From: Geobacter sp.
GTDB lineage: Bacteria > Desulfobacterota > Desulfuromonadia > Geobacterales > Geobacteraceae
Assembly: GCA_016177775.1 (NCBI GenBank)
Contig: JACOUQ010000015.1
Span: 186,001-250,000, forward strand
Direction of reading: 5' to 3'
DNA length: 64,000 nucleotides
A program made the position numbers and the translations under genes. Of this stretch, positions 1-64,000 are shown piece after piece (the stretch's first letter is position 1; each line of letters starts with the position of its first letter). The notes under the pieces are model-generated. The model was given only the letters and a program-made list of their open reading frames with translations. It ran no database searches and was not told the DNA's origin.

Positions 1-45
1 GAAGAGATGAGATATGCATCCTGGCATCCGGCATTTTACCGACAC
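1..45 (+). promoter_or_regulatory. 3' end of an upstream GEMM-I riboswitch (first of a tandem pair)
   Basis: The first 45 bases match, with few changes, the segment at 245-287 that directly follows a recognisable GEMM-I aptamer. Both copies then run into an almost identical terminator. The window therefore begins just inside the 3' flank of a first riboswitch copy whose aptamer core lies outside the window. This is seen by internal comparison; the assignment of the missing part is inference. Confidence 0.6.
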
Positions 46-90
46 AAAGGAGCACTCTTATCTTCGGAAGATAAAAGTGCTCCTTTTTTT
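46..90 (+). terminator. Intrinsic terminator of the first riboswitch copy
   Basis: A long stem (AAAGGAGCACT arm paired with AGTGCTCCTTT) closed by a tight CGG-containing loop is followed by a run of T. It has the same architecture as the terminator at 288-333, with one mismatch in the stem. It is probably the expression platform of the upstream riboswitch. Confidence 0.85.
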
Positions 91-167
91 ATTGCATGTG
101 CAGGTAAATTTTTTGTTCAAAAGCGCAGTGTGAGGTGTTCATCGATTTGATCTAAGCTCCAAAACAT

Positions 168-260
168 TCTCCGAACGGGCAAAACCAGTGTAAGCTGGTG
201 ACGCAAAGCCACGGATCCTGATCTTAAAGGATAGCCGGGTTGCCGAAGAGATGAGATATG
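168..260 (+). promoter_or_regulatory. GEMM-I cyclic-dinucleotide riboswitch
   Basis: The GEMM-I core is readable: GGGCAAAACC opening strand, a CCAG/CTGG hairpin, the invariant ACGCAAAGCCACGG, an ATCCT/AGGAT hairpin, then GCCGGGTTGCCG closing the P1 helix. Known members bind c-di-GMP, and a Geobacter-enriched variant binds 3',3'-cGAMP. The discriminating position of the pocket looks G-like, which would favour c-di-GMP, but an extra A in the junction makes the alignment uncertain. A terminator follows at 288-333, so ligand-controlled termination is likely. Downstream are a 54-aa ORF and the giant surface-protein operon. Confidence 0.88.
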
Positions 261-287
261 CATCCTGGCAACCGGTATTTTACTGAC

Positions 288-333
288 AAAAGGAGCACTC
301 TCATCTTCGGAAGATGAGAGTGCTCCTTTTTTT
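288..333 (+). terminator. Intrinsic terminator, expression platform of the GEMM-I riboswitch
   Basis: The arm AAAGGAGCACTCTCATCTT pairs with its complement across a CGG loop and is followed by seven T residues. It lies 30-40 bases after the aptamer, the usual place for an OFF/ON expression platform. Confidence 0.88.
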
Positions 334-386
334 ATTGAATGTGCAGGTAATTTTTTAGTGCATCAACCACCATATTGGAGAATGAC

Positions 387-551
387 ATGGCCCGCGTGGT
401 GATAGACCCGAACCCCGAGTGGAAGAAGAAGCTCGCGGCTTTTATGAAAGAGCTGGGGGTAATACCAACCGCCAACTTCGGGGGCAAGATGGAAATCGAT
501 TGGAACGATGGGGGGATAACGGCGGTAAAGCTGCCGGTGACCCTGAAATAA
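387..551 (+). CDS. 54-aa conserved-looking small protein of unknown function
   Basis: The ORF starts with ATG at 387 behind TTGGAG (375-380) at six bases spacing and ends with TAA. The product begins MARVVIDPNPEWKKKLAAFM and ends VKLPVTLK. It has no signal peptide and no membrane segment, and it carries a basic patch WKKK. It is the first ORF after the riboswitch terminator and is separated from the giant gene by a second terminator, so it could be the direct target of the riboswitch. I do not recognise the family. A good ribosome site and an uninterrupted frame are the only support. Confidence 0.5.
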   Translation: MARVVIDPNPEWKKKLAAFMKELGVIPTANFGGKMEIDWNDGGITAVKLPVTLK

Positions 552-564
552 ACTCTTACGTTTG

Positions 565-694
565 TCGTACTCCGTGAATTGCGGAGGAGTAATAGAAGGG
601 CGGTTAGTCCGCAACCCGCAAGGGAGCTGCGAAACCCGCATTGAAGGAACCCGTTGCCGTGAGGCCGGTCGATTCCTTTGGTGCGGGTTTTTTT
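565..694 (+). promoter_or_regulatory. Unidentified structured leader with terminator, upstream of the giant DUF11 gene
   Basis: The leader contains a CTCCG/CGGAG hairpin, a GCGG/CCGC hairpin, a CCC-GCAA-GGG hairpin and two copies of AACCCGC (613-619 and 633-639). The second copy forms the 5' arm of an intrinsic terminator at 632-694: AAACCCGCA pairs with TGCGGGTTT and AAGGAA with TTCCTT, followed by T residues. Because the first AACCCGC can also pair with the same GCGGGTT arm, a switching mechanism is possible. It matches no riboswitch class that I can name. Confidence 0.55.
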
Positions 695-706
695 ATCAGA
701 GGGCGA

Positions 707-3700
707 ATGCAAGTCATGCAGTTAAAGCCGACCATATCAAATATCTCTCGCAAGCTGGTTGCCGTTGCTTTTCTGCTCCTGGTGCTGGGCGCGACCTCGC
801 GTGCGCAGGCCGCGGGCGTTTTCTGCTCGGATTTCGGCGGAGTCGTTGACGGTTATAACCCCGCTACCTTGGCTGCCGTTCAATCCGCCTCCACGTTCGG
901 GATCGACATGAACTGCACGGTAAAGAACTTTACGCAGTCCATGGGCGGGTTTCCCATCACCAATATCAATTTCAATTTTCCTCAACAACAATCGTATTAC
1001 ATCGCTTTCCTGGATGTTTACTATTACGGCAACATGTCGTGCAACGACCCGACCCAATCGGACTTTTGGATCTATTGGGCGCCCGGCGGGTTTAACAACA
1101 TCAGTCCTTCCTGCCAGCAGTTCATGGTGCCGGTGGATGCAGTCAGAAAGACGAACCCGTCGGCCCAGACAACCGCTGCCATCGGTGTTCCCTTTACCTA
1201 TACGATCACCATGCCGCTCCTGGGCAAACTGGATACCACGGGCACCTTCCAGTATATTGCCAACGCTGACGACGCCAATGTTACAAATGTCGTTATCCCC
1301 GACGATCTCACCACGACAGGTGCGGCTCTCAGCTATGTAAGCAACACGGCCTACCTGGTGAATCCGGGTACCGGCGCCAGAACGCCTTTGAACGGAGGCG
1401 CACCGCTGACGCCGGGGGCAAGCAGTACCTGGCTGGCCAATCACCCCGGCATTCTGTCGGATGCTGCGAAGCATCTTGTCTTTTCCTATGAATATAATCC
1501 AGCTCTGGCCTCGCTCCCGGCTGGATACAATGTCGAGATCGACCTCACCGTTGTTCTCGATGATAACCCCACAAACCTGGCAGGGGTGCAGTTCACCAAC
1601 ACTGCCAAGATGTGGTTCGACAAAACGATCAATACGACAAGCGTGGCCGATCTTCAGGCGCAGCCAGGCACCACGTTGCCGATGGCAATCGTCGAGCCCA
1701 ATCTTACCCTCACGAAGACGGGCTCGGCGACGACCATCAACGTGGATTCGCAGGTGAAATACACGCTTAATGTCCAGAACACCGGGGGGAGTGACGCGTG
1801 GAATCCCACGATCACCGACAATCTCCCTGCCGGCATGAGCACCTACTCGCCGGTGCCCACGGTTACCGCCCGGATCTTTGCGTCTGACGGCATTACCCCG
1901 GTCTCGGCTCCGCTGGTAAATGGCGCTGACTACCAACTTACCTGGAACGGCGGCAGCAGTTCAGCCAGCCAGCTTACCCTGACCCTGCTCGATACTACCA
2001 AAATCGCCCCCACCCAACGTCTGATCATCACCTACCAGGCGCAACTCGACAGCACCGGCGTCGCATCCGGTACGACGCTTGCCAACATTGCCGGCGCCAC
2101 CAGGTGGTTCAGCGCGAACACGAGCTATGCCGGCCGTCGTGAGTATGACAGGACGATCACCGACGGCACGCCGGGCACATTGGATTTCCAGGACATTTAC
2201 AGCGTCACGGCGGCGCTGTCCGGCTATTACTTTCAGAAGACAGTCCGGGACCTGACCACCGGCACCTACCCGGCCACCACGGCCTTTCCGGGTGACAGGC
2301 TGCACTACACCCTGCTGCTCCAGAACTTTACGTGGCCGCCGCTGGGCGGCATCACCATCACCGATAACCTGCCTGCGGGATTGGGTTCAATTTCCAACGT
2401 TACTGTTACCCCGGCGGGCGGTTCAACAAGCATCACTCAACCCGGCGGCGGGACTCCAGGCTCTATTACCATCGCCGGCCTGAATCTGCCGGGGGGAGCT
2501 ACCACCACCTCGCAGATTCAGATCGACTTCGATGCCACGCTGAACTCGAATCTGACGGACGGCACTCTTGTCTCCAATCAGGCGAACCTCACCGGCATTG
2601 ACTCCAACGGCACAACTTGGGCCGGCCCCAGTGATGACCCATACATCAACGGCACGGTACTGCTCGGTTCTGGAGGGGATCCTACCCCGGTGACGATCCA
2701 GGCGCCCGGAGCGCTGTCGAAGACGAATACCCAGAGCAGTGCGACGATCGGCCAGCAGCTCAGCTATCTCATCAGGGTGCCTGCGACCCCTACCAACGTC
2801 CCCTTGTACGACGTGAGGATCCTGGACAATCTGGGACTCTCCGCGGCCAACATGACCTTCGTGGGCAGCCAGGTCATATCCGGCGGCAGCTGGAACCTGA
2901 CCAATACCGGTACTGCTGCCAATATCATTCTCCAGGACCTGAACAGCGGTATCGATATCCCCCCGGGCGGCCAGGCGGTCATCCAGGTGACGGTGGCCTT
3001 GCAGAACACCACCACCAACCAGAGTGGCGTGACGTTTACCAACAGCGCGTCGTACACCTATGACAAGATAAACGGCGACAGCCTGACCCAAGAGACCGGC
3101 GGTGCGGCAGCCACCTCCGCCATGACGGTGGTCGAGCCGCACCTGATCGCGGCAAAGACGGCGAGCTACGCCTCGCCGGCAGGCAAATCCATAACCTCTC
3201 CCGCTGCAGCGGGTGACGTTCTCCGGTATACGGTCACCATTAATAACGATGGCAGCTCCGAAGCATACGATACCGACGTCCTGGACTTCCTGCCGTCGAA
3301 CATAGCGCTGGTCCCCGGCTCGGCCACAGCACAGATCAACGGCACTGCGGTCAGCGGGTTCATAACGACCCCCACCGTCCTGGCCAGCGGCGCCGTGGAT
3401 TGGGGGAGCCAGAATGGCGACACCAGTCTGGACATCCCGGCTGGCGGGACACTGGTGCTGACCTATCAGGTGAGCGTGCTGGCAACCAGCGGCGCGCCCA
3501 TCACCAACAGTGTCTATGTGGACTGGAGCTCGCTGAGTGGTTCAATCACGGGCGAACGTACCGGCGCCGGTTGCCCGAATGTGACCTCGCCGAACAACTA
3601 TTGCACCGGTCCGGCAACAACCTCCGTCACCTCGCTCGATCCGACCACCTTCGCAAAATCGATGGTCTCCGACTCCTGGACCACCACGCCAAGCACCGGC

Positions 3701-6700
3701 ACCGACTCGACCCTGCGCATCGGCGACACGGTCGTTTACAGCCTCGCCCTGACCCTGCGCGAAGGGGTGACCCAGAATGTGGTGGTCACCGATCAGCTGC
3801 CAACCGGCCTTGCCTTCGACAGCCTGGTGAGCATCACCCCTGCGACCGGGAGCAGCAACTTTACCTACACCGTCGGCTCCCAGCCTGCGCCGGGCGCCAC
3901 CGGCACACTGACCTGGAACCTGGGCAATGTCACCAACGCCGTCGACAACAACCCGGCCAACAACACCCTGGTCATCCAGTACCGGGCGCACGTGGTGAAG
4001 AACACGCTGGCCCAGTCACCCGCGGCGCAGCAGCTGACCAACAACGCCACGCTCAGCTACGCCATCAACGGCGTTAGCGCTCCCCCGAAGACCGCCAGCG
4101 CGACCATCAATCTCTGGCAGCCGACGCTTAACGTCTCCAAAAGCGCGGCAACGGCAAGCGGCGGCACCGTCATCACTCCCGGCGAGCTCATTACATATAT
4201 CGTCAAGATTCCCAACAGCGGCGCAGCGCCCGCCTATAACCCGGTCCTCGCCGATACGCTGCCGGTGGGGTTGCGCCAGACAGGTGTGACCACCACCAGC
4301 ATCACACTCGTTGACACCGCGACCAATGCGGTAACGGCGACGCTTCCCACCTTGGCCCCGATCTATAGTTCGACAACCGGTGTCGCGACTTGGAATTTCG
4401 ATGTTGCGGGTTCTCCCGCTCTCTATGCGATCCCGCCTGGCCAGACCTTGCAGGTGGTCTATCAGGTCAAGGCCGACACCGGTCTCGGCTCGGGGATGAC
4501 TCTGAACAACCAGGCGCAGGTCACGACATACTACTCCTTCGACAGCCAGGATGTGCCGGCCGGAAGCCTGGTTGCCAATCGACAGGCTTACGGTCCCACC
4601 AGCACAGCCACTGTCCAGCTGACCACACAAGCGGCAACGGCGCTGTTGAAGCAGGCGCAGGTCTCGAATGCCGCGATCGGCCAGCCGTTCACCTACAGCA
4701 TCACGGTTCCGGCTGTGCCGCAGGCCACGGCGATGTATGACGTGCGCATCCTGGACAATCTGGGCTCTTCCGTTACCGGCGTGGACATGAGTTTTGTCAT
4801 TGTCCAGCGGGTGTCCGGTCCGGCCTTTACGCCGGTGAATACCGGCACTGCCACCAATCTGGTTATTCAGGACACCACAAACGGCATCGACATCCCTGCC
4901 GGCCAGCAGATCGTGGTCAATGTCACGGTGGTGCTTGGCAATACCACCAACAATACCATAGGTAAGCAGTTCCAGAACACGGCGACCTACACCTACGACA
5001 GTATCGACAGCACCCCGAGCACCCAGGCAAATGGCGCTCCGGGGGCGAGCGGGCCGATCACCATAGTCGGCCCCAGCCTGACCATGCAGAAGAGCGGACC
5101 GGGCACCATAAACGCCCTCAGCTCCGGCACCTTCACATTGAACGTGCAGAACACCGGCGACAGCACGGCGTGGCAGACTACCCTCACCGACATCCTTCCG
5201 AACCTGACCACTCCATTGACCGGCGGCATGTGCGGCTCCAGCCCGACCAATGTCACGGCCCGGATTTTCCAGGCCGACGGGGTTACCCCTGTCTCCGCAC
5301 CGCTCGCAGGCGGCACGGACTTTACCATCAACTTTGCGGGTGCGCCTGCCTGCACCTTCACGCTGGCCATGAAATCGTCCGCGACTGCAATTTCGCCGAC
5401 GGACCGACTGATCGTCACCTACAGCGCCTCGCTCGATCCCGATACGGCCGGCGGCATCACCCTGACCAACGTTGCGGGCGGTACCCAGTGGCTGAGTGCC
5501 GATCCGGCCGTCACCGCACCGGCCAACATCCAGACCGTCAGCGGTCCGCTCACCAACGGCACATCCGGCGTATTGGATAATCAGGACGCCTTCACAGTGA
5601 CCACCGAGGCGCCACTATTGAGCTTTACCAAGACCGTCCAGAACGTGACCACCGGTCAGTCCGGCGCCAACGCCAAGCCCGGCGACACGCTGCAATACAC
5701 GCTCACGATCCGGAACGTCGGCACGCTGGCAGCGTCGAACTTCACGTTGACCGATGATCTGGACAAGCTGAATACGCCCCCCATGTTTGCCCCGGGTACC
5801 CTGAAGCTTCTCGCCGTCCCGGCAGGCGCGAACACCTCGCTGACTTCGGCGACGGGAGGGACCAAGGGTACGGGTCTGGTGAGCATCGGCAACCTGAGCG
5901 TCGCTCCCCAGGGGCAGACCGGTGACACGCTTGACATTCAGTTTCAGGTCACCCTGGCGCCGGTGATTGACAGCGGTTCACTGGTCCTGAATCAGGCGCA
6001 GATCGGCTCCCCCCTGTTGCCGACGCAGTTAAGCGACGATCCGTCCGTCACGGGAACCGCCGATCCGACCCGGACCCTCATCACGTCGGCGCCCGCTTTC
6101 CAGGTACTGAAGACGGTGCAGGACATCACCTCAGGCACTGCCACCGTCATGGCGGGCGACACCCTGCGCTACACCATCACGGTGAAAAATATCGGCACCG
6201 AAAATGCGACGGGAGTGACGCTGCGGGACCTGATCCCGGCGAATACGACCTATGTGGCAAGCAGCACCACGCTGAACGGGGCGGCTGTTGCTGACGCGAG
6301 CGCGGGCGTCAGCGCGCTCCAGAACGGCATGTCGATCAACTCCCCCGCGAATCTCACGGCGGGAGCTCTGCCCGCGACCGCGGGGACGGCGACCAACGTT
6401 GCCACGGTCACATTCCAGGTCCGGATAAGCAAGAACGTGGTCGCCGGCACCCTCATCTCAAACCAGGGCTTTGTGGATGGTTCCGGCGCTGCGAGCGGGC
6501 CCTGCCCCGAACAACCCTCCGACAACCCCGCGACCCCTGTGCCGAACGATCCGACCACGGTTGTCGTGGGCAATCTGCCGCTGGTCTACGCCCTGAAGAC
6601 AGTTCAACTCGCCGGGGACGTCAACGGTAACGGTCTCGTAGACTCGGGCGACACGCTCCAGTACACCATCACCGTGACCAACTCGGGGGCGGCTCCGGCG

Positions 6701-9262
6701 ACGGGCGTGGTACTCTCCGACGCGGATCCCGCCAACACCACTTATGTGGCGAACTCGGTGCAGATGAACGGCGTGGCCGTCGGCGATCCCTCTCCAGGCG
6801 TATCGCCTCTTGCTGGTGGCATGACGGTAGGCGGAGGGACCCTGGCTGCAGGTGCTACGGCTGTCGTCACCTTCAAGGTGCAGGTAAACCCGGCAGTGGC
6901 GACCGGGACCGTCATCAGCAACCAGGGAAGCGTGGCAACCGTGCAATTGCCTGCGCTGCTGACCGATTCGGACGGCAACCCGACCAACGGCTACCAGCCA
7001 ACCGTTGTCGCGGTAGGAGACGCGCAACAGCTCTCCATCACCAAGTCCGTGGTGGTGGTTGGCGGGGGCTCCGCTCTGCCGGGAAGCGTGCTGGAGTATA
7101 CCATCCAGGCCACCAACATCGGCTCGGTCCCTGCCACGAACGTGGTGATAACCGATGACCTGACCCCCCTCTTGACTCAGGCCGCCTATGTCGCCGGTTC
7201 TGCGGCCATGAACGGTTCCGGGAGCGGGGTGAGCTTTACGTCACCGGTGATCACAGCCACCTATGGCACGCTTAGCCCGGGCGGATCTGTTGTCGTGCGA
7301 TTCCGTGTCACATTGAACAGCACTGCTGCTACCGGGAGTATTGTCGCCAACACCGCCCAGGCCAGCTGGAATACTCCCAGCCAGACCGCCAGTGCGAGCG
7401 CCTCCGTTACCGTCGGCGGCATGCCGGGGAGCGGGAGCCTGAACGGCTTCGTTTGGCAGGACGCGAATTTTAACAACACGCTGGAGAGCGGCGAGCTGAC
7501 ATTGGCCAACTGGGCCGTGGACCTGTACGAAAATGGGGGGCTGGTGGGCACGGTATATACTGGCGCCGATGGCTCCTACCATTTCAGCGGCGTCACGCCG
7601 AACGCCGGAATCACGATCCAGTACGAGCTTCGTTTCCGCGCGCCGGGTGCGGCTGCGAATGCGGCGATGCTCGCTTGGTGCAGTTCTCCCTTCACCAACG
7701 GCATGCAGCGCATTTCGAACATCGTCGTGGGGGCAGGGGGCGTTCTGCAGGACCTGAACCTTCCATTGACCCCCAACGGTGTGGTGTATAACTCGATCAT
7801 GCGTACGCCGATAGCGGGCGCGACACTGGTCATGGTTCAGGCATCGAGCAGGACGCCACTGGCCGGCAACTGCTTCAACGATCCGGCGCAGCAGGGCCAG
7901 GTCACGCCGGGCAGCGGCTATTATAAATTCGACTTGAACTTCAGTGATCCTTCCTGTCCCTCCGGCGGGGACTACCTGATCCAGGTCACGCCACCGCCCT
8001 CGGGCTACATGGCCGGCGCGTCGAAACTGGTCCCGCCGACTTCCAGCAGCAGTACGGCGTCGTTCTCTGTCCCGGCTTGCCCCGGCAGCCCGGCGGATGC
8101 GGTGCCGGGCACGCCCAATTACTGCGAAGCGCAGGCCTCCTACCTGGCGCCGGCGGCCTCGGTGCCGGCTGCCTCGGTATCGGCGGGGACGGGGACTGCA
8201 TACTATCAGCATATCTCGCTGGATAATGTTCAGCCCGGATACAGCCAGATCTACAACAACCATATCGCAATCGATCCGACGCTCAACACGGCGATCGCAA
8301 TCACGAAGACCACACCGCTCCTCAACGTGACGCGCGGCCAGTTGGTCCCCTACACCATCACCCTCAAGAACACGCTGGGAGTTGAGTTGCAAAACCTGAG
8401 CGTGGTCGACACCTTCCCGCTCGGGTTCAAGTACGTGGCAGGGTCGGCCCGCATGGATGGGCAGAAGATCGAGCCGGCGATGAACACGCGTCAGCTCGTC
8501 TGGAACATTTCCCAACTCGGCAGCAATGCGAAACACACCATCACTTTCCTGATGATCGTCGGATCCGGGGTTTCCGAGGGAGAATACGCGAACCGCGCCC
8601 AGGTGCTGGATAACTACACTGACAGCGTTGCCTCCGGAGTTGCCTCCGCGACGGTGCGCGTGACACCCGACCCCAACTTCGATTGTACCGACATCATCGG
8701 CAAGGTGTTCGACGATGCCAACGCCAACGGTTATCCCGATTCCGATGAAAAAGGGCTGCCCGGCGCGCGCGTCGTGACCGCCCGCGGTCTCATCGCCACC
8801 ACCGACGAGTACGGGCGGTTCCATATCACCTGCGGGGTGGTCCCGGACGAGGACCGCGGCAGCAACTTCATCCTCAAGCTGGACGACCGCACCCTCCCCA
8901 CCGGCTATCGGGTGACCGGCGAAAACCCGCGGGTCGAGCGTGCCACACGCGGCAAAATGCTGAAGTTTAACTTCGGCGCAACCATCCACCACGTGGTCTC
9001 CCTGGACATCGCCGACGGCGTGTTCGAACCGAAGAGCACGGAGCTGCGGATGCAGTGGCAGCCGAGGATCGGTCTCCTGCTGAAAGAATTGCGGAAAGCC
9101 CCTTCGGTGCTGCGCATGTCTTACCTGGCGGACGTCGAGGACAGGGGGCTGGTAGAAGACCGCCTCAAGGCGCTGAAGAAGGAGATCAACGGAAAATGGG
9201 ACGGCGGGTACCCGCTCACCATCGAGACCGAGGTCTTCTGGCGCCGTGGGGCGCCGCCGTAA
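707..9262 (+). CDS. Giant secreted DUF11-repeat surface protein (2851 aa)
   Basis: An N-terminal signal peptide (LVAVAFLLLVLGATSRAQAA) leads into more than ten DUF11/conserved-repeat domains. They are recognisable by recurring GDTLQYTITVxN and ITDNLPAG patterns, rich in Thr, Gly, Asn and Ala and poor in Lys. SdrD-B-like segments lie near residues 2243-2300 (GFVWQDANFNNTLESGE) and 2663-2710 (GKVFDDANANGYPDSDEKG). The last ~110 residues (RKAPSVLRMSYLADVED to VFWRRG) form a separate conserved tail that may anchor the protein at the outer membrane. A TTG at 641 is in frame but lies inside a terminator stem, so I take ATG 707 (716 is an alternative). It is likely an adhesin or surface filament and heads an operon with an OmpA-type barrel. 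Confidence 0.88.
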   Translation: MQVMQLKPTISNISRKLVAVAFLLLVLGATSRAQAAGVFCSDFGGVVDGYNPATLAAVQSASTFGIDMNCTVKNFTQSMGGFPITNINFNFPQQQSYYIAFLDVYYYGNMSCNDPTQSDFWIYWAPGGFNNISPSCQQFMVPVDAVRKTNPSAQTTAAIGVPFTYTITMPLLGKLDTTGTFQYIANADDANVTNVVIPDDLTTTGAALSYVSNTAYLVNPGTGARTPLNGGAPLTPGASSTWLANHPGILSDAAKHLVFSYEYNPALASLPAGYNVEIDLTVVLDDNPTNLAGVQFTNTAKMWFDKTINTTSVADLQAQPGTTLPMAIVEPNLTLTKTGSATTINVDSQVKYTLNVQNTGGSDAWNPTITDNLPAGMSTYSPVPTVTARIFASDGITPVSAPLVNGADYQLTWNGGSSSASQLTLTLLDTTKIAPTQRLIITYQAQLDSTGVASGTTLANIAGATRWFSANTSYAGRREYDRTITDGTPGTLDFQDIYSVTAALSGYYFQKTVRDLTTGTYPATTAFPGDRLHYTLLLQNFTWPPLGGITITDNLPAGLGSISNVTVTPAGGSTSITQPGGGTPGSITIAGLNLPGGATTTSQIQIDFDATLNSNLTDGTLVSNQANLTGIDSNGTTWAGPSDDPYINGTVLLGSGGDPTPVTIQAPGALSKTNTQSSATIGQQLSYLIRVPATPTNVPLYDVRILDNLGLSAANMTFVGSQVISGGSWNLTNTGTAANIILQDLNSGIDIPPGGQAVIQVTVALQNTTTNQSGVTFTNSASYTYDKINGDSLTQETGGAAATSAMTVVEPHLIAAKTASYASPAGKSITSPAAAGDVLRYTVTINNDGSSEAYDTDVLDFLPSNIALVPGSATAQINGTAVSGFITTPTVLASGAVDWGSQNGDTSLDIPAGGTLVLTYQVSVLATSGAPITNSVYVDWSSLSGSITGERTGAGCPNVTSPNNYCTGPATTSVTSLDPTTFAKSMVSDSWTTTPSTGTDSTLRIGDTVVYSLALTLREGVTQNVVVTDQLPTGLAFDSLVSITPATGSSNFTYTVGSQPAPGATGTLTWNLGNVTNAVDNNPANNTLVIQYRAHVVKNTLAQSPAAQQLTNNATLSYAINGVSAPPKTASATINLWQPTLNVSKSAATASGGTVITPGELITYIVKIPNSGAAPAYNPVLADTLPVGLRQTGVTTTSITLVDTATNAVTATLPTLAPIYSSTTGVATWNFDVAGSPALYAIPPGQTLQVVYQVKADTGLGSGMTLNNQAQVTTYYSFDSQDVPAGSLVANRQAYGPTSTATVQLTTQAATALLKQAQVSNAAIGQPFTYSITVPAVPQATAMYDVRILDNLGSSVTGVDMSFVIVQRVSGPAFTPVNTGTATNLVIQDTTNGIDIPAGQQIVVNVTVVLGNTTNNTIGKQFQNTATYTYDSIDSTPSTQANGAPGASGPITIVGPSLTMQKSGPGTINALSSGTFTLNVQNTGDSTAWQTTLTDILPNLTTPLTGGMCGSSPTNVTARIFQADGVTPVSAPLAGGTDFTINFAGAPACTFTLAMKSSATAISPTDRLIVTYSASLDPDTAGGITLTNVAGGTQWLSADPAVTAPANIQTVSGPLTNGTSGVLDNQDAFTVTTEAPLLSFTKTVQNVTTGQSGANAKPGDTLQYTLTIRNVGTLAASNFTLTDDLDKLNTPPMFAPGTLKLLAVPAGANTSLTSATGGTKGTGLVSIGNLSVAPQGQTGDTLDIQFQVTLAPVIDSGSLVLNQAQIGSPLLPTQLSDDPSVTGTADPTRTLITSAPAFQVLKTVQDITSGTATVMAGDTLRYTITVKNIGTENATGVTLRDLIPANTTYVASSTTLNGAAVADASAGVSALQNGMSINSPANLTAGALPATAGTATNVATVTFQVRISKNVVAGTLISNQGFVDGSGAASGPCPEQPSDNPATPVPNDPTTVVVGNLPLVYALKTVQLAGDVNGNGLVDSGDTLQYTITVTNSGAAPATGVVLSDADPANTTYVANSVQMNGVAVGDPSPGVSPLAGGMTVGGGTLAAGATAVVTFKVQVNPAVATGTVISNQGSVATVQLPALLTDSDGNPTNGYQPTVVAVGDAQQLSITKSVVVVGGGSALPGSVLEYTIQATNIGSVPATNVVITDDLTPLLTQAAYVAGSAAMNGSGSGVSFTSPVITATYGTLSPGGSVVVRFRVTLNSTAATGSIVANTAQASWNTPSQTASASASVTVGGMPGSGSLNGFVWQDANFNNTLESGELTLANWAVDLYENGGLVGTVYTGADGSYHFSGVTPNAGITIQYELRFRAPGAAANAAMLAWCSSPFTNGMQRISNIVVGAGGVLQDLNLPLTPNGVVYNSIMRTPIAGATLVMVQASSRTPLAGNCFNDPAQQGQVTPGSGYYKFDLNFSDPSCPSGGDYLIQVTPPPSGYMAGASKLVPPTSSSSTASFSVPACPGSPADAVPGTPNYCEAQASYLAPAASVPAASVSAGTGTAYYQHISLDNVQPGYSQIYNNHIAIDPTLNTAIAITKTTPLLNVTRGQLVPYTITLKNTLGVELQNLSVVDTFPLGFKYVAGSARMDGQKIEPAMNTRQLVWNISQLGSNAKHTITFLMIVGSGVSEGEYANRAQVLDNYTDSVASGVASATVRVTPDPNFDCTDIIGKVFDDANANGYPDSDEKGLPGARVVTARGLIATTDEYGRFHITCGVVPDEDRGSNFILKLDDRTLPTGYRVTGENPRVERATRGKMLKFNFGATIHHVVSLDIADGVFEPKSTELRMQWQPRIGLLLKELRKAPSVLRMSYLADVEDRGLVEDRLKALKKEINGKWDGGYPLTIETEVFWRRGAPP

Positions 9263-9273
9263 GGCGGACTCCG

Positions 9274-9336
9274 GACCCCCCTCAATCCCCCCTACCTTGT
9301 AGGGGGGAAGCGAGCAAAGCGAGCAGGGGGGTGAAG
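9274..9336. repeat. Palindromic intergenic repeat after the giant gene
   Basis: It has nested inverted repeats: CCCCCCTAC pairs with GTAGGGGGG, inside an outer pair CCCCCCTCAA / AGGGGGGTGAAG. This is the CCCCCTACC-type element common in Geobacter intergenic DNA. The rest of 9263-9469 shows no gene. It may act as a hairpin between two cotranscribed genes. Confidence 0.6.
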
Positions 9337-9469
9337 TAGAACGTAAAACAGTAAGTCACAAAAACGATCCTGTCTCCCTGTGTACATTGTGGCGCGAAGT
9401 TTATCCGGTTGTTCAGCATGAGATGTCGGGGCGGGCATTGGGCAACCCCGAGCGGATATCAGCCATTTA

Positions 9470-12400
9470 ATGCAGATGGGAGTCATGGTGAAACGCTGTA
9501 TCTTCCTTATATCTTTCCTTCTTCTTTCGCAAGCCGGTGCGAAGACCGTCGTCCGCGCCGAAACTGCAACTGCGGAGACCGTGAAGGCGGCCGCGGGAAC
9601 CAGAGATGCCGCCAGCTGCGGCGAGACCACCGAAAAGCACCTGCCGAAGGACCAGCCCCTTACCCCCTGGCTCCTTGATCCATCAATATTTGCACAGGAT
9701 CAGGGGGACCGCACCGAAAAACGACTTCTCCCTGAAAAGGAAGTAAAGACCGTCAAACTGGCGAGTCTGGTTCCCCCCATACGTTTCCGCACCGGCGAGG
9801 CGGACATTACCGAGGAGTATGTGGCGCTTCTCCGGGGGGTGCTCGAAAAGATGCGCGACCGCCTCAATGTCCGTCTTCACTTCGTCGGCCATGCCGATCC
9901 CCAGACTCTCATCGGTCCCCTGAAAGCCAAATACGGCGACAATACCGGCCTCTCCCGGGAACGGGCGGGGACCGTCGCCGAATATTGCCAGCGCGCCCTT
10001 GGTCTTCCTCCGGAAGCGATCTCCTATGAAGGGGTGGGGGAGAGCAAGCCGGTCGCCAGCAATGCCACCGAAGAGGGGCGGGCGCAGAACCGCCGGGTGG
10101 AGGTCGAGGTCTGGTATGACGAGATCGGCGAAAAGATGGTGGAAAAGGAAGTGATCGTCCCCGCGCAGGTGAACCGCGTCAAGGTCTGCCGGACCGAGAC
10201 GGTCTGCAAGATGCGTTACAAGGAAGGCAATTCCCATCGCGCCCGCATAAAGAACCTGATCGCCCCCATGCACTACGACGCGGCCATGGTGACGGTGCCG
10301 GAAGAGTTCCTGCAACAGATCAGGCAGGCGCTGATCAATCTGCGTGGCAAGGGGAATATTGTCGTCAAGTTCATCGCCTATGGCGACAATGCCCCGCTGG
10401 AAGGACGCGATGAGCGTATCTACGGCGACCAGGCGGGGCTGTCGAAGGCGGTGGCCCGGCGCGTTTCCCTCGCCGTCCACGACGCGCTGAGAGAGGCCAA
10501 TGTCGTGGTCGAAAGCGACGGCAAGGGAGCGGCGCAGCCCGTGGCCTCCAACGAAACGCCCCAGGGGAGGGCCATGAACCGGCGCGTTGAGGTCGAGTTC
10601 TGGCACGACGACGCGCTCCAGGAACTCCCTGACGAGCCTCAGCTTTGCCCCGAGGATGCGGGCGCCGAGACGGTCACCAGGGTCTACGACCCGCCGTCCG
10701 GCCCGATTGTTCCGATCCTGTTCCAGGACGGGAACCCCGTTGTGCCCGAAGGCTATACCGACCGGTTGCGGCAGCTCATGGAGGAGATCAGGGAGAAGAC
10801 GAATGTCCGACTCCGCTTTGTGGGGTACATCAGCAATGAACGCCTCGACCGGCGCACCGCCGCGATCTATGGCGACGATATCGGCTGGTCCACGGCGCGC
10901 GCCCGCCGGGCCATGGCCGCGGTGAGCGAGAAGATGGGACTCGCCGGGAAGCAGGCGGAGTTCGAAGGGCGGGGCTATGTCCATTCCAGCGACCCGGTCA
11001 ATACCGGATTCACCGAGTCGGCTGTCTCGCGGGTCGAGGTGCGGATCGTCTATGACGAGCTTGTTCCCCGCAATGACTACGAGGGGGTGGACATCATCCG
11101 CATGACCCGCGAGGTGAGCACGGCCAACCCCTTCGCCCTCAATTACATGCGCATCTCGGTCGATGGAAAGCAGGTCGACGATCCGAACAAGTCTATTCCG
11201 GACGTACAACGCTGCACCGACGTGGCCCTCGATCACGCCCGGATCGAGTTCAAGTACGACAACCTGAGGGCGGAGCCCCGGCTGAACGTGACCGCCTGGC
11301 CGGCTAGCATCCGCTATCAGGACGTTGCGGAGACCGAGTTTCCCGAGAACCTTGTCCGCTTCCGCCTCTACACCAACTACCACAGCTTCATCAAGCGGGC
11401 GGAGGTCAGGGTTTTCGACGAGGCCCGGTCTGTCAACGACACCCCCGTAGCCGTCATCCCCGTGAATGGCGAAGGGATGGCGGAGTGGCGGGCAGGTTTC
11501 GAATCCTTTTCGGTCCCGGTCCGGCAGCTTAAATATCTGGTCCGCGTCTACGATGCCAGCGGCAACTTCGACGAGACTACCCCCCAGCCGTTGTGGGTGA
11601 TCGACCGGATAGATCCGTCCGTTGTCAAAGCGGACCCGGACAAGGAGCTGCTGGCCGGATACGGTGCAAGCCGCATAGCACAGAGGAACATCCAGCTAAG
11701 CGGCGGGACCGTCCAGGCCTACGGCAGCTCGATTCCGGCCGAACACCGCGTCTGGCTGGCCGGATACCCAGGGCCGGTGGACGGCAAGGGGCGTTTTATC
11801 GCCGAGGAAATCCTGCCCAAGGGGATGCATACCGTCGAGGTTGCCGTGCTCGACAAGTCCGGCAACGGAGAACTCTTTCTGCGCGATCTGGACCTGAAGA
11901 AGAACGACTGGTTCACGGTGGGGTTCGCCGACCTGACCCTGTCGGCCGACAAGACCACCGGCCCTGCCAATCTGGTCGCCCAGGACAAGCAGCAGTACAG
12001 CAACGACTTTAACGCCCAGGGACGGCTTGCCTTCTACACTAAAGGCCAGTTTGCCAACGGCTGGGGGCTGACTGCCAGCGCCGATACGCGTGAAGGGCCG
12101 CTGGACGAGATCTTCAGCAACTTCCTGAAGAAGTCGCCAGAAGCGCTGTTTCGACGCATTGACCCGGATTACCATTTCCCGACCTATGGCGATGACAGCA
12201 CGGTCGTGGAAGATGCCCCGACCAGCGGCAAGTTCTATCTCAAGCTGCAAAAAGATGCCAGCTACGGCCTCTGGGGTAATTTCAGGGTCGGCTATACCGA
12301 TAACGACCTGGCCCATGTGGACCGGGGGCTTTACGGCGGGAACCTCCACTATCAGACCCCCGGCGTCACCGGTTTCGGCGAGAAGCGCTTCATGGTCGAC

Positions 12401-14590
12401 GGTTTTGCCGCCGAACCGGGGACCGTCGGCGGGCGCGACGAGTTCCGGGGGACCGGCGGCTCCCTTTACTACCTGCGCCGGCAGGACGTCCTGCAAGGGT
12501 CGGAACGGGTGCGGATCGAGGTCCGCGACAAGGATTCAGGGATAGTGCTGGCAGTGAAGAACCTGACCCCGGTTCAGGATTACGATATCGACTACCTGCA
12601 GGGGCGGCTGCTGCTGGCCCAGCCCCTCGACTCGACGGCGGCCGACAGCCTCCTGGTGCAGAGCGACTCCACCGGCGGCAATCCCGTCTTCCTGGTGGTC
12701 CGGTACGAATTCACCCCCGGGGTCGAGGACCTCAGTGCCATGACCTTCGGCGGCAGTGCCCATTACTGGATCGGCGACTATGTCAAGCTCGGCGTGACCG
12801 GCAACCGGGGCAATGGCGGAGAAAGCGAAGAGAGCCTGGTCGGGGCGGACCTGACCCTCCGTAAATCGGCCAACACCTGGGTCAAGGTGGAAACCGGCCG
12901 CAGCCAGGGGACGGCTCTCTTCACCACGAGCTCGCTGGATGGCGGCTTCAATCACAGCGCCATCCAGACCCCGGCCGATTCCAGCACGGTTGCCAACGCC
13001 TACCGGGTCGATGCCAGCGTTGGGTTGCAAGATTTCAACAAAAACTGGCGGGGCAAGCTCACCCTGTACAACCAGGTACTGGAGGCGGGTTATTCGGCAC
13101 CCGGTCAGGTCGCCAGTCGGGATACCTTCCAGATTGGCGGCACGGCTGAACTCCCCGTTACCGACCGTATCGGGGTGCATCTCAAGGCCGACCAGCGGAC
13201 CATTGACAAGGGGCTTGAGACACAATCCGCCGAATTGAACGCCAATTACCGGATGAACGATTACTGGGCGGTGAGTCTGGGCGCGCGCCGGGACAGCCGC
13301 GAAGACAATTCGCCGCTGGTTCCCCTGACCCAGGAAGAGGGGGACCGGACCGATGTGGTGGGGAAGGTGTCATATGATTCCAGGGCGAGCTGGAACGGCT
13401 ACCTTTTCGGCCAGAAGACGGTGGAGACAACTCGTAATCGTGAACAAAACGACCGGATCGGCATTGGCGGCGCTTACCGGGTAACCGACCGCATCAAGGT
13501 CAACGGCGTGGTTTCCGAGGGGACACAGGGCTTGGCCGGCCGGCTCGGCACCGAGTATCTCTACAGCGACCGGACAACCCTCTACCTCAATTATGCCATG
13601 GAGAACGAGCGTTCGGACAACGGCGTGCAGGCCAGAAAGGGCGCCTTGACATCAGGGTTTCGCACCCGCTACTCGGACAGCGCCAGCGTCTATGGGGAAG
13701 AGCGCTATACCCATGGCGATGTCCCCACCGGCCTTCTCCATACCTATGGCGTCGACCTTAACCCGACCGACCGGCTCAATCTCGGGGCCAAGGTGGATTT
13801 CGGCACTTTGCAGGACAACCTGACCGCTGCCAGGATCAAGAGAACGGCAGCCGGAGTGAACGCCGGATACGGATTCAGCAAGCTTAAGCTGGCCAGCGCC
13901 CTGGAATTCCGGGTGGATGATGCGGAGCAGCCGGACAGAAGCCACGTCGAACGCATCACCTGGCTCTTGAAAAACAGCCTCAAATATCAGTTGAACCCGG
14001 ACTGGCGGCTCATCGGCAAATTCAACTATTCCCAGAGCACGAGTTCCCAGGGGCAGTTCTACGACCGCGGTTATACCGAGGCGGTGATAGGGTATGCCTA
14101 CCGTCCCGTCAAGAATGACCGGCTGAACGTCCTGTTCAAGTATACCTTTTTCTACAATGTGCCGGCAGCGGAACAGATCAGCGGCAACAGCACGACGGCC
14201 GGCGTTCTTCAGCGCAGTCACATCGCCTCGGTCGATGCCATGTACGATCTGACGCCACGGTGGACCATCGGGGGCAAGTACGCTTACCGGCTCGGGCAGG
14301 TAAGCATGGATCGGGTCAATCCAGAATACTTCGACAGCCGTGCCCACCTGTATGTGGTGCGTGCCGACTGGCATTTTCTCAACCGCTGGGATGCTCTGGT
14401 CGAAGGGCGCATGCTCGACCTGCCGGATGCCCGTGACCGGCGGAGCGGCGCGCTTCTGGGACTCTACCGTCATCTGGGTAACCGCATCAAGGTCGGCGCA
14501 GGCTACAACTTCAGCGACTTTTCCGATGATCTGACTGACCTGAGTTACCGGCATCAGGGGCTGTTCATCAATATAGTGGGGACGATTTAG
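9470..14590 (+). CDS. Outer-membrane protein with three OmpA-like domains and a C-terminal beta-barrel (1706 aa)
   Basis: A signal sequence (KRCIFLISFLLLSQAGA) is followed by three successive OmpA/MotB-like peptidoglycan-binding modules at roughly residues 100-225, 255-385 and 415-530. Each carries the GVGxSKPVASNxxxEGRAxNRRVEVE type of end. A long extracellular or periplasmic Ig-like part follows, then about 850 residues of alternating polar/aromatic strands typical of a large beta-barrel, ending INIVGTI. Family knowledge suggests peptidoglycan attachment plus pore or secretion function. Placed directly after the giant DUF11 protein, it may be its outer-membrane partner. ATGs at 9470, 9476 and 9485 are all possible; none has a strong ribosome site. 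Confidence 0.82.
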   Translation: MQMGVMVKRCIFLISFLLLSQAGAKTVVRAETATAETVKAAAGTRDAASCGETTEKHLPKDQPLTPWLLDPSIFAQDQGDRTEKRLLPEKEVKTVKLASLVPPIRFRTGEADITEEYVALLRGVLEKMRDRLNVRLHFVGHADPQTLIGPLKAKYGDNTGLSRERAGTVAEYCQRALGLPPEAISYEGVGESKPVASNATEEGRAQNRRVEVEVWYDEIGEKMVEKEVIVPAQVNRVKVCRTETVCKMRYKEGNSHRARIKNLIAPMHYDAAMVTVPEEFLQQIRQALINLRGKGNIVVKFIAYGDNAPLEGRDERIYGDQAGLSKAVARRVSLAVHDALREANVVVESDGKGAAQPVASNETPQGRAMNRRVEVEFWHDDALQELPDEPQLCPEDAGAETVTRVYDPPSGPIVPILFQDGNPVVPEGYTDRLRQLMEEIREKTNVRLRFVGYISNERLDRRTAAIYGDDIGWSTARARRAMAAVSEKMGLAGKQAEFEGRGYVHSSDPVNTGFTESAVSRVEVRIVYDELVPRNDYEGVDIIRMTREVSTANPFALNYMRISVDGKQVDDPNKSIPDVQRCTDVALDHARIEFKYDNLRAEPRLNVTAWPASIRYQDVAETEFPENLVRFRLYTNYHSFIKRAEVRVFDEARSVNDTPVAVIPVNGEGMAEWRAGFESFSVPVRQLKYLVRVYDASGNFDETTPQPLWVIDRIDPSVVKADPDKELLAGYGASRIAQRNIQLSGGTVQAYGSSIPAEHRVWLAGYPGPVDGKGRFIAEEILPKGMHTVEVAVLDKSGNGELFLRDLDLKKNDWFTVGFADLTLSADKTTGPANLVAQDKQQYSNDFNAQGRLAFYTKGQFANGWGLTASADTREGPLDEIFSNFLKKSPEALFRRIDPDYHFPTYGDDSTVVEDAPTSGKFYLKLQKDASYGLWGNFRVGYTDNDLAHVDRGLYGGNLHYQTPGVTGFGEKRFMVDGFAAEPGTVGGRDEFRGTGGSLYYLRRQDVLQGSERVRIEVRDKDSGIVLAVKNLTPVQDYDIDYLQGRLLLAQPLDSTAADSLLVQSDSTGGNPVFLVVRYEFTPGVEDLSAMTFGGSAHYWIGDYVKLGVTGNRGNGGESEESLVGADLTLRKSANTWVKVETGRSQGTALFTTSSLDGGFNHSAIQTPADSSTVANAYRVDASVGLQDFNKNWRGKLTLYNQVLEAGYSAPGQVASRDTFQIGGTAELPVTDRIGVHLKADQRTIDKGLETQSAELNANYRMNDYWAVSLGARRDSREDNSPLVPLTQEEGDRTDVVGKVSYDSRASWNGYLFGQKTVETTRNREQNDRIGIGGAYRVTDRIKVNGVVSEGTQGLAGRLGTEYLYSDRTTLYLNYAMENERSDNGVQARKGALTSGFRTRYSDSASVYGEERYTHGDVPTGLLHTYGVDLNPTDRLNLGAKVDFGTLQDNLTAARIKRTAAGVNAGYGFSKLKLASALEFRVDDAEQPDRSHVERITWLLKNSLKYQLNPDWRLIGKFNYSQSTSSQGQFYDRGYTEAVIGYAYRPVKNDRLNVLFKYTFFYNVPAAEQISGNSTTAGVLQRSHIASVDAMYDLTPRWTIGGKYAYRLGQVSMDRVNPEYFDSRAHLYVVRADWHFLNRWDALVEGRMLDLPDARDRRSGALLGLYRHLGNRIKVGAGYNFSDFSDDLTDLSYRHQGLFINIVGTI

Positions 14591-14604
14591 TGTGTGGCGA
14601 GCTT

Positions 14605-14685
14605 ACCACCCCCAGCCCCTCCTAAAATAGGAGGGGAGCAAACTCCCCCTCCTTGATTAGGAGGGGGTTGGGGGGTGGTCGATGA
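14605..14685. repeat. Double-hairpin intergenic repeat, inverted partner of 21431-21512
   Basis: It contains CCCCTCCTAAAATAGGAGGGG and CCCCCTCCTTGATTAGGAGGGGG hairpins inside an outer ACCACCCCC / GGGGGTGGT pair. The element at 21431-21512 is its near-exact reverse complement. The two copies bracket the genes 14716-21425. Confidence 0.8.
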
Positions 14686-14715
14686 AGTTGAAGAAACAAA
14701 ATAAAGGTGGCAAAC

Positions 14716-15231
14716 ATGTACAAAGTTCTGAAGACGATCATTTTAGGGATTTCGACACTGTTTCTGATGCTCCCTGCTTATGCGCAGGAAGCTCCCAAGG
14801 AACAGAACAAGGGCCTGGATGAGCAGGTGCAGGAGATCAAGACCGATGTTCTCTCCATTGCGGCGGAACTGAACCAGCTCGAAGAGAAGCTCCTCTACCC
14901 GTCCGACACCCAGATTGCGATTTTCGTGTCACTGGCCAAGGACGAAAAGCTCCGGCTTGATGCCGTCGATATCGAGCTGGACGGCAAACCGGTCGCCCAT
15001 CACCTCTATACGTTCAAGGAGCTGGAAGCCCTGCAGAAAGGGGGCGTGCAGCGCATCCATGTCGGCAACGTCAGAACGGGTGAGCACGCATTGCAGGTGA
15101 CCGTTATGGGGAAATCCGAGGGAGGCTCGGACTTCCAGAAGAATGAGAGCTTCAAGATCACCAAGAACGTCGGCCCGAAACTCGTCGGCGTAGTCCTGAA
15201 CGGTAAAACCCTCACTCTGAAGGATTGGTAG
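14716..15231 (+). CDS. Secreted 171-aa protein of the envelope operon
   Basis: ATG at 14716 follows AAAGGTGG at good spacing; an in-frame GTG at 14707 lies inside that ribosome site. The signal peptide is MYKVLKTIILGISTLFLMLPAYA. A short helical stretch (residues ~20-60, LDEQVQEIKTDVLSIAAELNQLEEKLLYP) precedes a beta-rich domain with a hydrophobic-charged pattern ending GVVLNGKTLTLKDW. I do not recognise a named family. It is three bases upstream of the TPR gene at 15235, so it is translated in the same operon and probably works in the periplasm with the TPR proteins. Confidence 0.75.
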   Translation: MYKVLKTIILGISTLFLMLPAYAQEAPKEQNKGLDEQVQEIKTDVLSIAAELNQLEEKLLYPSDTQIAIFVSLAKDEKLRLDAVDIELDGKPVAHHLYTFKELEALQKGGVQRIHVGNVRTGEHALQVTVMGKSEGGSDFQKNESFKITKNVGPKLVGVVLNGKTLTLKDW

Positions 15232-15234
15232 CCC

Positions 15235-17145
15235 ATGTCCAGGTTGATTCTCATACTGGTTTGCCTGCTGTTCGCCACATCTTCACCGGCAGCCGATACC
15301 TATACTTCAAAAGGCCTGAAGGATGTCTACTTTGGAGAGGCGCTCTATTACGCCTTTCAAGGTGACTGGTTTCAAGCCATTGCCCGGCTCGACACCGAGT
15401 TGGGTCAGCACCGCAGGGTTGATGAACCTGGCCTCGACACGCTCTATTACCACGTGAACCAGGCGGAATTCGGGGTCGGCGATTTCGAGCTGGGGTATCG
15501 GATGCACCTCCGCGCCGGGCGCGCCATCACCGCGGTCATCGAGGGGAACGTCGAGGAGCCGGTGCGCAACGATGCGATCTACCGGTTGGCACGGCTCTAC
15601 TTCCGGAAAGACCAACCGGAAAACGCCCTCCATGCCCTCGAACGGATTCGCGGGACCGTACCCGCGACAATCCGGGATGATGTGGAATTTCTGCGCGGGC
15701 AGATCCTGATGGCAAACGGTCGGTTCCCTGAAGCAGCACGTGTTTTCAAGGATCTTCAAGGGGTCAAGAGCCTGGAGGGATTTCCCGGCTACAACCTCGG
15801 TATCGCGTTGATGAAGGAGGGAAAGGAGCAGGATGGGCGTGAGTCACTGAGGCGTACCGGCCAGATCCTCAGCGATAGCCCGGCCACATTGGCCATCAGG
15901 GACAAGTCGAACCTGGTCCTCGGCTACAAGCTGCTGGATGAAAATTCTACCGAAAATGCCAGGCTGGTCCTTGACCGGGTGCGGTTGAGCGGGCCATTCT
16001 CCAACCGCGCCCTTCTCGGTTCCGGGTGGGTAGATGCCTCACAAGGTCGTTTTGAACGAGCACTCGTCCCCTGGAGCATCCTGGCGGAGCGCGAGGTCAC
16101 CGATCCCGCGGTTCAGGAAGCCATGCTGGCCGTGCCGTATGCCTACGGGAAACTGAACGTCTATGGAAAGGCGGCGGTGCTCTACGGCAAAGCCCTGGAT
16201 GCCTTTGGCAAGGAAGTGGACAAGCTCGCTGCGTCCATCACGTCCGTCCGGGAAGGGCGATTTCTTCAGGCCCTGGCGCGGGAAGAGTTGAAACAGGACT
16301 CCGACTGGGTCGTCAAGCTGCGGAGCCTTCCGGAATCGCCCGAAACGTATTATCTGCTCCAGTTGATGGCATCCCACGATTTTCAGGAATCCCTCAGGAA
16401 CTACCTGGACCTGAACGAACTGCAAAAGAAGCTTAGGGTGTGGGAAGGGGACCTGGATGCATTCGAGGACATTATCAAGCAGCGCCGGGCCTATTACGAG
16501 CCGCTCCTTCCCGGGATCGACCATACGTTCAGGCAGCTTGACTCGCAAATGCGTCTGCGTCTGGAGCAACGGGAGCGGGTACAAAAGCGTCTGAACGCCT
16601 TGCTGACGGCACCGCGCCCCGATTACCTGGCTACTGCAGAGGAACGGATCGCCACGGAAAAAATCGGACGTCTGGAACAGGCTCCGGCTGCGAACAGTGG
16701 GACGCCGGATGAAACCAGGGAGCGGATCAGCCGGTTGCGGGGCGTACTCCTCTGGAACATCTCCACGGAATATGACCAGCGTCTTACGGATGCATACAAG
16801 GACCTGCGTGATCTGAACGAAGTGATGGACCGGTTGAAGAAACAGTACGAAGCCTTTGTCCGTACCCGCCAGGCCGCCACTCAAAGCTATGAAGGCTATG
16901 ACGATGTGATCCGTCGGGAGCGTAGTCTGATTGCGTCGACCCAGGGGAAAGTGAAGGTCCTGATGGCAACTCAGGGGAATATCCTGGAAAACATGGCCGT
17001 AAATGAATTGACCAGGCGCCGCGAACGGCTGGAGCAGTTCCGGATTACCGCGCGGTTTGCCATAGCGGACAGCTATGACCGTGCCTCCAAGGCCCAGACT
17101 GAAAAGAGTGTTGGCAACCAGACTGAAAAGAGCGTTGGCAAATGA
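15235..17145 (+). CDS. Periplasmic TPR-type repeat protein (636 aa)
   Basis: The signal peptide is MSRLILILVCLLFATSSPA. Helical repeats of TPR type follow across about residues 40-330 (LYFRKDQPENALHALERI, AARVFKDLQ), then a long charged coiled-coil-like part with paired Arg/Glu. The extreme C-terminus contains a tandem eight-residue duplication (QTEKSVGN/QTEKSVGK) caused by a 24-base repeat in the DNA. The stop overlaps the next start by four bases (ATGA), indicating translational coupling. TPR scaffolds like this accompany Tol/Agl-type motors; that role is inferred from the neighbours. Confidence 0.8.
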   Translation: MSRLILILVCLLFATSSPAADTYTSKGLKDVYFGEALYYAFQGDWFQAIARLDTELGQHRRVDEPGLDTLYYHVNQAEFGVGDFELGYRMHLRAGRAITAVIEGNVEEPVRNDAIYRLARLYFRKDQPENALHALERIRGTVPATIRDDVEFLRGQILMANGRFPEAARVFKDLQGVKSLEGFPGYNLGIALMKEGKEQDGRESLRRTGQILSDSPATLAIRDKSNLVLGYKLLDENSTENARLVLDRVRLSGPFSNRALLGSGWVDASQGRFERALVPWSILAEREVTDPAVQEAMLAVPYAYGKLNVYGKAAVLYGKALDAFGKEVDKLAASITSVREGRFLQALAREELKQDSDWVVKLRSLPESPETYYLLQLMASHDFQESLRNYLDLNELQKKLRVWEGDLDAFEDIIKQRRAYYEPLLPGIDHTFRQLDSQMRLRLEQRERVQKRLNALLTAPRPDYLATAEERIATEKIGRLEQAPAANSGTPDETRERISRLRGVLLWNISTEYDQRLTDAYKDLRDLNEVMDRLKKQYEAFVRTRQAATQSYEGYDDVIRRERSLIASTQGKVKVLMATQGNILENMAVNELTRRRERLEQFRITARFAIADSYDRASKAQTEKSVGNQTEKSVGK

Positions 17146-20100
17146 AGCGAATCCGACTTTTATTCTTTGCAATTCCGGCGATCCTTACCGCATGTCAAAC
17201 GGGCGGCAGCAGGGAGACGATTGCCCAGCTGCGGAACATGAAGATGGAGATCAAGGAAGAGACGATCGAAGGCGGGCTCGCGAAAGCCATGGAGAGTTAC
17301 CAGCGCTTTCTGGATGAGACACCCGAATCGGCGCTCACTCCCGCTGCGATGCGTCGCTTGGCGGACCTGAAGATCGAGAGGGAATACGGCTACCTGACCG
17401 CCCCGGCGGCACCCCCGCCCCTCACCCCCGCCCCTCTCCCTCAGGGCGAGGGGGGATCAGCCGAAGCCAGCACCGAAGAGCTGGAAAGGGCAGAGGCCAG
17501 GGAGGCGATCTCGCTCTACAAAAAGCTGCTGGAGAAATATCCCCTTTACCAGGGGAACGACCAGGTCTTGTACCAGATGTCGCGCGCCTATGAGGAACTG
17601 GGGCAGACAGAGGATGCCATGGGGGTCATGGACCGGCTGGTCCGGGATTTCCCGCAATCCCGCTACCTCGACGAGGTGCGGTTCCGGCGGGCCGAATTCT
17701 TCTTTGTCCGCAGGCGTTATCTGGATGCGGAAGGGGCCTACAAGAGCATCGTGGATATGGGGGTCAAGTCGCCCTACTACGAGCTCGCCCTGTACAAGCT
17801 CGGCTGGACCTTCTACAAGCAGGAGCTCTATGAGGATGCCCTGCATCGGTTCATAGCGCTTTTGGATCGGAAGGTTGCCACGGGGTACGATTTTGCCCAG
17901 ACTAAGGACGATCAGGAACGCAAGCGCGTGGATGACGCCTTTCGGGTCATCAGCCAGAGCTTTTCCTATCTACGCGGCGCCGACGCCGTGATGGAATACT
18001 TCGATGCGCATGGCAAGCGGAGCTATGAAGACCGCATCTACAGCAACCTCGGGGAATTCTATTTCGACAAACGCCGGTACAGCGATGCCGCGGCCGCTTA
18101 CAGCGCGTTCGTCAAGCGTAACCCGTTCCACCTGGTCTCGCCGCAGTTCCATATGCGCGTCATTGAAATCCAGATGGCCGGCGGCTTCCCCAGCGTCGTG
18201 ATCGATGCAAAAAAGGAATTTGCCAGGAATTACGGGTTGAAGGCCGAGTACTGGAAACATTTCGAACCGGCCGGCCGACCCGAGGTCCTCGGTTTTCTGA
18301 AGACCAACTTTACCGACCTTGCCCATCATTACCACTCGCTCTACCAGAATCCGGAGCACGCCAAGGAAAAGGGAGAGAACTTCCAGGAAGCCCTGCACTG
18401 GTATGAGGAGTTCCTGGTCTCCTTCCCGCAGGATGCCGAATCGCCAGCGATCAATTACCAGTTGGCCGATCTGCTTCTTGAAAACCACTCCTTCGCCAGG
18501 GCTGCGCTGGAATACGAAAAGACGGCCTATGACTATCCGAGTCACGAAAAGTCGTCTGCTGCCGGCTATGCCGCCATTTACGCCTATCGGGAGCAACTGA
18601 AAACGGCCGGCCCGGAGGAGAAAGACAAAGTCAAGAGCGAGACCGTGGCTAGCTCGCTCAAATTCGCGGAGACCTACCCGAAACACGAGAAGGCGGCGAT
18701 CGTCCTCGGGGCGGCCGCGGATGACCTGGACGACATGAAGGAATACGAGCAGGCGCTCGCCACCGGCCGCAAGCTCATCCAGGACTTCCCGGGTGCGGAC
18801 CAGGAGGTCCTCAAGTCGGCCTGGATCGTTGTCGGCCATTCCTGTTACGAGCTCCAGCAATATGCCGAGGCCGAGGCCGCCTATGTGAAGGTTCTGGCCC
18901 TGCTCCCCGCGGAAGACAAAGGCCGGTCAGGCTTCATGGATAATCTTGCCGCATCGATTTACAAGCAGGGGGAGCAGGCCAATGCCCTCAAGGATTATCG
19001 GGCGGCTTCCGACCACTTCCTGCGTGTTGGCCGGATGGCTCCCACATCCAAAATCCGGGTGAATGCCGAGTATGATGCCGCTGCTGCCCTGATCCAGCTC
19101 AAGGAGTGGAAAACTGCGGCCACTGTCCTGGCGGGATTCCGGGAGCTCTTCCCCGGCCACGAGCTGCAGCCTGAGGTCACCAGGAAGATTGCCCATGTCT
19201 ACAGGGAGGACGGGCAGCTTGCCCTCGCTGCCGATGAATATGAGCGCGTAGAGAAGGAATTCCAGGATGAGGAGGTGAGGAGAGGTGCTCTCATGCTCGC
19301 AGGGGAACTGCATCAACAGACGGGGAACAACAAGCAGGCACTGGCGGTATATCGCAGATTCGTCGGCTTCTTCCCGCAACCGGTCGAGGTCAACCTGGAA
19401 ACGCGCAACAAGATCGCTGAAATCCTGAAGGGGGACAATGATCAGAAAGGTTATCTGAACGAGCTTATGGAGATGGTCGCGATCGATGCAGCGGCCGGCC
19501 AGGCGCGTACCCCTCGGACCCGATACCTGGCAGGGAAGGGCGCTCTGGTGCTGGCAGAGCAGACCTATGACCGATTCAAAGAAGTCCGGCTCGTAAAACC
19601 GCTCGAAGCGAACCTGCGCAAAAAGAAAGAGCTGATGAAGGAAACGACCCAGGCGTTCAACAAGCTCGTGGATTATGAGGTCGGAGAGGTCACGGCCGCG
19701 GCGACCTTCTATCTCGCCGATATCTACGCCCATTTCAGCAAATCCCTGACCGAGTCCGAGCGCCCGGACGGTCTGAATGCCCAGGAAATGCAGGAATTCG
19801 AACTGGCAATCGAAGAACAGGCGTATCCGTTCGAAGAGAAGGCCATTCAGATTCACGAGAAGAATATGGAATTGATCTCCAGAGGCATCTACAACCCCTG
19901 GATCGACAAGAGTCTTGGAAAACTGGCCAGGCTCGTGCCTGTCCGCTACGACAAGCCGGAGGTTCCCAGCGAAATTGTCGCTTCGCTGGAGAGCTACGCG
20001 TTTGAAATTGAAAGGCCGGCACCGCCGGCGGCACCGGCCGCAGCACCAGTAGAAGCACCGGCCGCGGCACTGGAGGTCAAGGCGGAGACTGCTGCTGAAG

Positions 20101-20282
20101 ACCCTCCCCCTGCAGCAATGGTTGAGAAGGGTGGGGATGCAGCAAGCGCAGCAGTCCCTCCTGCATCGCAGGATGAAAAACCGACGGAAGCAGTCCCACA
20201 GAAGAGTGCAACCTTCAAAAAGGCCACAGCGGCTTCGTCGCAGGCCAGGAGGAAAAAACATGGAAAACGCGCCAAGAAATGA
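17142..20282 (+). CDS. Large TPR lipoprotein (1046 aa)
   Basis: MKRIRLLFFAIPAILTAC has a lipobox (LTAC) with the modified Cys at residue 18, so it is a lipoprotein. TPR and Sel1-like helical repeats run from about residue 40 to 900, with recurrent W/Y-A-x-Y-x-x-ALxxYxxF patterns. The C-terminal ~100 residues are low complexity (Ala/Pro/Glu) ending in a basic KKHGKRAKK tail. Residues ~87-107 (PPPLTPAPLPQGEGG) are encoded by an intergenic-type palindrome inserted in the gene. It resembles the large TPR proteins that accompany Myxococcus gliding motors, but I cannot assign orthology. Confidence 0.82.
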   Translation: MKRIRLLFFAIPAILTACQTGGSRETIAQLRNMKMEIKEETIEGGLAKAMESYQRFLDETPESALTPAAMRRLADLKIEREYGYLTAPAAPPPLTPAPLPQGEGGSAEASTEELERAEAREAISLYKKLLEKYPLYQGNDQVLYQMSRAYEELGQTEDAMGVMDRLVRDFPQSRYLDEVRFRRAEFFFVRRRYLDAEGAYKSIVDMGVKSPYYELALYKLGWTFYKQELYEDALHRFIALLDRKVATGYDFAQTKDDQERKRVDDAFRVISQSFSYLRGADAVMEYFDAHGKRSYEDRIYSNLGEFYFDKRRYSDAAAAYSAFVKRNPFHLVSPQFHMRVIEIQMAGGFPSVVIDAKKEFARNYGLKAEYWKHFEPAGRPEVLGFLKTNFTDLAHHYHSLYQNPEHAKEKGENFQEALHWYEEFLVSFPQDAESPAINYQLADLLLENHSFARAALEYEKTAYDYPSHEKSSAAGYAAIYAYREQLKTAGPEEKDKVKSETVASSLKFAETYPKHEKAAIVLGAAADDLDDMKEYEQALATGRKLIQDFPGADQEVLKSAWIVVGHSCYELQQYAEAEAAYVKVLALLPAEDKGRSGFMDNLAASIYKQGEQANALKDYRAASDHFLRVGRMAPTSKIRVNAEYDAAAALIQLKEWKTAATVLAGFRELFPGHELQPEVTRKIAHVYREDGQLALAADEYERVEKEFQDEEVRRGALMLAGELHQQTGNNKQALAVYRRFVGFFPQPVEVNLETRNKIAEILKGDNDQKGYLNELMEMVAIDAAAGQARTPRTRYLAGKGALVLAEQTYDRFKEVRLVKPLEANLRKKKELMKETTQAFNKLVDYEVGEVTAAATFYLADIYAHFSKSLTESERPDGLNAQEMQEFELAIEEQAYPFEEKAIQIHEKNMELISRGIYNPWIDKSLGKLARLVPVRYDKPEVPSEIVASLESYAFEIERPAPPAAPAAAPVEAPAAALEVKAETAAEDPPPAAMVEKGGDAASAAVPPASQDEKPTEAVPQKSATFKKATAASSQARRKKHGKRAKK
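17400..17462. repeat. Palindromic repeat inserted in frame inside the TPR lipoprotein gene
   Basis: The bases coding PPPLTPAPLPQGEGG have the signature of the widespread intergenic element CCCTCACCCC...CCCTCTCCCT...GGCGAGGGGG. It sits between ordinary helical repeats, and the reading frame is kept. A related element forms the C-terminus of the transporter at 52741-53892. Confidence 0.75.
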
Positions 20283-21042
20283 TGCAACGAGGGGAAGCGA
20301 GCAGGGGAGCTGTTCCCGGACGGTAAAGATTGCCGGTTACCTGCTGTTGGCGATAGACCTCTCGCTCTTCGCAGGATGCGCCACCGCGGGCAAGGCCAAG
20401 GTGGAGCCTGCTGAGCCCACACCCGCCGTAACAGCACAACCTTCTCCCCCCCTGTCGACAGGGCCCTCTGTGGTGCGCCTCACTGATGGTCGTGAAGGGT
20501 TTGTGATCAAGGAACCATCCATCAAGGATGCGCTGTCGCGTGCGGAGTTCGATCAGGCGAGCGCCATGATCAGGGAAGCGAAGTATGACAAGGCGATCGA
20601 ATTGCTGGAAATGTTAATCGCACAGTCGCCGGGACTCACCGCGCCCCACATCAATGTCGCCATTGCTTATGGACGGACAAGCAAGCCGGAGCAGGCCGAG
20701 CAGCATCTGAAAAAAGCCCTGGAATTGATCCCCGGTCATCCGGTGGCGAGCAATGAATACGGTCTGCTGTTGCGTAAAGCGGGACGTTTTGTCGAGAGCC
20801 GGCAGATTTACGAGAAATCGCTCGCAGCTTTTCCTGAATATTATCCGATACACAAAAACCTCGGGATCCTTTGCGACCTGTATCTGAAGGATTCGGCCTG
20901 TGCCGCTCAACATTACGAGGTCTATGGCAAGGCGATGCCCAGGGACGAGCATGTGAAGTTGTGGATTGCCGATCTGCAGACCCGGGCGGGAAGCAGTATG
21001 ACGGCATCAGCAAGGATAGAGAACGGAACCGCCCGTCCCTAG
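20260..21042 (+). CDS. TPR lipoprotein (260 aa)
   Basis: ATG at 20260 lies behind AGGAGG (20247-20252), so I reject the longer upstream frame; the gene overlaps the previous one by 23 bases. The N-terminus has 20 cytoplasmic-like residues, then the hydrophobic stretch IAGYLLLAIDLSLFAGC with a lipobox (FAGC). A Pro-rich linker precedes at least three TPR units at residues ~90-230 (ASAMIREAKYDKAIELLEM, APHINVAIAYG, NEYGLLLRKAGRFVESRQIY). It is probably an outer- or inner-membrane lipoprotein partner of the 1046-aa TPR lipoprotein. Confidence 0.8.
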   Translation: MENAPRNDATRGSEQGSCSRTVKIAGYLLLAIDLSLFAGCATAGKAKVEPAEPTPAVTAQPSPPLSTGPSVVRLTDGREGFVIKEPSIKDALSRAEFDQASAMIREAKYDKAIELLEMLIAQSPGLTAPHINVAIAYGRTSKPEQAEQHLKKALELIPGHPVASNEYGLLLRKAGRFVESRQIYEKSLAAFPEYYPIHKNLGILCDLYLKDSACAAQHYEVYGKAMPRDEHVKLWIADLQTRAGSSMTASARIENGTARP

Positions 21043-21086
21043 CAACCTGGCAATATGGGGTGGATCGCCGCTATACGGAGTAACCT

Positions 21087-21425
21087 ATGTATCGAAAGTT
21101 GATTTTCAGCCTCTGCCTGGTTCTGTTTTCGGTCGCTATTGTTGTGGCTGAGGATAATGGATCAAATGGACCCAATGCAGCCAATGGACCCGATGTATCC
21201 AATGGATCCGGAGACTCGGATGCCAAGACGCTCAGGGGTATGTCGGTTCTCGGCAATAATGAAGCACCGATGTCGCTTTTTATCGTTCCCTGGAAAAGTT
21301 CCGAGCTGGGCGTAGAGACGAACCTAAGCAGAACGTTGAATGAACGTGATGTGCCGGTGGATCGGGACGTTTTCATGCGCGAGCTCGCTTTCTACCAGGT
21401 CAGCGTCGGCGGCAAGACCAAATGA
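21087..21425 (+). CDS. Small secreted protein with Asn-Gly-rich linker (112 aa)
   Basis: The signal peptide is MYRKLIFSLCLVLFSVAIVVA. Mature residues 22-45 are a short degenerate tandem repeat (SNGPNAANGPDVSNGSG). A compact C-terminal half follows (SLFIVPWKSSELGVETNL...FMRELAFYQVSVGGK). I do not recognise the family. It lies at the end of the TPR block and before a double-hairpin repeat, so the downstream motor genes may be expressed separately. The IVPWKSSELG motif is the part to use in a search. Confidence 0.65.
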   Translation: MYRKLIFSLCLVLFSVAIVVAEDNGSNGPNAANGPDVSNGSGDSDAKTLRGMSVLGNNEAPMSLFIVPWKSSELGVETNLSRTLNERDVPVDRDVFMRELAFYQVSVGGKTK

Positions 21426-21430
21426 TTTCA

Positions 21431-21512
21431 TTCATCGACCACCCCCCTGCCCCCTCCTAACCAAGGAGGGGGAGATCGCTCCCCTCCTATTTTAGGAGGG
21501 GCTGGGGGTGGT
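21431..21512. repeat. Double-hairpin intergenic repeat, reverse complement of 14605-14685
   Basis: CCCCCTCCTAACCAAGGAGGGGG and CCCCTCCTATTTTAGGAGGGG hairpins sit within ACCACCCCC / GGGGGTGGT. The order and flanks are those of the element at 14605 read on the other strand. Confidence 0.8.
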
Positions 21513-21590
21513 AAAGGTCCGGAATTAAATTAACACCGCATTCCGCGGATCATACGACCAACAAAGGTCAACCAGCCAAGGAGGCAAACG

Positions 21591-22229
21591 ATGTACGGAT
21601 TAGTAAGGTTTTTTCAGATGGGCGGGGTCTTCATGTTCCCTATTCTACTCACGCTTGCGGTCGGCATCGCCATCGCGATCGAGCGCTGGATTCATCTGAA
21701 GCGCGTCAAGGCGGAGAACAGCAAGGTATGGGACGAGGTGCATCCGGTTCTGGCCGAGGGGAATTTCGACAAGGCCAGGGAAATGGTCAACGAGGACCAA
21801 TCGACCCTCTCGCAGATGCTGGCGATGGGGCTGGCGCGCCAGGGGGCGGTCAGACGGCGGGAAGATATAGAAATCGCCATGGAAGAGAGGATGATGGAGA
21901 TAGTTCCTCAATTGGAAAAGAGGACACCGTACCTGGCGCTCCTCTCCAATATCGCCACCCTCTTCGGACTGCTCGGCACCATCATGGGTCTTATCACGGC
22001 CTTCGCCGCGGTTGCCACTGCGAGCCCCGCCGAAAAGGCCGCCCTGCTCGCGGCCAGCATTTCGGAGGCCATGAACTGCACAGCGTTCGGTCTGATGACA
22101 GCCATCCCGCTTTTGCTGCTCCATGCCCGCCTGACAACAACCACCGGCCAGATCGTGAACAGCCTGGAGATGGCATCGGTAAAGGCGCTGAATACTATCT
22201 CGACTTTCACCAAGCGCCCCCAATATTGA
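21591..22229 (+). CDS. TolQ/ExbB/MotA-family proton-channel protein
   Basis: This 212-aa protein has three membrane segments in the TolQ/ExbB layout: residues ~10-30 (GGVFMFPILLTLAVGIAIAI), ~120-145 (LALLSNIATLFGLLGTIMGLITAF) and ~165-185. The family signature LGTIMGLITAF and the Pro/Thr-rich TM3 are present. It is the stator channel that, with ExbD/TolR partners, converts proton flow into mechanical work on periplasmic proteins. ExbD genes follow 12 bases later. Start ATG 21591 follows AAGGAGG. The closest use by context is an AglR/GltG-like motor rather than classic TonB iron uptake; this is inferred. Confidence 0.9.
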   Translation: MYGLVRFFQMGGVFMFPILLTLAVGIAIAIERWIHLKRVKAENSKVWDEVHPVLAEGNFDKAREMVNEDQSTLSQMLAMGLARQGAVRRREDIEIAMEERMMEIVPQLEKRTPYLALLSNIATLFGLLGTIMGLITAFAAVATASPAEKAALLAASISEAMNCTAFGLMTAIPLLLLHARLTTTTGQIVNSLEMASVKALNTISTFTKRPQY

Positions 22230-22241
22230 CAGGAGCCGATC

Positions 22242-22709
22242 ATGGCCAGACGTAAATGGAGAAAAAAGGAATCACTCGAAACGGATATCATGGAGCTTTT
22301 GAACCTGACACCGATGATGGATGTATTTACGGTTCTGGTGGTTTTTCTGCTCATCACTGCCGTCTTTACGAGCATTACGGTCATGGACCTGAGTGTCCCG
22401 ACCAGTGCCGGCGGAGCTGCTGCCAACAAGCCTAATTTTGCCATCGAGGTGATTGTCCGCAAGTCAGGACTGGAAATTGCCAACGGGAAGTCCGTGGAGG
22501 CCGCCATTCCCAAAAAAGACGATAAGTACGACCTCAAGAAGCTGTCCGAACTGCTCCTTGCTCTGAAAGCCAAATATCCGGAGAAGGAAGACGCGACGGT
22601 TTTGATGGAGCCGAAGGTGGAATACGATCATCTGGTTCAGGTCATGGATGCGGTTCGCGGCGCCGAAACACCCCTCTTTCCAAAGATATCCATAGGAGAC
22701 GCGCCATGA
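22242..22709 (+). CDS. ExbD/TolR-family protein (first copy)
   Basis: This 155-aa protein has a short basic N-terminus (MARRKWRKKE), a segment LNLTPMMDVFTVLVVFLLITAVF containing the conserved membrane Asp of ExbD/TolR, and a periplasmic domain. That Asp is the proton-carrying residue in the family. The gene sits 12 bases after the TolQ-like gene and overlaps the second ExbD by four bases, so the three are coupled. Two different ExbD subunits with one channel protein match the AglQRS-type arrangement. Confidence 0.9.
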   Translation: MARRKWRKKESLETDIMELLNLTPMMDVFTVLVVFLLITAVFTSITVMDLSVPTSAGGAAANKPNFAIEVIVRKSGLEIANGKSVEAAIPKKDDKYDLKKLSELLLALKAKYPEKEDATVLMEPKVEYDHLVQVMDAVRGAETPLFPKISIGDAP

Positions 22710-23206
22710 GAGAAAGCAGGCGTATGAAACGGATGGAGCGTAATAACAAAAATCATTACGTACGTCTGAATCTGATACCGATGCTGGATGTTCTTTCCGT
22801 CCTGGTGTTCTTTCTGCTCTTTCACTCATTCAACGGCGACATGCCGGAACAGCGCCTCGCTCTGCCCCAGTCCGTCGTCGAGACCAAGCCGAGGGGAACA
22901 GTGGCGATCTCGGTCACACCCGAAGCAGTACTGGTTCAGGGCGAACCGGTGGTAGGGACCCCAGCCCTGTATGATGACCGCATCGGGACGGTTCGTGAAG
23001 TAACCGAGCGACTGGCACAGATTCAGAGCAGTATGAACAACGACACCGGCATCAAGCCCAATGCTGAAAACGAAACCAGGGAAATCACTCTCCTGGCTGA
23101 TAAAACGATTCCGTTCAACGTCCTTAAAAAAATAATGACAAGCTGCACGGCTTCTGGTTACGGAAAGATTTCACTTGCCGTCATCCAGAAGACGACGCAC
23201 GGCTAG
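22706..23206 (+). CDS. ExbD/TolR-family protein (second copy)
   Basis: This 166-aa protein has LNLIPMLDVLSVLVFFLLFHSF at residues ~16-38, including the conserved Asp in the membrane segment. The periplasmic domain (about 50-166) differs strongly from the first copy, so the pair is not a recent duplication. The ATGA overlap with the preceding gene shows translational coupling. It likely forms a heteromeric stator with the 22242 product. Confidence 0.9.
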   Translation: MRESRRMKRMERNNKNHYVRLNLIPMLDVLSVLVFFLLFHSFNGDMPEQRLALPQSVVETKPRGTVAISVTPEAVLVQGEPVVGTPALYDDRIGTVREVTERLAQIQSSMNNDTGIKPNAENETREITLLADKTIPFNVLKKIMTSCTASGYGKISLAVIQKTTHG

Positions 23207-23216
23207 CGGGTGTACT

Positions 23217-24689
23217 GTGAATACATCATTATTACAGCAGGAATTGGCGCCGCTTAACGCGCGGATCGAGCAGGCACGGGGAACGCTTGCGGAGCTCGAG
23301 AGCGAGATGCGCGCGGTAGACGCAGAGCTTGAAACCTTTTCCGTCGACCGAATGCGTTTCGACGCCCTGCGGGAAGCCTGCAATTTCCTCGACCGGCTCG
23401 ACGAACTGGAAGGTGGTCAACTCTTCTGGGGAGAATTGCCGGAGATAGAGGATGCCGCCGGGCGTATCGCACGGCTGCGGAGCAGCATCGCCAGCTTCGA
23501 CGGGGAAATCCGCGGGGTCCTGGAAAAACAGGCGAATCTCAAGGCACAGGCGAACCAGCGTCTTGATGAACTTGACCAACTGTACGAAGAAATAGACAAT
23601 GCGCATGATCGGGACGAGAGGCGCGAGAGTGAATTTGCCATCGAACGGGAACTTTCCCCGGTTCCGCATCAGGCGGCGGCGATGCCGTGGAGTTGCGATG
23701 ACGAGAGCGATCGGCGCTACCGCCGCAACCTGCGCACCGCCCTGCTCCTCAGCCTGCTCCTTGCGATCATCGTCCGCCTGGTGGTCGTGCCGGTGCCGGT
23801 CCGTCCGGCCGTTGCCCAGATTCCGGAACGGTTGGCGATGATGGTAAGGCAGGAGCACAAGAAGCCGGAGCCGGTTAAAAAAGCCAGGGAAGAGAACAAA
23901 GATCAGAAAAAGGAAGAGAAAGCAGGAGACAAAACAGTAGCTAAAAACGAAGAGAAAAAGCAGGCAGCCCCGGCCCCGGAACGCCCCAAAGCAGCCGTGG
24001 CTGAACGGACGGCCGCGCCCAAGAGATCTGAAAACGTAGGGGTACTGGCGTTCAAGGAGAGTTTCAAAGACCTTCTTGACGAGACGACCGTTCCCAGACT
24101 CGGGACCGAGGCCCGTCTGAGCAACGCGGCTAACCGAACCGGGCAGGCCGTGGCGAGCCGTTCCCTGGTGACGATGCAGGGAGGGGGAGGGTCCGGTGGT
24201 GGGTACGGCAATGCCGCATTCAGTCGGAATGTTGGCAGCGGCGGGATCGGCAATGGCGGTGTCGGTCGGAATGCCGGCGGCGGTGGGAACGGTGCCCGGA
24301 TTGGCAGCGGAGGCAATGGCTTTGCGCAGGTCAAGAGTGGGATCGCAGGCCCGGGGGCGAAGGAGTCCAGGCCGCTCAGCTCCGGGGGACGTCCGGCCCG
24401 AACCGATGAAGAGATTCAACTGCTGTTCGATCGTTACAAGGCCGCGCTCTACCGTATCTACAATACCGAATTGCGCAAGGATCCGACTCTTCGCGGGAAG
24501 ATGGTACTGCGGCTGACTATCGAACCGAACGGGGCGGTTTCTGCCTGCGGCGTGGAGTCGTGCAATATGAACGCGCCTGACTTCAACACACAGATTGTCG
24601 ACAGGGTCAGGAAGTTCAACTTCGGCCCCAAAGACGGGGTGCCGAAGACGACGATCCTGTATCCCATCGACTTCCTCCCAGCCAGGTAA
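23217..24689 (+). CDS. AgmX/TonB-like energy-transducing protein (490 aa)
   Basis: The likely start is GTG 23217; longer frames read into the previous gene. Residues 1-150 are a cytoplasmic coiled coil, followed by one membrane segment (TALLLSLLLAIIVRLVVVPVPV, ~172-193). A Lys/Glu/Pro-rich periplasmic spacer, a Gly/Asn-rich stretch (~310-370) and a C-terminal AgmX/PglI-type, TonB-C-like domain follow (~395-490, LFDRYKAALYRIYNTELRKD...GKMVLRLTIEPNGAVSACGVES). The large cytoplasmic coiled coil is unlike ordinary TonB. With the TolQ/ExbD genes it completes the motor. AgmX homologues act in Myxococcus gliding; the role here is inferred. Confidence 0.85.
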   Translation: MNTSLLQQELAPLNARIEQARGTLAELESEMRAVDAELETFSVDRMRFDALREACNFLDRLDELEGGQLFWGELPEIEDAAGRIARLRSSIASFDGEIRGVLEKQANLKAQANQRLDELDQLYEEIDNAHDRDERRESEFAIERELSPVPHQAAAMPWSCDDESDRRYRRNLRTALLLSLLLAIIVRLVVVPVPVRPAVAQIPERLAMMVRQEHKKPEPVKKAREENKDQKKEEKAGDKTVAKNEEKKQAAPAPERPKAAVAERTAAPKRSENVGVLAFKESFKDLLDETTVPRLGTEARLSNAANRTGQAVASRSLVTMQGGGGSGGGYGNAAFSRNVGSGGIGNGGVGRNAGGGGNGARIGSGGNGFAQVKSGIAGPGAKESRPLSSGGRPARTDEEIQLLFDRYKAALYRIYNTELRKDPTLRGKMVLRLTIEPNGAVSACGVESCNMNAPDFNTQIVDRVRKFNFGPKDGVPKTTILYPIDFLPAR

Positions 24690-24810
24690 AGTGGTGGCTG
24701 ATCCGGTTTTTTATAGAGCTTGATTCGGCAAATACCGGCCTGGGGTTTTTGCTTGTCATGTTAACGGATTTTCAGTAAGCTGGCGTCGATACTCTGCAGG
24801 GGAGGCAGCA

Positions 24811-25050
24811 TTGAGTCCGACGGTATTCAGGGAGAGCGGTTTTCGGTTTTATTTCTTCTCTCGTGAGGAACCCCGGATGCATATCCATGTACACGGGCAG
24901 ACGGGGGAAGCGAAATTCTGGATCGAGCCGCAGATCGAGCTGGCACAGAATTATGGTCTGCATGATCCCGAACTGAATCTTGTCCGGCAGCTGATCGAGG
25001 AACACGAGAATGAGATACGAGATGCTTGGAAACGGCACTTCAGCGGTTGA
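24811..25050 (+). CDS. DUF4160-family protein (79 aa)
   Basis: The start is TTG at 24811 behind GGGGAGG. The product shows the DUF4160 pattern: FRESGFRFYFFSREEPRMHIHVHG, then AKFWIEPQIELAQNYGL and a helix ending WKRHFSG. DUF4160 genes usually precede a DUF2442 gene, as here with a 41-base overlap, and such pairs are often discussed as toxin-antitoxin-like. No function is shown here. The spacer 24690-24810 has no gene. Confidence 0.85.
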   Translation: MSPTVFRESGFRFYFFSREEPRMHIHVHGQTGEAKFWIEPQIELAQNYGLHDPELNLVRQLIEEHENEIRDAWKRHFSG

Positions 25051-25555
25051 AGTCACGAACGTGTCGACACACGGCCTCTGGCTCCTGATCCATGAAAAGG
25101 AAGTTTTCCTTCCATTTGAGAAGTTCCCGTGGTTTCAGGACGCGCCGATAGGAAAGGTGGTTCATGTGGAGCTCCCTACGGAGCAGCACCTGTACTGGCC
25201 TGAGCTGGACGTGGATCTCGAGGTGGAGAGCGTTTTGTATCCTGAGCGTTATCCGCTGGTGAGCAGGGTGCATGAGGCAGGGGAGGGCTATGCACCTCAA
25301 GAGCGCACGGCGGAGTGGGATCAGGAGAAAATCGACAACTGCGTGCTCGCTCTGCTCCAGTTGACGCTGCATGACGGGGTGTATGCGTGGAAGGGGCATG
25401 ATTTCGACGTCATGAACCGGCTTTTCGAGAAGGGGTACATTCTGGATCCGAGGAATAAGAATAAGTCGGTTTTCCTCACAGAAAGAGGGCTAGTAAGGTC
25501 AAAGGAGCTTTTTGAGGAGTTGTTTGGAAAGAAAGAGGGGGGGGCAATTAAATAA
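25010..25555 (+). CDS. DUF2442-DUF6429-like fusion protein (181 aa)
   Basis: Residues ~10-85 match DUF2442 (VSTHGLWLLIHEKEVFLPFEKFPWF, then a W-rich end). Residues ~105-175 (NCVLALLQLTLHDGVYAWKGHDFDVMNRL...NKSVFLTERG) match the DUF6429 helical domain, normally a free-standing small protein. The N-terminal part overlaps the DUF4160 gene. ATG 25010 or 25022 could be used. The fusion suggests that the DUF6429 partner functions together with the DUF4160/2442 pair; the function is unknown. Confidence 0.8.
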   Translation: MRYEMLGNGTSAVEVTNVSTHGLWLLIHEKEVFLPFEKFPWFQDAPIGKVVHVELPTEQHLYWPELDVDLEVESVLYPERYPLVSRVHEAGEGYAPQERTAEWDQEKIDNCVLALLQLTLHDGVYAWKGHDFDVMNRLFEKGYILDPRNKNKSVFLTERGLVRSKELFEELFGKKEGGAIK

Positions 25556-25649
25556 AGATGTCCGTAGAATTCCCGTCCCTAGAATTCCCGACAAATACAA
25601 AGCCATTCTTCTGTCTTCGAATAGCTTCTGACTCTTGTGAGGTAGCCTG

Positions 25650-26123
25650 ATGACAGATTTGATCTCAGCGGGGGGGCGCCGGCGCCTTCAAGAGGAATTC
25701 GACCATCTCTGGACGGTGGAGCGCCCCAAAGTCGTCCAGGGGGTCGCCGATGCCGCGGCCGAGGGGGACCGCTCGGAGAACGCCGAGTACATCTATGGGA
25801 AGAAGCGCCTTCGGGAGATCGACCGGAAGCTCAAGCACCTGGGGAGGCGCCTGAAGGTACTCAAGGTCGCCGCCCCGCCTGCCAACCCGACGGTCGTTTC
25901 CTTCGGTTGCTGGGTGGCCTATGAGGACGAGGAGGGGGATGAGCGCTGTTACCAGCTGGTCGGTCCCGACGAGTTCGATGTCGGTGAAGGAAAAATAAGC
26001 ATCGATTCGCCGGTCGGCAAGGCGCTCCTCGGCAGGCGGGTGGACGACGAGGTGACCATCCGGCGGCCGGCAGGGGAGCTGACAGTGACCATTGTCGGGA
26101 TCAGCGCCCGCAGGCCGGGGTAG
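25650..26123 (+). CDS. greB: Transcription elongation factor GreB-type
   Basis: This 157-aa protein has the GreA/GreB layout: an N-terminal coiled coil (residues 1-75) with the tip EGDRSENAEYIYGKKRL carrying the Asp/Glu pair that reaches the RNA polymerase active site, then a C-terminal FKBP-like domain with SPVGKALLGRRVDDEV. The YIYGKKRLREID stretch is more GreB-like than GreA-like. Gre factors stimulate cleavage of backtracked RNA. It is a single gene, 94 bases after the DUF6429 fusion, and faces a convergent gene. Confidence 0.93.
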   Translation: MTDLISAGGRRRLQEEFDHLWTVERPKVVQGVADAAAEGDRSENAEYIYGKKRLREIDRKLKHLGRRLKVLKVAAPPANPTVVSFGCWVAYEDEEGDERCYQLVGPDEFDVGEGKISIDSPVGKALLGRRVDDEVTIRRPAGELTVTIVGISARRPG

Positions 26124-26169
26124 ATCTCATGCAGCAGCTATCAATGGTATGTCTGGCTTCCGACACCCC

Positions 26170-26877
26170 TCAGGAGGCCTGTTTCCCCGTCTTTCCCGAT
26201 TGTTTAAGTTGGGCCAGAAAGACCACATGACGGAGGCCGCCACGGCCGGGGCGGCTGGTGGTCACCGTGAAGCCGGCACTCCGCAGCCGCTTGTCGAAAC
26301 CCTCGTCATAGTTTTCCCCCCACACAGCCACAACCCCGCCGGGCTTGAGCGCGGCCCGCATATTTTCGATGGCCCGGCTGCCGTAAAGCGGATCATCTCT
26401 CTGGTCTGTTTTTGCGTGAGGGCCGCGGTACAGGTCGAGGATGATGGCGTCGAAGCGCGACTCCTCACTGTCCACGGCGCTCTGGCGGATACGGCGCGCG
26501 ACGTCGCAGATCTCCACGGTTACCCGCGGATCGTCGACGGCGCTTTCCGTGAGAGCTGCCAGGGGTCCCCGGCACCATTGGACGACGACCGGGTTCAACT
26601 CGGCCACGACGACCTGAGCCGTAAGGGGAAGGGTGTCAAGGACCGACTTGAGCGTAAAGCCCATCCCCAGTCCTCCCACCAAGACCCGCGGGCTTTCCCC
26701 GTTCTTCAGGTGGCCGCAGCCGAGCTGGCCCAACACCACTTCGGAACGGTTTGCCAGGCTGTTCATAAGTACCTGGGGGCCGATCATGATCAAAAAGTCC
26801 CGCTCGCCGCGCTGACGCAGTTCGAGTATGCCTTCTTCGGTGGAAATGCTTTCTATCGTTTTCCAGGGCTGTGCCAC
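26170..26877 (-). CDS. Spermidine-synthase-fold methyltransferase-like protein (235 aa)
   Basis: The Rossmann motif VLVGGLGMGFTL (residues ~65-76) and the acidic VAELNPVVVQW after beta-2 are typical of the spermidine synthase/PMT-like fold, followed by FDAIILDLYRGPH and a GGVVAVWGEN strand. The DxxxD residues that bind polyamines in true SpeE are not evident, so a real spermidine synthase is unlikely. The gene is convergent with greB. The spacer 26124-26169 shows no clear terminator. Confidence 0.8.
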   Translation of the reverse strand: MAQPWKTIESISTEEGILELRQRGERDFLIMIGPQVLMNSLANRSEVVLGQLGCGHLKNGESPRVLVGGLGMGFTLKSVLDTLPLTAQVVVAELNPVVVQWCRGPLAALTESAVDDPRVTVEICDVARRIRQSAVDSEESRFDAIILDLYRGPHAKTDQRDDPLYGSRAIENMRAALKPGGVVAVWGENYDEGFDKRLRSAGFTVTTSRPGRGGLRHVVFLAQLKQSGKTGKQAS

Positions 26878-27053
26878 GGTTACCTGCCTTTTGGTGCTTT
26901 TTTATGATTCATACTGTACCAGAAAAGCCCGGCATGTTCTGCTATTACTTCACCTGGTGCGCTTACGAGTAGCATTCACCCACGCCCTTTTTTGCCAGCC
27001 TTGATGATTTTCCGGCTCTTTTTCTGCTGTTACCCTGGTAATAGCAGACTGCG

Positions 27054-28028
27054 ATGCTTATAGTATATGTCATGGAGCGGGAGAAGGATCATACCGGTGC
27101 GCACGATGGGGAATGGCTGGCAGTTCCCGCGGAGCCGGGGGAAGGGGATGCTTCCGGTGTCCTCTCCGAGAAGCGGGCGCGCCTCTGGGCACTGGTCCTT
27201 GAGGCCCGCAGGGTGCCCTGCCGGCTCGATCCCGGCGCAATGGGGTGGCGGCTGCTGGTGCCGGCGGGATACTTGACACTCGCCAGGAAGGAGCTCCGCC
27301 TCTTCGATGAGTCAAACCGAAACTGGCCCCCGCCCGTTCCTCCGGTCCGGCCCCTGATGGAGAACACCCTGTCGGCCCTGTCGGTACTCATCCTGCTGGC
27401 AACTTTCCACAACATCACCCTGCTCGATATCCCGTTTTTCGGCCAATCCCCCCCCGACTGGACCATCCTCGGGAAGGCCCATGCCGCCAGGATAATGGAC
27501 GGCGAGTGGTGGCGGCTCGTTACTGCACTCACCCTCCATGCCGACTGGTTGCACCTGTTCAGCAACCTGGCAATCGGCGGTATCTTCGTAGTTTTACTCT
27601 GCCGCGAGCTCGGCTCGGGACTGGCCTGGAGCCTGCTTCTCGGCTCCGGCATTCTCGGAAACCTGGCCAACGCTTTCCTGCAGTCCCCGGATCACTCGTC
27701 GGTCGGCGCATCCACACTGGTTTTCGGCGCTGTCGGCATTCTCGCCGCGCTCAATATTGTACGCAACCGGCGCCAGCGGCAAAAGCGCTGGCCGCTTCCG
27801 GTCGCCGCGGCCCTGGCCTTGCTCGCCCTGCTGGGGACCGAGGGGGAAAACACCGATCTTGGGGCGCACCTGTTCGGTTTTCTGTTCGGGACAGTCCTTG
27901 GCCTGGTGGCGGAATGGCTGGTCGGCAGGCATGGCCTTCCCGGCCGCAGGGTCAACGCCCTGCTGGCGCTCGCCAGTGCAGTGCTGGTGCTGGCGGCCTG
28001 GTGGGGGGCGTTGGCGGCGGGAAGGTGA
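27054..28028 (+). CDS. Rhomboid-family intramembrane serine protease (324 aa)
   Basis: A soluble N-terminus (~95 residues) is followed by six to seven membrane segments. The catalytic serine motif SVGASTLVFGAVG and the later histidine motif GAHLFGFLFGTVLG are both intact, and HADWLHLFSNL in TM2 is the usual L1/TM2 signature. Rhomboids cleave substrates within the membrane. An alternative start is ATG 27072. The stop overlaps a 35-codon ORF (28028-28135) that I do not trust. The region 26878-27053 holds no gene but has a TGCTGTTACC/GGTAATAGCA inverted repeat. Confidence 0.9.
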   Translation: MLIVYVMEREKDHTGAHDGEWLAVPAEPGEGDASGVLSEKRARLWALVLEARRVPCRLDPGAMGWRLLVPAGYLTLARKELRLFDESNRNWPPPVPPVRPLMENTLSALSVLILLATFHNITLLDIPFFGQSPPDWTILGKAHAARIMDGEWWRLVTALTLHADWLHLFSNLAIGGIFVVLLCRELGSGLAWSLLLGSGILGNLANAFLQSPDHSSVGASTLVFGAVGILAALNIVRNRRQRQKRWPLPVAAALALLALLGTEGENTDLGAHLFGFLFGTVLGLVAEWLVGRHGLPGRRVNALLALASAVLVLAAWWGALAAGR

Positions 28029-28280
28029 TGGAATGGAATCTACAGATTTTACTGGACGACCGGCCGTGGTTCAACGTAACATTGACAGACATCGCTCGAC
28101 GGCTACCAAAGAATTTCAGTTGCAAAGCCGGGTAGTGAAAATATTCAAGCAGAAACGGTACAAGCCTGCGCATAACAGCCCTCCATCTGTTATTCTTTAA
28201 AACCAGCGGTAGGATGCTCCCCAGTTCTGAAGAGACAAAAAACATGGTGAACCGACATGAGCCGGGAGGCTCAGTTGCCT

Positions 28281-28511
28281 ATGGATACCTATTCTCCCTT
28301 TGACCACCAGGCGCTCCTCGAACTGGCCGATATGCGCATGCCCTTCGGAAAATACAGCGGGTGGCGGCTGATCGATCTTCCGGAGCCCTATGTGGTCTGG
28401 TTTGCCAGGCAGGGATTTCCCTGCGGGAGGCTGGGCGAGATGCTGAGGACGGTCTACGAAATCAAGGTCAACGGCCTGGAGTACCTGTTCGAACCCTTGA
28501 GCAAAACATAA
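28281..28511 (+). CDS. DUF3820-family protein (76 aa)
   Basis: The product has the DUF3820 core: MPFGKYSGWRLIDLPEPYVVWFARQGFP then LGEMLRTVYEIKVNGLE. The family is small, soluble and of unknown function. I take ATG 28281, which follows GGGAGG; an in-frame ATG at 28257 would add eight residues but has no ribosome site. The 28029-28280 stretch otherwise shows nothing convincing. Confidence 0.85.
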   Translation: MDTYSPFDHQALLELADMRMPFGKYSGWRLIDLPEPYVVWFARQGFPCGRLGEMLRTVYEIKVNGLEYLFEPLSKT

Positions 28512-28541
28512 CGCCATTTAAACTAAATACGAGACCGGAAC

Positions 28542-28772
28542 ATGACCGAACAAATATCCACTGATCCCTTGCACGGCATCACTTTGGAGATGATTCTCAC
28601 CGAACTGGTGGAACATTACGGATGGGACAAGCTGGGACAAATCATCGATATCCGGTGTTTCAACAGCAACCCGAGTATCAAGTCCAGTCTGAAATTCCTG
28701 AGAAGGACTCCCTGGGCCAGGACCAAGGTTGAAGAGTTATATCTGATGTACAAGATCGAGACGTCGGAATAA
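28542..28772 (+). CDS. VF530-family (DUF2132) DNA-binding-like protein (76 aa)
   Basis: [30 protein letters not shown]-like [32 protein letters not shown] is the full VF530 domain. The family has a small alpha-helical fold and a proposed DNA-binding role. It is complete in length. It lies between DUF3820 and CvfB-like genes, all co-directional with short gaps, so a small operon is likely. Confidence 0.9.
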
Positions 28773-28793
28773 ATATAAAGAAAAAGGAACCCA

Positions 28794-29621
28794 ATGCTGG
28801 CAATCGGAAAATTCAACAAGCTCGAAATAAACAGAATCACCGCACAGGGCGCGTTCCTGGACACGAAGGAGGGGGAGATCCTGCTTCCAGCCAGATTTCT
28901 TCCAGCCGACGCGAAAGCGGGCGACCGCATTGATGCCTTTATCTACCTGGATTCGGAAGACCGGCCGGCGGCCACCACCATTGCGCCCAAGGTGGCAGTT
29001 GGTGAATTCGCCTTCCTGGAGGTGAAGGATGCCGGCAAGTTCGGCGCATTTCTCGCCTGGGGGCTGGAAAAAGACCTGCTGGTGCCTTTCTCCGAGCAGC
29101 GGGAGCGGATGAGGCCGGGCGAAAGGCATGTCGTCGCGGTCTACCTGGACAATTCCGGCCGAATCGCCGCCTCGGCAAAAATCGGGAAATTCCTTGATCT
29201 GGAAAACGTCTCTGTTCGGGAAGGGGACGAAGTGGAGCTGATGATCTACGAATTGACCGACCTGGGGGCAAAGGTCATCATCAACGGGCGTCACGGCGGG
29301 CTGCTGTTCAGAAACGAGCTCTATGGCAAAAGGGTGGGGGACCGGTTCAGGGGTTATGTCAAGAAGGTCCGCGAGGATGAAAAGATCGATGTCACCCTGA
29401 GGAAAGAAGGGGGCCAGGATCTGGGGGAGCCGAAAGGGGCAATATTGAAGGCCCTGGCCGCACACGGCGGTTTCCTGCCGCTCAATGATAAAAGCTCGCC
29501 GGAGATGATCGCCGAGGTGTTGAAGATGAGCAAAAAGACCTTCAAGAAAGCTCTCGGCGGATTGTACAAGGAGCGCGTTGTTGCGCTAACCGCCGAAGGG
29601 ATCAGGCTCTGCCAGAAGTAA
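28794..29621 (+). CDS. CvfB-type S1-domain RNA-binding protein (275 aa)
   Basis: Tandem S1-like domains occupy residues ~1-60, ~65-140 and ~145-210 (GEFAFLEVKDAGKFGAFLAWGLEKDLLVPFSEQ is diagnostic). A winged-helix at the C-terminus follows (MIAEVLKMSKKTFKKALGGLYK). The length matches CvfB/YitL proteins, which bind RNA and affect virulence-factor or general gene expression in Firmicutes. Its role here is not established. Confidence 0.88.
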   Translation: MLAIGKFNKLEINRITAQGAFLDTKEGEILLPARFLPADAKAGDRIDAFIYLDSEDRPAATTIAPKVAVGEFAFLEVKDAGKFGAFLAWGLEKDLLVPFSEQRERMRPGERHVVAVYLDNSGRIAASAKIGKFLDLENVSVREGDEVELMIYELTDLGAKVIINGRHGGLLFRNELYGKRVGDRFRGYVKKVREDEKIDVTLRKEGGQDLGEPKGAILKALAAHGGFLPLNDKSSPEMIAEVLKMSKKTFKKALGGLYKERVVALTAEGIRLCQK

Positions 29622-29651
29622 AAAGGGGATTGACCGGCAACAGTGCTTTTC

Positions 29652-30524
29652 TCATGCCGATCCCGTCTCCTCGGTCTCCACTTCCTTTGCCACATTCCGC
29701 GCCGGTTCTTCCAGGCTGACCCGACCGATTTTCCCCGCCCGCAGTTCGCGCAGAAAAGCCTCGGCGGCGCGGTTCAGATCGACCTCCCCCCCTGTGACCA
29801 GGCAACCCAGGCGGCGGCCGATCGCTTCGAGCATGTCGATGGGGGTGTCGGGCAGTTGGGCGAGCTTGTACCGGATGCTGAGAAGCTCCGGATAGCGGTG
29901 CATCATGTACTCGGCGGCGAAGAGCCCGACGCTGGTGTAGTCGAGGGCGCCGGCGCCGATGGCGCCGCTGGTTGCCAGCCGATAGGCCGCAGCCTGGTCC
30001 CCCATCTCGGGCCAGAGGAGACCCGGCGTGTCGGAGAGGATAATGCCGTTGCGCAGGTTGATCTGCTGGGTACTGACGGTTATGGCGGGCTTGTCCCCGA
30101 CCTTGGCAATGGACCGTCCCGCCAGGGTGTTGATCAGGGTGGACTTGCCTACGTTGGGAATGCCGACGACCATGGCGCGCAGCGGCCGGCCCGGCTTGCC
30201 GCGGTTCGGCGCCAGTCGCTGGCAGAGCCTGATCAGCTGGCTCACCTCGCGGCGTTCCTTTGCCGACAGGGGGAGGGCGCGCACACCGGTTTCCTTTTCG
30301 AAATTGCGAACCCAGGCCTTGGTTACGGCGGGGTCGGCCAGGTCGTTCTTGTTGAGTACCTTGATGCAGGGCTTGTCCCGGCGCAGTTCCGCCAGCAGGT
30401 GGTTTGCGCTGGAGGCAGGGAGGCGGGCGTCCAGGACCTCGATAATCACGTCAGTTTTTCCGACCAACTCGGATATCTGGTCGTGGGCCTTCCCCATGTG
30501 GCCGGGATACCATTGAATCGTCAT
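29652..30524 (-). CDS. Circularly permuted GTPase, RbgA/YlqF-type ribosome biogenesis factor (290 aa)
   Basis: The motif order G4-G5-G1-G2-G3 is seen: LNKNDLAD first, then GIPNVGKSTLINTL, a G2 segment and DTPGLLWPEM. The N-terminus MTIQWYPGHMGKA is the family's start, which fixes the start at 30524 (the frame runs open 25 codons further upstream). RbgA promotes late 50S subunit assembly. It is convergent with the CvfB-like gene. Confidence 0.92.
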   Translation of the reverse strand: MTIQWYPGHMGKAHDQISELVGKTDVIIEVLDARLPASSANHLLAELRRDKPCIKVLNKNDLADPAVTKAWVRNFEKETGVRALPLSAKERREVSQLIRLCQRLAPNRGKPGRPLRAMVVGIPNVGKSTLINTLAGRSIAKVGDKPAITVSTQQINLRNGIILSDTPGLLWPEMGDQAAAYRLATSGAIGAGALDYTSVGLFAAEYMMHRYPELLSIRYKLAQLPDTPIDMLEAIGRRLGCLVTGGEVDLNRAAEAFLRELRAGKIGRVSLEEPARNVAKEVETEETGSA

Positions 30525-30679
30525 GTATGTTTTCTTTCCGCTGGTTTTAAATGGTTGATTCCAAACTACTGTATCATACTCCCCCGCTGAAAGGTGCATT
30601 ATCTGGCACGCACGTGAGTCGCAAAATTACGTGACGCTCCCTTCTTACCGGCTAATGTTGCTGCCGTATCTGAATATTC

Positions 30680-30708
30680 TTGACAATCTGGTCAGAATGG
30701 CCTATAAA
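30680..30708 (+). promoter_or_regulatory. Sigma70-type promoter upstream of tRNA-Met
   Basis: TTGACA at 30680-30685, a 17-base spacer and TATAAA at 30703-30708 are near consensus. The predicted start falls inside the hairpin at 30711-30740. Confidence 0.7.
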
Positions 30709-30710
30709 AA

Positions 30711-30740
30711 AAAGCTCTTTGGGAAGCCAAAGAGCTTTTT
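30711..30740 (+). terminator. Terminator-like hairpin just before tRNA-Met
   Basis: AAAGCTCTTTGG pairs perfectly with CCAAAGAGCTTT around GAAG and is followed by T residues. It is symmetrical enough to act on both strands. Its place between a strong promoter and the tRNA is odd. Confidence 0.7.
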
Positions 30741-30748
30741 ATAATTTC

Positions 30749-30825
30749 GGCGGCGTAGCTCAGCTGGTTAGAGCACACGGCTCATATCCGTGATGTCCGG
30801 GGTTCAAGTCCCTGCACCGCCACCA
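30749..30825 (+). tRNA. tRNA-Met (anticodon CAT)
   Basis: It forms a 77-base cloverleaf including encoded CCA. The anticodon stem CACGG/CCGTG is perfect, and the anticodon CAT is at 30783-30785. The D-loop (CAGCTGGTTAGAGC) and T-loop (GGGGTTCAAGTCCC) are standard. The acceptor arm GGCGGCG/CACCGCC has one C-A mismatch. A CAT anticodon could also be a tRNA-Ile2 read after lysidine modification, but the overall sequence looks like elongator Met. Confidence 0.93.
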
Positions 30826-30857
30826 TTTTAAAGTCCGGCACCGTCCGGAGCAGCACG

Positions 30858-30885
30858 AAAGGCCCTGAGAAATCAGGGCCTTTTT
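30858..30885 (+). terminator. Intrinsic terminator after tRNA-Met
   Basis: GGCCCTGA/TCAGGGCC with a GAAA loop is flanked by A residues upstream and five T residues downstream. Confidence 0.85.
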
Positions 30886-31078
30886 GTTTTTTTGTGTCCT
30901 GGGTCCTACCCAGTGCCCGATCCATTTAGGCCCGGTTGGGTCCGGTCCCCGACTCCCGGTACATGGCCTTTCCCGTTGACATCAATGGCAAAAAGGTGTA
31001 TTAAACTTGCGTAATTTTGCGGTGTTATGGGAGGTAGCTGGTGAAGTGCGAACGCCGGGGAAAGATGTGTCTATTATG

Positions 31079-31118
31079 AAAGCCGTCCTTGTCAGCTTTG
31101 ATGCTGAAGGCGGCTTTT
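31079..31118 (+). terminator. Hairpin with T-tract in the remnant region
   Basis: AAAGCCG...CGGCTTTT with an internal imperfect stem. There is no intact gene directly upstream. The stretch 30886-31218 otherwise holds no gene that I can support. Confidence 0.5.
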
Positions 31119-31218
31119 GAGTTTGTGCGGGTATGACAGGTGGCGGTGCCGGTGATGAGATAAAATTGCCAGAATTGTCTCGTGTCTGGGGCTGACCCCT
31201 TTAGACTCCCTTTAGACT

Positions 31219-31425
31219 CCCCAGATATGGGTTGCCCTGTGCATCTATCTGCTTGTGGCCATTACAAAGAAGCGGCTTGGCATCCAATGTTCGCTCTACA
31301 CTTTTCTACAGATTCTTGAGGTCAACATATTCGAGAAGAAGCCCATTTCATCGCTGGTTGCAGAGGCGCTCAAACAAAATCTGGAACCACCCGGCTATAA
31401 CCAGCTGAACTTATTCGCTTATTAA
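31219..31425 (+). pseudogene. C-terminal remnant of an IS4-family transposase
   Basis: An open frame reads QIWVALCIYLLVAITKKRLG, then SLYTFLQILEVNIFEKKPIS and ends NQLNLFAY. This is the characteristic C-terminus of IS4-group transposases. No upstream catalytic part is present, and the frame begins abruptly after repeated TTTAGACTCC words. The bases after the stop (CCGGACAGTAGTGG) may be the old element end. It marks insertion activity at the left edge of the nitrogenase-like locus. Confidence 0.75.
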
Positions 31426-31567
31426 CCGGACAGTAGTGGTACAGCCATCGAGATAGATGGGATCATATCGGGGATTTTGGCGGAGTGACGATGTCTCTGG
31501 ATAAAGCCCTTGAGTATGTCGTCAGTGATGCGCCGGGCTGCTTCCACATTGATTTTTTGAAGTTTGA

Positions 31568-31699
31568 GAGGATCAGGACTTGACCGACAAACTGACCGTG
31601 AACGGTTTTGCCGTGGATATCCGCAATGCACCGCTGGAGCTTCAGGAAGTGGCTTTCCAGCGGGGACTGATTCCCTTTGTTCCTGGGGAAAAGAGTTAG
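31568..31699 (+). pseudogene. Unidentified C-terminal protein fragment
   Basis: A short frame bounded upstream by a stop codon encodes LTDKLTVNGFAVDIRNAPLE followed by a QRGLIPFVPGEKS end, which looks like the real tail of a lost larger protein. No start codon with a ribosome site is present. I cannot name the parent. Bases 31426-31567 are likewise remnant-like without a supported gene. Confidence 0.4.
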
Positions 31700-31706
31700 G
31701 CATCAC

Positions 31707-32015
31707 ATGAGCATCAATGGAACGTATGAAATCGTCGAAATGGAACAATGGGACAAGGAAGACATCGACTTGGTAGAACCCGGCTATATCCGCATCAGTG
31801 GAATGAGGGGAGAGCTTCATTTTATCTGCGTTGACGGCCAGATGGATATTCGCAAGGACAAGGCCGGAGGCTACAAGTTCTCCTGGGACGGCAACGATGA
31901 ATGCGATCCGGCGAGCGGCTTCGGAGAGTTTGTCTGCGACGGCGACACATTGACCGGCAGAATATACATCCACGACAGCGACGACAGCTCTTTCGTGGCG
32001 AAGAAAATATCCTGA
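31707..32015 (+). CDS. Small acidic hypothetical protein (102 aa)
   Basis: ATG 31707 begins MSINGTYEIVEMEQWDKEDI; the upstream frame reads through the fragment before it. The product is acidic, beta-rich and without signal or membrane segments (GYIRISGMRGELHFICVDGQMD, then FVCDGDTLTGRIYIHDSDDSS). Such proteins often occur as single accessory genes in defence or toxin neighbourhoods, but I do not assign a family. It is followed 18 bases later by another small hypothetical gene in the same direction. Confidence 0.55.
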   Translation: MSINGTYEIVEMEQWDKEDIDLVEPGYIRISGMRGELHFICVDGQMDIRKDKAGGYKFSWDGNDECDPASGFGEFVCDGDTLTGRIYIHDSDDSSFVAKKIS

Positions 32016-32033
32016 GAAGGCAGGGAAATTGTA

Positions 32034-32363
32034 ATGGTCAACCGTGGTCTTGTGATAGCACTGGCAAAAGAACCGTTCAGGGAATGGCTTCTATCGCTTC
32101 CTGATCCTTGTGATATGTCGCTTGAGGAGATCAACGAGGACCGCACCGCCTACCTGGTTCCAGAGTTTGAAGATGATAAACAGCGGGAGAAGGCTATAAA
32201 GAAGGTTTTCGAGATGATCTTTGAGGACCAGCTTGCCGACTGGTGGACAAGAGAGGAAGACTGGCCCCAGAAACGGGATCTGAGGGCTTTCAGGAAATGG
32301 TTCGACCTTCGGTTCCACTCTGTAGTGGAGGACCTTGTTGACGACGTTCTTGTTGATGAATGA
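32034..32363 (+). CDS. Hypothetical protein rich in acidic and Trp residues (109 aa)
   Basis: The frame starts MVNRGLVIALAKEPFREWLL and contains YLVPEFEDDKQREKAIKKVFEMIFEDQLADWW and a C-terminal LVDDVLVDE. It is highly charged, predicted helical and cytoplasmic. It has the look of small conserved proteins in mobile regions; I do not recognise a named family. The weak ribosome site and the surrounding pseudogenes lower confidence. Confidence 0.55.
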   Translation: MVNRGLVIALAKEPFREWLLSLPDPCDMSLEEINEDRTAYLVPEFEDDKQREKAIKKVFEMIFEDQLADWWTREEDWPQKRDLRAFRKWFDLRFHSVVEDLVDDVLVDE

Positions 32364-32399
32364 CAGCAAGCAAGAAATGATGAAAAGAGGAGTTCAGCA

Positions 32400-32889
32400 T
32401 TGACCACTGATTTAACTCTCTACGCCGATTTACTGGGCGACGTCAAGGCCCGTATCCGGCAGGCACAGGTAAAAGCCACCCTCGCCGCCAATGCGGAAAT
32501 GATCCTTATGTACTGGGATATCGGCCGGCTGATTACGGAACGCCAACAACGCGAAGGCTGGGGGGCGGGCGTCATCCCCCGGCTGTCTCGTGATCTTCAT
32601 AATGAACTGCCCGAATCAAAGGGTTTTTCCGAGCGGAATATCAAATTTATGGTCCAGCTCTACAAGGAGTATGGGCTCGGTGATGAAATTGGGAAACAGG
32701 CTGTTTCCCAATTGGAAGAGATGCAACAGCTCGTTGCAAGAATTCCGTGGGGGCATAACAATCCTCCTCATGCAGCGCATTAAAGACCTGCCAAGCTGTC
32801 TTTGGTATAAGGGAGGCTTTTCTTATTCCAAAGAAGGAGCTTTAGAAGGTACCCAAATCAGTTGCTTTTATGGGCCAGTTGATGGTTAG
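32400..32889 (+). pseudogene. Truncated, frameshifted DUF1016 (YhcG-type) nuclease gene
   Basis: The TTG start behind AGGAG gives a clear DUF1016 N-terminus: YADLLGDVKARIRQAQVKAT, LMYWDIGRLI, VIPRLSRDLHNELPESKGFS ERNIKFMVQLYKEY. The frame shifts near 32755, where the expected WGHNILLMQRIKDL continues in another frame, and homology ends around 32830. The C-terminal PD-(D/E)XK nuclease half is missing. DUF1016 proteins are accessory, often defence-linked. This copy is dead. Confidence 0.8.
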
Positions 32890-32992
32890 AGCTATGGTGT
32901 CGGAAAAAGTAACCAAAATGGCGCCCAAAAATTCCACGGCTTATCCAAGACGGTAAACAAGACAGGAAATATCAGCTCGCAGAAAAAATATC

Positions 32993-33040
32993 TTGACTTG
33001 TGTGTAAAATGCCTGATATAAAGTCTATCAAATAGATAGA
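32993..33040 (+). promoter_or_regulatory. Promoter with palindromic operator upstream of metK
   Basis: TTGACT (32993-32998), an 18-base spacer and TATAAA (33017-33022) form the promoter. A perfect palindrome TCTATC-AAATA-GATAGA lies at 33024-33040, covering the start site, which is the position of a repressor. Matching sites occur at 40797-40813 and 56745-56761. Confidence 0.75.
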
Positions 33041-33084
33041 ATTAATGGCTGAAATTTCGAGCCAAAATCTGTTAAGCGCAACCG

Positions 33085-33151
33085 AGGCTGACCGGACAAC
33101 CGGAGGCCAGGCATGCATCGTCAGTGACGATCATCCTGGCCTCTTTTTTTT
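33085..33151 (+). promoter_or_regulatory. Leader RNA A: conserved hairpin abutting a terminator, before metK
   Basis: GGCTGA leads into hairpin CCGG-ACAA-CCGG (33092-33103). This directly abuts terminator stem AGGCCAGG/CCTGGCCT (33104-33142), with an inner ATCGTCA/TGACGAT hairpin and a T-tract to 33151. The same layout recurs before the NifB-like gene and other genes of this locus, with compensating base changes in both stems. Confidence 0.8.
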
Positions 33152-33195
33152 GACCAACACCATTACAACTACATGCAGGGAAAGGAGAAACTGTT

Positions 33196-34401
33196 ATGGC
33201 AGACAGGCGCTATCTCTTCACGTCGGAATCGGTAACCGAGGGACACCCCGACAAGCTGGCCGACCAGATCTCGGACGCGGTGCTCGACGCTTACCTGGCC
33301 CAGGACCCACTCTCAAGGGTGGCTTGCGAAACCAGCGTCACCACGGGGCTGGTGCTTCTTTTCGGGGAGATATCGGCGCAGGCACAGGTAAGCGCTGCGC
33401 GAGTGGCGCGCGACACGATCACGCAGGTAGGGTACACGAGCACGGAGTACGGCTTGGATGCCGAGCACAGCGCGGTCCTCGTTTCTCTTGACCAGCAGTC
33501 GCCCGACATTGCCCAGGGGGTGAACAAGGCGCTGGAGGCGCGTCATGGCAAGGACCATGACGGTTACCTGGATTCAGTGGGGGCAGGGGACCAGGGGATG
33601 GTGTTCGGCTTTGCCACCGACGAGACCCCGGAATATCTGCCGACCTCCATCGCCCTTGCGCATGGCCTTTCCAGGCGCCTCGCCGAGGCGAGGAAGGGGG
33701 GCGACATCCCCTATCTGCGCCCCGACGGGAAGAGCCAGGTGACCGTGGAATACGAGGGGGAGAGGCCGGTCCGGATCGATACCGTGGTCATCTCGGCCCA
33801 GCACAATCCGGACGTCTCCCTGGATAAGATTCGGGAGGACGTCATCAGCGGCGTCATCCGGCCGGTGATTCCAGGCAATCTCCTGGACGACAGGACAAAG
33901 ATCTACGTAAATCCCACCGGTCGCTTCGTAGTGGGCGGCCCCCATGGAGACGCGGGGCTCACCGGAAGAAAGATCATCGTCGATACCTATGGCGGTTTTG
34001 CCCGCCATGGCGGCGGCGCCTTCTCCGGCAAGGACCCCACCAAGGTGGACCGCTCCGGCGCTTATGCGGCCCGCTATGTGGCGAAGAACGTAGTGGCGGC
34101 CGGGCTGGCTAAGCGGCTGGAGGTGCAGATCGCATACGCCATCGGCGTTGCCCGCCCGGTCTCCATCTTCGTGGAGAGCTTTGGCACTAGCCGGTTCACA
34201 AATGATGAGCTGGCTGCGCTGATCGAAGCCCACTTCGACCTGCGGCCGGCCGCTATCATCGAGCAGCTGGATCTGCGCCGCCCAATCTACCTGCAGACCG
34301 CGGCTTACGGTCATTTCGGCCGCACCGACCTCGATCTGCCGTGGGAGCGGACGGACAAGGCCGAGCAGTTGCAGGCGGCGGTGTTCAGAAGGGCAGGCTG
34401 A
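33196..34401 (+). CDS. metK: S-adenosylmethionine synthetase
   Basis: This 401-aa full-length MetK has the ATP-binding [12 protein letters not shown] hexapeptide region, the [23 protein letters not shown] loop and the N-terminal [25 protein letters not shown]. It makes SAM from methionine and ATP. The start follows AAAGGAG. It opens the sulfur/nitrogenase-like locus under leader RNA A and is followed by radical-SAM genes, so it probably supplies SAM to NifB-like and other radical-SAM enzymes, or completes methionine salvage from reduced organosulfur. Whether it is the only metK of the genome cannot be told from this window. Confidence 0.95.
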
Positions 34402-34404
34402 AAA

Positions 34405-34502
34405 AAGCCAGCTGTTTAGGCTATAGGCTGAAGGTTATTAGCTGCAAGAAAATAATCACGTTTTAACTTCAGCCTACAGCCTTCAGGCTAATAACCTGAT
34501 TA
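34405..34502. repeat. Long intergenic inverted repeat
   Basis: GGCTATAGGCTGAAG and AGGTTATTAGC on the left are mirrored by CTTCAGCCTACAGCC and GGCTAATAACCT on the right. It fills the metK to radical-SAM gap and would form a hairpin in the transcript. Confidence 0.65.
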
Positions 34503-34516
34503 CAAAGGAGAATCCC

Positions 34517-35770
34517 ATGGCAGTTGCTTTGAAAAGAAACAGAGAGGCGGAATTGACACTGGAAGAGGTCGTGGCTAAATACCCCGACGTGCCGCGCCTG
34601 GTGGCCCTGAAGATCGATGCCCAGCGGCGCGGGGTGCATTACACGGAGCAGGCGCTGAGCGTTGTGGACGATTCGGTGCAGATGCGCAGCCCTTACATAT
34701 TCGGTTCCAGGGACGGCGAAATCAAACCGCTCCCCGAATCGCTCATCCTGCGTGACGGCACCTCCATCCTGACCGACCCCACCCCCATTGAGCAGGACCC
34801 GTACCTGGTCGACCTGGTGGACGGCAGGCTGGCGCTCGTAGACAACGGCGAGCCGGTGGAGTTCGTGGAGCTGTGGCCGAAGCCGCTCTACTACGACAAG
34901 CAGACCAGCTCCGGCATCCCGATGAGTCACATCGTCAGCGCGCGCCCGCAAAGGCTCAACATCTTCCAGTCGAGCTTTTGCCACTTCTGGGCCGATAAGA
35001 AAGAGTGCCGCTTCTGCGACATCGTCAACCACACGAAGCAGCAGAAGGATGAAATAGGCGTCCCCTCCCGGCTCAAGCCCCGCGACGTCTCGGAGACCAT
35101 CCGGGAGGCATTGAAGGAGCCGGGGCGCTTTACCGGCATGTGCCTCACCGCCGGGTCGGTCCTCAAGGGGGAGCAGATCTTCGACCGGGAGGTGGATTAC
35201 TACATCGAGGCCCTCCAGGCGGTAGGCGAAAATTTTTCCACGAAAAAGTTCCCGAGCCAGCTGATCGCCTCGGCCTTCAGCGAGAAACAACTGGCCCGCC
35301 TCTACGAGGAGACCGGTCTGACAAGCTACACCAGCGACCTGGAGGTGCTGGGGGAGAGGCTCTTCAACTGGATATGCCCCGGCAAGGCGCAAACCGTCGG
35401 CTACCGGGAGTGGCAGCAGCGTCTGATCCGGGCGGTGGACATTTTCGGCCGGGGCAACGTCGGCACCGGCCTGGTGGGAGGGGTGGAGCTGGCAAGGCCA
35501 TCCGGTTTCACCAGTGAGGAGGACGCCCTGGCATCGACCTTGGCTGAGGCGGAGTACCTGGCAGAGAACGGCGTAACCACCGTGTTCATCGTCTGGGTGC
35601 CGCGCCCCGGCTCCTACTTCCGGGACCAGCAGAACCCATCCCTCGAATATTTCGTGCGTCTCGCCAGAGGACTCCACCGGCTGCGGGTTAAGTACGACCT
35701 GGGGGTCGATTTCGACGACTACCGCCGCTGCGGGAACCATCCGGATACGGATCTGTCGCGGTTGTTGTAG
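34517..35770 (+). CDS. Radical-SAM protein with unusual CX8CX2C cluster motif (417 aa)
   Basis: The candidate 4Fe-4S motif is C155-x8-C164-x2-C167 (SSFCHFWADKKECRFCD) rather than CX3CX2C. A beta/alpha-barrel-like stretch follows, with KFPSQLIASAFSEKQL, GLTSYTSDLEVLGERLF and GTGLVGGVELARP. About 140 residues precede the motif and may form a substrate-recognition domain. Radical-SAM enzymes cut SAM reductively to start difficult chemistry. I cannot name the reaction. It sits 115 bases after metK and before an FMN-type protein. The stop codon TAG is the start of a GTAGGGG repeat. Confidence 0.75.
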   Translation: MAVALKRNREAELTLEEVVAKYPDVPRLVALKIDAQRRGVHYTEQALSVVDDSVQMRSPYIFGSRDGEIKPLPESLILRDGTSILTDPTPIEQDPYLVDLVDGRLALVDNGEPVEFVELWPKPLYYDKQTSSGIPMSHIVSARPQRLNIFQSSFCHFWADKKECRFCDIVNHTKQQKDEIGVPSRLKPRDVSETIREALKEPGRFTGMCLTAGSVLKGEQIFDREVDYYIEALQAVGENFSTKKFPSQLIASAFSEKQLARLYEETGLTSYTSDLEVLGERLFNWICPGKAQTVGYREWQQRLIRAVDIFGRGNVGTGLVGGVELARPSGFTSEEDALASTLAEAEYLAENGVTTVFIVWVPRPGSYFRDQQNPSLEYFVRLARGLHRLRVKYDLGVDFDDYRRCGNHPDTDLSRLL

Positions 35771-35852
35771 GGGCAGACCAGCGTGTCTGCCCGACTCTCC
35801 GAGCGTGGCGCACAACCATGAAAAAAGGGCGAACACATGGGTTCGCCCCTAC
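35767..35852. repeat. GTAGGGGC palindromic intergenic repeat, copy 1
   Basis: It runs from GTAGGGGCAGACC to GGTTCGCCCCTAC, with two inner hairpins (GGGCAGACC/GTGTCTGCCC and GGGCGAACACA/GGTTCGCCC). It overlaps the stop codon of the radical-SAM gene. Confidence 0.8.
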
Positions 35853-35875
35853 AGTAACGACAACGGAGGCAAGAC

Positions 35876-36343
35876 ATGTCAGCCCAATTGACAAACGAGA
35901 TCATCGATCTTCTCAAGGACAAGGAAACAACCAAGGTGCTGGCTACCCTGGATGCGGATGGTTTCCCCCACGCGGTGGTGAAGCAATCCCTGCAACCGGG
36001 GGAAGACGGCAATATTCTTTACCTGGAGCTGCTGGAGTCATCCCGGACCAACAAGAACCTGGTGCGGAGCATCTGGTTCGACCGGAAGGTGGCGATAGCG
36101 CTCAAGGGGAAGGACGGGCGGAGCTGGCAGATCAAGGGGAAGCCGGTAAAGACCCACATCACCGGGCCGTTGTTCCAGAAGCATTACACCGCCGTCCGCA
36201 AAAGGCTGGGGGACGTTGACCTGGCGGCGGTGTGGGTCATCGAGCCGGAGGAGGTCATCGAGGAGACCTTCGCTGCCCGCCGGGCAGAGGAGGAGCGGAA
36301 GCACCCCCTGTTCACCCATCTTGACCGGTTGGCACGGCAGTAA
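35876..36343 (+). CDS. FMN-binding split-barrel (pyridoxamine-phosphate-oxidase-like) protein (155 aa)
   Basis: VLATLDADGFPHAVVKQSLQ, then ILYLELLESSRTNKNLVRSIWFDRKVAIALKG and YTAVRKRLGDVDLAAVWVIEPEEV give the split-barrel flavin fold. The start follows GGAGG. Family members bind FMN or F420 and act as small reductases, or bind heme. In this locus it could handle electrons or a sulfur intermediate; this is only inference. It is flanked by two GTAGGGG repeats. Confidence 0.8.
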   Translation: MSAQLTNEIIDLLKDKETTKVLATLDADGFPHAVVKQSLQPGEDGNILYLELLESSRTNKNLVRSIWFDRKVAIALKGKDGRSWQIKGKPVKTHITGPLFQKHYTAVRKRLGDVDLAAVWVIEPEEVIEETFAARRAEEERKHPLFTHLDRLARQ

Positions 36344-36349
36344 TTCGAT

Positions 36350-36405
36350 GTAGGGGCAACTCTTGTGGTTGCCCGAGACAGGGCGATCACAAGGATCGCC
36401 CCTAC
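36350..36405. repeat. GTAGGGGC palindromic intergenic repeat, copy 2
   Basis: GTAGGGGCAAC...GTTGCCC and GGGCGATCAC...GGATCGCCCCTAC form two hairpins inside an outer GTAGGGGC/GCCCCTAC pair. Confidence 0.8.
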
Positions 36406-36428
36406 ATGCAAAATAAAGGAGAAAGACA

Positions 36429-37403
36429 ATGGAAACCATTTCCCGCATTTTTACGATAACGCTGCTCACGGCGTTGCTCGGAACCTTTCTGACAGGTCTT
36501 GCAACAGCCAACGAAATCCGCATAGCCACCCAGCCTATCCCCCACTATGCCCCCATCTTCGTCGCCAGGCACAAGGGGTGGGTGGAGGAGGAACTGGCCA
36601 AGGTCAGCGCCAAACCGGCCGTCAAATGGAGCTCCTTTTCCGCCGGTCCTCCGATCAATGAGTCATTCGCCGCCGGGCAGCAGGATATCGGCCTCCTCGG
36701 CGATACCCCGGCCATCATCGGCAAGGCCGCCGGGATCAACACCCGGATCATCGGCCTCACCTCCACCGGCCCCAAATCACTCGCAGTAATTGTCCCGAAC
36801 AAGTCAAACATCAAATCTCCCAGGGACCTGAAGGGTAAAAAGGTGGCCGTGGTCAAGGGGTCGTACGCCCACCACCTGCTGGTTCTGGTCCTGCAGAAGG
36901 GGGGGCTCACCACCAACGACATCGAGTTGATCAACCTCTCCCAGGGCGATATCGCCACCGCCATCCTGAACGGCAACATAGACGCGGCGGCGGTCTGGGA
37001 ACCCCTGATCACCAAGCTGGAGAGCCAGGGGGCCGTGCGGGTCCTCGCTGACGGCACCGGCATCAAGAAGGGGGCCCTGGTCATCATTGCCACCAACGAG
37101 TTCGTTACCAAAAACCGGGAGCAGGCAAAGGCGCTCCTCAAGGCATACCAGCGCGGCGCGAAGTACATCAAGGCCAATCCGAAGGAGGCGGCCCAGTTGA
37201 TCGCCGCGGACGTGAATCTCCCTGCCGATCTTCTCCTCAAGGTGCTGGCCAAGTTCGACTATAATCCGGCCATCCAGGCGGACGACATCGAGGAGATCAG
37301 GAAAAGCGAGACCTTCATGCTGGGAGCGGGACTCATCAAGGCCCCGGTCAACATCGACACCTTCGCGGACGCAAGCCTCACGCGGGAGAGCGGGATAAGG
37401 TAG
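36429..37403 (+). CDS. ABC-transporter substrate-binding protein, SsuA/TauA-type (importer 1)
   Basis: The signal peptide is IFTITLLTALLGTFLTGLATA. The mature NMT1/SsuA-like fold follows: IRIATQPIPHYAPIFVARHKGWVEEELAK, SFAAGQQDIGLLGDTPAI, LKGKKVAVVKGSYAHHLLVLVLQK, INLSQGDIATAILNGNIDAAAVWEP. The family binds sulfonates, taurine, nitrate or thiamine precursors in the periplasm. The adjacent permease and ATPase complete an importer. The TAG stop belongs to the GTAGGGG repeat at 37400. An organosulfur substrate is inferred from the locus. Confidence 0.88.
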   Translation: METISRIFTITLLTALLGTFLTGLATANEIRIATQPIPHYAPIFVARHKGWVEEELAKVSAKPAVKWSSFSAGPPINESFAAGQQDIGLLGDTPAIIGKAAGINTRIIGLTSTGPKSLAVIVPNKSNIKSPRDLKGKKVAVVKGSYAHHLLVLVLQKGGLTTNDIELINLSQGDIATAILNGNIDAAAVWEPLITKLESQGAVRVLADGTGIKKGALVIIATNEFVTKNREQAKALLKAYQRGAKYIKANPKEAAQLIAADVNLPADLLLKVLAKFDYNPAIQADDIEEIRKSETFMLGAGLIKAPVNIDTFADASLTRESGIR

Positions 37404-37471
37404 GGGCGGCCCTGTGTGGCCGCCCTGATTGAACGGGGGAAAAGCGGGCAACCACATGGGGTTGCCCCTAC
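37400..37471. repeat. GTAGGGGC palindromic intergenic repeat, copy 3
   Basis: GTAGGGGCGGCC...GGCCGCCC and GGGCAACCACATGGGGTTGCCCC end in CTAC. It provides the stop codon of the upstream gene. Confidence 0.8.
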
Positions 37472-37486
37472 TTCGGAGGATTTGCC

Positions 37487-38278
37487 ATGGCTCGCGACAC
37501 CAACCCGCGCCTGCAAAAGATCAAGCACCTGCTCCAGTACACAGGCCTGTCGGTCGTCATCCTGGCCTTGTGGCAGGCGCTCTTTCACCTGGGGTACATA
37601 AAGCCGATCATCCTGCCGCCCCCCTCCCAAGTCGCCGTGACCTTCTGGGACCTCCTGAAGAGCGGGGCCATGACCCGACACATCGGGATCAGCGTGCTGC
37701 GGGTGCTGGAAGGGTTCGGTATCGCCGCCATTCTGGGGCTCACCCTCGGCATCGCCATCGGCCTCTCCCGGACCCTGGACCGGTTGACCGACCTGATCAT
37801 CCAGGTGATAAAGCCGATCCCGCCGATAGCGTGGATACCCCTGGCCATCCTCTGGTTCGGCATAGGAGAGAAGTCGAAGGTGTACATCATCTTCCTCGGG
37901 GCCTTTTTCCCGATCATCATCAATACCATCGACGGCATCCGCCAGACCGACCAGAAGTTCGTTGAGGTGGCCCGGATACTGGAAGTCCCGCGGCTCAGGT
38001 TCGTCCGCCAGGTGGTGATTCCGGGGGCGCTCCCGGCAATCATGACCGGCATCCGGGTGGGGCTGATGGTGGCCTGGATGTGCGTGGTGGCGGCCGAGCT
38101 GATCGCCGCCAGCAGCGGCGTCGGTTACCTGATCATGGACGCCCGGCAACTCTCCCAGTCTGACGTCGTCATCGTCGGAATGATTACCATCGGCGTCATC
38201 GGCAAGCTGATGGACAGCCTGATCAAGCGGCTGGAGAAGCGGCTCATAAGCTGGAAGGCGGCATTTGCAGGAGATTGA
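37487..38278 (+). CDS. ABC-transporter permease, SsuC/TauC-type (importer 1)
   Basis: This 263-aa protein has about six membrane segments. The cytoplasmic EAA-like loop is readable (FVEVARILEVPRLRFVRQVVIPGALPAIMTGIRVGL), as is the upstream IKPIPPIAWIPLAILWFGIGEKSKVYIIFLGAFFPI. It is typical of alkanesulfonate/taurine permeases that work as homodimers. It is coupled to the ATPase gene 22 bases downstream. The start ATG follows GGAGG. Confidence 0.9.
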   Translation: MARDTNPRLQKIKHLLQYTGLSVVILALWQALFHLGYIKPIILPPPSQVAVTFWDLLKSGAMTRHIGISVLRVLEGFGIAAILGLTLGIAIGLSRTLDRLTDLIIQVIKPIPPIAWIPLAILWFGIGEKSKVYIIFLGAFFPIIINTIDGIRQTDQKFVEVARILEVPRLRFVRQVVIPGALPAIMTGIRVGLMVAWMCVVAAELIAASSGVGYLIMDARQLSQSDVVIVGMITIGVIGKLMDSLIKRLEKRLISWKAAFAGD

Positions 38279-38300
38279 AGGAAGCAAGGGAGGCAGGAAC

Positions 38301-39089
38301 ATGTGCGCTCATCTCTCCCACCAGAGCAATCTGGTCATAGAAGGCCTCCACAAGAGCTTTCCCACCCGCGACAGCGAGGTGGTGGCGCTGAAGGAGATCA
38401 ACCTCACCATCGGGGAAGGGGAGTTCGTGGCTATCGTCGGCGCCAGCGGCTGCGGCAAGAGCACGCTGCTCCGCATCGTCGCCGGGCTGGAGAACGGATA
38501 CGACGGCGCGGTCAGCCTCGGCAACAGGCCTATCGCCGGGCCGGGGCTCGACCGGGGGATGGTCTTTCAGGAACATCGCCTTCTCCCCTGGCTGACGGTG
38601 GAGGAGAACGTGGCCTTCGGGCTCAACGGCCGCGCGAACGGCGAAAGGGAACGAATCGTAAGGGAGCACCTGGCGTTGGTGGGGTTGTCCGATTTTGCCA
38701 AGGCGCACCCCCACCAGCTGTCTGGGGGGATGGCCCAGCGGGTGGCCATTGCGCGCTCTCTCGTCAACCAGCCGGGGCTGCTGCTGCTCGACGAACCGTT
38801 CGGGGCGCTGGATGCTTTGACCCGGATCCAGATGCAGCAGGAGATCCTCCGTATCTGGGAGGCGGAAAGGACCACCATGGTCCTCGTCACCCACGACATC
38901 GACGAGGCGCTCTACCTGGGGGACCGGGTGGTGGTCATGTCCAGCCGGCCCGGAACCGTCAAGAGAATCATACATGTGTCGCTCCCCCGGCCGCGGGACC
39001 GGAGCAGCTACGAGTTCGTGCAGCTTCGCAAGGAGATCTACGCGGAGTTCTTCTCCGAGGCGGAGAAACCGTTCGCATATGCGATCTAA
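38301..39089 (+). CDS. ABC-transporter ATPase, SsuB/TauB-type (importer 1)
   Basis: This 262-aa protein has Walker A GASGCGKST, Q-loop MVFQEHRLLPWLTV, signature LSGGMAQRVAIARSL, Walker B LLLLDEPFGALD and switch THDIDEALYL. ATG 38301 follows GGGAGGCAGG; a longer frame from 38265 runs into the permease end. It powers importer 1. The four N-terminal residues include a Cys that is not conserved in the family. Confidence 0.92.
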   Translation: MCAHLSHQSNLVIEGLHKSFPTRDSEVVALKEINLTIGEGEFVAIVGASGCGKSTLLRIVAGLENGYDGAVSLGNRPIAGPGLDRGMVFQEHRLLPWLTVEENVAFGLNGRANGERERIVREHLALVGLSDFAKAHPHQLSGGMAQRVAIARSLVNQPGLLLLDEPFGALDALTRIQMQQEILRIWEAERTTMVLVTHDIDEALYLGDRVVVMSSRPGTVKRIIHVSLPRPRDRSSYEFVQLRKEIYAEFFSEAEKPFAYAI

Positions 39090-39099
39090 GATTTGCAGG

Positions 39100-39209
39100 G
39101 TAGGGGCAGACCTGCGTGTCTGCCCGCTTTTTCAGACCTGCGTGTCTGCCCGTCTTTTCAAACGTGGCGCACATAACGGAGAAGGGCGAACACATAGGTT
39201 CGCCCCTAC
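39100..39209. repeat. GTAGGGGC palindromic intergenic repeat, copy 4 (extended)
   Basis: This is a longer version with an internal duplication of AGACCTGCGTGTCTGCCCG, then AGGGCGAACACATAGGTTCGCCCCTAC. A TGGCGCACA word inside also occurs in copy 1. Confidence 0.8.
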
Positions 39210-39228
39210 GAAAAACGGAGAATCGATC

Positions 39229-40599
39229 ATGAAAATCCTGCTCATCAACCCGGCCTTTTACGACGGCAAGGAGTTCCGCAACCGCTTCGACGATTACATC
39301 GACTGGATCAAGGGGGGAAACCTCTACGTTGCCCCGTTCGAGCCTCCCATCGGGCTGGCCTTCCTCAGCGCCTACCTTAAGGAGAGGGGGCACGAGGTGA
39401 CGCTGCTGGACATGCAGGGGCTCCTGATGGACAGCGAGGCCCTGGCCGGGCAGATTGCGGCGCGCCAGCCCGACCTGGTCGGCATAACCGCCATGACCCC
39501 GACCGTTCCGGAGGCCCTGCAGGCCGCCGCGATTGCAAAGAGAGTGTCGCTGAAGTCGAAGGTGGTTCTCGGCGGGGTCCATCCGACCCTCGACCCTGCC
39601 GGGGTCCTGGCCGATGAAAACGTCGACTTCGTCATCCGGGGGGAAGGGGAGGAGGCGTTCGCCGCCCTGGCCACGGCGCTTGCCGACGGCAACCCTGTCG
39701 ACGGCATCCCCGGCCTTTCCTTCCGCAGGGACGGGAAACCTGTCATAGGCGACAAGGCCACGCTGATCGCCGACCTGAACACCCTCCCCATGCCCGACTA
39801 CGAAGCGTTTCCAGTGGAGCGTTACATCGAGCACAACCAACACCTGCGCAGCATCCGCGGCATCTCCATGATCGTCTCCCGCGGCTGCCCGTTCCAGTGC
39901 ACCTTCTGCGCGGTGCACCAGACGATGGGCCGCAAATGGCGGATCAAGTCCCCCGAGCGGGTGGTGGACGAGCTGCTGATCCTCAAGGAGCGCCACCAGT
40001 TGGAGGGGGTCTGGTTCAAGGACAGCATCTTCAATCTCGACCGGGAGTGGGTGAAGGAGTTCTGCCGGCTGATGATCGAACGGAAGGTGGAGATCGCCTG
40101 GCAGGCCTTGACGCGCATCGACCTGATCGACGAGGAGGAGCTGCGGCTCATGAAGCGGGCCGGGCTGACCCAGCTCGACCTGGGGATCGAGACCGGCTCC
40201 CCCAAAAGTCTGCTGCGCCTGAAAAAAGGGATCACCGTCGACAGGATCAGGGAGAAGGTCCGGCTGGCAAAGAAGCATGTGAAGGTCTTCGGCTTCTTCA
40301 TGATCGGCATTCCCGGCGAGGACGAAACCGACGTGCAACAGACCTTCGAGCTGGCCAAGGCCCTGGATCTCGACCGCTGGACCTGGAGCATCTACAGCCC
40401 CCTCCCCGGATCGAGCCTTTACGAGGAGTTGATCGCCGAGGGGAAGATCGAGCCGTACCGCCTCGATTACCACCAGGTCCACTTCACCGAGGCCTATGCC
40501 GGGATATGCGATATCCCGCCGCTGCGCCTCAAGGAGCTGTACCGGGAGATCAACGAATATTTCTATAGGAAAGATTCGCCAGTGCAGGCGGCGGGATAA
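39229..40599 (+). CDS. Cobalamin-binding-domain radical-SAM protein (456 aa)
   Basis: A B12-binding-type Rossmann domain occupies residues 1-145 (LLINPAF, DLVGITAMTPTVPEALQAA, VVLGGVHPTLDPAG). The radical-SAM barrel follows with C220-x3-C224-x2-C227 (SRGCPFQCTFCAVH), then GIETGSPKSLLRLKKG and FFMIGIPGEDETDVQQTFELAK. The canonical DxHxxG of true B12 binders is not evident, so cobalamin may not be bound. Related enzymes methylate, make carbon-sulfur bonds or cyclise. ATG 39229 sits just after a repeat; longer frames have no support. Confidence 0.85.
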   Translation: MKILLINPAFYDGKEFRNRFDDYIDWIKGGNLYVAPFEPPIGLAFLSAYLKERGHEVTLLDMQGLLMDSEALAGQIAARQPDLVGITAMTPTVPEALQAAAIAKRVSLKSKVVLGGVHPTLDPAGVLADENVDFVIRGEGEEAFAALATALADGNPVDGIPGLSFRRDGKPVIGDKATLIADLNTLPMPDYEAFPVERYIEHNQHLRSIRGISMIVSRGCPFQCTFCAVHQTMGRKWRIKSPERVVDELLILKERHQLEGVWFKDSIFNLDREWVKEFCRLMIERKVEIAWQALTRIDLIDEEELRLMKRAGLTQLDLGIETGSPKSLLRLKKGITVDRIREKVRLAKKHVKVFGFFMIGIPGEDETDVQQTFELAKALDLDRWTWSIYSPLPGSSLYEELIAEGKIEPYRLDYHQVHFTEAYAGICDIPPLRLKELYREINEYFYRKDSPVQAAG

Positions 40600-40770
40600 T
40601 GGGCCGGGTTCCGCTAATCCACAAAATCTGTGGAAAGAGTTGTTGAAAAATGGAAGGGCGGTTTTCGTCGAAGGCCTAACATCAAGGGGCTGATAACAAA
40701 ATGCCCAAAAAATAACCTACAAGTCTATCTATTTTATGGATTATAATAGGAAAAATATCAGAAAAAGATA

Positions 40771-40813
40771 TTGACTATTTTGTTTGGCTGTAATAGTCTA
40801 TCTATCAAATAGA
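40771..40813 (+). promoter_or_regulatory. Promoter region with palindromic operator upstream of the NifB-like gene
   Basis: TTGACT (40771-40776) is followed by TAATAG (40791-40796) at 14 bases or TAGTCT (40794) at 17 bases. The palindrome TCTATC-N5-AATAGA occupies 40797-40813 (5 of 6 arms paired). TAATAGTCTAT is identical to the site at 56739. The gap 40600-40770 is AT-rich, holds a further half-site (TCTATCTATTTTATGGA near 40722) and no gene. Confidence 0.65.
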
Positions 40814-40830
40814 ATAAATCAATAATTGAA

Positions 40831-40877
40831 GCTGACCAGACAACTGGAGGCCAAGGGATTTTCCTTGGCCTTTTTTT
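40831..40877 (+). promoter_or_regulatory. Leader RNA B: conserved hairpin abutting a terminator, before the NifB-like gene
   Basis: GCTGA leads into CCAG-ACAA-CTGG (40836-40847), directly abutting AGGCCAAGG/CCTTGGCCT and seven T residues. It is the clearest copy of the motif. The terminator ends 18 bases before the NifB-like start, so termination versus read-through would control the whole downstream cluster. Confidence 0.82.
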
Positions 40878-40894
40878 ATTTAAAGGGGTTACCG

Positions 40895-41737
40895 ATGGCG
40901 ATTACGTGCAGGGAAAGGAAAAACATCCAGGGGCATCCCTGCTTCGGCGGAAATCACCGGGAGAACGGCCGTATCCATCTGCCGGTGGCGCCGCGCTGCA
41001 ATATCAAATGCAACTTCTGCACCCGACGTCATGACTGCGCCAACGAGTCCCGTCCCGGTGTGACCAGCAGGCTCCTTACCCCACTGGAGGCGCTGGAACG
41101 GGTCCGGGAAGTGGTGGAGAGCCCCCTTCTGGGGCCGATCATCAAGGTGGTGGGAATTGCCGGGCCGGGAGACCCGTTGGCAAACGAGGAAACCTTCGAG
41201 ACCTTCCGGCTGGTGGGCCAGGAGTTCCCGCACCTGATCAAGTGCTTGAGCACCAATGGCCTGCGGCTGCCGGACACCATAGCCCGCCTCCATGGGCTGG
41301 ACCTGCGGAGCCTGACCGTCACCATCAACGCCCTCGATCCCCGCGTCGGAGCCCGGGTATATTCCTGGGTCAACCATGGCGGCAAGCGATATTCCGGGGA
41401 AGAAGGGGCCGAGATACTCGTCCGCAACCAGCTGGAAGGGGTTGAATGGGCGGCGGGGTACGGCATGACGGTAAAGGTGAACACGGTCCTCATCCCCGGC
41501 ATCAACGAGGCGGAAATCAGTCGGATTGCGGAAGAGGTGAAACGGCGCGGCGCCTTCATCATGAATGTCATGCCCCTCATCCCCCAGGCGGCGTTCGCCC
41601 ATGTCGCTCCCCCATCTCCCGAGCGTCTCGAAGAGGTGCGCAGGGAGAACGAACGGATCATCGGCCAGTTCAAGCACTGCCGCCAGTGCCGCGCCGATGC
41701 CGTGGGGCTTATTGAAAGCGGGGTTTCAGCGGCGTAA
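40895..41737 (+). CDS. NifB-like radical-SAM cofactor synthase (280 aa, no NifX domain)
   Basis: The NifB signature is intact: GHPCFGG, LPVAPRCNIKCNFCTRRHDCANESRPGVTS with radical-SAM Cys 35, 39 and 42, Cys16 and Cys48 for accessory clusters, and a C-terminal HCRQCRADAVGL. NifB fuses two 4Fe-4S units and inserts a carbide to make the 8Fe-9S-C NifB-co. The protein lacks the C-terminal NifX-like domain of long NifB; a separate NifX-like gene lies at 53941. Start ATG 40895 follows AAGGGG. Its presence means that the NifDK-like enzyme below probably carries a NifB-co-derived cluster. Confidence 0.93.
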   Translation: MAITCRERKNIQGHPCFGGNHRENGRIHLPVAPRCNIKCNFCTRRHDCANESRPGVTSRLLTPLEALERVREVVESPLLGPIIKVVGIAGPGDPLANEETFETFRLVGQEFPHLIKCLSTNGLRLPDTIARLHGLDLRSLTVTINALDPRVGARVYSWVNHGGKRYSGEEGAEILVRNQLEGVEWAAGYGMTVKVNTVLIPGINEAEISRIAEEVKRRGAFIMNVMPLIPQAAFAHVAPPSPERLEEVRRENERIIGQFKHCRQCRADAVGLIESGVSAA

Positions 41738-41792
41738 AATTTTTTTATCCATCAGACTACTTGGTTAATAGGGAATAGGAAGTGGGGCAACC

Positions 41793-41960
41793 ATGGCACA
41801 GCAGGGTGTAATCGTTCGGAAAAAAGAGGATGTTCAGTACGAAACCTTGAAGACCGTGCAGGATGTCATGGACACAATAAGCCACGGCTCCCTGACCCTT
41901 CTCATTCAGGACGGCAGGGTGCTGCAGATCGACAAGAAGGAAAAGATCCGGCTCAAGTAG
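41793..41960 (+). CDS. YezD/DUF2292-family small protein (55 aa)
   Basis: The frame encodes MAQQGVIVRKKEDVQYETL, then SHGSLTLLIQDGRVLQIDKKEKIRLK, the DUF2292 pattern (G-S-x-x-x-x-IxDGxVxQIxxxEK-R). In Bacteria such genes are commonly near sulfate or sulfonate assimilation genes. It lies between the NifB-like and NifH-like genes, co-directional with short gaps, so it belongs to the operon. The biochemical role is unknown. It is an independent pointer to sulfur metabolism. Confidence 0.85.
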   Translation: MAQQGVIVRKKEDVQYETLKTVQDVMDTISHGSLTLLIQDGRVLQIDKKEKIRLK

Positions 41961-41992
41961 AGGCCAACTAAACAAAAGCAAAGGAGACCAGG

Positions 41993-42871
41993 ATGTCTAC
42001 AAAGAAAGTGAAGACCATCGCCATATACGGCAAGGGAGGGATCGGGAAGTCGACTACAACTTCCAACATCAGCGCGGCCCTGTCAGTGGCGGGGCTGAAG
42101 GTGATGCAGATCGGCTGTGATCCCAAGAGCGATTCGACCACCACGCTTCGCGGCGGCGGGTACATCCCGACCATCCTCGACGTGCTGCGGGAGAAGAAGA
42201 CGGTCAAGGGGAACGAGGTGATCTTTGAGGGGTTCAACGGCATCTACTGCGTCGAAGCGGGCGGCCCGGCCCCCGGGGTTGGCTGCGCGGGGCGCGGGAT
42301 CATTACCTCAGTCCAGCTGTTAAAGCAGCTGCGGGTCTTTGAAGAGCTCGACGTGGACGTCGTGGTCTACGACGTTCTCGGTGACGTGGTCTGCGGCGGG
42401 TTCGCCGTGCCGATCCGGGAAGGGATCGCCGAGCACGTTTTCACCGTAGCTTCGTCGGACTTCATGGCGCTCTATGCCGCCAACAACCTGTTCAAGGGGA
42501 TACAGAAGTACTCAAATAACGGTGGCGCGCTTTTGGGTGGCCTCATTGCCAACTCGGTCAACTCCGACTATGCGAAAGAGATCATCGACGATTTCGTGGC
42601 ACAGACGAAGACGCAGGTGGTGGAGTATGTGCCGCGGTCGGTGACGGTGACCCAGTCTGAACTGCAAGGGAAGACAACCACCGAGGCGTTTCCCGACTCC
42701 GAGCAGGCGAAAGTCTACAAGCGGCTGGCGGAGAAGATTTACAACCATACGGAATCGAAAGTGCCGTCCCCCTTGGGAGACAAGGAATTGCACGAGTGGG
42801 CGCTGAGCTGGGCAGACCAGCTGCTTGCCATGGAGACCGGCGAGGTGCGCGGCAGGGCGGCTGCAATCTAG
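41993..42871 (+). CDS. NifH-like reductase ATPase (292 aa)
   Basis: P-loop [10 protein letters not shown] (residues 13-22), switch [14 protein letters not shown] and the two Cys that bridge a 4Fe-4S cluster between subunits, C98 (GVGCAGRGI) and C134 (GDVVCGGFA), are intact. R101 matches the ADP-ribosylation arginine of NifH. The length and order match NifH more than BchL/ChlL. It would deliver ATP-gated low-potential electrons to the NifDK-like complex encoded 3.2 kb downstream. The start follows AAAGGAG. It is separated from nifDK-like genes by transporter genes, unlike classical nifHDK. Confidence 0.95.
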
Positions 42872-42873
42872 AC

Positions 42874-42992
42874 GGCTTACGCTTTCACGCCATCTTGGCG
42901 CCGTCCTCGGAGGTCTCCTTGTGCGGCGTAGCGCTGCTACGCCTCCGCGGGACCTCCTGCGGGTGCACCAATCTGACGCAAAATCGTAAGCC
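42874..42992. repeat. Second repeat family, copy 1 (after the NifH-like gene)
   Basis: The element is bounded by GGCTTACG and CGTAAGCC. Its core is CTCGGAGGTCTCCTTGTGCG, then GGCGTAGCGCTGCTACGCC and CCGCGGGACCTCCTGCGGGTG. It shares this layout with 48964-49103. Both copies begin at the stop codon word TAGACGG. Confidence 0.75.
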
Positions 42993-43020
42993 TCCTTAAG
43001 AATTTGCTTGTTTAGGGGAT

Positions 43021-43048
43021 GTAGGGGCGCAGCATGCTGCGCCCCTAC
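43021..43048. repeat. Minimal GTAGGGGC palindrome, copy 5
   Basis: This is a perfect 14+14 base palindrome, GTAGGGGCGCAGCA and its complement, just before the ribosome site of the permease at 43076. Confidence 0.85.
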
Positions 43049-43075
43049 GAAAACCCGATCTGTAGAGGAGGAAAT

Positions 43076-43963
43076 ATGAGCGACGTACAAACCAGCCGGG
43101 GAGACGTACTTATCTTTGAACGGAAAGACGCCGGAGCGGGGAAGGCCCAGGCGGGAAGCGGCGCTAAGCCGCGACGGAGGCTCTTGTGCGCGCTCTCAGC
43201 CGTAAATGGCCGGCTTCTCGACTGGTACGGGCTGCTCACCCTGGCCATCCTCTGGGAGGTGGGACCACGGCGGGGGTGGATCGACATCCAGTTCTTTCCC
43301 CCCCCCTCGGCGATCATAGCCGAGGGGGGGAAGCTCGCGGAGAAGGGGGAGCTCCTCGTCCACATCGTTGCGAGCCTGGAGCGGACCTTCCTCGGACTCG
43401 GGGTCGCGTTCGCCGTCGGTATCCCTCTGGGGTTCATCCTCGGCGGCTGGTTTCCCCGGCTCACCCGCTTTCTCCAGCCGCTCTTGCGGCTCTTCGGCCA
43501 GATCAACGCGTTTTCCCTCTTTCCGCTCTTCGTGCTCTTCTTCGGCATCGGTGAGCTGGCCAAGTTCGCAATCATCTTCTGGTCCTCCCTCTGGCCGATC
43601 CTCTTCACCACCATTGCCGGGGTCCAGGAGGTCGATCCCCTCTACGTGAAGGTCGCCCGTTCCATGGGGGCGGGCAGGTTGCGGCTCTTCGCCAGGGTCC
43701 TCTTTCCGGGCGCGCTGGCGTCGATCTTCACCGGCATCAGGCTCGGGACGACGATGGCCTTCCTCATGCTGATCGCCGCCGAGATGATCGGCGCCACTGC
43801 CGGCCTCGGCTGGCTGGTGCTGAACTCGTCGCAGAACTACGTCATACCCAGGCTCTACCTGGCAGCGGTCATCATCGCCATCATCGGCACGGGGATGAAC
43901 TTCTTCCTCCTCACCCTTGAGGGATGGGTGATCCGCTGGAAGGAAACGGTCGAGGTGCAGTAG
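43076..43963 (+). CDS. ABC-transporter permease, SsuC-type (importer 2, first subunit)
   Basis: This 295-aa protein has a long cytoplasmic N-terminus (~55 residues, basic, AQAGSGAKPRRR) before the SsuC-like core. Key segments are WEVGPRRGWIDIQFFPPPSAI, GQINAFSLFPLFVLFFGIGELAKFAIIFWSSLWPI and the EAA-like loop VDPLYVKVARSMGAGRLRLFARVLFPGALASIFTGIRLG. ATG 43076 follows GAGGAGG. The FxQINAF-S-LFPLF segment is shared with the permeases at 44027, 50156 and 51327, so the four are paralogues and may form heterodimers. The stop codon is part of a GTAGGGG repeat. Confidence 0.88.
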   Translation: MSDVQTSRGDVLIFERKDAGAGKAQAGSGAKPRRRLLCALSAVNGRLLDWYGLLTLAILWEVGPRRGWIDIQFFPPPSAIIAEGGKLAEKGELLVHIVASLERTFLGLGVAFAVGIPLGFILGGWFPRLTRFLQPLLRLFGQINAFSLFPLFVLFFGIGELAKFAIIFWSSLWPILFTTIAGVQEVDPLYVKVARSMGAGRLRLFARVLFPGALASIFTGIRLGTTMAFLMLIAAEMIGATAGLGWLVLNSSQNYVIPRLYLAAVIIAIIGTGMNFFLLTLEGWVIRWKETVEVQ

Positions 43964-44011
43964 GGGCGCATGGCGTGCGCCAAAAAAGGGGGGGACGCCG
44001 TCCGCCCCTAC
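43960..44011. repeat. GTAGGGGC palindromic intergenic repeat, copy 6
   Basis: GTAGGGGCGCATGGCGTGCGCC and GGGACGCCGTCCGCCCCTAC. It supplies the stop codon of the upstream permease. Confidence 0.8.
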
Positions 44012-44026
44012 ACAAGGAGTTCGGAT

Positions 44027-44824
44027 ATGGCTGACACAAGTATAAAAGAACCCTTCTGGTCGCCGGCACGGCACCTTGACAAGCTCTCCATCGTGCTCTT
44101 CTTCGCCGCCTGGGAGGCCGCTCCCCGGCTGGGCGGCATCGTGGAGACATTCATTGCTCCCCCGTCGCTGGTGCTGAAGACGCTGGTCGAGCTCTTCAGG
44201 CAGGGGGAGATGCTCGGTCACGTCACCATCAGCTTATCCCGCGCTGTCTCCGGCTTCGGCGTCGCGGCCCTGGTCGCAATTCCCCTCGGTTTTCTCCTTG
44301 GCGGCGGCTTCCGGACCTTCGAGCGTCTGGTGGCGCCGGTGCTTCGCTTCCTCGGTCAGGTGAACCCCTTTTCCCTCTTCTCCCTGTTCGTTCTACTCTT
44401 CGGAATCGGCGAATTTTCCAAGGGGGCGATGATCTTCTGGGTTTCTCTCTGGCCGATTCTCTTCAATACCATCAACGGAGTGAAAAGCATCGATCCCCTG
44501 CTGGTTAAGTCGGCCCGCTCCATGGGGACGGGGCTCACGACCCTATTCTTCAAGGTGATACTTCCCGCAGCATCGCCCGGGATTTTTCATGGCCTGAAAC
44601 TGGGGTCAGGGACAGCTTTTTTCATGCTGATCGCCGCGGAGATGATTGGTGCAAGCAGGGGACTGGGGTGGCTCGTCTGGAACGCCCAGATCAATTTCCA
44701 GATGCCGCAGCTCTTCGCGGCCACGGTCCTGATATCCGTGCTGGGGCTATCGCTCAACTTCACCTTCGGCGCACTTGAGGAGAAGCTTACGGGGTGGAGG
44801 CGGAAATCGGCCGGTGAAAGCTGA
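44027..44824 (+). CDS. ABC-transporter permease, SsuC-type (importer 2, second subunit)
   Basis: This 265-aa protein contains FAAWEAAPRLGGIVETFIAPPS, GQVNPFSLFSLFVLLFGIGEFSKGAMIFWVSLWPI and the loop IDPLLVKSARSMGTGLTTLFFKVILPAASPGIFHGLKLG. ATG 44027 follows AAGGAGT; the longer frame would run through the repeat. It is paralogous to its neighbour at 43076 but has a shorter N-terminus. The tandem suggests a heterodimeric membrane domain for the substrate-binding protein encoded next. Confidence 0.88.
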   Translation: MADTSIKEPFWSPARHLDKLSIVLFFAAWEAAPRLGGIVETFIAPPSLVLKTLVELFRQGEMLGHVTISLSRAVSGFGVAALVAIPLGFLLGGGFRTFERLVAPVLRFLGQVNPFSLFSLFVLLFGIGEFSKGAMIFWVSLWPILFNTINGVKSIDPLLVKSARSMGTGLTTLFFKVILPAASPGIFHGLKLGSGTAFFMLIAAEMIGASRGLGWLVWNAQINFQMPQLFAATVLISVLGLSLNFTFGALEEKLTGWRRKSAGES

Positions 44825-44839
44825 TGATGAGCAAATGGC

Positions 44840-44912
44840 AGGGTGCGTTAGCGAAGCGTAACGCACCGAATAATGGTGCGTTACGGCAAGAAACCGCCTA
44901 ACGCACCCTACA
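44840..44912. repeat. GGGTGCGTTA-type palindromic repeat
   Basis: GGGTGCGTTAGCG/CGTAACGCACC and a second arm ending CGCCTAACGCACCCTAC. It is of a different family from GTAGGGGC but placed in the same way between genes. Confidence 0.75.
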
Positions 44913-44936
44913 AAGACAAAGCAAAAGGAGGAAGTC

Positions 44937-46010
44937 ATGTCATTTAAAAGCAGGAAGCATTATTGGATCGCGGCGGCAGTTGTCGCGGTTGTCGCGGCGG
45001 CTGCGGCGGTTGGGGTGTCGACCGTCCAGGCCACCCCGAAGAAGCCGCTGGTGGAGATCAGGACCTGGACCAGGAAGGATTGCTCGCTGGCGCCGTGGCT
45101 GGTGACGGAAAAGCTCGGCTACTTCGCCGAGGAGGGGATCAAGCTGGTCTATACCGGCGAGACCCAGCCGGCGCTGCAGATCCCGTCGCTCATCAAGGGG
45201 AACAACGACGTGGGGAGCGGCCACGCCAACCAGTACGGGATTGCCATCGCCGGCGGGGCGCCGCTTACCGGGGTGGTGCGCGGCGGGATCGAGCCTGCCG
45301 AGAACATCGACCCCAAGTTCCGGCACATGTGGTTTTTCGTAAATCCTACCAAGCACCCGAATATCAAGAAATTCAGCGACCTGAAGAACATTGAGGGGAA
45401 GATCAAGATCGCCACCATCACCAAGAACATCTGCACCGATTTCCTGGTGAACAAGTTGGCGGACAAGTACGGCATCCCCAAGGACAAGTTCGAATGGGTG
45501 ACCATGCCCGACATCCAGGGGATCCAGGCGCTCAAGCAGGGGCTCGTCGATGTCTCGACCGCCCATCCACCCTTCTACAAGGGTAACCTGGACGCCGGCG
45601 CGGTGAAGATCGGCGACTCCTTCGAGACCGGCCTTGGAAGATCGGCCGGGCTTTCCTTCTACTGGTTCAGGAACGACTTTATCAAGAACAATCCCCAGAC
45701 CGTGGCCGGCTTTGTCCGGGCGATCAAGAAGGGGCAGCGCTGGGCCAACGAGCACCCCGATCAGGCCGCCAAGTGGACCGAAGAGGCGATCGGCGTGCCT
45801 GTCACCGGCAATCACTACTATTCGGAGGACGCCACCATCGTCGAGAAGGAGATCGACCCGTGGATCAAGGCGATCGAGGATGCCGGCATTGTCCCCAAGG
45901 GGAAGATCACCTCTGCCTCCATCGTCACCCACCAGTTCGAGAAGTACGGGAATGATGACAAGGTGTATCAGGAGAAGCTGAAGAAGAAGGGTAAGAAGAA
46001 AAAGGGGTAG
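44937..46010 (+). CDS. ABC-transporter substrate-binding protein, SsuA/TauA-type (importer 2)
   Basis: The signal region is HYWIAAAVVAVVAAAAAVGVSTVQA. The mature NMT1-like fold follows: CSLAPWLVTEKLGYFAEEGIKLVYTGETQPALQIPSLI, GSGHANQYGIAIAGGAPL and TAHPPFYKGNLDAGAVKIGDS. The C-terminus is strongly basic (KKKGKKKKG). It is only distantly related to the SBP of importer 1, so the two importers probably take different ligands. It sits directly before the NifD-like gene, which ties transport to the reductase. The ligand may be an organosulfur compound (inferred). Confidence 0.87.
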   Translation: MSFKSRKHYWIAAAVVAVVAAAAAVGVSTVQATPKKPLVEIRTWTRKDCSLAPWLVTEKLGYFAEEGIKLVYTGETQPALQIPSLIKGNNDVGSGHANQYGIAIAGGAPLTGVVRGGIEPAENIDPKFRHMWFFVNPTKHPNIKKFSDLKNIEGKIKIATITKNICTDFLVNKLADKYGIPKDKFEWVTMPDIQGIQALKQGLVDVSTAHPPFYKGNLDAGAVKIGDSFETGLGRSAGLSFYWFRNDFIKNNPQTVAGFVRAIKKGQRWANEHPDQAAKWTEEAIGVPVTGNHYYSEDATIVEKEIDPWIKAIEDAGIVPKGKITSASIVTHQFEKYGNDDKVYQEKLKKKGKKKKG

Positions 46011-46020
46011 GACGAACAAG

Positions 46021-46079
46021 GTAGGGGCGAACCTGTGTGTTCGCCCTGGAACCGGGCAGACACACAGGTCTGCCCCTAC
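46021..46079. repeat. GTAGGGGC palindromic intergenic repeat, copy 7
   Basis: GTAGGGGCGAACC...GTTCGCCC and GGGCAGACACACAGGTCTGCCCCTAC lie just before the NifD-like gene. Confidence 0.8.
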
Positions 46080-46109
46080 CATCACCTTCACCATGAAAGG
46101 AGAAATGCC

Positions 46110-47612
46110 ATGATCGACCTGAAGGCACAAACCTGCCCCAACCGGGAGCAGCGGGCCGGGGCCATCAATGCTTACTACGGCAAGGCGAGCGACCTTGTGA
46201 AGGAGGCGCGGGAGGGGACCCTCACCAACAAGGAGAGAGATTTCCAGCAGTCCTCGGGCTGCGTGCTCAATTTCTACCTGACCACCCGTGTGGTGACCAT
46301 CCGTGACGCGGTGATGATCGTCCACGCGCCGGTCGGATGCTCGTCGACCTCGCTTCTCTACCGCGAGGTCTACCGTCGGATTCCCTTGAGCGAGGGGCGG
46401 CCGGCCGATTTCGACCTCCACTGGCTCACCACCAACCTGGATGAAAAGGACGTGGTCTACGGCGGCGCCGACAAGCTCCGCTTCGCCATCAAGGAAGCGG
46501 AGGAGCGCTACAGTCCGAAGGCGATTTTCATCCTTGCCTCCTGCACTTCGGGGATCATCGGCGAGGACATCGACGGGGTCGTGGCCGAGGTACAGAACGA
46601 AGTCAATGCGACCATCGTGCCGGTCCACTGCGAGGGGATCCGCTCGCGCATCATCCAGACCGCCTACGACGCCTTCTGGCACGGCATCCTCAAGCACCTG
46701 GTAAAGAAGGATATCCCGAAACAGCCCGACCTGGTGAACATCGCCAGCATGCTCTCCTACACCTGGCAGGACCGGCTGGAGATCACCCGCCTCCTGAACA
46801 GGATAGGGCTGCGCCCCAATTTCATCCCCGAATTCGCCACGGTCGAGCAGTTCGAAATCCTGGGCGCGGCGGCGGTGACCGCCCCCATCTGCCCCACCTA
46901 CACCGATTATCTCTCCCGGGGGCTGGAGCAGGAGTTCGGGGTGCCGTACTTCATGTATCCTTCGCCGGTGGGGATCGACCACACGGACGAGTGGCTCAGG
47001 ACTATTGCCCGCTACACCGGGAAGGAAAAGGAGGTGGAGGTGCTGATCAGGGAAGAGCGGGAAAAATGGGTGCCGAAGATGGAAGTCATCCAGAACGAGT
47101 TTGCCAAAATCAAACCCAACGGGGAGAAGGTGGAGATCCTCGGGTCGCTGGGCCAGGGACGGCTCCTCACCCAGGTACCCTACTTCGAGGAGATCGGCGT
47201 CAAGAGCCCGGCGGCCATCATCCAGGATTTCGACAACCTGGTGCTGGACGAGGTCCAGGGGATCATCGACCAGGTCGGCGACTTCGACGTGTTGGTCAAC
47301 ACCTTCCAGGCGGCGGAGTTGGCGCACATCACCCGCAAGTACGATCCGGATGTGGCCCTCACCTGCCCGTTCCAGGGTAGCGCCTACAAACGGGAGAAGG
47401 GAGCCACCAGGATACATGCCCTTCGGGGCGACGCGCGGCAGTGGAGTGCACAGGCAGGATACAAGGGGGCGATCGCCTACGGCAATTTCCTCCTCCAGTC
47501 GGTGAAGAACAAGGCGTTCCAGAAGACCATGCTGGCAAAGACCCCGGATACCTACCAGGACTGGTGGTACAAGCAGCCGGACCCGCTCCATTATCTTAAG
47601 AAGGAGGCCTAG
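46110..47612 (+). CDS. NifD-like catalytic subunit of a nitrogenase-like reductase (500 aa)
   Basis: The three P-cluster-type Cys are present at NifD-like spacing: C51 (QQSSGCVLN), C77 (HAPVGCSST) and C145 (LASCTSGIIG). C261 in TAPICPTYTDYL is near the position of the cofactor-binding Cys275 of NifD. The region that carries His442 in NifD is replaced by LTCPFQGSAYKREKGATRIH, so the cofactor pocket differs from true nitrogenase. The ATG at 46110 follows AAAGGAG; the open frame further upstream is the repeat. Four bases separate its stop from the NifK-like start. The likely role is reduction of an organic (perhaps carbon-sulfur) substrate rather than N2. Confidence 0.92.
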   Translation: MIDLKAQTCPNREQRAGAINAYYGKASDLVKEAREGTLTNKERDFQQSSGCVLNFYLTTRVVTIRDAVMIVHAPVGCSSTSLLYREVYRRIPLSEGRPADFDLHWLTTNLDEKDVVYGGADKLRFAIKEAEERYSPKAIFILASCTSGIIGEDIDGVVAEVQNEVNATIVPVHCEGIRSRIIQTAYDAFWHGILKHLVKKDIPKQPDLVNIASMLSYTWQDRLEITRLLNRIGLRPNFIPEFATVEQFEILGAAAVTAPICPTYTDYLSRGLEQEFGVPYFMYPSPVGIDHTDEWLRTIARYTGKEKEVEVLIREEREKWVPKMEVIQNEFAKIKPNGEKVEILGSLGQGRLLTQVPYFEEIGVKSPAAIIQDFDNLVLDEVQGIIDQVGDFDVLVNTFQAAELAHITRKYDPDVALTCPFQGSAYKREKGATRIHALRGDARQWSAQAGYKGAIAYGNFLLQSVKNKAFQKTMLAKTPDTYQDWWYKQPDPLHYLKKEA

Positions 47613-47616
47613 CCAG

Positions 47617-48963
47617 ATGGGGACAGTTACACCGTTACGTACCAAGGAAGAACCGCTTTATCCCGGGGTTGCGGAAGCACCCCGCTACTCCTGCGCACTC
47701 GGGGGTGCCTACATGGCGACCCTCGCCACCTTCGGCGCCGTGCCGATCCTCCATTCCGGGGCTGGTTGCGGCATGGCACAGAATTTCGGCCAGAACTTCG
47801 CCGCCGGCCTGAACGACGCCGGCCCGCAGGGAAACACGAGCACCCCCTGCTCCTGCCTGGTGGAGGAGCATGCGGTCTTCGGCGGCGAGGACAAGCTGCG
47901 CGCCCTGATCAAGTCCACCATCGAGCTGGTGCGCGGCGACCTGTTCGCGGTCATCTCCGGCTGCGTTCCGGCCCTGATCGGCGACGACGTGGCGGCAGTG
48001 GTCAAGGAGTTCCGCAAGGACGTGCCGATCATACATGTCAATACCGCCGGTTTTCTCGGCAACTCCTACAAGGGGTACGAGCAGTTCCTGGAGGCGGTCA
48101 TTGACCAGCTGCTGGAGCCCTTGCCGGCGGTGCGCAGACAGGTGAACCTGCTTGGCATCGTCCCTTTCCAGCACGTCTTCTGGAAAGGGGATCTCCAGGC
48201 CATCAAGACCTTGCTGGAAAAAATCGGGCTCAAGGTCAACATGATCTTCACCGAAAACAACGGCCTGGAAGCGCTCAGGAGCATCCCGGCGGCCGAGCTG
48301 AACCTGGTCTTCTCCCCCTGGTCCGGGGTCGGGGTGGCGCGGAAGCTGGAGGAAAAGTTCGGCACCCCCTATGCCGTCATCCCGTCGGTGCCGGTCGGAC
48401 CGAAAGACACCACCGCCTTTCTCCGCTTCCTGGCCCGGCGCCTCCGGTTACGGCGCAGCAGCGTGGAGAAGGTGATAGCCGCGGAAGAGCATCGCGCCTA
48501 TCGCTTCAGCGAATACATGGCCGCCATTTCGACGATGGCGCTTCCCAATGCCTACACGGCGATCGTGGCCGACGCCGGCACGGCCATCGGGCTCACCCGT
48601 TACGGCAGCAACGAACTGGGGTGGCTCCCGGAGATCGTCATCATCACCGACAATCCGCCGGAGGAGTTCCATGCCGAGATCGTCCGGCGGCTGACAGAGG
48701 GGCTTGAGAGCGCGGTCAAACCCGAGGTCTACTTCGAGATAGATTCCCACAAGATCCGTCTGCTGCTCCGGGAGCACACCGTGCAGCTGATCCTGGCCAG
48801 TTCTCTGGAGAAGCACATTGCCGTGGATGAGCTGAACGCCATGCAGGTGAGCGTCGCCTTTCCTGTGTATGACCGGCTTATCGTCGATCGGACCTATGCG
48901 GGGTACCGGGGAGGGCTGGCGTTGATGGAGGACGTTGCCTACAAATACGGCGGGCCTTTGTAG
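47617..48963 (+). CDS. NifK-like beta subunit of a nitrogenase-like reductase (448 aa)
   Basis: P-cluster-type Cys C26 (RYSCALGG), C51 (SGAGCGM) and C116 (ISGCVPALIGDDV) are spaced like NifK Cys70/95/153. STPCSCLVEEHAVFGGEDKL and VNTAGFLGNSYKGYE are typical of the family. It lacks the long N-terminal extension of Mo-nitrogenase NifK. With the NifD-like protein it should form an alpha2beta2 complex holding two 8Fe-7S clusters. Four bases separate it from the NifD-like gene, so 1:1 expression is likely. The TAG stop starts the second-family repeat. Confidence 0.92.
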   Translation: MGTVTPLRTKEEPLYPGVAEAPRYSCALGGAYMATLATFGAVPILHSGAGCGMAQNFGQNFAAGLNDAGPQGNTSTPCSCLVEEHAVFGGEDKLRALIKSTIELVRGDLFAVISGCVPALIGDDVAAVVKEFRKDVPIIHVNTAGFLGNSYKGYEQFLEAVIDQLLEPLPAVRRQVNLLGIVPFQHVFWKGDLQAIKTLLEKIGLKVNMIFTENNGLEALRSIPAAELNLVFSPWSGVGVARKLEEKFGTPYAVIPSVPVGPKDTTAFLRFLARRLRLRRSSVEKVIAAEEHRAYRFSEYMAAISTMALPNAYTAIVADAGTAIGLTRYGSNELGWLPEIVIITDNPPEEFHAEIVRRLTEGLESAVKPEVYFEIDSHKIRLLLREHTVQLILASSLEKHIAVDELNAMQVSVAFPVYDRLIVDRTYAGYRGGLALMEDVAYKYGGPL

Positions 48964-49103
48964 ACGGACGCGATCTTCACGCCATCTCGCCGCCATCCTC
49001 GGAGCCCTCCTTGTGCGGCGTAGCGCTGTTTATGCCCATTGGGTACTACGCCTCCGCGGGGACTCCTCCGGGTGACGACGATCTGACGCAAATCTCACGT
49101 CCG
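48964..49103. repeat. Second repeat family, copy 2 (after the NifK-like gene)
   Basis: Bounded by CGGACG and CGTCCG, it shares with 42874-42992 the blocks GTGCGGCGTAGCGCTG, CTACGCCTCCGCGGG and AATCTGACGCAAA-like ATCTGACGCAAAT. An extra TTTATGCCCATTGGGTA is inserted in the centre. Confidence 0.75.
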
Positions 49104-49160
49104 GTTGGCAAAACATATTAACCAACCTGCGGACGTTGTCCGCCCGAAGGAGAACAACGT

Positions 49161-50039
49161 ATGAGCAATCTCGCGGAAAACATCATACCTGATCAGGAGC
49201 CCAAGATCGTCATCAGGAACATCGGCCGCACCTTCCACATCAAGAAGAGCCCCGCCGGCCCCCATGATTTCGTGGCGCTGCAGGAAATCAGCCTGGAGGT
49301 GCAAAAGGGGGAGTTCGTTGCCCTGGTCGGCCCCTCCGGCTGCGGCAAGTCGACCCTGCTCGACATCCTGGCTGGGTTGGCAAAGCCCAACTCCGGCGCG
49401 GTCTTCATCGACGGCAAACAGGTGACAGGCCCGGCCCTCGACCGGGGGATCGTCCTCCAGGGGTACGCGCTCTTTCCGTGGCGCACCGTCCGGCAGAACG
49501 TGGAGTTCGGCCTGGAGATCAAGAAGGTGGCGAAGGGGGAGCGCAGGGAGATCAGCACCCGCTTCATCGACCTGGTGGGGCTGAAGGGGTTCGAGGACCG
49601 CTTCCCCCATGAGCTTTCCGGGGGGATGAAGCAGCGGGTGGCCATAGCCCGGGCGCTGGCCTATGACCCCGAGGTGCTCCTCATGGACGAGCCGTTCGCC
49701 GCGGTGGACGCCCAGACCAGGGAGACCCTCCAGGATGAGCTGCTGCGGATCTGGGAAGAGACCAGGAAGACCATCATCTTCGTCACCCACAGCATCGAGG
49801 AAGCGGTGTTCCTCGCCGACCGGGTGGCGGTGCTGACCGCAAACCCCGGCACGGTGCGGGAAATCGTCCCCATCGACCTACCCCGGCCGCGCCAGAACAG
49901 CGACATCCGTTCGTCTCCCGAATTCGGCTGGACCAGGCACAAGATCTGGGAGCTGCTGCAGAACCAGCCGCCGGCAGATCATCGGGCAGGGGAGCAGCGG
50001 CCGGTGGCGGACGCCATCTCTCCCTCGGCGGCGCTGTGA
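49161..50039 (+). CDS. ABC-transporter ATPase, SsuB/TauB-type (importer 2)
   Basis: This 292-aa protein has Walker A GPSGCGKST, Q-loop IVLQGYALFPWRTV, signature LSGGMKQRVAIARAL, Walker B VLLMDEPFAAVD and H-switch VTHSIEEAVFL. It has a C-terminal extension of ~40 residues (NQPPADHRAGEQRPVADAIS) absent from the ATPase of importer 1. It is the only ATPase near the four paralogous permeases, so it probably energises all of them. The start follows AAGGAG. Confidence 0.92.
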   Translation: MSNLAENIIPDQEPKIVIRNIGRTFHIKKSPAGPHDFVALQEISLEVQKGEFVALVGPSGCGKSTLLDILAGLAKPNSGAVFIDGKQVTGPALDRGIVLQGYALFPWRTVRQNVEFGLEIKKVAKGERREISTRFIDLVGLKGFEDRFPHELSGGMKQRVAIARALAYDPEVLLMDEPFAAVDAQTRETLQDELLRIWEETRKTIIFVTHSIEEAVFLADRVAVLTANPGTVREIVPIDLPRPRQNSDIRSSPEFGWTRHKIWELLQNQPPADHRAGEQRPVADAISPSAAL

Positions 50040-50044
50040 CTAAT

Positions 50045-50115
50045 GTAGGGGCAGACCTGCGTGTCTGCCCTGACTCGGGTGTCTGCCCAGGGCGAACACA
50101 TAGGTTCGCCCCTAC
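50045..50115. repeat. GTAGGGGC palindromic intergenic repeat, copy 8
   Basis: GTAGGGGCAGACCTGCGTGTCTGCCC and AGGGCGAACACATAGGTTCGCCCCTAC, near-identical to copy 4. Confidence 0.8.
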
Positions 50116-50155
50116 GTTTTTCATTTTCCCGTGATTTAGTTATCAGGTATCTTGC

Positions 50156-51232
50156 ATGTTCGATAAAATCGATACGATCAAGACCCATCTCCTCCGCTGG
50201 TCAGGGGTCGTGGTTTTTCTCCTCCTCTGGGAGGCGGCGCCGCGGCTCGGCTGGCTCGACGCGCAATTCGCCCCGCCGTTCTCAACGGTGCTCGGGGCGA
50301 TCCATGAACTCGCCGCTGACGGGAGTCTCGCAAAGCACCTGGTCATCAGTATCTGGCGCGGCGTCACCGGTCTTCTTGTTGCTACGCTGGTTGCCATTCC
50401 CGCCGGGTTTCTCCTCGGCCTGCGCCTGCCGGTATGGGCGGCCGTCCTTGACCCGTTCCTGCGCGTATTGAGCCAGGTCAATCCATTTTCGCTCATGCCC
50501 GTCTTCATCCTTTTCTTCGGCATCGGCGAGACGGCCAAGATCGTGGTGATCGCCTGGGTTTCCCTCTGGCCGATCCTCTTCTACACCATCACGGCGGTCC
50601 GCAATGTCGACCCGCTTCTGCTCAAGACCGCGCGATCCCTCGGCATAACCACCGGCGAACTTTATCTCAAGGTGATTCTCCCCGCGTCCCTGCCGGTTAT
50701 TTTCGTGGGACTGCGAATCGGCGCCGGCCTGGTCTTTTTCATGATCGTCGCGGCCGAGATGCTGGGGGCCAACGCGGGCCTCGGCTGGCTCGTGCACAAT
50801 TCCGCCATGAACTACCAGACCCCGCGCATCTATGCCGGAGCGACCTTCATCGTTATTCTCGGCTACCTCCTCAATCGTTTCCTGCTCGCCCTGGAGAGGG
50901 CGTTTTTTTCAGGGGAGCAGGAACAGGTCGATCTGGTCCCGGCGCGGCGATCCTCCGCCCCCTCCTGGCGGCCCGGTTGGAGAAGCGCGGCCGCGGCAGC
51001 CTCGGTTATCTTCGTGTTCCTCCTGGCGGGAGGACGCGAGGTATACCTGAGTAACCTCGCTAATGCCAGCCTGGGAGGGCATCTGGGGCACCAGGAAGAG
51101 GCCGGGGAGGCGAACGTGGAATACACCTGCCCCATGCACCCCTTTATCGTCAGGGAAAAACCGGATGTCTGCCCGCTCTGCGGCATGAGGCTGGTGAGGA
51201 AGAGCGACGCTGCGCACGGCGCCGGGCATTGA
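50156..51232 (+). CDS. SsuC-type ABC permease fused to a C-terminal heavy-metal-binding domain (358 aa)
   Basis: Residues 1-250 are a standard SsuC-like permease (WEAAPRLGWLDAQFAPPFS, SQVNPFSLMPVFILFFGIGETAKIV, VDPLLLKTARSLGITTGELYLKVILPASLP). After a linker an extra membrane segment (~280-300, AAAASVIFVFLLAGG) leads to EYTCPMHPFIVREKPDVCPLCGMRLV, the Cys-rich heavy-metal-binding domain found in copper/silver efflux proteins, and a His-rich end GAGH. This topology would put the metal site in the periplasm. I know of no common precedent for this fusion in sulfonate permeases. Confidence 0.87.
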   Translation: MFDKIDTIKTHLLRWSGVVVFLLLWEAAPRLGWLDAQFAPPFSTVLGAIHELAADGSLAKHLVISIWRGVTGLLVATLVAIPAGFLLGLRLPVWAAVLDPFLRVLSQVNPFSLMPVFILFFGIGETAKIVVIAWVSLWPILFYTITAVRNVDPLLLKTARSLGITTGELYLKVILPASLPVIFVGLRIGAGLVFFMIVAAEMLGANAGLGWLVHNSAMNYQTPRIYAGATFIVILGYLLNRFLLALERAFFSGEQEQVDLVPARRSSAPSWRPGWRSAAAAASVIFVFLLAGGREVYLSNLANASLGGHLGHQEEAGEANVEYTCPMHPFIVREKPDVCPLCGMRLVRKSDAAHGAGH

Positions 51233-51237
51233 ACATG

Positions 51238-51296
51238 GTAGGGGCAGACCTGCGTGTCTGCCCAACCAAAGGGCGAACACATGGGTTCGCCCCTAC
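51238..51296. repeat. GTAGGGGC palindromic intergenic repeat, copy 9
   Basis: GTAGGGGCAGACCTGCGTGTCTGCCC and GGGCGAACACATGGGTTCGCCCCTAC. Confidence 0.8.
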
Positions 51297-51326
51297 CAGC
51301 GCATGAAATGCGTACAAAGGAATGAA

Positions 51327-52130
51327 ATGAACACAAAAGATATCATCATCAGACGCATCATTCTGCTGGCAATCGTTCTGCTGGCGTGGGAAACCTTGCC
51401 CCGGCTCGGGGTGATCAACCCGCTATTCATCCCCCCCCTGTCGGGCGTGATTACTGCCCTGCGCGAGCTGGCGGGAAACGGCGAGATGGCCACCCATGCC
51501 GCGATCAGCCTTCAGCGGGCCGCGCTCGGTTTCGCTGCCGGCGCGGTGCTGGGGCTTCCCCTCGGGCTCGTTCTCGGCGGGTGGTTCCCGCGCCTGCAGA
51601 CGGCGCTGGAGCCGCTGATGGAGCTTTTTGCCCAGGCCAACCCCCTGATCCTCTTCCATGTCATCATCCTCTTCCTCGGCATCGGCGAGGCTGCGAAGAC
51701 CTTCATCATTGGCTGGCTCTGCCTTTGGCCGGTCACCTTCGCTACCATCACCGGGGTGCGGACGGCCGACCCCACGCTCCTGAAGGCAGCCCGCTCGCTC
51801 GGTCTCGGCCGGGCTGGGCTCTTTGTCCGGGTTACACTGCCTGCGGCAGCGCCGTCCATCGTGACCGGACTCCGGCTGGCGGCGGGGTACGCCTTCATCA
51901 TGCTGATCGCCGCTGAGATGATGGGTGCCAGCTCCGGTCTCGGCTGGCTCGTGATCCAGGCCCAGGAGAGCTATCACATCACGCGGATCTTCGCCGGCGC
52001 TTTCGTGATCACGCTCCTCGCCATAACCGCCGATTGGCTGCTGAAGCTCCTCGGGGGGCGCTTCCTCAGCCGGGTCGAATCGGGGGCCGATGATTACGTG
52101 CGGATGCAGGGGAGCGCCGGTAAAATTTAA
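51327..52130 (+). CDS. ABC-transporter permease, SsuC-type (importer 2, fourth paralogue)
   Basis: This 267-aa protein has WETLPRLGVINPLFIPPLSGV, AQANPLILFHVIILFLGIGEAAKTFIIGWLCLWPV and the loop ADPTLLKAARSLGLGRAGLFVRVTLPAAAPSIVTGLRLA. ATG 51327 follows AAAGGA; ATG 51303 is in frame. It follows the metal-domain permease and may pair with it as 43076 pairs with 44027. The stop is 20 bases before the broken flavoprotein gene. Confidence 0.88.
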   Translation: MNTKDIIIRRIILLAIVLLAWETLPRLGVINPLFIPPLSGVITALRELAGNGEMATHAAISLQRAALGFAAGAVLGLPLGLVLGGWFPRLQTALEPLMELFAQANPLILFHVIILFLGIGEAAKTFIIGWLCLWPVTFATITGVRTADPTLLKAARSLGLGRAGLFVRVTLPAAAPSIVTGLRLAAGYAFIMLIAAEMMGASSGLGWLVIQAQESYHITRIFAGAFVITLLAITADWLLKLLGGRFLSRVESGADDYVRMQGSAGKI

Positions 52131-52150
52131 AATGCGGAAAGGGTATTGTC

Positions 52151-52725
52151 ATGAACATTGTCGCAATTCTCGGAAGCCCTCGGAAGGGGAACAGCGCAGC
52201 CATTACCGAGCGTTTCCTTGCCGCCGGCGAGCGCCACGGGCTAAAACCAGGACCTTCGTCCTCAACGACCTGAGCTACCGTGGCTGTCAGGCGTGTTATG
52301 CCTGTAAAAATAGTGCTGACGCCTGCGTCATCAATGATGACCTGGCGCCGGTTCTGGATGCGGTGCGGGACGCTGACGTGGTGGTGCTGGCAACGCCGGT
52401 CTACTTCGGGGATATTACCGCCCAGTTGAAAACGTTCTTCGACCGGAGCTTCTCCTTTTTCACCCCGGATTACCGGATATCCAACACCCCGAGCCGTCTG
52501 GCTCCCGGCAAGAAGCTGGTCTTCGTCCAGACCCAGGGGCAGCCGGACGGGTCGTTCTTCGATGATATTTACCCGCGCTACGACCGCTTCTTGAAGCGCT
52601 TCGGCTTCGGCGAGACGCACCTGATCCGCGGTGTCGGCCTTTCCGCCCCTGACGATGCCGCCAGGAACGATAAGCTCCTTGAAGAGACCGACCTGACGGC
52701 GGCCAGGGTCCTCTCCGGGGAATAG
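52151..52725 (+). pseudogene. Iron-sulfur flavoprotein / NADPH-FMN-reductase-like gene with a frameshift
   Basis: ATG 52151 opens a correct flavodoxin-like start (MNIVAILGSPRKGNSAAITE, phosphate loop GSPRKGNS). After residue ~30 the frame runs to an early stop, while the continuation (FVLNDLSYRGCQACYACKNSADACVINDDL, ATPVYFGDITAQLKTFFDR, TQGQPDGSFFDDIY) is open in another frame. A small indel near 52240-52250 explains this. The CQACYACK motif would carry an iron-sulfur cluster. It is either a real disruption or a sequence error; if intact it could be an electron donor for the reductase. Confidence 0.8.
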
Positions 52726-52740
52726 GGGAGGGGACTACCG

Positions 52741-53892
52741 ATGAGGAAAGAGGAACCGATGGGCTTCCGGAAAGTGGCAAATGAGGTTTCGGGTTCTTTC
52801 GGCGACCTTGGCACCTTTCTCCCCCATGTCCTCGGCGTCATCACGCTCGCCGGCTTCAAGCCGGCCGGCATCTTCACGCTGTTCGGCCTCTTCTACCTCT
52901 TCACCGGCCTCTTCTACCGGATACCGATACCGGTCCAGCCGATGAAGGTTGCTTCCGCCGCGGTCCTTACGGGAAAGGTGACTCCGGCCGAGATGGCCGG
53001 CGCGACCCTCATGATCGGGGCCACGCTGCTGGTCCTAGGGGTGACGGGGGTGATCGGGGTGATCGCCCGCAGGATACCGCGGGCAGTGGTCTCCGGGGTG
53101 CAGCTGGGGCTGGGGTCGGGGCTCGCTCTGCTCGGGCTGAGGATGGTCCTCGGCAACCCCTCCATCGGGCTCGTCACCCTGACGGTCATGCTTCCGCTCG
53201 GGTTCAACCGCCGGCTCCCCCAGGCGATCACAGGGATAGCCATCGGTGTGCTGGCGGGCCTGGTCATTTCGGGGCCTCCGGCTGTGCCGCAGCTGGCTCC
53301 CGTGCTCCAGCTTCCGTCCCTGGAACTGCCCGGCTGGCCGGAGATCTGGCGCGGCACGATCAAAATGGGGCTCCCCCAGCTTTCGCTCACGCTGACCAAC
53401 GCGATCATCGTCACCGCCACGCTGGCCGGGCATCTCTTCCCGGAGAGCCGCCGGGCGTCCCCGGCAATGCTTGCCCTCACCCAGGGGGGCGCGAACCTGG
53501 TCAGCGGCCTTCTGGGCGGCTTCCCTATGTGTCACGGCGCCGGCGGGCTCGCATCCCATTACCGCTTCGGCGCGCGGACCGGGGCCGTGGGGGTGATCCT
53601 CGGCACTGCCCTGCTGGTTACCGGACTATGGTTCGGAGACGCGGCCCTGGCGCTGCTCCGTTTCATACCGGAAGCGACCCTCGGCGCTCTTCTGTTCTAC
53701 GGAGCAATTGACCTCGCCATCGGCGGCTGGGCGCCGGCATCGCGAAGGGACATCCTGATATCGCTGGCAGTAGCCCTGCTGGCGTTCTTCGTGAATCCGG
53801 CCGCGGGGATAGTTGCCGGGCTCGTGCTGTTTTACCTTCCCCTCACCCCGGCCCTCTCCCAAGAGGAACGGGAGGCGATAAAATCGGCGTGA
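52741..53892 (+). CDS. MOT1-type molybdate/sulfate transporter (383 aa)
   Basis: Ten or more membrane segments carry the MOT1 signatures: EVSGSFGDLGTFLPHVLGVI near the N-terminus, PVQPMKVASAAVLTG and GGFPMCHGAGGLASHYRFGAR. Members of this family take up molybdate, and related SulP proteins take up sulfate. ATG 52741 or 52759 could start it. The C-terminus (PLTPALSQEEREAIKSA) is encoded by a common intergenic palindrome that has replaced the native end. In this locus it could feed molybdenum for the metallocluster or sulfate for assimilation. Confidence 0.87.
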   Translation: MRKEEPMGFRKVANEVSGSFGDLGTFLPHVLGVITLAGFKPAGIFTLFGLFYLFTGLFYRIPIPVQPMKVASAAVLTGKVTPAEMAGATLMIGATLLVLGVTGVIGVIARRIPRAVVSGVQLGLGSGLALLGLRMVLGNPSIGLVTLTVMLPLGFNRRLPQAITGIAIGVLAGLVISGPPAVPQLAPVLQLPSLELPGWPEIWRGTIKMGLPQLSLTLTNAIIVTATLAGHLFPESRRASPAMLALTQGGANLVSGLLGGFPMCHGAGGLASHYRFGARTGAVGVILGTALLVTGLWFGDAALALLRFIPEATLGALLFYGAIDLAIGGWAPASRRDILISLAVALLAFFVNPAAGIVAGLVLFYLPLTPALSQEEREAIKSA

Positions 53893-53940
53893 CCTGTGAC
53901 TGTAGGGCGAGCACCATTACAACAATGAAAGGAGAACACC

Positions 53941-54354
53941 ATGCTGAAAATTGCAGTGGCTACGAGCGACGGCACGAGCATCGACGAGCATTTCGGACAG
54001 GCGAGGGAGTTCCGGATATTCGAGGTGGACGACTCCGGCGGCTTCCAGCTTGTGGGGGTGAGGGAGATCAGGCCACACTGCCCCGGAGACCCTGCGGTCG
54101 CTCATTCTGCGGATGCGACAGTGGAGCAGCTTGGCGGCGTGGACGCGGTGTTCGTCAACCGGATCGGCCCCGGTGCGGCCAGGAACCTGGAAGAAAAAGG
54201 GATCAAGGCCTTTGCCCTCTCCGGGCCTATTGACCGGGCGCTCGCCGCCTACGGCAAGCGGCACAGCCTGATCGATGCCAAGATCCCCGGCGTATCACAA
54301 GGATTCACACCGGCCGGAGGCGAGCCGTGCGGCTGCTCCGGGAGGTGCAGGTAA
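53941..54354 (+). CDS. NifX/NifB-C-domain iron-molybdenum-cofactor-binding-like protein (137 aa)
   Basis: The core is that of the dinitrogenase FeMo-cofactor-binding fold: MLKIAVATSDGTSIDEHFGQ, AREFRIFEV, then AVFVNRIGPGAARNLEEKGIKAFAL. The C-terminus is Cys-rich (GEPCGCSGRC), possibly for cluster binding. Such proteins hold NifB-co or its derivatives. As the NifB-like protein here lacks this domain, the two probably work together. The stop overlaps the following start by one base. Confidence 0.9.
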   Translation: MLKIAVATSDGTSIDEHFGQAREFRIFEVDDSGGFQLVGVREIRPHCPGDPAVAHSADATVEQLGGVDAVFVNRIGPGAARNLEEKGIKAFALSGPIDRALAAYGKRHSLIDAKIPGVSQGFTPAGGEPCGCSGRCR

Positions 54355-55424
54355 TGGCGGGGGAGTTCCGTGAGACAATGACCTCCGGCGAGCGCTTTGC
54401 CGCAGCCGTCACCGGCAAGCCGTACGACCGGATTCCGGTCAACCTCCTCATCAGCGACCACGCCGCCCGGGTCCTCGGGGTGACGGTGGCTGAATACCAG
54501 CACTCGGCGAAGCTCATGGCGCGGGGGCAGGCAACGGCATGGCGCAGGTACGGCCATGATCTGGTGAACGTCGGGCCGGGGCTCACCGGGATTCCAGAGG
54601 CGCTAGGGTGCCGGATCGGCTTCCCCGACAGCTCTCCCTTTGTGGCCGAGTCGCCCGTGAAGACCGAAAAGGACCTGGACCGGCTGCGGGTCCCCGATCC
54701 CCACCGCGACGCAAGGCTGCCGCTCTTTCTCGAAGCCGCGGTCCTTCTGCGCGAGGAGATCGGGAACGAGGCGCCCGTTTCCATGACCACCTCCGGCCCC
54801 TTCACCACTGCCGCGCATCTGAGAGGGACGGAGCAGTTCCTGCGCGACCTGCGGAAGAACCCGGAACTGGTCTACCAGCTTTTGCGCATTGCCACCGACA
54901 GCATCATCGCCTTTGCCCGGGCGGCGGCGGATGTGGGGGTGCGGGTCAGCATCGCCGACCCGACCGCCTCGGGAACGCTCATCAGCGCCGGGCAGTTCCG
55001 GGAGTTCGCCCTGCCGTATCTCACCGAGGTGGCGGCAGCGGTGAAGGAGGCGACCGGCGGCGCGCCGGCCCTCCACATCTGCGGCAATACCCGGAAGATC
55101 TGGCGGGAGATGGCCGACACAGGAGCGGGGTTACTGTCGCTTGACGACGCGGTGGATCTGGCGGAGGCGAAGGCGCAGGTGGGGGATATTGTCCCGCTCC
55201 TGGGGAACGTGCGGCCCACCGACGTCATGTACCTGGGGAAGCCGGAGGATGTCCGGGCGAATGCCTTGGAGTGCCTGGCAAAGGGGTGGGACACCCCAAA
55301 GGGGTATGTTCTGGGCCTGGGATGCGGGCTCCCCATCGATACGCCGCCGGAGAACATCCTGGCACTCGTGGACGCGGCGCGCACCTATGGGCGCTGGCCA
55401 CTCGATGCGGCGCGGTTTGCATGA
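54354..55424 (+). CDS. MtaA/CmuA-like uroporphyrinogen-decarboxylase-family methyltransferase (356 aa)
   Basis: The UroD fold has the zinc site typical of methylcobamide:thiol methyltransferases rather than of HemE: H241 and C243 (LHICGNT) plus C324 (GLGCGLPIDTPPENI). The TPENI-type ending also fits MtaA. HemE N-terminal motifs are absent. The enzyme would transfer a methyl group from a corrinoid to a thiol or the reverse. No corrinoid protein gene is in view except the B12-domain radical-SAM gene. It is coupled to the NifX-like gene by a TAATG overlap, linking methyl transfer with the metallocluster enzyme. Confidence 0.87.
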   Translation: MAGEFRETMTSGERFAAAVTGKPYDRIPVNLLISDHAARVLGVTVAEYQHSAKLMARGQATAWRRYGHDLVNVGPGLTGIPEALGCRIGFPDSSPFVAESPVKTEKDLDRLRVPDPHRDARLPLFLEAAVLLREEIGNEAPVSMTTSGPFTTAAHLRGTEQFLRDLRKNPELVYQLLRIATDSIIAFARAAADVGVRVSIADPTASGTLISAGQFREFALPYLTEVAAAVKEATGGAPALHICGNTRKIWREMADTGAGLLSLDDAVDLAEAKAQVGDIVPLLGNVRPTDVMYLGKPEDVRANALECLAKGWDTPKGYVLGLGCGLPIDTPPENILALVDAARTYGRWPLDAARFA

Positions 55425-55446
55425 ATAGTTCACTGATTGCTTATTC

Positions 55447-55520
55447 ATGAGCATCGTGCACGATCGGAAGCATGACATCATCGCCGCCCGAAAGAACGGG
55501 ATTACGAGCGTCGGTAAAGC
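55447..55520 (+). pseudogene. HAD-family phosphatase remnant
   Basis: The frame MSIVHDRKHDIIAARKNGIT resembles the motif IV region of phosphoglycolate-phosphatase-like HAD proteins (GDRKHDIIGAxxNGI), then similarity ends. The open frame continues to 55740 but reads like random translation. Bases 55521-55879 contain no other gene that I can support, only a possible decayed C-terminus (LIIEPFGEIREEHFGIHAE) in another frame. Confidence 0.5.
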
Positions 55521-55879
55521 GGATCCCTGGCAGGTGTTCAGGCTGTTTCTGATCCCGTTCTGCGTCTCCAGTTTCTCGTCCCTCGTAAAAGATCGTGGTT
55601 TTGTGTTAATATTCTCACCGAAATGGGGGGAAAGCGGGGTGGCGCTGGCGATCTGTGCGGGTTTACTCATAATTGTAACGGCAGTTAAACGTTTCGCCCA
55701 GACCCGTCCGCTGCCTGCGGGGAATTTGGATATCGGCTGATTGGAACCTGACAGTGTAATCCATGGAAACATCACGTTCAACCTCTGCGGCGGCGCCTTA
55801 TCATCGAGCCGTTCGGGGAGATCCGCGAAGAACATTTCGGCATCCACGCGGAGTTGCCGACGGGGAAGGGGGAGGAGAC

Positions 55880-56683
55880 ATGAGTGGATTCGATTTTTCG
55901 GCAGTAGCATCCAGGTATGAGCAGACCTCAACAGTGCAGAAGTCGGCGGCGGAGGTGCTCCTCCAGCTCATGCAGATCGGCGAAGGGGACGACGTCCTTG
56001 ATCTCGGCTGCGGCACCGGCCACATCACCCGCACCATCCGGGAAGTGACTTCCGGCAGGGTGGTGGGGGCAGACCCTTCGCCGGGGATGATCTCGGAGGC
56101 GGAAAAGGGATCGAAAGTGGGCGACGTGATTTTTATCGTTCGGCCCGCCGAGGAACTCGATTTCCGGGAAGAGTTCGACGTGGTTTTCTGCAACTCAGCC
56201 TTCCAGTGGTTCCGGGACCCTCGCCGGGCTCTGAAAAGCTGCCAGAGTGCGCTCCGCCCAGGAGGAAGGATCGGCATCCAGGCCCCTGCACGGCGGATTT
56301 ACTCTCCCACTTTTATTGCCGCCATTGAGTGGGTGCGCGAGGACCCTCGCACCTGCGGAACCTTCTGCCGTTTTCAACCCCCCTGGCTTTTCCTGGAAAA
56401 GGAAGAGGAATATGAGGAGCTTTTCCAGGAGGCCGGCTTCAAGGTTCTCTTTTCCCGAATCGAAACGGTGCGGGAGCGGCGGACCCCGGAGGAGGTCTTC
56501 CGGGTCTTCGCTTCCGGCGCCATCGCCGGCTACCTGAACCCGGCATATTACGAAGGGGGGTTCGATGAAGCATACGCGGGAGCCTTCCAGGATGTAGTGA
56601 GGGACGCATTTGTCCGCATGGCGGAAGAGGACGGGAGTTTGGAGCTGATCTTCCACCGGATATACCTCGTGGCTCGGTCTTAA
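55880..56683 (+). CDS. SAM-dependent class I methyltransferase (267 aa)
   Basis: The motif I VLDLGCGTGHITRTI, motif II-like VVGADPSPGMI and FDVVFCNSAFQWFRDPRRAL are the BioC/UbiE-like pattern. ATG 55880 follows GGAGG; the longer frame from 55763 has no support. The acceptor is unknown. It lies after the MtaA-like gene. The C-terminal half has a substrate-cap region typical of trans-aconitate methyltransferase-like proteins. Confidence 0.83.
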   Translation: MSGFDFSAVASRYEQTSTVQKSAAEVLLQLMQIGEGDDVLDLGCGTGHITRTIREVTSGRVVGADPSPGMISEAEKGSKVGDVIFIVRPAEELDFREEFDVVFCNSAFQWFRDPRRALKSCQSALRPGGRIGIQAPARRIYSPTFIAAIEWVREDPRTCGTFCRFQPPWLFLEKEEEYEELFQEAGFKVLFSRIETVRERRTPEEVFRVFASGAIAGYLNPAYYEGGFDEAYAGAFQDVVRDAFVRMAEEDGSLELIFHRIYLVARS

Positions 56684-56715
56684 TCAGCCTTTTGTGCTCC
56701 ACTGAAAAAATATGC

Positions 56716-56761
56716 TTGACATTTTTCTGAATCCGCGTTAATAGTCTATTAAACCAATAGA
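56716..56761 (+). promoter_or_regulatory. Promoter with palindromic operator upstream of the TPR gene
   Basis: TTGACA (56716-56721), a 17-base spacer and TAATAG (56739-56744), then a perfect palindrome TCTATT-AAACC-AATAGA (56745-56761). The best-formed of the three related sites. Confidence 0.78.
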
Positions 56762-56784
56762 TAATATACAATTTGTATCAGGGC

Positions 56785-56832
56785 GCTGACTGGTCAACCG
56801 GAGGCTGAGGATTTATATCCTTGGCCTTTTTT
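56785..56832 (+). promoter_or_regulatory. Leader RNA C: conserved hairpin abutting a terminator
   Basis: GCTGA leads into CTGG-TCAA-CCGG (a G-U pair keeps the stem), then directly GGCTGAGG/CCTTGGCC and six T residues. It has the same order and spacing as leaders A and B but with changed stem bases. Confidence 0.78.
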
Positions 56833-56870
56833 GTTTGGAAGAGTGCCCTAGCGAAGGAGGAAAGCCGGTT

Positions 56871-57440
56871 ATGAAGAATAAAAAGGTGCTTACCGTGGCA
56901 GCGGTGCTCCTGGCGGTGATAGCCGGCGGTTCTCTCGTGTTCGGCCTTGGCGGGGAGAAAAGGGAAATTCCCTCTGCCGGCGGCGCCCCGTCCGGAACGA
57001 ATCATCCCGTCGAAAACAGGAAGGGCGCTGACGAGGCGGGGAAGCCGGAGGAAAAGGTCCCAGGAAATTTTTCGGAGTGGGTCGAATTGGGAAACCGCTA
57101 CTTCGACACCGGCCAGCCGGCGAATGCGGTGTACGCGTATGGAAAGGCGCTGGAACTGAACCCGAACGACCCAGATGTCCTGACCGACCAGGGGGTCAGT
57201 TGCAGGCAGATCGGCTGGTATGACAAGGCTGTCGCCAATTTCGAGAAGGCCCAGCAGATCGATCCCAAGCATGAACAGAGCCTGGTGAACCTCGGGATCC
57301 TCTATGCGATTGAACTCAAGCAGCCGGACAAGGCGCTGAAGGCTTGGCACAGGTTCCTGGAGATCAATCCCTCAAGTCCAGGTTCGCAGCAGGTGCGGCT
57401 TTGGGCAGAGCAACTCAAGGCAACAGGGGAACTGCATTGA
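56871..57440 (+). CDS. Membrane-anchored or secreted TPR protein (189 aa)
   Basis: An N-terminal hydrophobic segment (KVLTVAAVLLAVIAGGSLVFGLG) anchors or exports it. A charged linker leads to three TPR units at residues ~70-170 (WVELGNRYFDTGQPANAVYAYGKALELNPND, ALINLGILYAIELKQPDKALKAWHRFLEINP-like). ATG 56871 follows AAGGAGG. It is the first gene after leader C and so belongs to the putative sulfur regulon; it may scaffold a periplasmic step such as that of the sulfatase. Confidence 0.8.
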   Translation: MKNKKVLTVAAVLLAVIAGGSLVFGLGGEKREIPSAGGAPSGTNHPVENRKGADEAGKPEEKVPGNFSEWVELGNRYFDTGQPANAVYAYGKALELNPNDPDVLTDQGVSCRQIGWYDKAVANFEKAQQIDPKHEQSLVNLGILYAIELKQPDKALKAWHRFLEINPSSPGSQQVRLWAEQLKATGELH

Positions 57441-57497
57441 AAGAATTAAAAAAGGGGGTGATATTTATGGGGAAAACGTGAAATTAGCTCGATAGCT

Positions 57498-57568
57498 TGA
57501 GCCGGACCCGCAAGGGAAGCCGGCGGGCTGACCAGATAACTGGAGGCTGAGGATTCGTTCCCTGGCCT
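57498..57568 (+). promoter_or_regulatory. Leader RNA D: conserved hairpin motif upstream of the sulfatase
   Basis: A GCCGG-CCC-GCAA-GGG-GCCGG hairpin is followed by GGGCTGA, CCAG-ATAA-CTGG (57532-57543) and the stem AGGCTGAGG/CCCTGGCCT. The T-tract is weak, so termination may be partial. The core GGAGGCTGAGGATT is shared with leaders C and E. Confidence 0.7.
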
Positions 57569-57697
57569 CATTTGATATTTAATCAGCGGAAAAACAAGGT
57601 GCAATCACATGTACGGGAACGAAAGCGATCCATCTGTTTCAAGGTGTACAAGCAAAGACCTGGCAGGAAAATACCCAACGAAAGAGAGGTACATGTG

Positions 57698-59257
57698 ATG
57701 AAAAGGTTCAGATTATTCCGTAGTTGCTCCCTTCCGCTGTTTCTGTCGCTCGTTCTGTTCTCCCTCGTCTCGGCCGCTTCGGCCGCGCCGACCCAGCCCA
57801 ACATCGTCTTCATCCTTACGGACGATCTCGATGAAGGGGTCTTCGAGAAGGACGCAGGGCTCCAGGCGCTTCTGACCCAGAAGGGGACCAAGTTCAATAA
57901 GCATTTTGTCCAGCTTTCCCTCTGCTGCCCGTCGCGCACCGCGACGTTGAGGGGGCAGTTCGCGCACAACACGGGGATCTATACCAACACCCCCGATACC
58001 GGCGGAGGCTTCCAGACCGTTTATAGCAAGGGGCTGGAGAATTCCACCATCGGCACCTGGCTCCAGGCCGGCGGGTACAGGACCGCGTTCTTCGGCAAAT
58101 ACCTGAACGGCTACCCCAACGGCGCGCCTTCGACCACCTACATCCCCCCCGGCTGGACCCGGTGGTTCAGTCCCAACGGCGGGAACCCCTACTCGGAGTA
58201 CAACTACTCCGTCAACGACAACGGCACGACCGTTTCCTACGGCAGCACCGATGCTGACTACGGGGTCGACGTGGTCTCGAAGAAGGTCGCCACCTTCATC
58301 AAGAACACCACCACCAATTACCCGAACAAGCCGTTCTTCGCATGGGTCGCTCCCTATGTCCCCCATGGCCCCGCCACGCCGCCGAGCCGCTACATCGGCA
58401 AATACGCCGGCGCACAGGCCCCCCGCACGGCGTCGTTCAACGAGGCGGACGTGAGCGACAAGCCAGGCTGGATCAAGAGCAAGGCGCTCCTCACCGCCAC
58501 GCAGATCGCGAACATCGATGACCTGTACGAGAAGCGGAGGGAGTCGCTCCTGGCGGTCACGGACCTGGTCCAGAACGTGATCGATACCCTGACGGCGCAG
58601 GGGGTGCTGGACAACACCTACATCGTCTTCACCTCGGACAACGGCTTCCATCAGGGTCAGCACCGGCTGAACTCCGGCAAGAACTCGGCTTACGAAGAAG
58701 ACCTCAACGTTCCGCTGATCGTGCGCGGACCGGGCGTTCCAGCGGGACAGATCGTCAACCAATTTACGGCCAACGTCGATCTGGCGCCCACCTTCGCCGA
58801 GCTGGCCGGGGTGACGCCCCCGAGCTTTGTCGACGGCAGGTCGCTGGTCCCGTTCCTGAAGGGACTGACCCCGGCGACGTGGCGCCTGGCGCTTCTGAAC
58901 GAGCATGCCGGCCCGAGCAGCCTCACGCTCTCCAGCAGCGACGGGTTGCTGGAGCCCCAGGACCCGGCGGACGTGCAGGCGCTCTCCACGGGCGGAGCCC
59001 CGGTCTATCTCGGGCTCAGGACCAAGCCGGTGATCACCACGCCGGTCAAGACCTACGGTCCTCTGAACTATGTCGCCTATGACACGGGGGAGCATGAGCT
59101 ATACGACGTTGCGGCCGACCCAGACCAGCTTGGCAACTCTTACAATTCCCTGACCACCGCGGACCCGGCGCTCAAGCAGAAGCTCGACGCCTGGATCAGC
59201 GCGATTAAAAGCGCGTCGGGCCAGGCACTGCGCGACGCCGAGCAGACCGTGCCGTAG
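57698..59257 (+). CDS. Secreted sulfatase (519 aa)
   Basis: The signal peptide is CSLPLFLSLVLFSLVSAASAA. The sulfatase core starts PNIVFILTDDLDEG, with metal ligands D42 and D43, and carries the formylglycine motif C76-C77-P-S-R-TATLRG. The order and a GFHQGQHRLNSGKNSAYEEDLNVPLIVRGPGV region fit the glucosamine-6-sulfatase-like branch. The active-site Cys must be oxidised to formylglycine by a maturase that I do not see here. It releases sulfate from organic sulfate esters. The downstream end of the protein is complete. It shares the leader motif with the nitrogenase-like genes. Confidence 0.9.
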   Translation: MKRFRLFRSCSLPLFLSLVLFSLVSAASAAPTQPNIVFILTDDLDEGVFEKDAGLQALLTQKGTKFNKHFVQLSLCCPSRTATLRGQFAHNTGIYTNTPDTGGGFQTVYSKGLENSTIGTWLQAGGYRTAFFGKYLNGYPNGAPSTTYIPPGWTRWFSPNGGNPYSEYNYSVNDNGTTVSYGSTDADYGVDVVSKKVATFIKNTTTNYPNKPFFAWVAPYVPHGPATPPSRYIGKYAGAQAPRTASFNEADVSDKPGWIKSKALLTATQIANIDDLYEKRRESLLAVTDLVQNVIDTLTAQGVLDNTYIVFTSDNGFHQGQHRLNSGKNSAYEEDLNVPLIVRGPGVPAGQIVNQFTANVDLAPTFAELAGVTPPSFVDGRSLVPFLKGLTPATWRLALLNEHAGPSSLTLSSSDGLLEPQDPADVQALSTGGAPVYLGLRTKPVITTPVKTYGPLNYVAYDTGEHELYDVAADPDQLGNSYNSLTTADPALKQKLDAWISAIKSASGQALRDAEQTVP

Positions 59258-59299
59258 TGTTGCAGCGTTTGTCTGAACGCAAGAAACGGTAGTGCCTCG

Positions 59300-59340
59300 A
59301 ACAAAGGAGGCTGAGGATTGGTTCCCCGGCCTCCTTTGTT
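59300..59340 (+). promoter_or_regulatory. Leader element E: long stem with the conserved GGAGGCTGAGGATT core
   Basis: AACAAAGGAGGC pairs perfectly over 12 bases with GCCTCCTTTGTT around a loop. The GGAGGCTGAGGATTGGTTCC core matches leaders C and D, but the first ACAA-loop hairpin is lost and there is no T-tract. Confidence 0.55.
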
Positions 59341-59395
59341 TCAGGGGGAAGGCTGTGACTCTACATTATTCGAAGATAAATATGGGAGGAAATGG

Positions 59396-60217
59396 ATGGT
59401 ACAACTGAATCTGGACAACAGGAGCCTGGCGCAAACCTACGATGTGCTGAGCGATAACCAGTTCGAAAACGGCATAAAACTCATCGAACTGCTCGATGTG
59501 AAGCCGGGAGACAGCGTGCTTGACATCGGCTGTGGCACCGGCAGGCTCGGGTTTCATGTCCTGGAGAAGATCGGCCCGACGGGCCGGTTCGTCGGCATCG
59601 ACCCGCTGCAGGAGCGGGTCCGGATAGCCAATGAGAAGAACCGCCATGCCAACGCCCTGTTCGGGACGGGAGTGGGGGAAGACCTGAGCTTCCTGGAGAG
59701 CAGCAGCGTCGATGTCGTCTACCTCAGCGCGGTGTTCCACTGGATCATCGACAAGGAGGCGGCTCTTCGGGACATTTTCCGCATTCTGAAGCCGGACGGC
59801 AGGGTCGGGATCACCACCGGAGCCAAGGAGTTGGCCCATGTCGCCTGCTTCCGCAAGGTTACCGACAGGGTATTGCAAAGGCCGCCGTACAATGGGGCCG
59901 TGAACCTCGATGATTACGCGACGGCCCGACATGGGGTGACCTCGACCCAGCTTGTGCAGCTTCTCCTGGGAGCGGGGTTCAGCGTGCAGAGCTTCGAAAT
60001 CCGGAAGAACACCCGCAAGTACCAGAGTGGCAGCGATATCGTCGATTTCCTGGAATCGAGCACCTTCGGCAATTACCTGAATCATGTACCGGAAAAGCTC
60101 CGGGGGCGGGCGCGGCGGGATATCGAGGCCGAGTTCGAGGCGACCCGCGGCCCGGACGGGATACCGTTCACCGGTTACACGGTCTTCGCGGTGGCGGAGA
60201 AGCTGCCGGAGAAGTGA
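59396..60217 (+). CDS. SAM-dependent methyltransferase (273 aa)
   Basis: Motif I SVLDIGCGTGRLGFHVL and VGIDPLQERVRIANE, then SVDVVYLSAVFHWIIDKEAALRDIFRILKPDGRVGI define a class I methyltransferase of the arsenite/UbiE-like group, with no extra Cys triad for arsenite. ATG 59396 follows GGGAGGA at five bases. It differs from the methyltransferase at 55880 in its C-terminal half. The acceptor is unknown; thiol methylation would fit the sulfur context but is a guess. Confidence 0.82.
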   Translation: MVQLNLDNRSLAQTYDVLSDNQFENGIKLIELLDVKPGDSVLDIGCGTGRLGFHVLEKIGPTGRFVGIDPLQERVRIANEKNRHANALFGTGVGEDLSFLESSSVDVVYLSAVFHWIIDKEAALRDIFRILKPDGRVGITTGAKELAHVACFRKVTDRVLQRPPYNGAVNLDDYATARHGVTSTQLVQLLLGAGFSVQSFEIRKNTRKYQSGSDIVDFLESSTFGNYLNHVPEKLRGRARRDIEAEFEATRGPDGIPFTGYTVFAVAEKLPEK

Positions 60218-60310
60218 TTTTTCCCCTGAGTACACCATTTACTCGCGCAAAGGCGCAAAGAAATTCAGAAGTGTGAAAATGTCCTGTGCCATTTTCTGAA
60301 AGGAGCAACC

Positions 60311-60601
60311 ATGCGGATTTCACTTGTCGGCGGGATAGACCGGCTGCAAAAGCACTACAGGCATGAGGCGGAAAAGGCCGGGGTCGACCTGCGGATATTC
60401 AACGGGGCCGAGACGAACATTCCCGACAGGATCAAGCAGACGGAAGCGTTGGTGATATTCACCAGCAAGGTATCCCACAAGGCCAGAAATCAGGTGATGG
60501 GCGTGGCGCTCTCGAAGGATATCCCGGTTTTCATGTGCCACAACTGCGGCGTCTGCGCGCTCAGGGACTGCCTCAAATGCGTCAAGGAGGGGATGTCCTG
60601 A
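60311..60601 (+). CDS. DUF2325-family Cys-rich protein (96 aa)
   Basis: MRISLVGGIDRLQKHYRHEA and AEKAGVDLRIFNG with LVIFTSKVSHKARNQVMGVA are the DUF2325 fold. The C-terminus CHNCGVCALRDCLKC has five Cys, likely binding metal or an iron-sulfur cluster. The family recurs near nitrogenase, molybdate and sulfur genes in anaerobes, without known activity. The start follows AAAGGAG. It is co-directional with the methyltransferase before it. Confidence 0.85.
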   Translation: MRISLVGGIDRLQKHYRHEAEKAGVDLRIFNGAETNIPDRIKQTEALVIFTSKVSHKARNQVMGVALSKDIPVFMCHNCGVCALRDCLKCVKEGMS

Positions 60602-60667
60602 GGATGACGGCCCCATCAACAAGCTCTGATCGTCTGTTTTGAATGAAACAGAACAAACGCACTGTGC

Positions 60668-60723
60668 GGCTGACCAGACAAACCGGCGGCCACGGAGCAG
60701 GTCTTCGGGCCGCCTCTTTTTTT
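60668..60723 (+). promoter_or_regulatory. Leader RNA F: variant of the conserved hairpin with terminator
   Basis: GGCTGA is followed by CCAG-ACAAA-CCGG (one mismatch), which overlaps the stem GGCGGCC/GGCCGCC (60685-60714) and seven T residues. It is placed 167 bases before the MFS gene. Confidence 0.68.
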
Positions 60724-60889
60724 GGGACTTGCGGCATGCGGAGGCAATTCCCGCAGCGGTTTCAAGACTGTCCTTTACATGGCGAGGGATGCTGCCGTAT
60801 AAAAGTAGTATGGAGAAAGAGAAAGACACAAGGGGCATTCTTGCCGGGAAATTCCGGGACGGGATGCCTTTGTCCGATCGAGGCCCACG

Positions 60890-62065
60890 ATGATAAGCAA
60901 CGAACAACGCCCCATGTTCCGCTTCCTGGCGGTCATGACCGCCGCCTCCATGGTGGGGCTCCAGGGGTACGCCATCCTCTTCAACAACTTCGCCGTGGAG
61001 ACGGTCCACCTGGAAGGGCGGCATGTGGGAATCATCCAGTCGGTCCGCGAGGTGCCGGGGTTCCTGGCGCTGCTGGCGGTCTACGTCATGATGGTTGTGC
61101 GCGAGCACCGCCTCTCTGCCCTCTCCATCGCCCTCCTCGGGTTCGGCGTCTCCCTCACCGGGATGTTCCCCTCCTATCTCGGGGTAGCCATGACCACGCT
61201 CGTCATGAGCTTCGGCTTCCACTACTACGAGACCACCAATCAGTCCCTCACCCTCCAGTACTTCTCCACCCACCTCTCGCCGCTGGTCATGGGGAAGCTC
61301 AGGAGCCTAGCCGCCGTCACCAGCATCGCCTCGGCCGCCGTCATCTGGCTCCTCGGCTGGTTCCTCGACTACCGGGGGATATTCCTCGTGATCGGCTGCA
61401 TCGTCTTCCTCATCGGCCTCTGGGGATTGTTCCAGGACCCGACCCACGACGGCGTCCCTACCCAGCGACTCAGAATGATAGTCCGGCGCCGCTACTGGCT
61501 CTACTATGTCCTCACCTTCCTCTCCGGCGCCAGGCGGCAGATATTCATGGTCTTCTCCATGTTTCTTCTGGTGAAGGTCTTCCACTTCTCCATGCAGGAG
61601 ATGACCATCCTCTTCATCGTCAACAACGGCATCAACTGGTTCCTCAACCCCCTCATCGGCCGGGCCATCAACTTCTTCGGCGAGCGGGCGCTCTGCACAG
61701 TGGAGTACGCCGGGGTGATCCTCGTCTTCCTCACCTATGCCTTCACCACCTCCAAGGGGGTGGCTGCGGCGATGTACATCCTCGACTACATCCTCTTCAA
61801 CTTCGCCGTGGCGATCCGCACCTACTTCCAGAAGGTGGCCGACCCGCAGGACATCGCCCCCAGCAGCGCCGTCGGCTTCACCGTCAACCACATCGCCGCC
61901 GTCTTCCTTCCCGCCCTCGGGGGGTACCTCTGGATGATCGACTACCGGATACCATTTTTCGTCGGAGCGGCGCTCGGAGCGGTCTCCCTCGCCTTCGCCC
62001 AGTGCATCCGCCTGCCGGGGGAGGAAACCCCGATGCCGGCTACCGTCACGGTGGAGGCGGAGTAG
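60890..62065 (+). CDS. Major facilitator superfamily transporter (391 aa)
   Basis: This protein has twelve hydrophobic segments, with a cytoplasmic loop DPTHDGVPTQRLRMIVRRRYW between the halves. FHYYETTNQSLTLQYF and GIIQSVREVPGFLALLAVY are distinctive segments, but I cannot name the substrate. It is the last gene under the leader motif and could export a product or import an organosulfur compound. The terminator at 62095 ends the locus. Confidence 0.85.
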   Translation: MISNEQRPMFRFLAVMTAASMVGLQGYAILFNNFAVETVHLEGRHVGIIQSVREVPGFLALLAVYVMMVVREHRLSALSIALLGFGVSLTGMFPSYLGVAMTTLVMSFGFHYYETTNQSLTLQYFSTHLSPLVMGKLRSLAAVTSIASAAVIWLLGWFLDYRGIFLVIGCIVFLIGLWGLFQDPTHDGVPTQRLRMIVRRRYWLYYVLTFLSGARRQIFMVFSMFLLVKVFHFSMQEMTILFIVNNGINWFLNPLIGRAINFFGERALCTVEYAGVILVFLTYAFTTSKGVAAAMYILDYILFNFAVAIRTYFQKVADPQDIAPSSAVGFTVNHIAAVFLPALGGYLWMIDYRIPFFVGAALGAVSLAFAQCIRLPGEETPMPATVTVEAE

Positions 62066-62094
62066 GGGAAGCGATCTTCAAGCGAACAACGTCA

Positions 62095-62131
62095 AAGGGT
62101 CGTCTACATTTCAAACTGTAGACGACCCTTC
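62095..62131. terminator. Bidirectional terminator at the end of the locus
   Basis: AAGGGTCGTCTACA pairs perfectly with TGTAGACGACCCTT between two convergent genes. Confidence 0.85.
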
Positions 62132-62168
62132 TTCATTCAGACGTCCCCGCTGCTTTGTTCAGGGGGGA

Positions 62169-63128
62169 TCAAGGGACCAGGGAAATGGAATCGCTTCCCT
62201 TGATGGGAGTGGAGTCGAAAAGATTCCCGACCAGGGTAGCCGTGGTGGTCCCCGCCGCGATCTCGTCGGTATCCTTGATCTGGACTACCAGGTCCTCGAT
62301 GCCGTCGCTGTTCACGTCGTCATAGTGCGCCAGGAGTTTTCCCGCGGAGTTCGCCTTCACCGGCATGTTCTCCAGTAAAAGCGTTTTCGGGTTAACCTTC
62401 CGCACGTTGAAGTCGGATGATCCCAGGATCGCCACCGGTATCGCCCCTTTTCCGTTGGCGTTCACACTGTTGGGAACTTCCCCGGGCTTGATGTCTATGG
62501 CTACTTCCAGGACTTCTTCGCGAATAACGGCCTCGATCCCGGTGGAATCGCCCCAGTAGGCACCGTTACCGAACCCTACGGTGAAATCGATCGTCTCTCC
62601 CGCCTTCACCTGCTCGACCAGAGAGAAGGAAGTGGGGATTCTGTAGCTGTTGATGGCATCGGAGAATATCTCGGTGGCGCCATGAAGAATTGCGACGTCG
62701 GTGGTGGTCGGAAAGGCGAAGTCGTTGCCGGTGAACAACCCTTCGATCCGGTACCTTCCAGTGGCTGGCGCGGTCCAGCGGATCACGCTGTTTTCACCAC
62801 GGGGTCCGGGATGGAAGTTGACTGTCCCGGCAGGGACGTTAACGGTCGGGTGATGGATCTCCGTGACTGCGTAGGCGATATGATAGAGGGCACCCTCGAA
62901 ATTCGGCGCTTGCCAAGCCTTCATGGTGCCCCCGTACCAGTAGCCCTCGAAGGTCTGGGTGTCCGGGATGAAGTCGGAGCCCCGGCTTGCGGACCAACCG
63001 TAACTCCAGGCGCCGTTAGGGTTGCGATCAATCGAGAAATCCTTTGCCAGATCGAACGTTGCCGCAGTGGCAATGCCGCAGGACAGGCAGAGTAGTGTCA
63101 TTGCCGCAAAAATCAGATGTTTCCGCAT
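62169..63128 (-). CDS. Secreted protein with Ca-binding-like repeat end (319 aa)
   Basis: The signal peptide is MRKHLIFAAMTLLCLSCGIATA. Residues ~25-190 form a beta-sandwich-like domain (VIRWTAPATGRYRIEGLFTGNDFAFPTTTDVAIL). The C-terminal ~110 residues (IDIKPGEVPNSVNANGKGAI PVAILG, then HYDDVNSDGIEDLVVQI) contain an EF-hand-like DVNSDGIEDL loop seen in many secreted proteins of this kind. The start follows GGAGG. It has no clear link with the nitrogenase-like locus. The 63129-63526 region upstream is AT-rich, holds its promoter region and shows no gene. Confidence 0.83.
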   Translation of the reverse strand: MRKHLIFAAMTLLCLSCGIATAATFDLAKDFSIDRNPNGAWSYGWSASRGSDFIPDTQTFEGYWYGGTMKAWQAPNFEGALYHIAYAVTEIHHPTVNVPAGTVNFHPGPRGENSVIRWTAPATGRYRIEGLFTGNDFAFPTTTDVAILHGATEIFSDAINSYRIPTSFSLVEQVKAGETIDFTVGFGNGAYWGDSTGIEAVIREEVLEVAIDIKPGEVPNSVNANGKGAIPVAILGSSDFNVRKVNPKTLLLENMPVKANSAGKLLAHYDDVNSDGIEDLVVQIKDTDEIAAGTTTATLVGNLFDSTPIKGSDSISLVP

Positions 63129-63526
63129 AATTGAACCCTCCTGAATTTGATGAAATAAAACCTATTTGTCACGTAACACATCTCAAGTGCAAGCAGTTGG
63201 CGTGCAACCATCTTGCAACCTTTAAAAACCTCCCTTCATAATAGTTGCCTCCCAGTTCATTTGACTATTATTAGCATAAGATGTTTAAGAATATGAATTT
63301 AGGCCCGCCTAATATTGCAAACCCCTATCAAATCTGTCAACAAAAAATTACGTCATAAGTAGGGGGCTATTCAATGCCGACAGACTTATCTGTTCGTTGC
63401 TATCTGAAAAATCGTTGACGAGGGGCGTTGGGAGGAGTAGTTAAGGATTGTTCACGTGCATTTCATGCAGCCGGACCTGTGTTGTGGATTTGCATTTATC
63501 GCGTAGAGGGTAGTGAAGGAGGGGAG

Positions 63527-63793
63527 ATGGCGGCTAACCTGAAAGAGTTGGCGCAACGATACAAGGCCGACCCCGAGTCGGTCTACAACACATGGTTCAT
63601 CGACAACGAGACACGGATGAAGGCGTTTCGCTCTATCCGGCGCGGGGTCATCGATGTCGTCGAGTCGATAAAGCGTGGCTCATTTCCCAACGACTTCAAG
63701 GGTTCGCCGCTGGAGTTCGTACTTACCTGCATCACGAAGGGAACAGCCGGGTCAGGCCTGCATAGTTGCAATACGACCTCCTACTACTCTTGA
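63527..63793 (+). CDS. Small hypothetical protein (88 aa)
   Basis: ATG 63527 follows AAGGAGGGGAG; the longer frame upstream is unlikely. The product reads MAANLKELAQRYKADPESVY, then a basic segment (MKAFRSIRRGVIDVVESIKRG) and an abrupt Ser/Thr-rich end. The end may be truncated from a larger protein. No family recognised. Confidence 0.5.
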   Translation: MAANLKELAQRYKADPESVYNTWFIDNETRMKAFRSIRRGVIDVVESIKRGSFPNDFKGSPLEFVLTCITKGTAGSGLHSCNTTSYYS

Positions 63794-63854
63794 TTTGTCA
63801 TCAATCATGCAATATTACATTGCAATTTTGCAGTTCAGATGATAGAAATCCTCT

Positions 63855-64000
63855 ATGGACTCTATCAGACGCTCCATCCTCGACATCATTGCAGCCCGCC
63901 TGAAGCATGAGCTGGTAGTGGTGCTGACCGGTGCACGCCAGACAGGCAAGACGACCCTCTGTGAGGTCTTGCTGCCGGAACTCCTGCATCTTCCCTTTAC
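63855..64000 (+). CDS. AAA-type ATPase, DUF4143-associated type (partial, runs off the window)
   Basis: ATG 63855 gives SIRRSILDIIAARLKHELVV then VVLTGARQTGKTTLCEVLLP with Walker A GARQTGKTT. This start is typical of the AAA-14/DUF4143 ATPases common in accessory regions. Only the first 48 residues are present. No upstream ribosome site is strong. Confidence 0.75.
   Translation, partial: MDSIRRSILDIIAARLKHELVVVLTGARQTGKTTLCEVLLPELLHLPF

Follow-up and report, generated by a model that had tools for sequence, protein, structure and literature searches.

In the literature searched, Mar and Isr are the only nitrogenase-like enzymes with experimental links to sulfur. The locus presented here shares with MarBHDK of Rhodospirillum rubrum (PDB 9fmg and 9d9u) a NifB-type maturase, a MarH-like reductase, the P-cluster and cofactor cysteines and probably a role in sulfur metabolism, and the catalytic subunits fall in sister clades. 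It differs from Mar in that Cys-Pro-Phe replaces the Arg-His of loop I, other active-site residues are altered, and a four-permease importer is linked in many members of its clade. IsrBHDK of Rhodobacter capsulatus (PMC11423573) is likewise nitrogenase-like, lies near SsuABC-type importers and serves anaerobic sulfur assimilation, whereas two P-cluster cysteines and the cofactor cysteine are missing from IsrD, and the nearest relative of IsrB is BciD rather than NifB. In group IV-A (NfaHDK of Endomicrobium proavitum; Heliophilum NflDK1, PMC9147875), the Heliophilum locus, which falls in one clade with NfaDK, contains NifB, NifH, NifX and DK with no NifEN, as does ours, and NfaDK is reportedly predicted to keep all ligands for N2 reduction, a contrast drawn from description only. 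Heliophilum carries five clustered NflDK, and multiple nifDK-like copies are not unusual in group IV genomes (PMC9147875). The passages of Dos Santos et al. 2012 (PMC3464626) on loci that include Geobacter sp. FRC-32 describe nitrogenase-like genes with Cys275 that neighbor cysteine synthase or O-acetylhomoserine sulfhydrylase, an arrangement like that in relatives of our locus, suggest a sulfur role for them and place ABC transporters beside some other such genes; these passages make no mention of a Cys-for-His change or an RNA leader.

Gene content of the nfl operon

The window, a stretch of 64,000 nt from Geobacter sp. (GCA_016177775.1, contig JACOUQ010000015.1, positions 186,001-250,000 of the forward strand), contains the following features, where E values refer to RNA model R1, which was built on three leader copies from the same genome and one from another.

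33084..33151, +, RNA leader upstream of MetK, in the R1 training set
Upstream of MetK, AGTCTATCAAATAGATAG, see the AGTCTATCTAT repeat
33196..34401, +, MetK, S-adenosylmethionine synthetase, behind the shared leader
36429-39089, SsuABC importer set
40722..40816, +, two copies of AGTCTATCTAT, a 22-nt direct repeat (77% identical), putative operator
40828..40877, +, RNA leader of the nfl operon, hairpin overlapping an intrinsic terminator; one of the four R1 sequences, supported by relatives in other genomes
40895..41737, +, NifB, radical SAM maturase without NifX domain; ATG start, TIGR01290 313 bits, motifs intact
41793..41960, +, YezD (DUF2292), 55 aa; PF10055 51 bits
41993..42871, +, NifH-type reductase, MarH-like; MarH 9fmg_D 475 bits, next NifH 280 bits
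43034..43963, +, importer permease A
43970..44824, +, importer permease B
44937..46010, +, SsuA/TauA-type substrate-binding protein; 54 bits against a cut-off of 163.5
46110..47612, +, NflD (D1), catalytic subunit of the CPF clade, 500 aa; P-cluster C51/C77/C145, cofactor C261, clade-specific C419
47617..48963, +, NflK (K1), partner subunit; P-cluster C26/C51/C116
49161..50039, +, importer ATPase
50156..51232, +, permease C with C-terminal heavy-metal-binding domain (HMBD)
51303..52130, +, importer permease D
52090..52725, +, NADPH-dependent FMN reductase-like protein
52741..53892, +, MOT1-type molybdate transporter; matched in 0/24 related loci
53941..54354, +, NifX-like cluster-binding protein
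54327..55424, +, MtaA/CmuA-family methyltransferase; 217 bits against a cut-off of 235, URO-D domain over its cut-off
56782..56832, +, RNA leader upstream of TPR protein; E 5.0e-10, outside the R1 training set
56835-57440, TPR protein
57524..57573, +, RNA leader upstream of sulfatase; E 1.2e-8, outside the R1 training set
57572..59257, +, sulfatase (PF00884)
60666..60718, +, weaker RNA leader upstream of MFS transporter ORF; E 1.6e-4
Start 60890, MFS transporter ORF

The initial annotation had recognized NifB-, NifH-, NifD- and NifK-like genes with all cluster cysteines at 40895-48963 and NifX downstream at 53941, together with YezD, sulfonate-type importers, a sulfatase and MetK, and all of these identities hold, the importer genes forming two SsuA/TauA-type sets. 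NifH scored 405 bits against the NCBIfam cut-off of 394 and carries C98 and C134. NifB scored 313 bits against 344, and because the family match spans only model positions 7-276 of 441, the protein lacks the C-terminal NifX domain; it matches PDB 6y1x with 329 bits, and its CxxxCxxC, HPCF and HCRQCR motifs are all present. NflD and NflK match NCBIfam families of nitrogenase component 1, all of those listed below cut-off, with best scores of 141 and 113 bits, respectively. For NflD this best match is the alpha chain of component I with a cut-off of 486, which leaves it outside curated nitrogenase membership. No sequence relative of the substrate-binding protein was found in the PDB.

The statement that NifEN is missing applies to the window but not to the genome, where contig C10 carries a separate nif cluster with a NifD (782 bits, cut-off 654) and a NifEN fusion of 945 aa (1726 bits, cut-off 1229). 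In the whole genome, which is 85% complete, the best match to homocitrate synthase had 196.7 bits, below the cut-off of 462.9.

Clade placement and cluster-binding residues of NflD

The initial annotation had proposed a sulfur-scavenging reductase of a possibly distinct lineage and a NifD/NifK tree to place it. In the D tree, constructed from 72 rows below 85% identity out of 98 D rows, the NflD clade (support 98.7/99) is sister to the Mar family (Mar-type clade 100/100), outside the clade of R. rubrum MarD, and NflD stands apart from the NifD and NifE rows. The nitrogenase references were two NifD rows and one alternative-type row, the NifE references were three rows over the NifE cut-off, and the trees omit pieces of D or K shorter than 400 aa after trimming, including the genome's own NifEN fusion, as well as near-identical copies such as the D1 of S. 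silvacetica. BchNB, CfbD and bona fide Vnf and Anf were compared with NflD and NflK by score only, and the tree contains no Isr sequences. Members of the NflD clade come from relatives of Geobacter, further deltaproteobacteria, Sporomusa, Methanoperedenaceae, Chloroflexota and Myxococcales.

NflD and NflK retain the full set of six P-cluster cysteines, with the CCC pattern of K found in 93/93 K rows, and the cofactor cysteine C261, which corresponds to Cys270 of MarD, is invariant across 52 rows. At the loop I position, where Arg428-His429 of Mar binds the Fe8S9C cluster, [TS]CPFQG stands in all 23 orthologous D rows, and C419 of NflD aligns with the histidine ligand of Mar. NflD has no His442-type ligand either, so that both known histidine ligands are missing. 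Judging from the alignment, C419 would be a cluster ligand in place of the Mar histidine. The aligned position borders residues 422-429, a loop modelled with low confidence, and C419 may make no contact with the cluster. The closest paralog in Methanoperedenaceae, 52% identical, does not have a C419-type cysteine.

Mar is the closest PDB relative for the H, D and K subunits alike and MarD is nearest to the AlphaFold model of NflD (TM 0.86), both in keeping with the proposed reductase. Considering these PDB matches, and that the operon has the same B, H, D and K genes in a setting of sulfur regulation, the enzyme could be Mar proper and release methanethiol from methylthio compounds. However, NflD is only 31% identical to R. 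rubrum MarD, lies outside the Mar-type clade, lacks the Arg428-His429 pair that is a possible hallmark of Mar (PMC12552129), and also differs at Trp195, Phe199 and His375. Furthermore, in Sporomusa sp. KB1 a separate gene next to the NflD ortholog encodes an ortholog of MarD that shares 79.6% identity with the R. rubrum protein and has a counterpart in S. silvacetica. Clade and loop I thus rule out a Mar ortholog, and methanethiol release of the Mar kind seems improbable. Mar is the closest solved relative of the window enzyme but not its ortholog.

A second explanation is that NflD and NflK serve, in the manner of NifEN, as a scaffold on which the remaining nitrogenase-like D/K pairs of the island are matured. 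Two such pairs lie on the same contig (C31:261859 and C31:280512), about 50 kb or less away; neither these pairs nor C419 had been noted in the initial annotation. The missing histidine ligand agrees with this explanation, NflD scores nearly the same with the NifE model (134 bits) as with NifD (130 bits), and each of the eight genomes of the window's class that carry D1 has at least one further Nfl D. In contrast, of the 33 class genomes with an Nfl D, 25 lack D1 and carry only other genes of this kind, the ground on which such a scaffold was rejected, and four of 23 genomes (G011, G015, G017 and G021; all MAGs and possibly incomplete) list no second D match below E 1e-40. The importer and NifH that belong to NflDK, the six retained P-cluster cysteines and the separation from the NifE rows also speak against it. 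Maturation of the neighboring pairs is therefore an improbable function, while some helper role is possible, as every class genome with D1 has another Nfl D.

An RNA leader shared with sulfur genes

The leader is a covarying terminator/antiterminator RNA that precedes the nfl operon, MetK, the sulfatase and another nitrogenase-like operon. With R1 we found seven matches at E < 1e-3 in the window's genome, all inside 57 kb of contig C31 and four of them outside the training set; the next match had E 0.010 (150 of 935 candidates scored). Model R2 was trained on all seven copies plus copies from four other class genomes, and RNA alignment A5 retains two antisense partial rows that are gapped at the hairpin pairs. 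No Rfam family matched at gathering scores; when matches with E as high as 10 were admitted, gabT RNA overlapped best, its 17 bits falling short of the gathering score of 45. The open-licence literature yielded no description of the leader or of multi-paralog nitrogenase-like islands. We regard the leader as a new element and a candidate new regulatory RNA.

The leader is present in 33/33 class genomes with Nfl D versus 43/244 without. In relatives it often precedes metK, cysK, a sulfate-binding protein, O-acetylhomoserine sulfhydrylase or sulfonate importers, and a MetK homologue follows it also in G190, G191, G222 and G273. Among 48 genes behind inspected leaders, sulfur or nfl genes account for 33 in a raw tally and genes with no clear sulfur link for 15; in genomes without Nfl D, sulfur genes make up 10 of 21. 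No copy of the leader turned up in the Methanoperedenaceae, Chloroflexales or Myxococcales genomes, nor at the operon in G010. Since the leader is shared with sulfur genes, the enzyme is assigned to the acquisition of sulfur and not to nitrogen fixation, and this sharing, along with the position of NflD outside Mar, NifD and NifE, supports the proposed sulfur-scavenging reductase of a distinct lineage.

The gene neighborhood was compared at 13 CPF loci whose flanks extend for about 4 kb or more in both directions. Within 6 kb of D, a binding protein and a permease are each present at 12 of these loci, NifH at 11, and NifB and NifX at 10 each. Three related loci contain cysK within the operon, and O-acetylhomoserine sulfhydrylase lies close to the Chlorohelix homologue. 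When 24 related loci were compared by similarity to the window's own proteins, the SsuABC set and YezD were matched near the operon in only a few. Among the sulfur clues named at the outset, MetK and the sulfatase are good ones, because both carry the shared leader, while the SsuABC set and YezD are rarely near the operon in relatives. A molybdenum role via the MOT1 transporter was dropped, as this gene had no match across the 24 loci.

The regulation also bears on whether NflDK is a nitrogenase without NifEN, like those of group IV-A, to which N2 fixation in Endomicrobium proavitum is attributed. Although the gene content resembles the Heliophilum NflDK1 locus, the sulfur-linked leader stands at the operon and the R1 search found none within the 40 kb that surround the nif genes of this genome (L013 and L014), a NifD and a NifEN fusion are already encoded elsewhere in the genome, and NflD lacks both known histidine ligands, where NfaDK, according to a second-hand description (PMC9147875), is predicted to have every ligand for N2 reduction. 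A nitrogenase was rejected on family cut-offs, tree and regulation, and N2 fixation by NflDK is very unlikely.

Proposed function of NflDK

Based on the gene set, clade, residue pattern, importer linkage and shared leader, we propose with a probability of roughly 0.77 that NflDK acts as a nitrogenase-like reductase within a regulon for sulfur acquisition; it probably releases sulfur from organic molecules, and would do so by cleaving an imported organosulfur compound at a C-S bond. NifB would make an [Fe8S9C] cluster that is placed in NflDK without NifEN, molybdenum or homocitrate and held by C261 and C419, and NifH would deliver electrons with ATP via the P-cluster. The linked importer would supply the organosulfur compound, and CysK, O-acetylhomoserine sulfhydrylase or similar enzymes would fix the sulfur product. 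Under sulfur shortage, the leader hairpin is predicted to displace the terminator so that transcription reads on into the operon, MetK and the sulfatase, a switching mechanism that we infer. The MOT1-type molybdate transporter lies inside the window operon, which counts against a molybdenum-free view.

Isethionate reductase, converting a sulfonate to sulfite, is the least probable identity: Isr partners an SsuCAB importer (PMC11423573) and the window has a sulfonate-type importer, but the cysteine pattern speaks against it, as IsrD retains a single P-cluster cysteine out of three and lacks the one for the cofactor while NflD has all, and IsrB resembles NifB only in the radical SAM motif (PMC11423573) while the window NifB has its motifs. 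A sulfonate is a possible substrate of NflDK as an enzyme different from Isr. A fuller picture of the proposed C-S-cleaving reductase is tentative, and we would put it at clearly below even odds: a catalytic enzyme whose [Fe8S9C] cluster is held by two cysteines would desulfurize a specific compound brought in by its own importer, as one of up to nine island paralogs, under a new class of RNA antiterminators governing sulfur acquisition in the window's class, Sporomusa and other deltaproteobacteria.

A conserved sister clade with an altered cluster ligand offers a natural test of how the protein sets the chemistry of nitrogenase clusters, and of the claim that such clusters predate nitrogen fixation (PMC12552129). 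The shared leader suggests, without an assay, which nitrogenase-like operons serve sulfur supply, and in environmental surveys NifHDK-like genes of the NflDK kind should not count as nitrogen fixation.

The genome's third D/K cluster has corrinoid protein, MtaA-like and RamA-like genes nearby. Such genes also lie near Mar-like nitrogenase superfamily genes in Type 1 mlp clusters (PMC10418091), a likeness that bears on this neighboring cluster more than on the window operon.

Nitrogenase-like genes of the window and its genome

The draft genome holding the window spans 3.42 Mb in 37 contigs and is 85% complete; the window occupies C31:186001-250000. The NifB, NifH, NifD-like, NifK-like and NifX genes were found where the initial annotation had placed them, and the cluster cysteines it had described were confirmed, as NflD (D1, 46110-47612) and NflK retain the full set of six P-cluster cysteines plus the cofactor cysteine, and NifB carries radical SAM and cluster-binding motifs. 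When structure chains were searched, the best match of D1 was MarD of the methylthio-alkane reductase (Mar) of Rhodospirillum rubrum at 238 bits (all other chains ≤100), that of NflK was MarK at 279 bits (all others ≤120), and NifH matched R. rubrum MarH at 475 bits, with the next chain at 280. D1 is 94% identical to the D protein of Geotalea sp. SG265; G207, a genome with the same match, belongs to the same family.

Genome-wide, ten matches to D1 were obtained, K and NifEN pieces counted among them. The further pairs lie on contig C31, which contains the window, and the nif genes on contig C10.

Nitrogenase-like and nif genes outside the nfl operon (names in loci L009 and L010 assigned by eye and by mutual similarity)
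L009, contig C31: D/K pair adjoining an SsuA-type importer
L010, contig C31: D3/K3 pair clustered with genes for a sulfate-type importer, NifH-like protein, corrinoid protein, two MtaA-like methyltransferases, RamA-like activator, NifX and CysK
Contig C10: NifD, 782 bits, over the cut-off
Contig C10: NifEN fusion, 1726 bits, over the cut-off

The reported absence of NifE and NifN thus stands for the window but not for the genome, because contig C10 encodes the NifEN fusion. The NifH-like protein of L010 (4572-5453) is a second one, matched at 38% by an ORF of locus L015 (1858). Within the window, the permease at 50156-51232 ends in a C-terminal HMBD (YTCPMHP...CPLCGM), which is unexpected for a sulfonate-type importer. 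Upstream of a 2873-aa ORF (641-9262) lies a c-di-GMP-I-GGC riboswitch (169-248; Rfam RF03167, 64.6 bits), a variant that senses cGAMP in Geobacter.

Loop I in the D clades

Trees of D proteins were built with FastTree (94 rows) and, after the addition of two proteins from Chlorohelix and two from a Treponema plasmid, with IQ-TREE (72 rows); they contained one alternative-type nitrogenase row and no Bch, Cfb, Isr or Nfa sequences, and Bch, Vnf, Anf and Cfb were compared by scores alone. Both methods gave three main clades, all of which retain the P-cluster cysteines and Cys270. Loop I is Arg-His in the Mar-type clade, as PMC12552129 reports for MarD, and Gly-His (Ser-His in one row) in a second clade, which contains D2 and D3 of the window's genome. 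In the third, the D1 or CPF clade, all 23 D1 rows read [TS]CPFQG, while a Chlorohelix protein (45%) has GCPFMG and a Methanoperedenaceae paralog (52%) QAPFKG. Counted over all 98 rows, loop I was Gly/Ser-His 33 times, Arg-His 31 times and CPF 24 times; the other 10 rows comprised two NifD, three NifE, one alternative-nitrogenase-like protein, three Methanoperedenaceae paralogs and one protein with no family match at E 1e-60. The possibility of a distinct lineage, raised earlier, was supported in the IQ-TREE phylogeny, where the D1 clade with the Chlorohelix protein (SH-aLRT/UFBoot 98.7/99) is separate from the Mar-type clade (100/100); the two join at 100/100, and the Gly-His clade has 99.3/100.

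The predicted model of D1 (mean pLDDT 88) is closest to MarD 9fmg (TM 0.86, 2.6 Å). In this model, Cys419 directly follows the strand 415-418, and the MarD sequence has Arg-His at the matching place. Since the loop past Cys419 is of low model confidence, we infer from position and invariance that Cys419 is a putative cluster ligand. By its cysteines, the isethionate reductase of PMC11423573 is a different enzyme from D1. No description of the CPF-clade ligand change or of the leader RNA described below was found in the open-licence literature, subscription papers being outside the search.

A leader RNA and the genes that follow it

A small hairpin over an intrinsic terminator was first seen 5' of NifB in the window and in two relatives, and further copies lie in locus L118 and ahead of both MetK and the L010 corrinoid gene. 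Four copies were used to build a covariance model (R1), which at E up to 0.02 gave 67 matches in 26 loci; this total includes its own training copies and two antisense fragments. The leader has a hairpin of 7 bp interrupted by a GA/A internal loop, paired in 99.3% of cells over the 67 rows. Both-side changes occur at six of seven pairs and total 65 vs 19.4 in shuffles (0/500 as high), many rows being related, so that the changes did not all arise independently. R1, to which the alignment was fitted, includes the inner but not the outer stem; the outer stem covaries nonetheless (C-G 52, U-G 8, U-A 5; 65 rows). Because its 3' arm is common to the terminator, the outer stem and the terminator are mutually exclusive, and the leader is predicted to have the shape of an antiterminator. 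When 1.52 Mb of retrieved sequence was scanned strictly for it, eight distinct sites were recovered, each with a T-run directly downstream, whereas three shuffled versions (two-base blocks) averaged 0.33 such sites; the shape had been drawn from six of the eight, the other two lying in a Bacillota MAG. The leader matched no Rfam family. Geobacter motifs listed in an RNA survey of 50 genomes (PMC11109978) include yjbM and nifV.

In the window's genome, R1 gave seven matches below E 1e-3, four of them outside the training set and all within 57 kb of contig C31; the next stood at E 0.010 (150 of 935 candidates scored). Around the nif genes (40 kb, loci L013 and L014), no leader was found at E up to 5.

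Genes preceded by the leader on contig C31
MetK
NifB-NflDK operon
TPR protein
Sulfatase
MFS transporter
Two ORFs without Pfam match in L009
Corrinoid/D3K3 cluster

Among the 277 genomes of the class, 33 have at least one Nfl D (match to D1, E up to 1e-40) and eight, counting this one, carry D1 (E up to 1e-100), many of those surveyed being MAGs in which gene absence is weak evidence. A second model, R2, placed the leader in 76 of the 277 (E up to 1e-3; the E-value calibration was short, and a genome search scores part of the candidates). It is present in 33/33 genomes with Nfl D, five of which gave sequence to R2 and 28 of which did not, vs 43/244 without (Fisher 6e-22, shared ancestry ignored). 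In genomes with D1, a same-strand leader lies 5' of D1, at the operon or D1 start, in at least 12 of 19 (two solely at E 0.007-0.01); four have no such leader, three of these lacking any match, and three were unscored, contig ends being among the causes.

The gene after a leader was taken as the longest ORF of at least 80 aa starting within 450 nt, with one leader per place at 49 places, made up of every one of the 29 loci from the R2 class search and 20 picked from leader lists with a preference for genomes without Nfl D and before the following genes had been identified. One place had no ORF. Names came from similarity to window proteins or from NCBIfam/Pfam; some of these (reductase, MetN, rhodanese) fell below the curated cut-off, and a few were given by likeness to a scanned gene.

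Genes after the leader (n=48; counts in leader places alone)
Sulfur: CysK 5, MetK 4, SsuA/C importers 4, nitrite/sulfite-reductase family 3, sulfate-binding protein 2, O-acetylhomoserine sulfhydrylase 2, rhodanese 2, MetN-like 1
nfl module, 10: NifB 4, NifX 2, corrinoid 2, NifH 1, MtaA 1
Other, 15: porin 3, methyltransferase-like 2, various or doubtful 10

Sulfur or nfl genes thus account for 33 of the 48, and in class genomes without Nfl D, sulfur genes follow at 10 of 21 places and a corrinoid protein at one. The regulon's most frequent theme is sulfur rather than nitrogen, in line with the sulfur role proposed in the initial annotation; therefore, the nfl operon is most likely a sulfur-acquisition system.

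The promoter regions of MetK (33022-33042) and the nfl operon (40722-40816) also have a AGTCTATC/AATAGATAG-type sequence in common, possibly a regulator binding site. The 12-mer TAGTCTATCTAT, with up to one mismatch, was absent from 13 other loci scanned.

Operon neighbourhoods, relatives and predicted chemistry

Within 6 kb of D at 13 CPF loci, each flanked on either side by roughly 4 kb or more of sequence, we found an SsuA/TauA-type binding protein (12/13), permease (12/13), NifH (11/13), NifB (10/13) and NifX (10/13). Binding proteins occur near D at 6/9 Gly-His and 4/9 Mar-type loci, and no importer genes lie near the NifD of the window's genome. The permease and binding-protein families of the CPF loci adjoin a Mar-type D in Sporomusa instead, a hint at related substrates. 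Three loci (L015, L017, L018) have cysK within the operon, and the Chlorohelix operon has O-acetylhomoserine sulfhydrylase nearby and an adjoining radical SAM protein, with no annotated NifB there. Adjoining cysteine synthase or O-acetylhomoserine sulfhydrylase was noted for cofactor-cysteine nitrogenase-like genes in 2012, in PMC3464626, which includes Geobacter sp. FRC-32 among such organisms; PMC10418091 describes MtaA/corrinoid clusters beside Mar-like genes.

By homology with Mar, NflDK would be expected to contain an [Fe8S9C] cluster besides a P-cluster and to carry out reductive cleavage with ATP-driven electrons. A product that is sulfide or is converted to it is suggested by the link with cysK, and the MtaA-like and corrinoid genes suggest that methylated thiols may be demethylated first. 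For E. proavitum, nitrogen fixation with a group IV enzyme is reported in PMC11257099 and PMC8399215.

A single scan across 84,980 species genomes identified D relatives of 67-94% identity at 24 loci: Geotalea, Geobacter, Geomesophilobacter and one Desulfuromonadales MAG; 13 from Deltaproteobacteria MAGs, whose sample codes we take to denote termite guts; and Sporomusa, another Bacillota, a Methanoperedenaceae archaeon, a Chloroflexales MAG and a Myxococcales MAG. The Deltaproteobacteria MAGs have a compact set of ATPase, binding protein, NifH, D, K, NifB, NifX and permeases A-D. In the genomes of these relatives, the D gene is often one among many: S. silvacetica has eight, a Bacillota MAG seven, and Sporomusa sp. 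KB1 nine in 83 kb (L069-L073, contig positions 2880001-2975000), of which five are Arg-His, three Gly-His and one CPF, interspersed with several importers and sulfur enzymes. PMC9147875 describes clustered NflDK paralogs in Heliophilum.

Amid the nitrogenase-like genes and importers of Sporomusa sp. KB1, L072:4158-10741 encodes BadF-type ATPase and 2-hydroxyglutaryl-CoA-dehydratase-D domains, a putative second type of ATP-driven reductase that presumably resembles double-cubane proteins. On the Treponema saccharophilum plasmid pTS2 (L126), two D/K pairs of the Mar type (Arg-His) occur with NifX proteins and an importer, and a type I-C CRISPR cas operon is also present.
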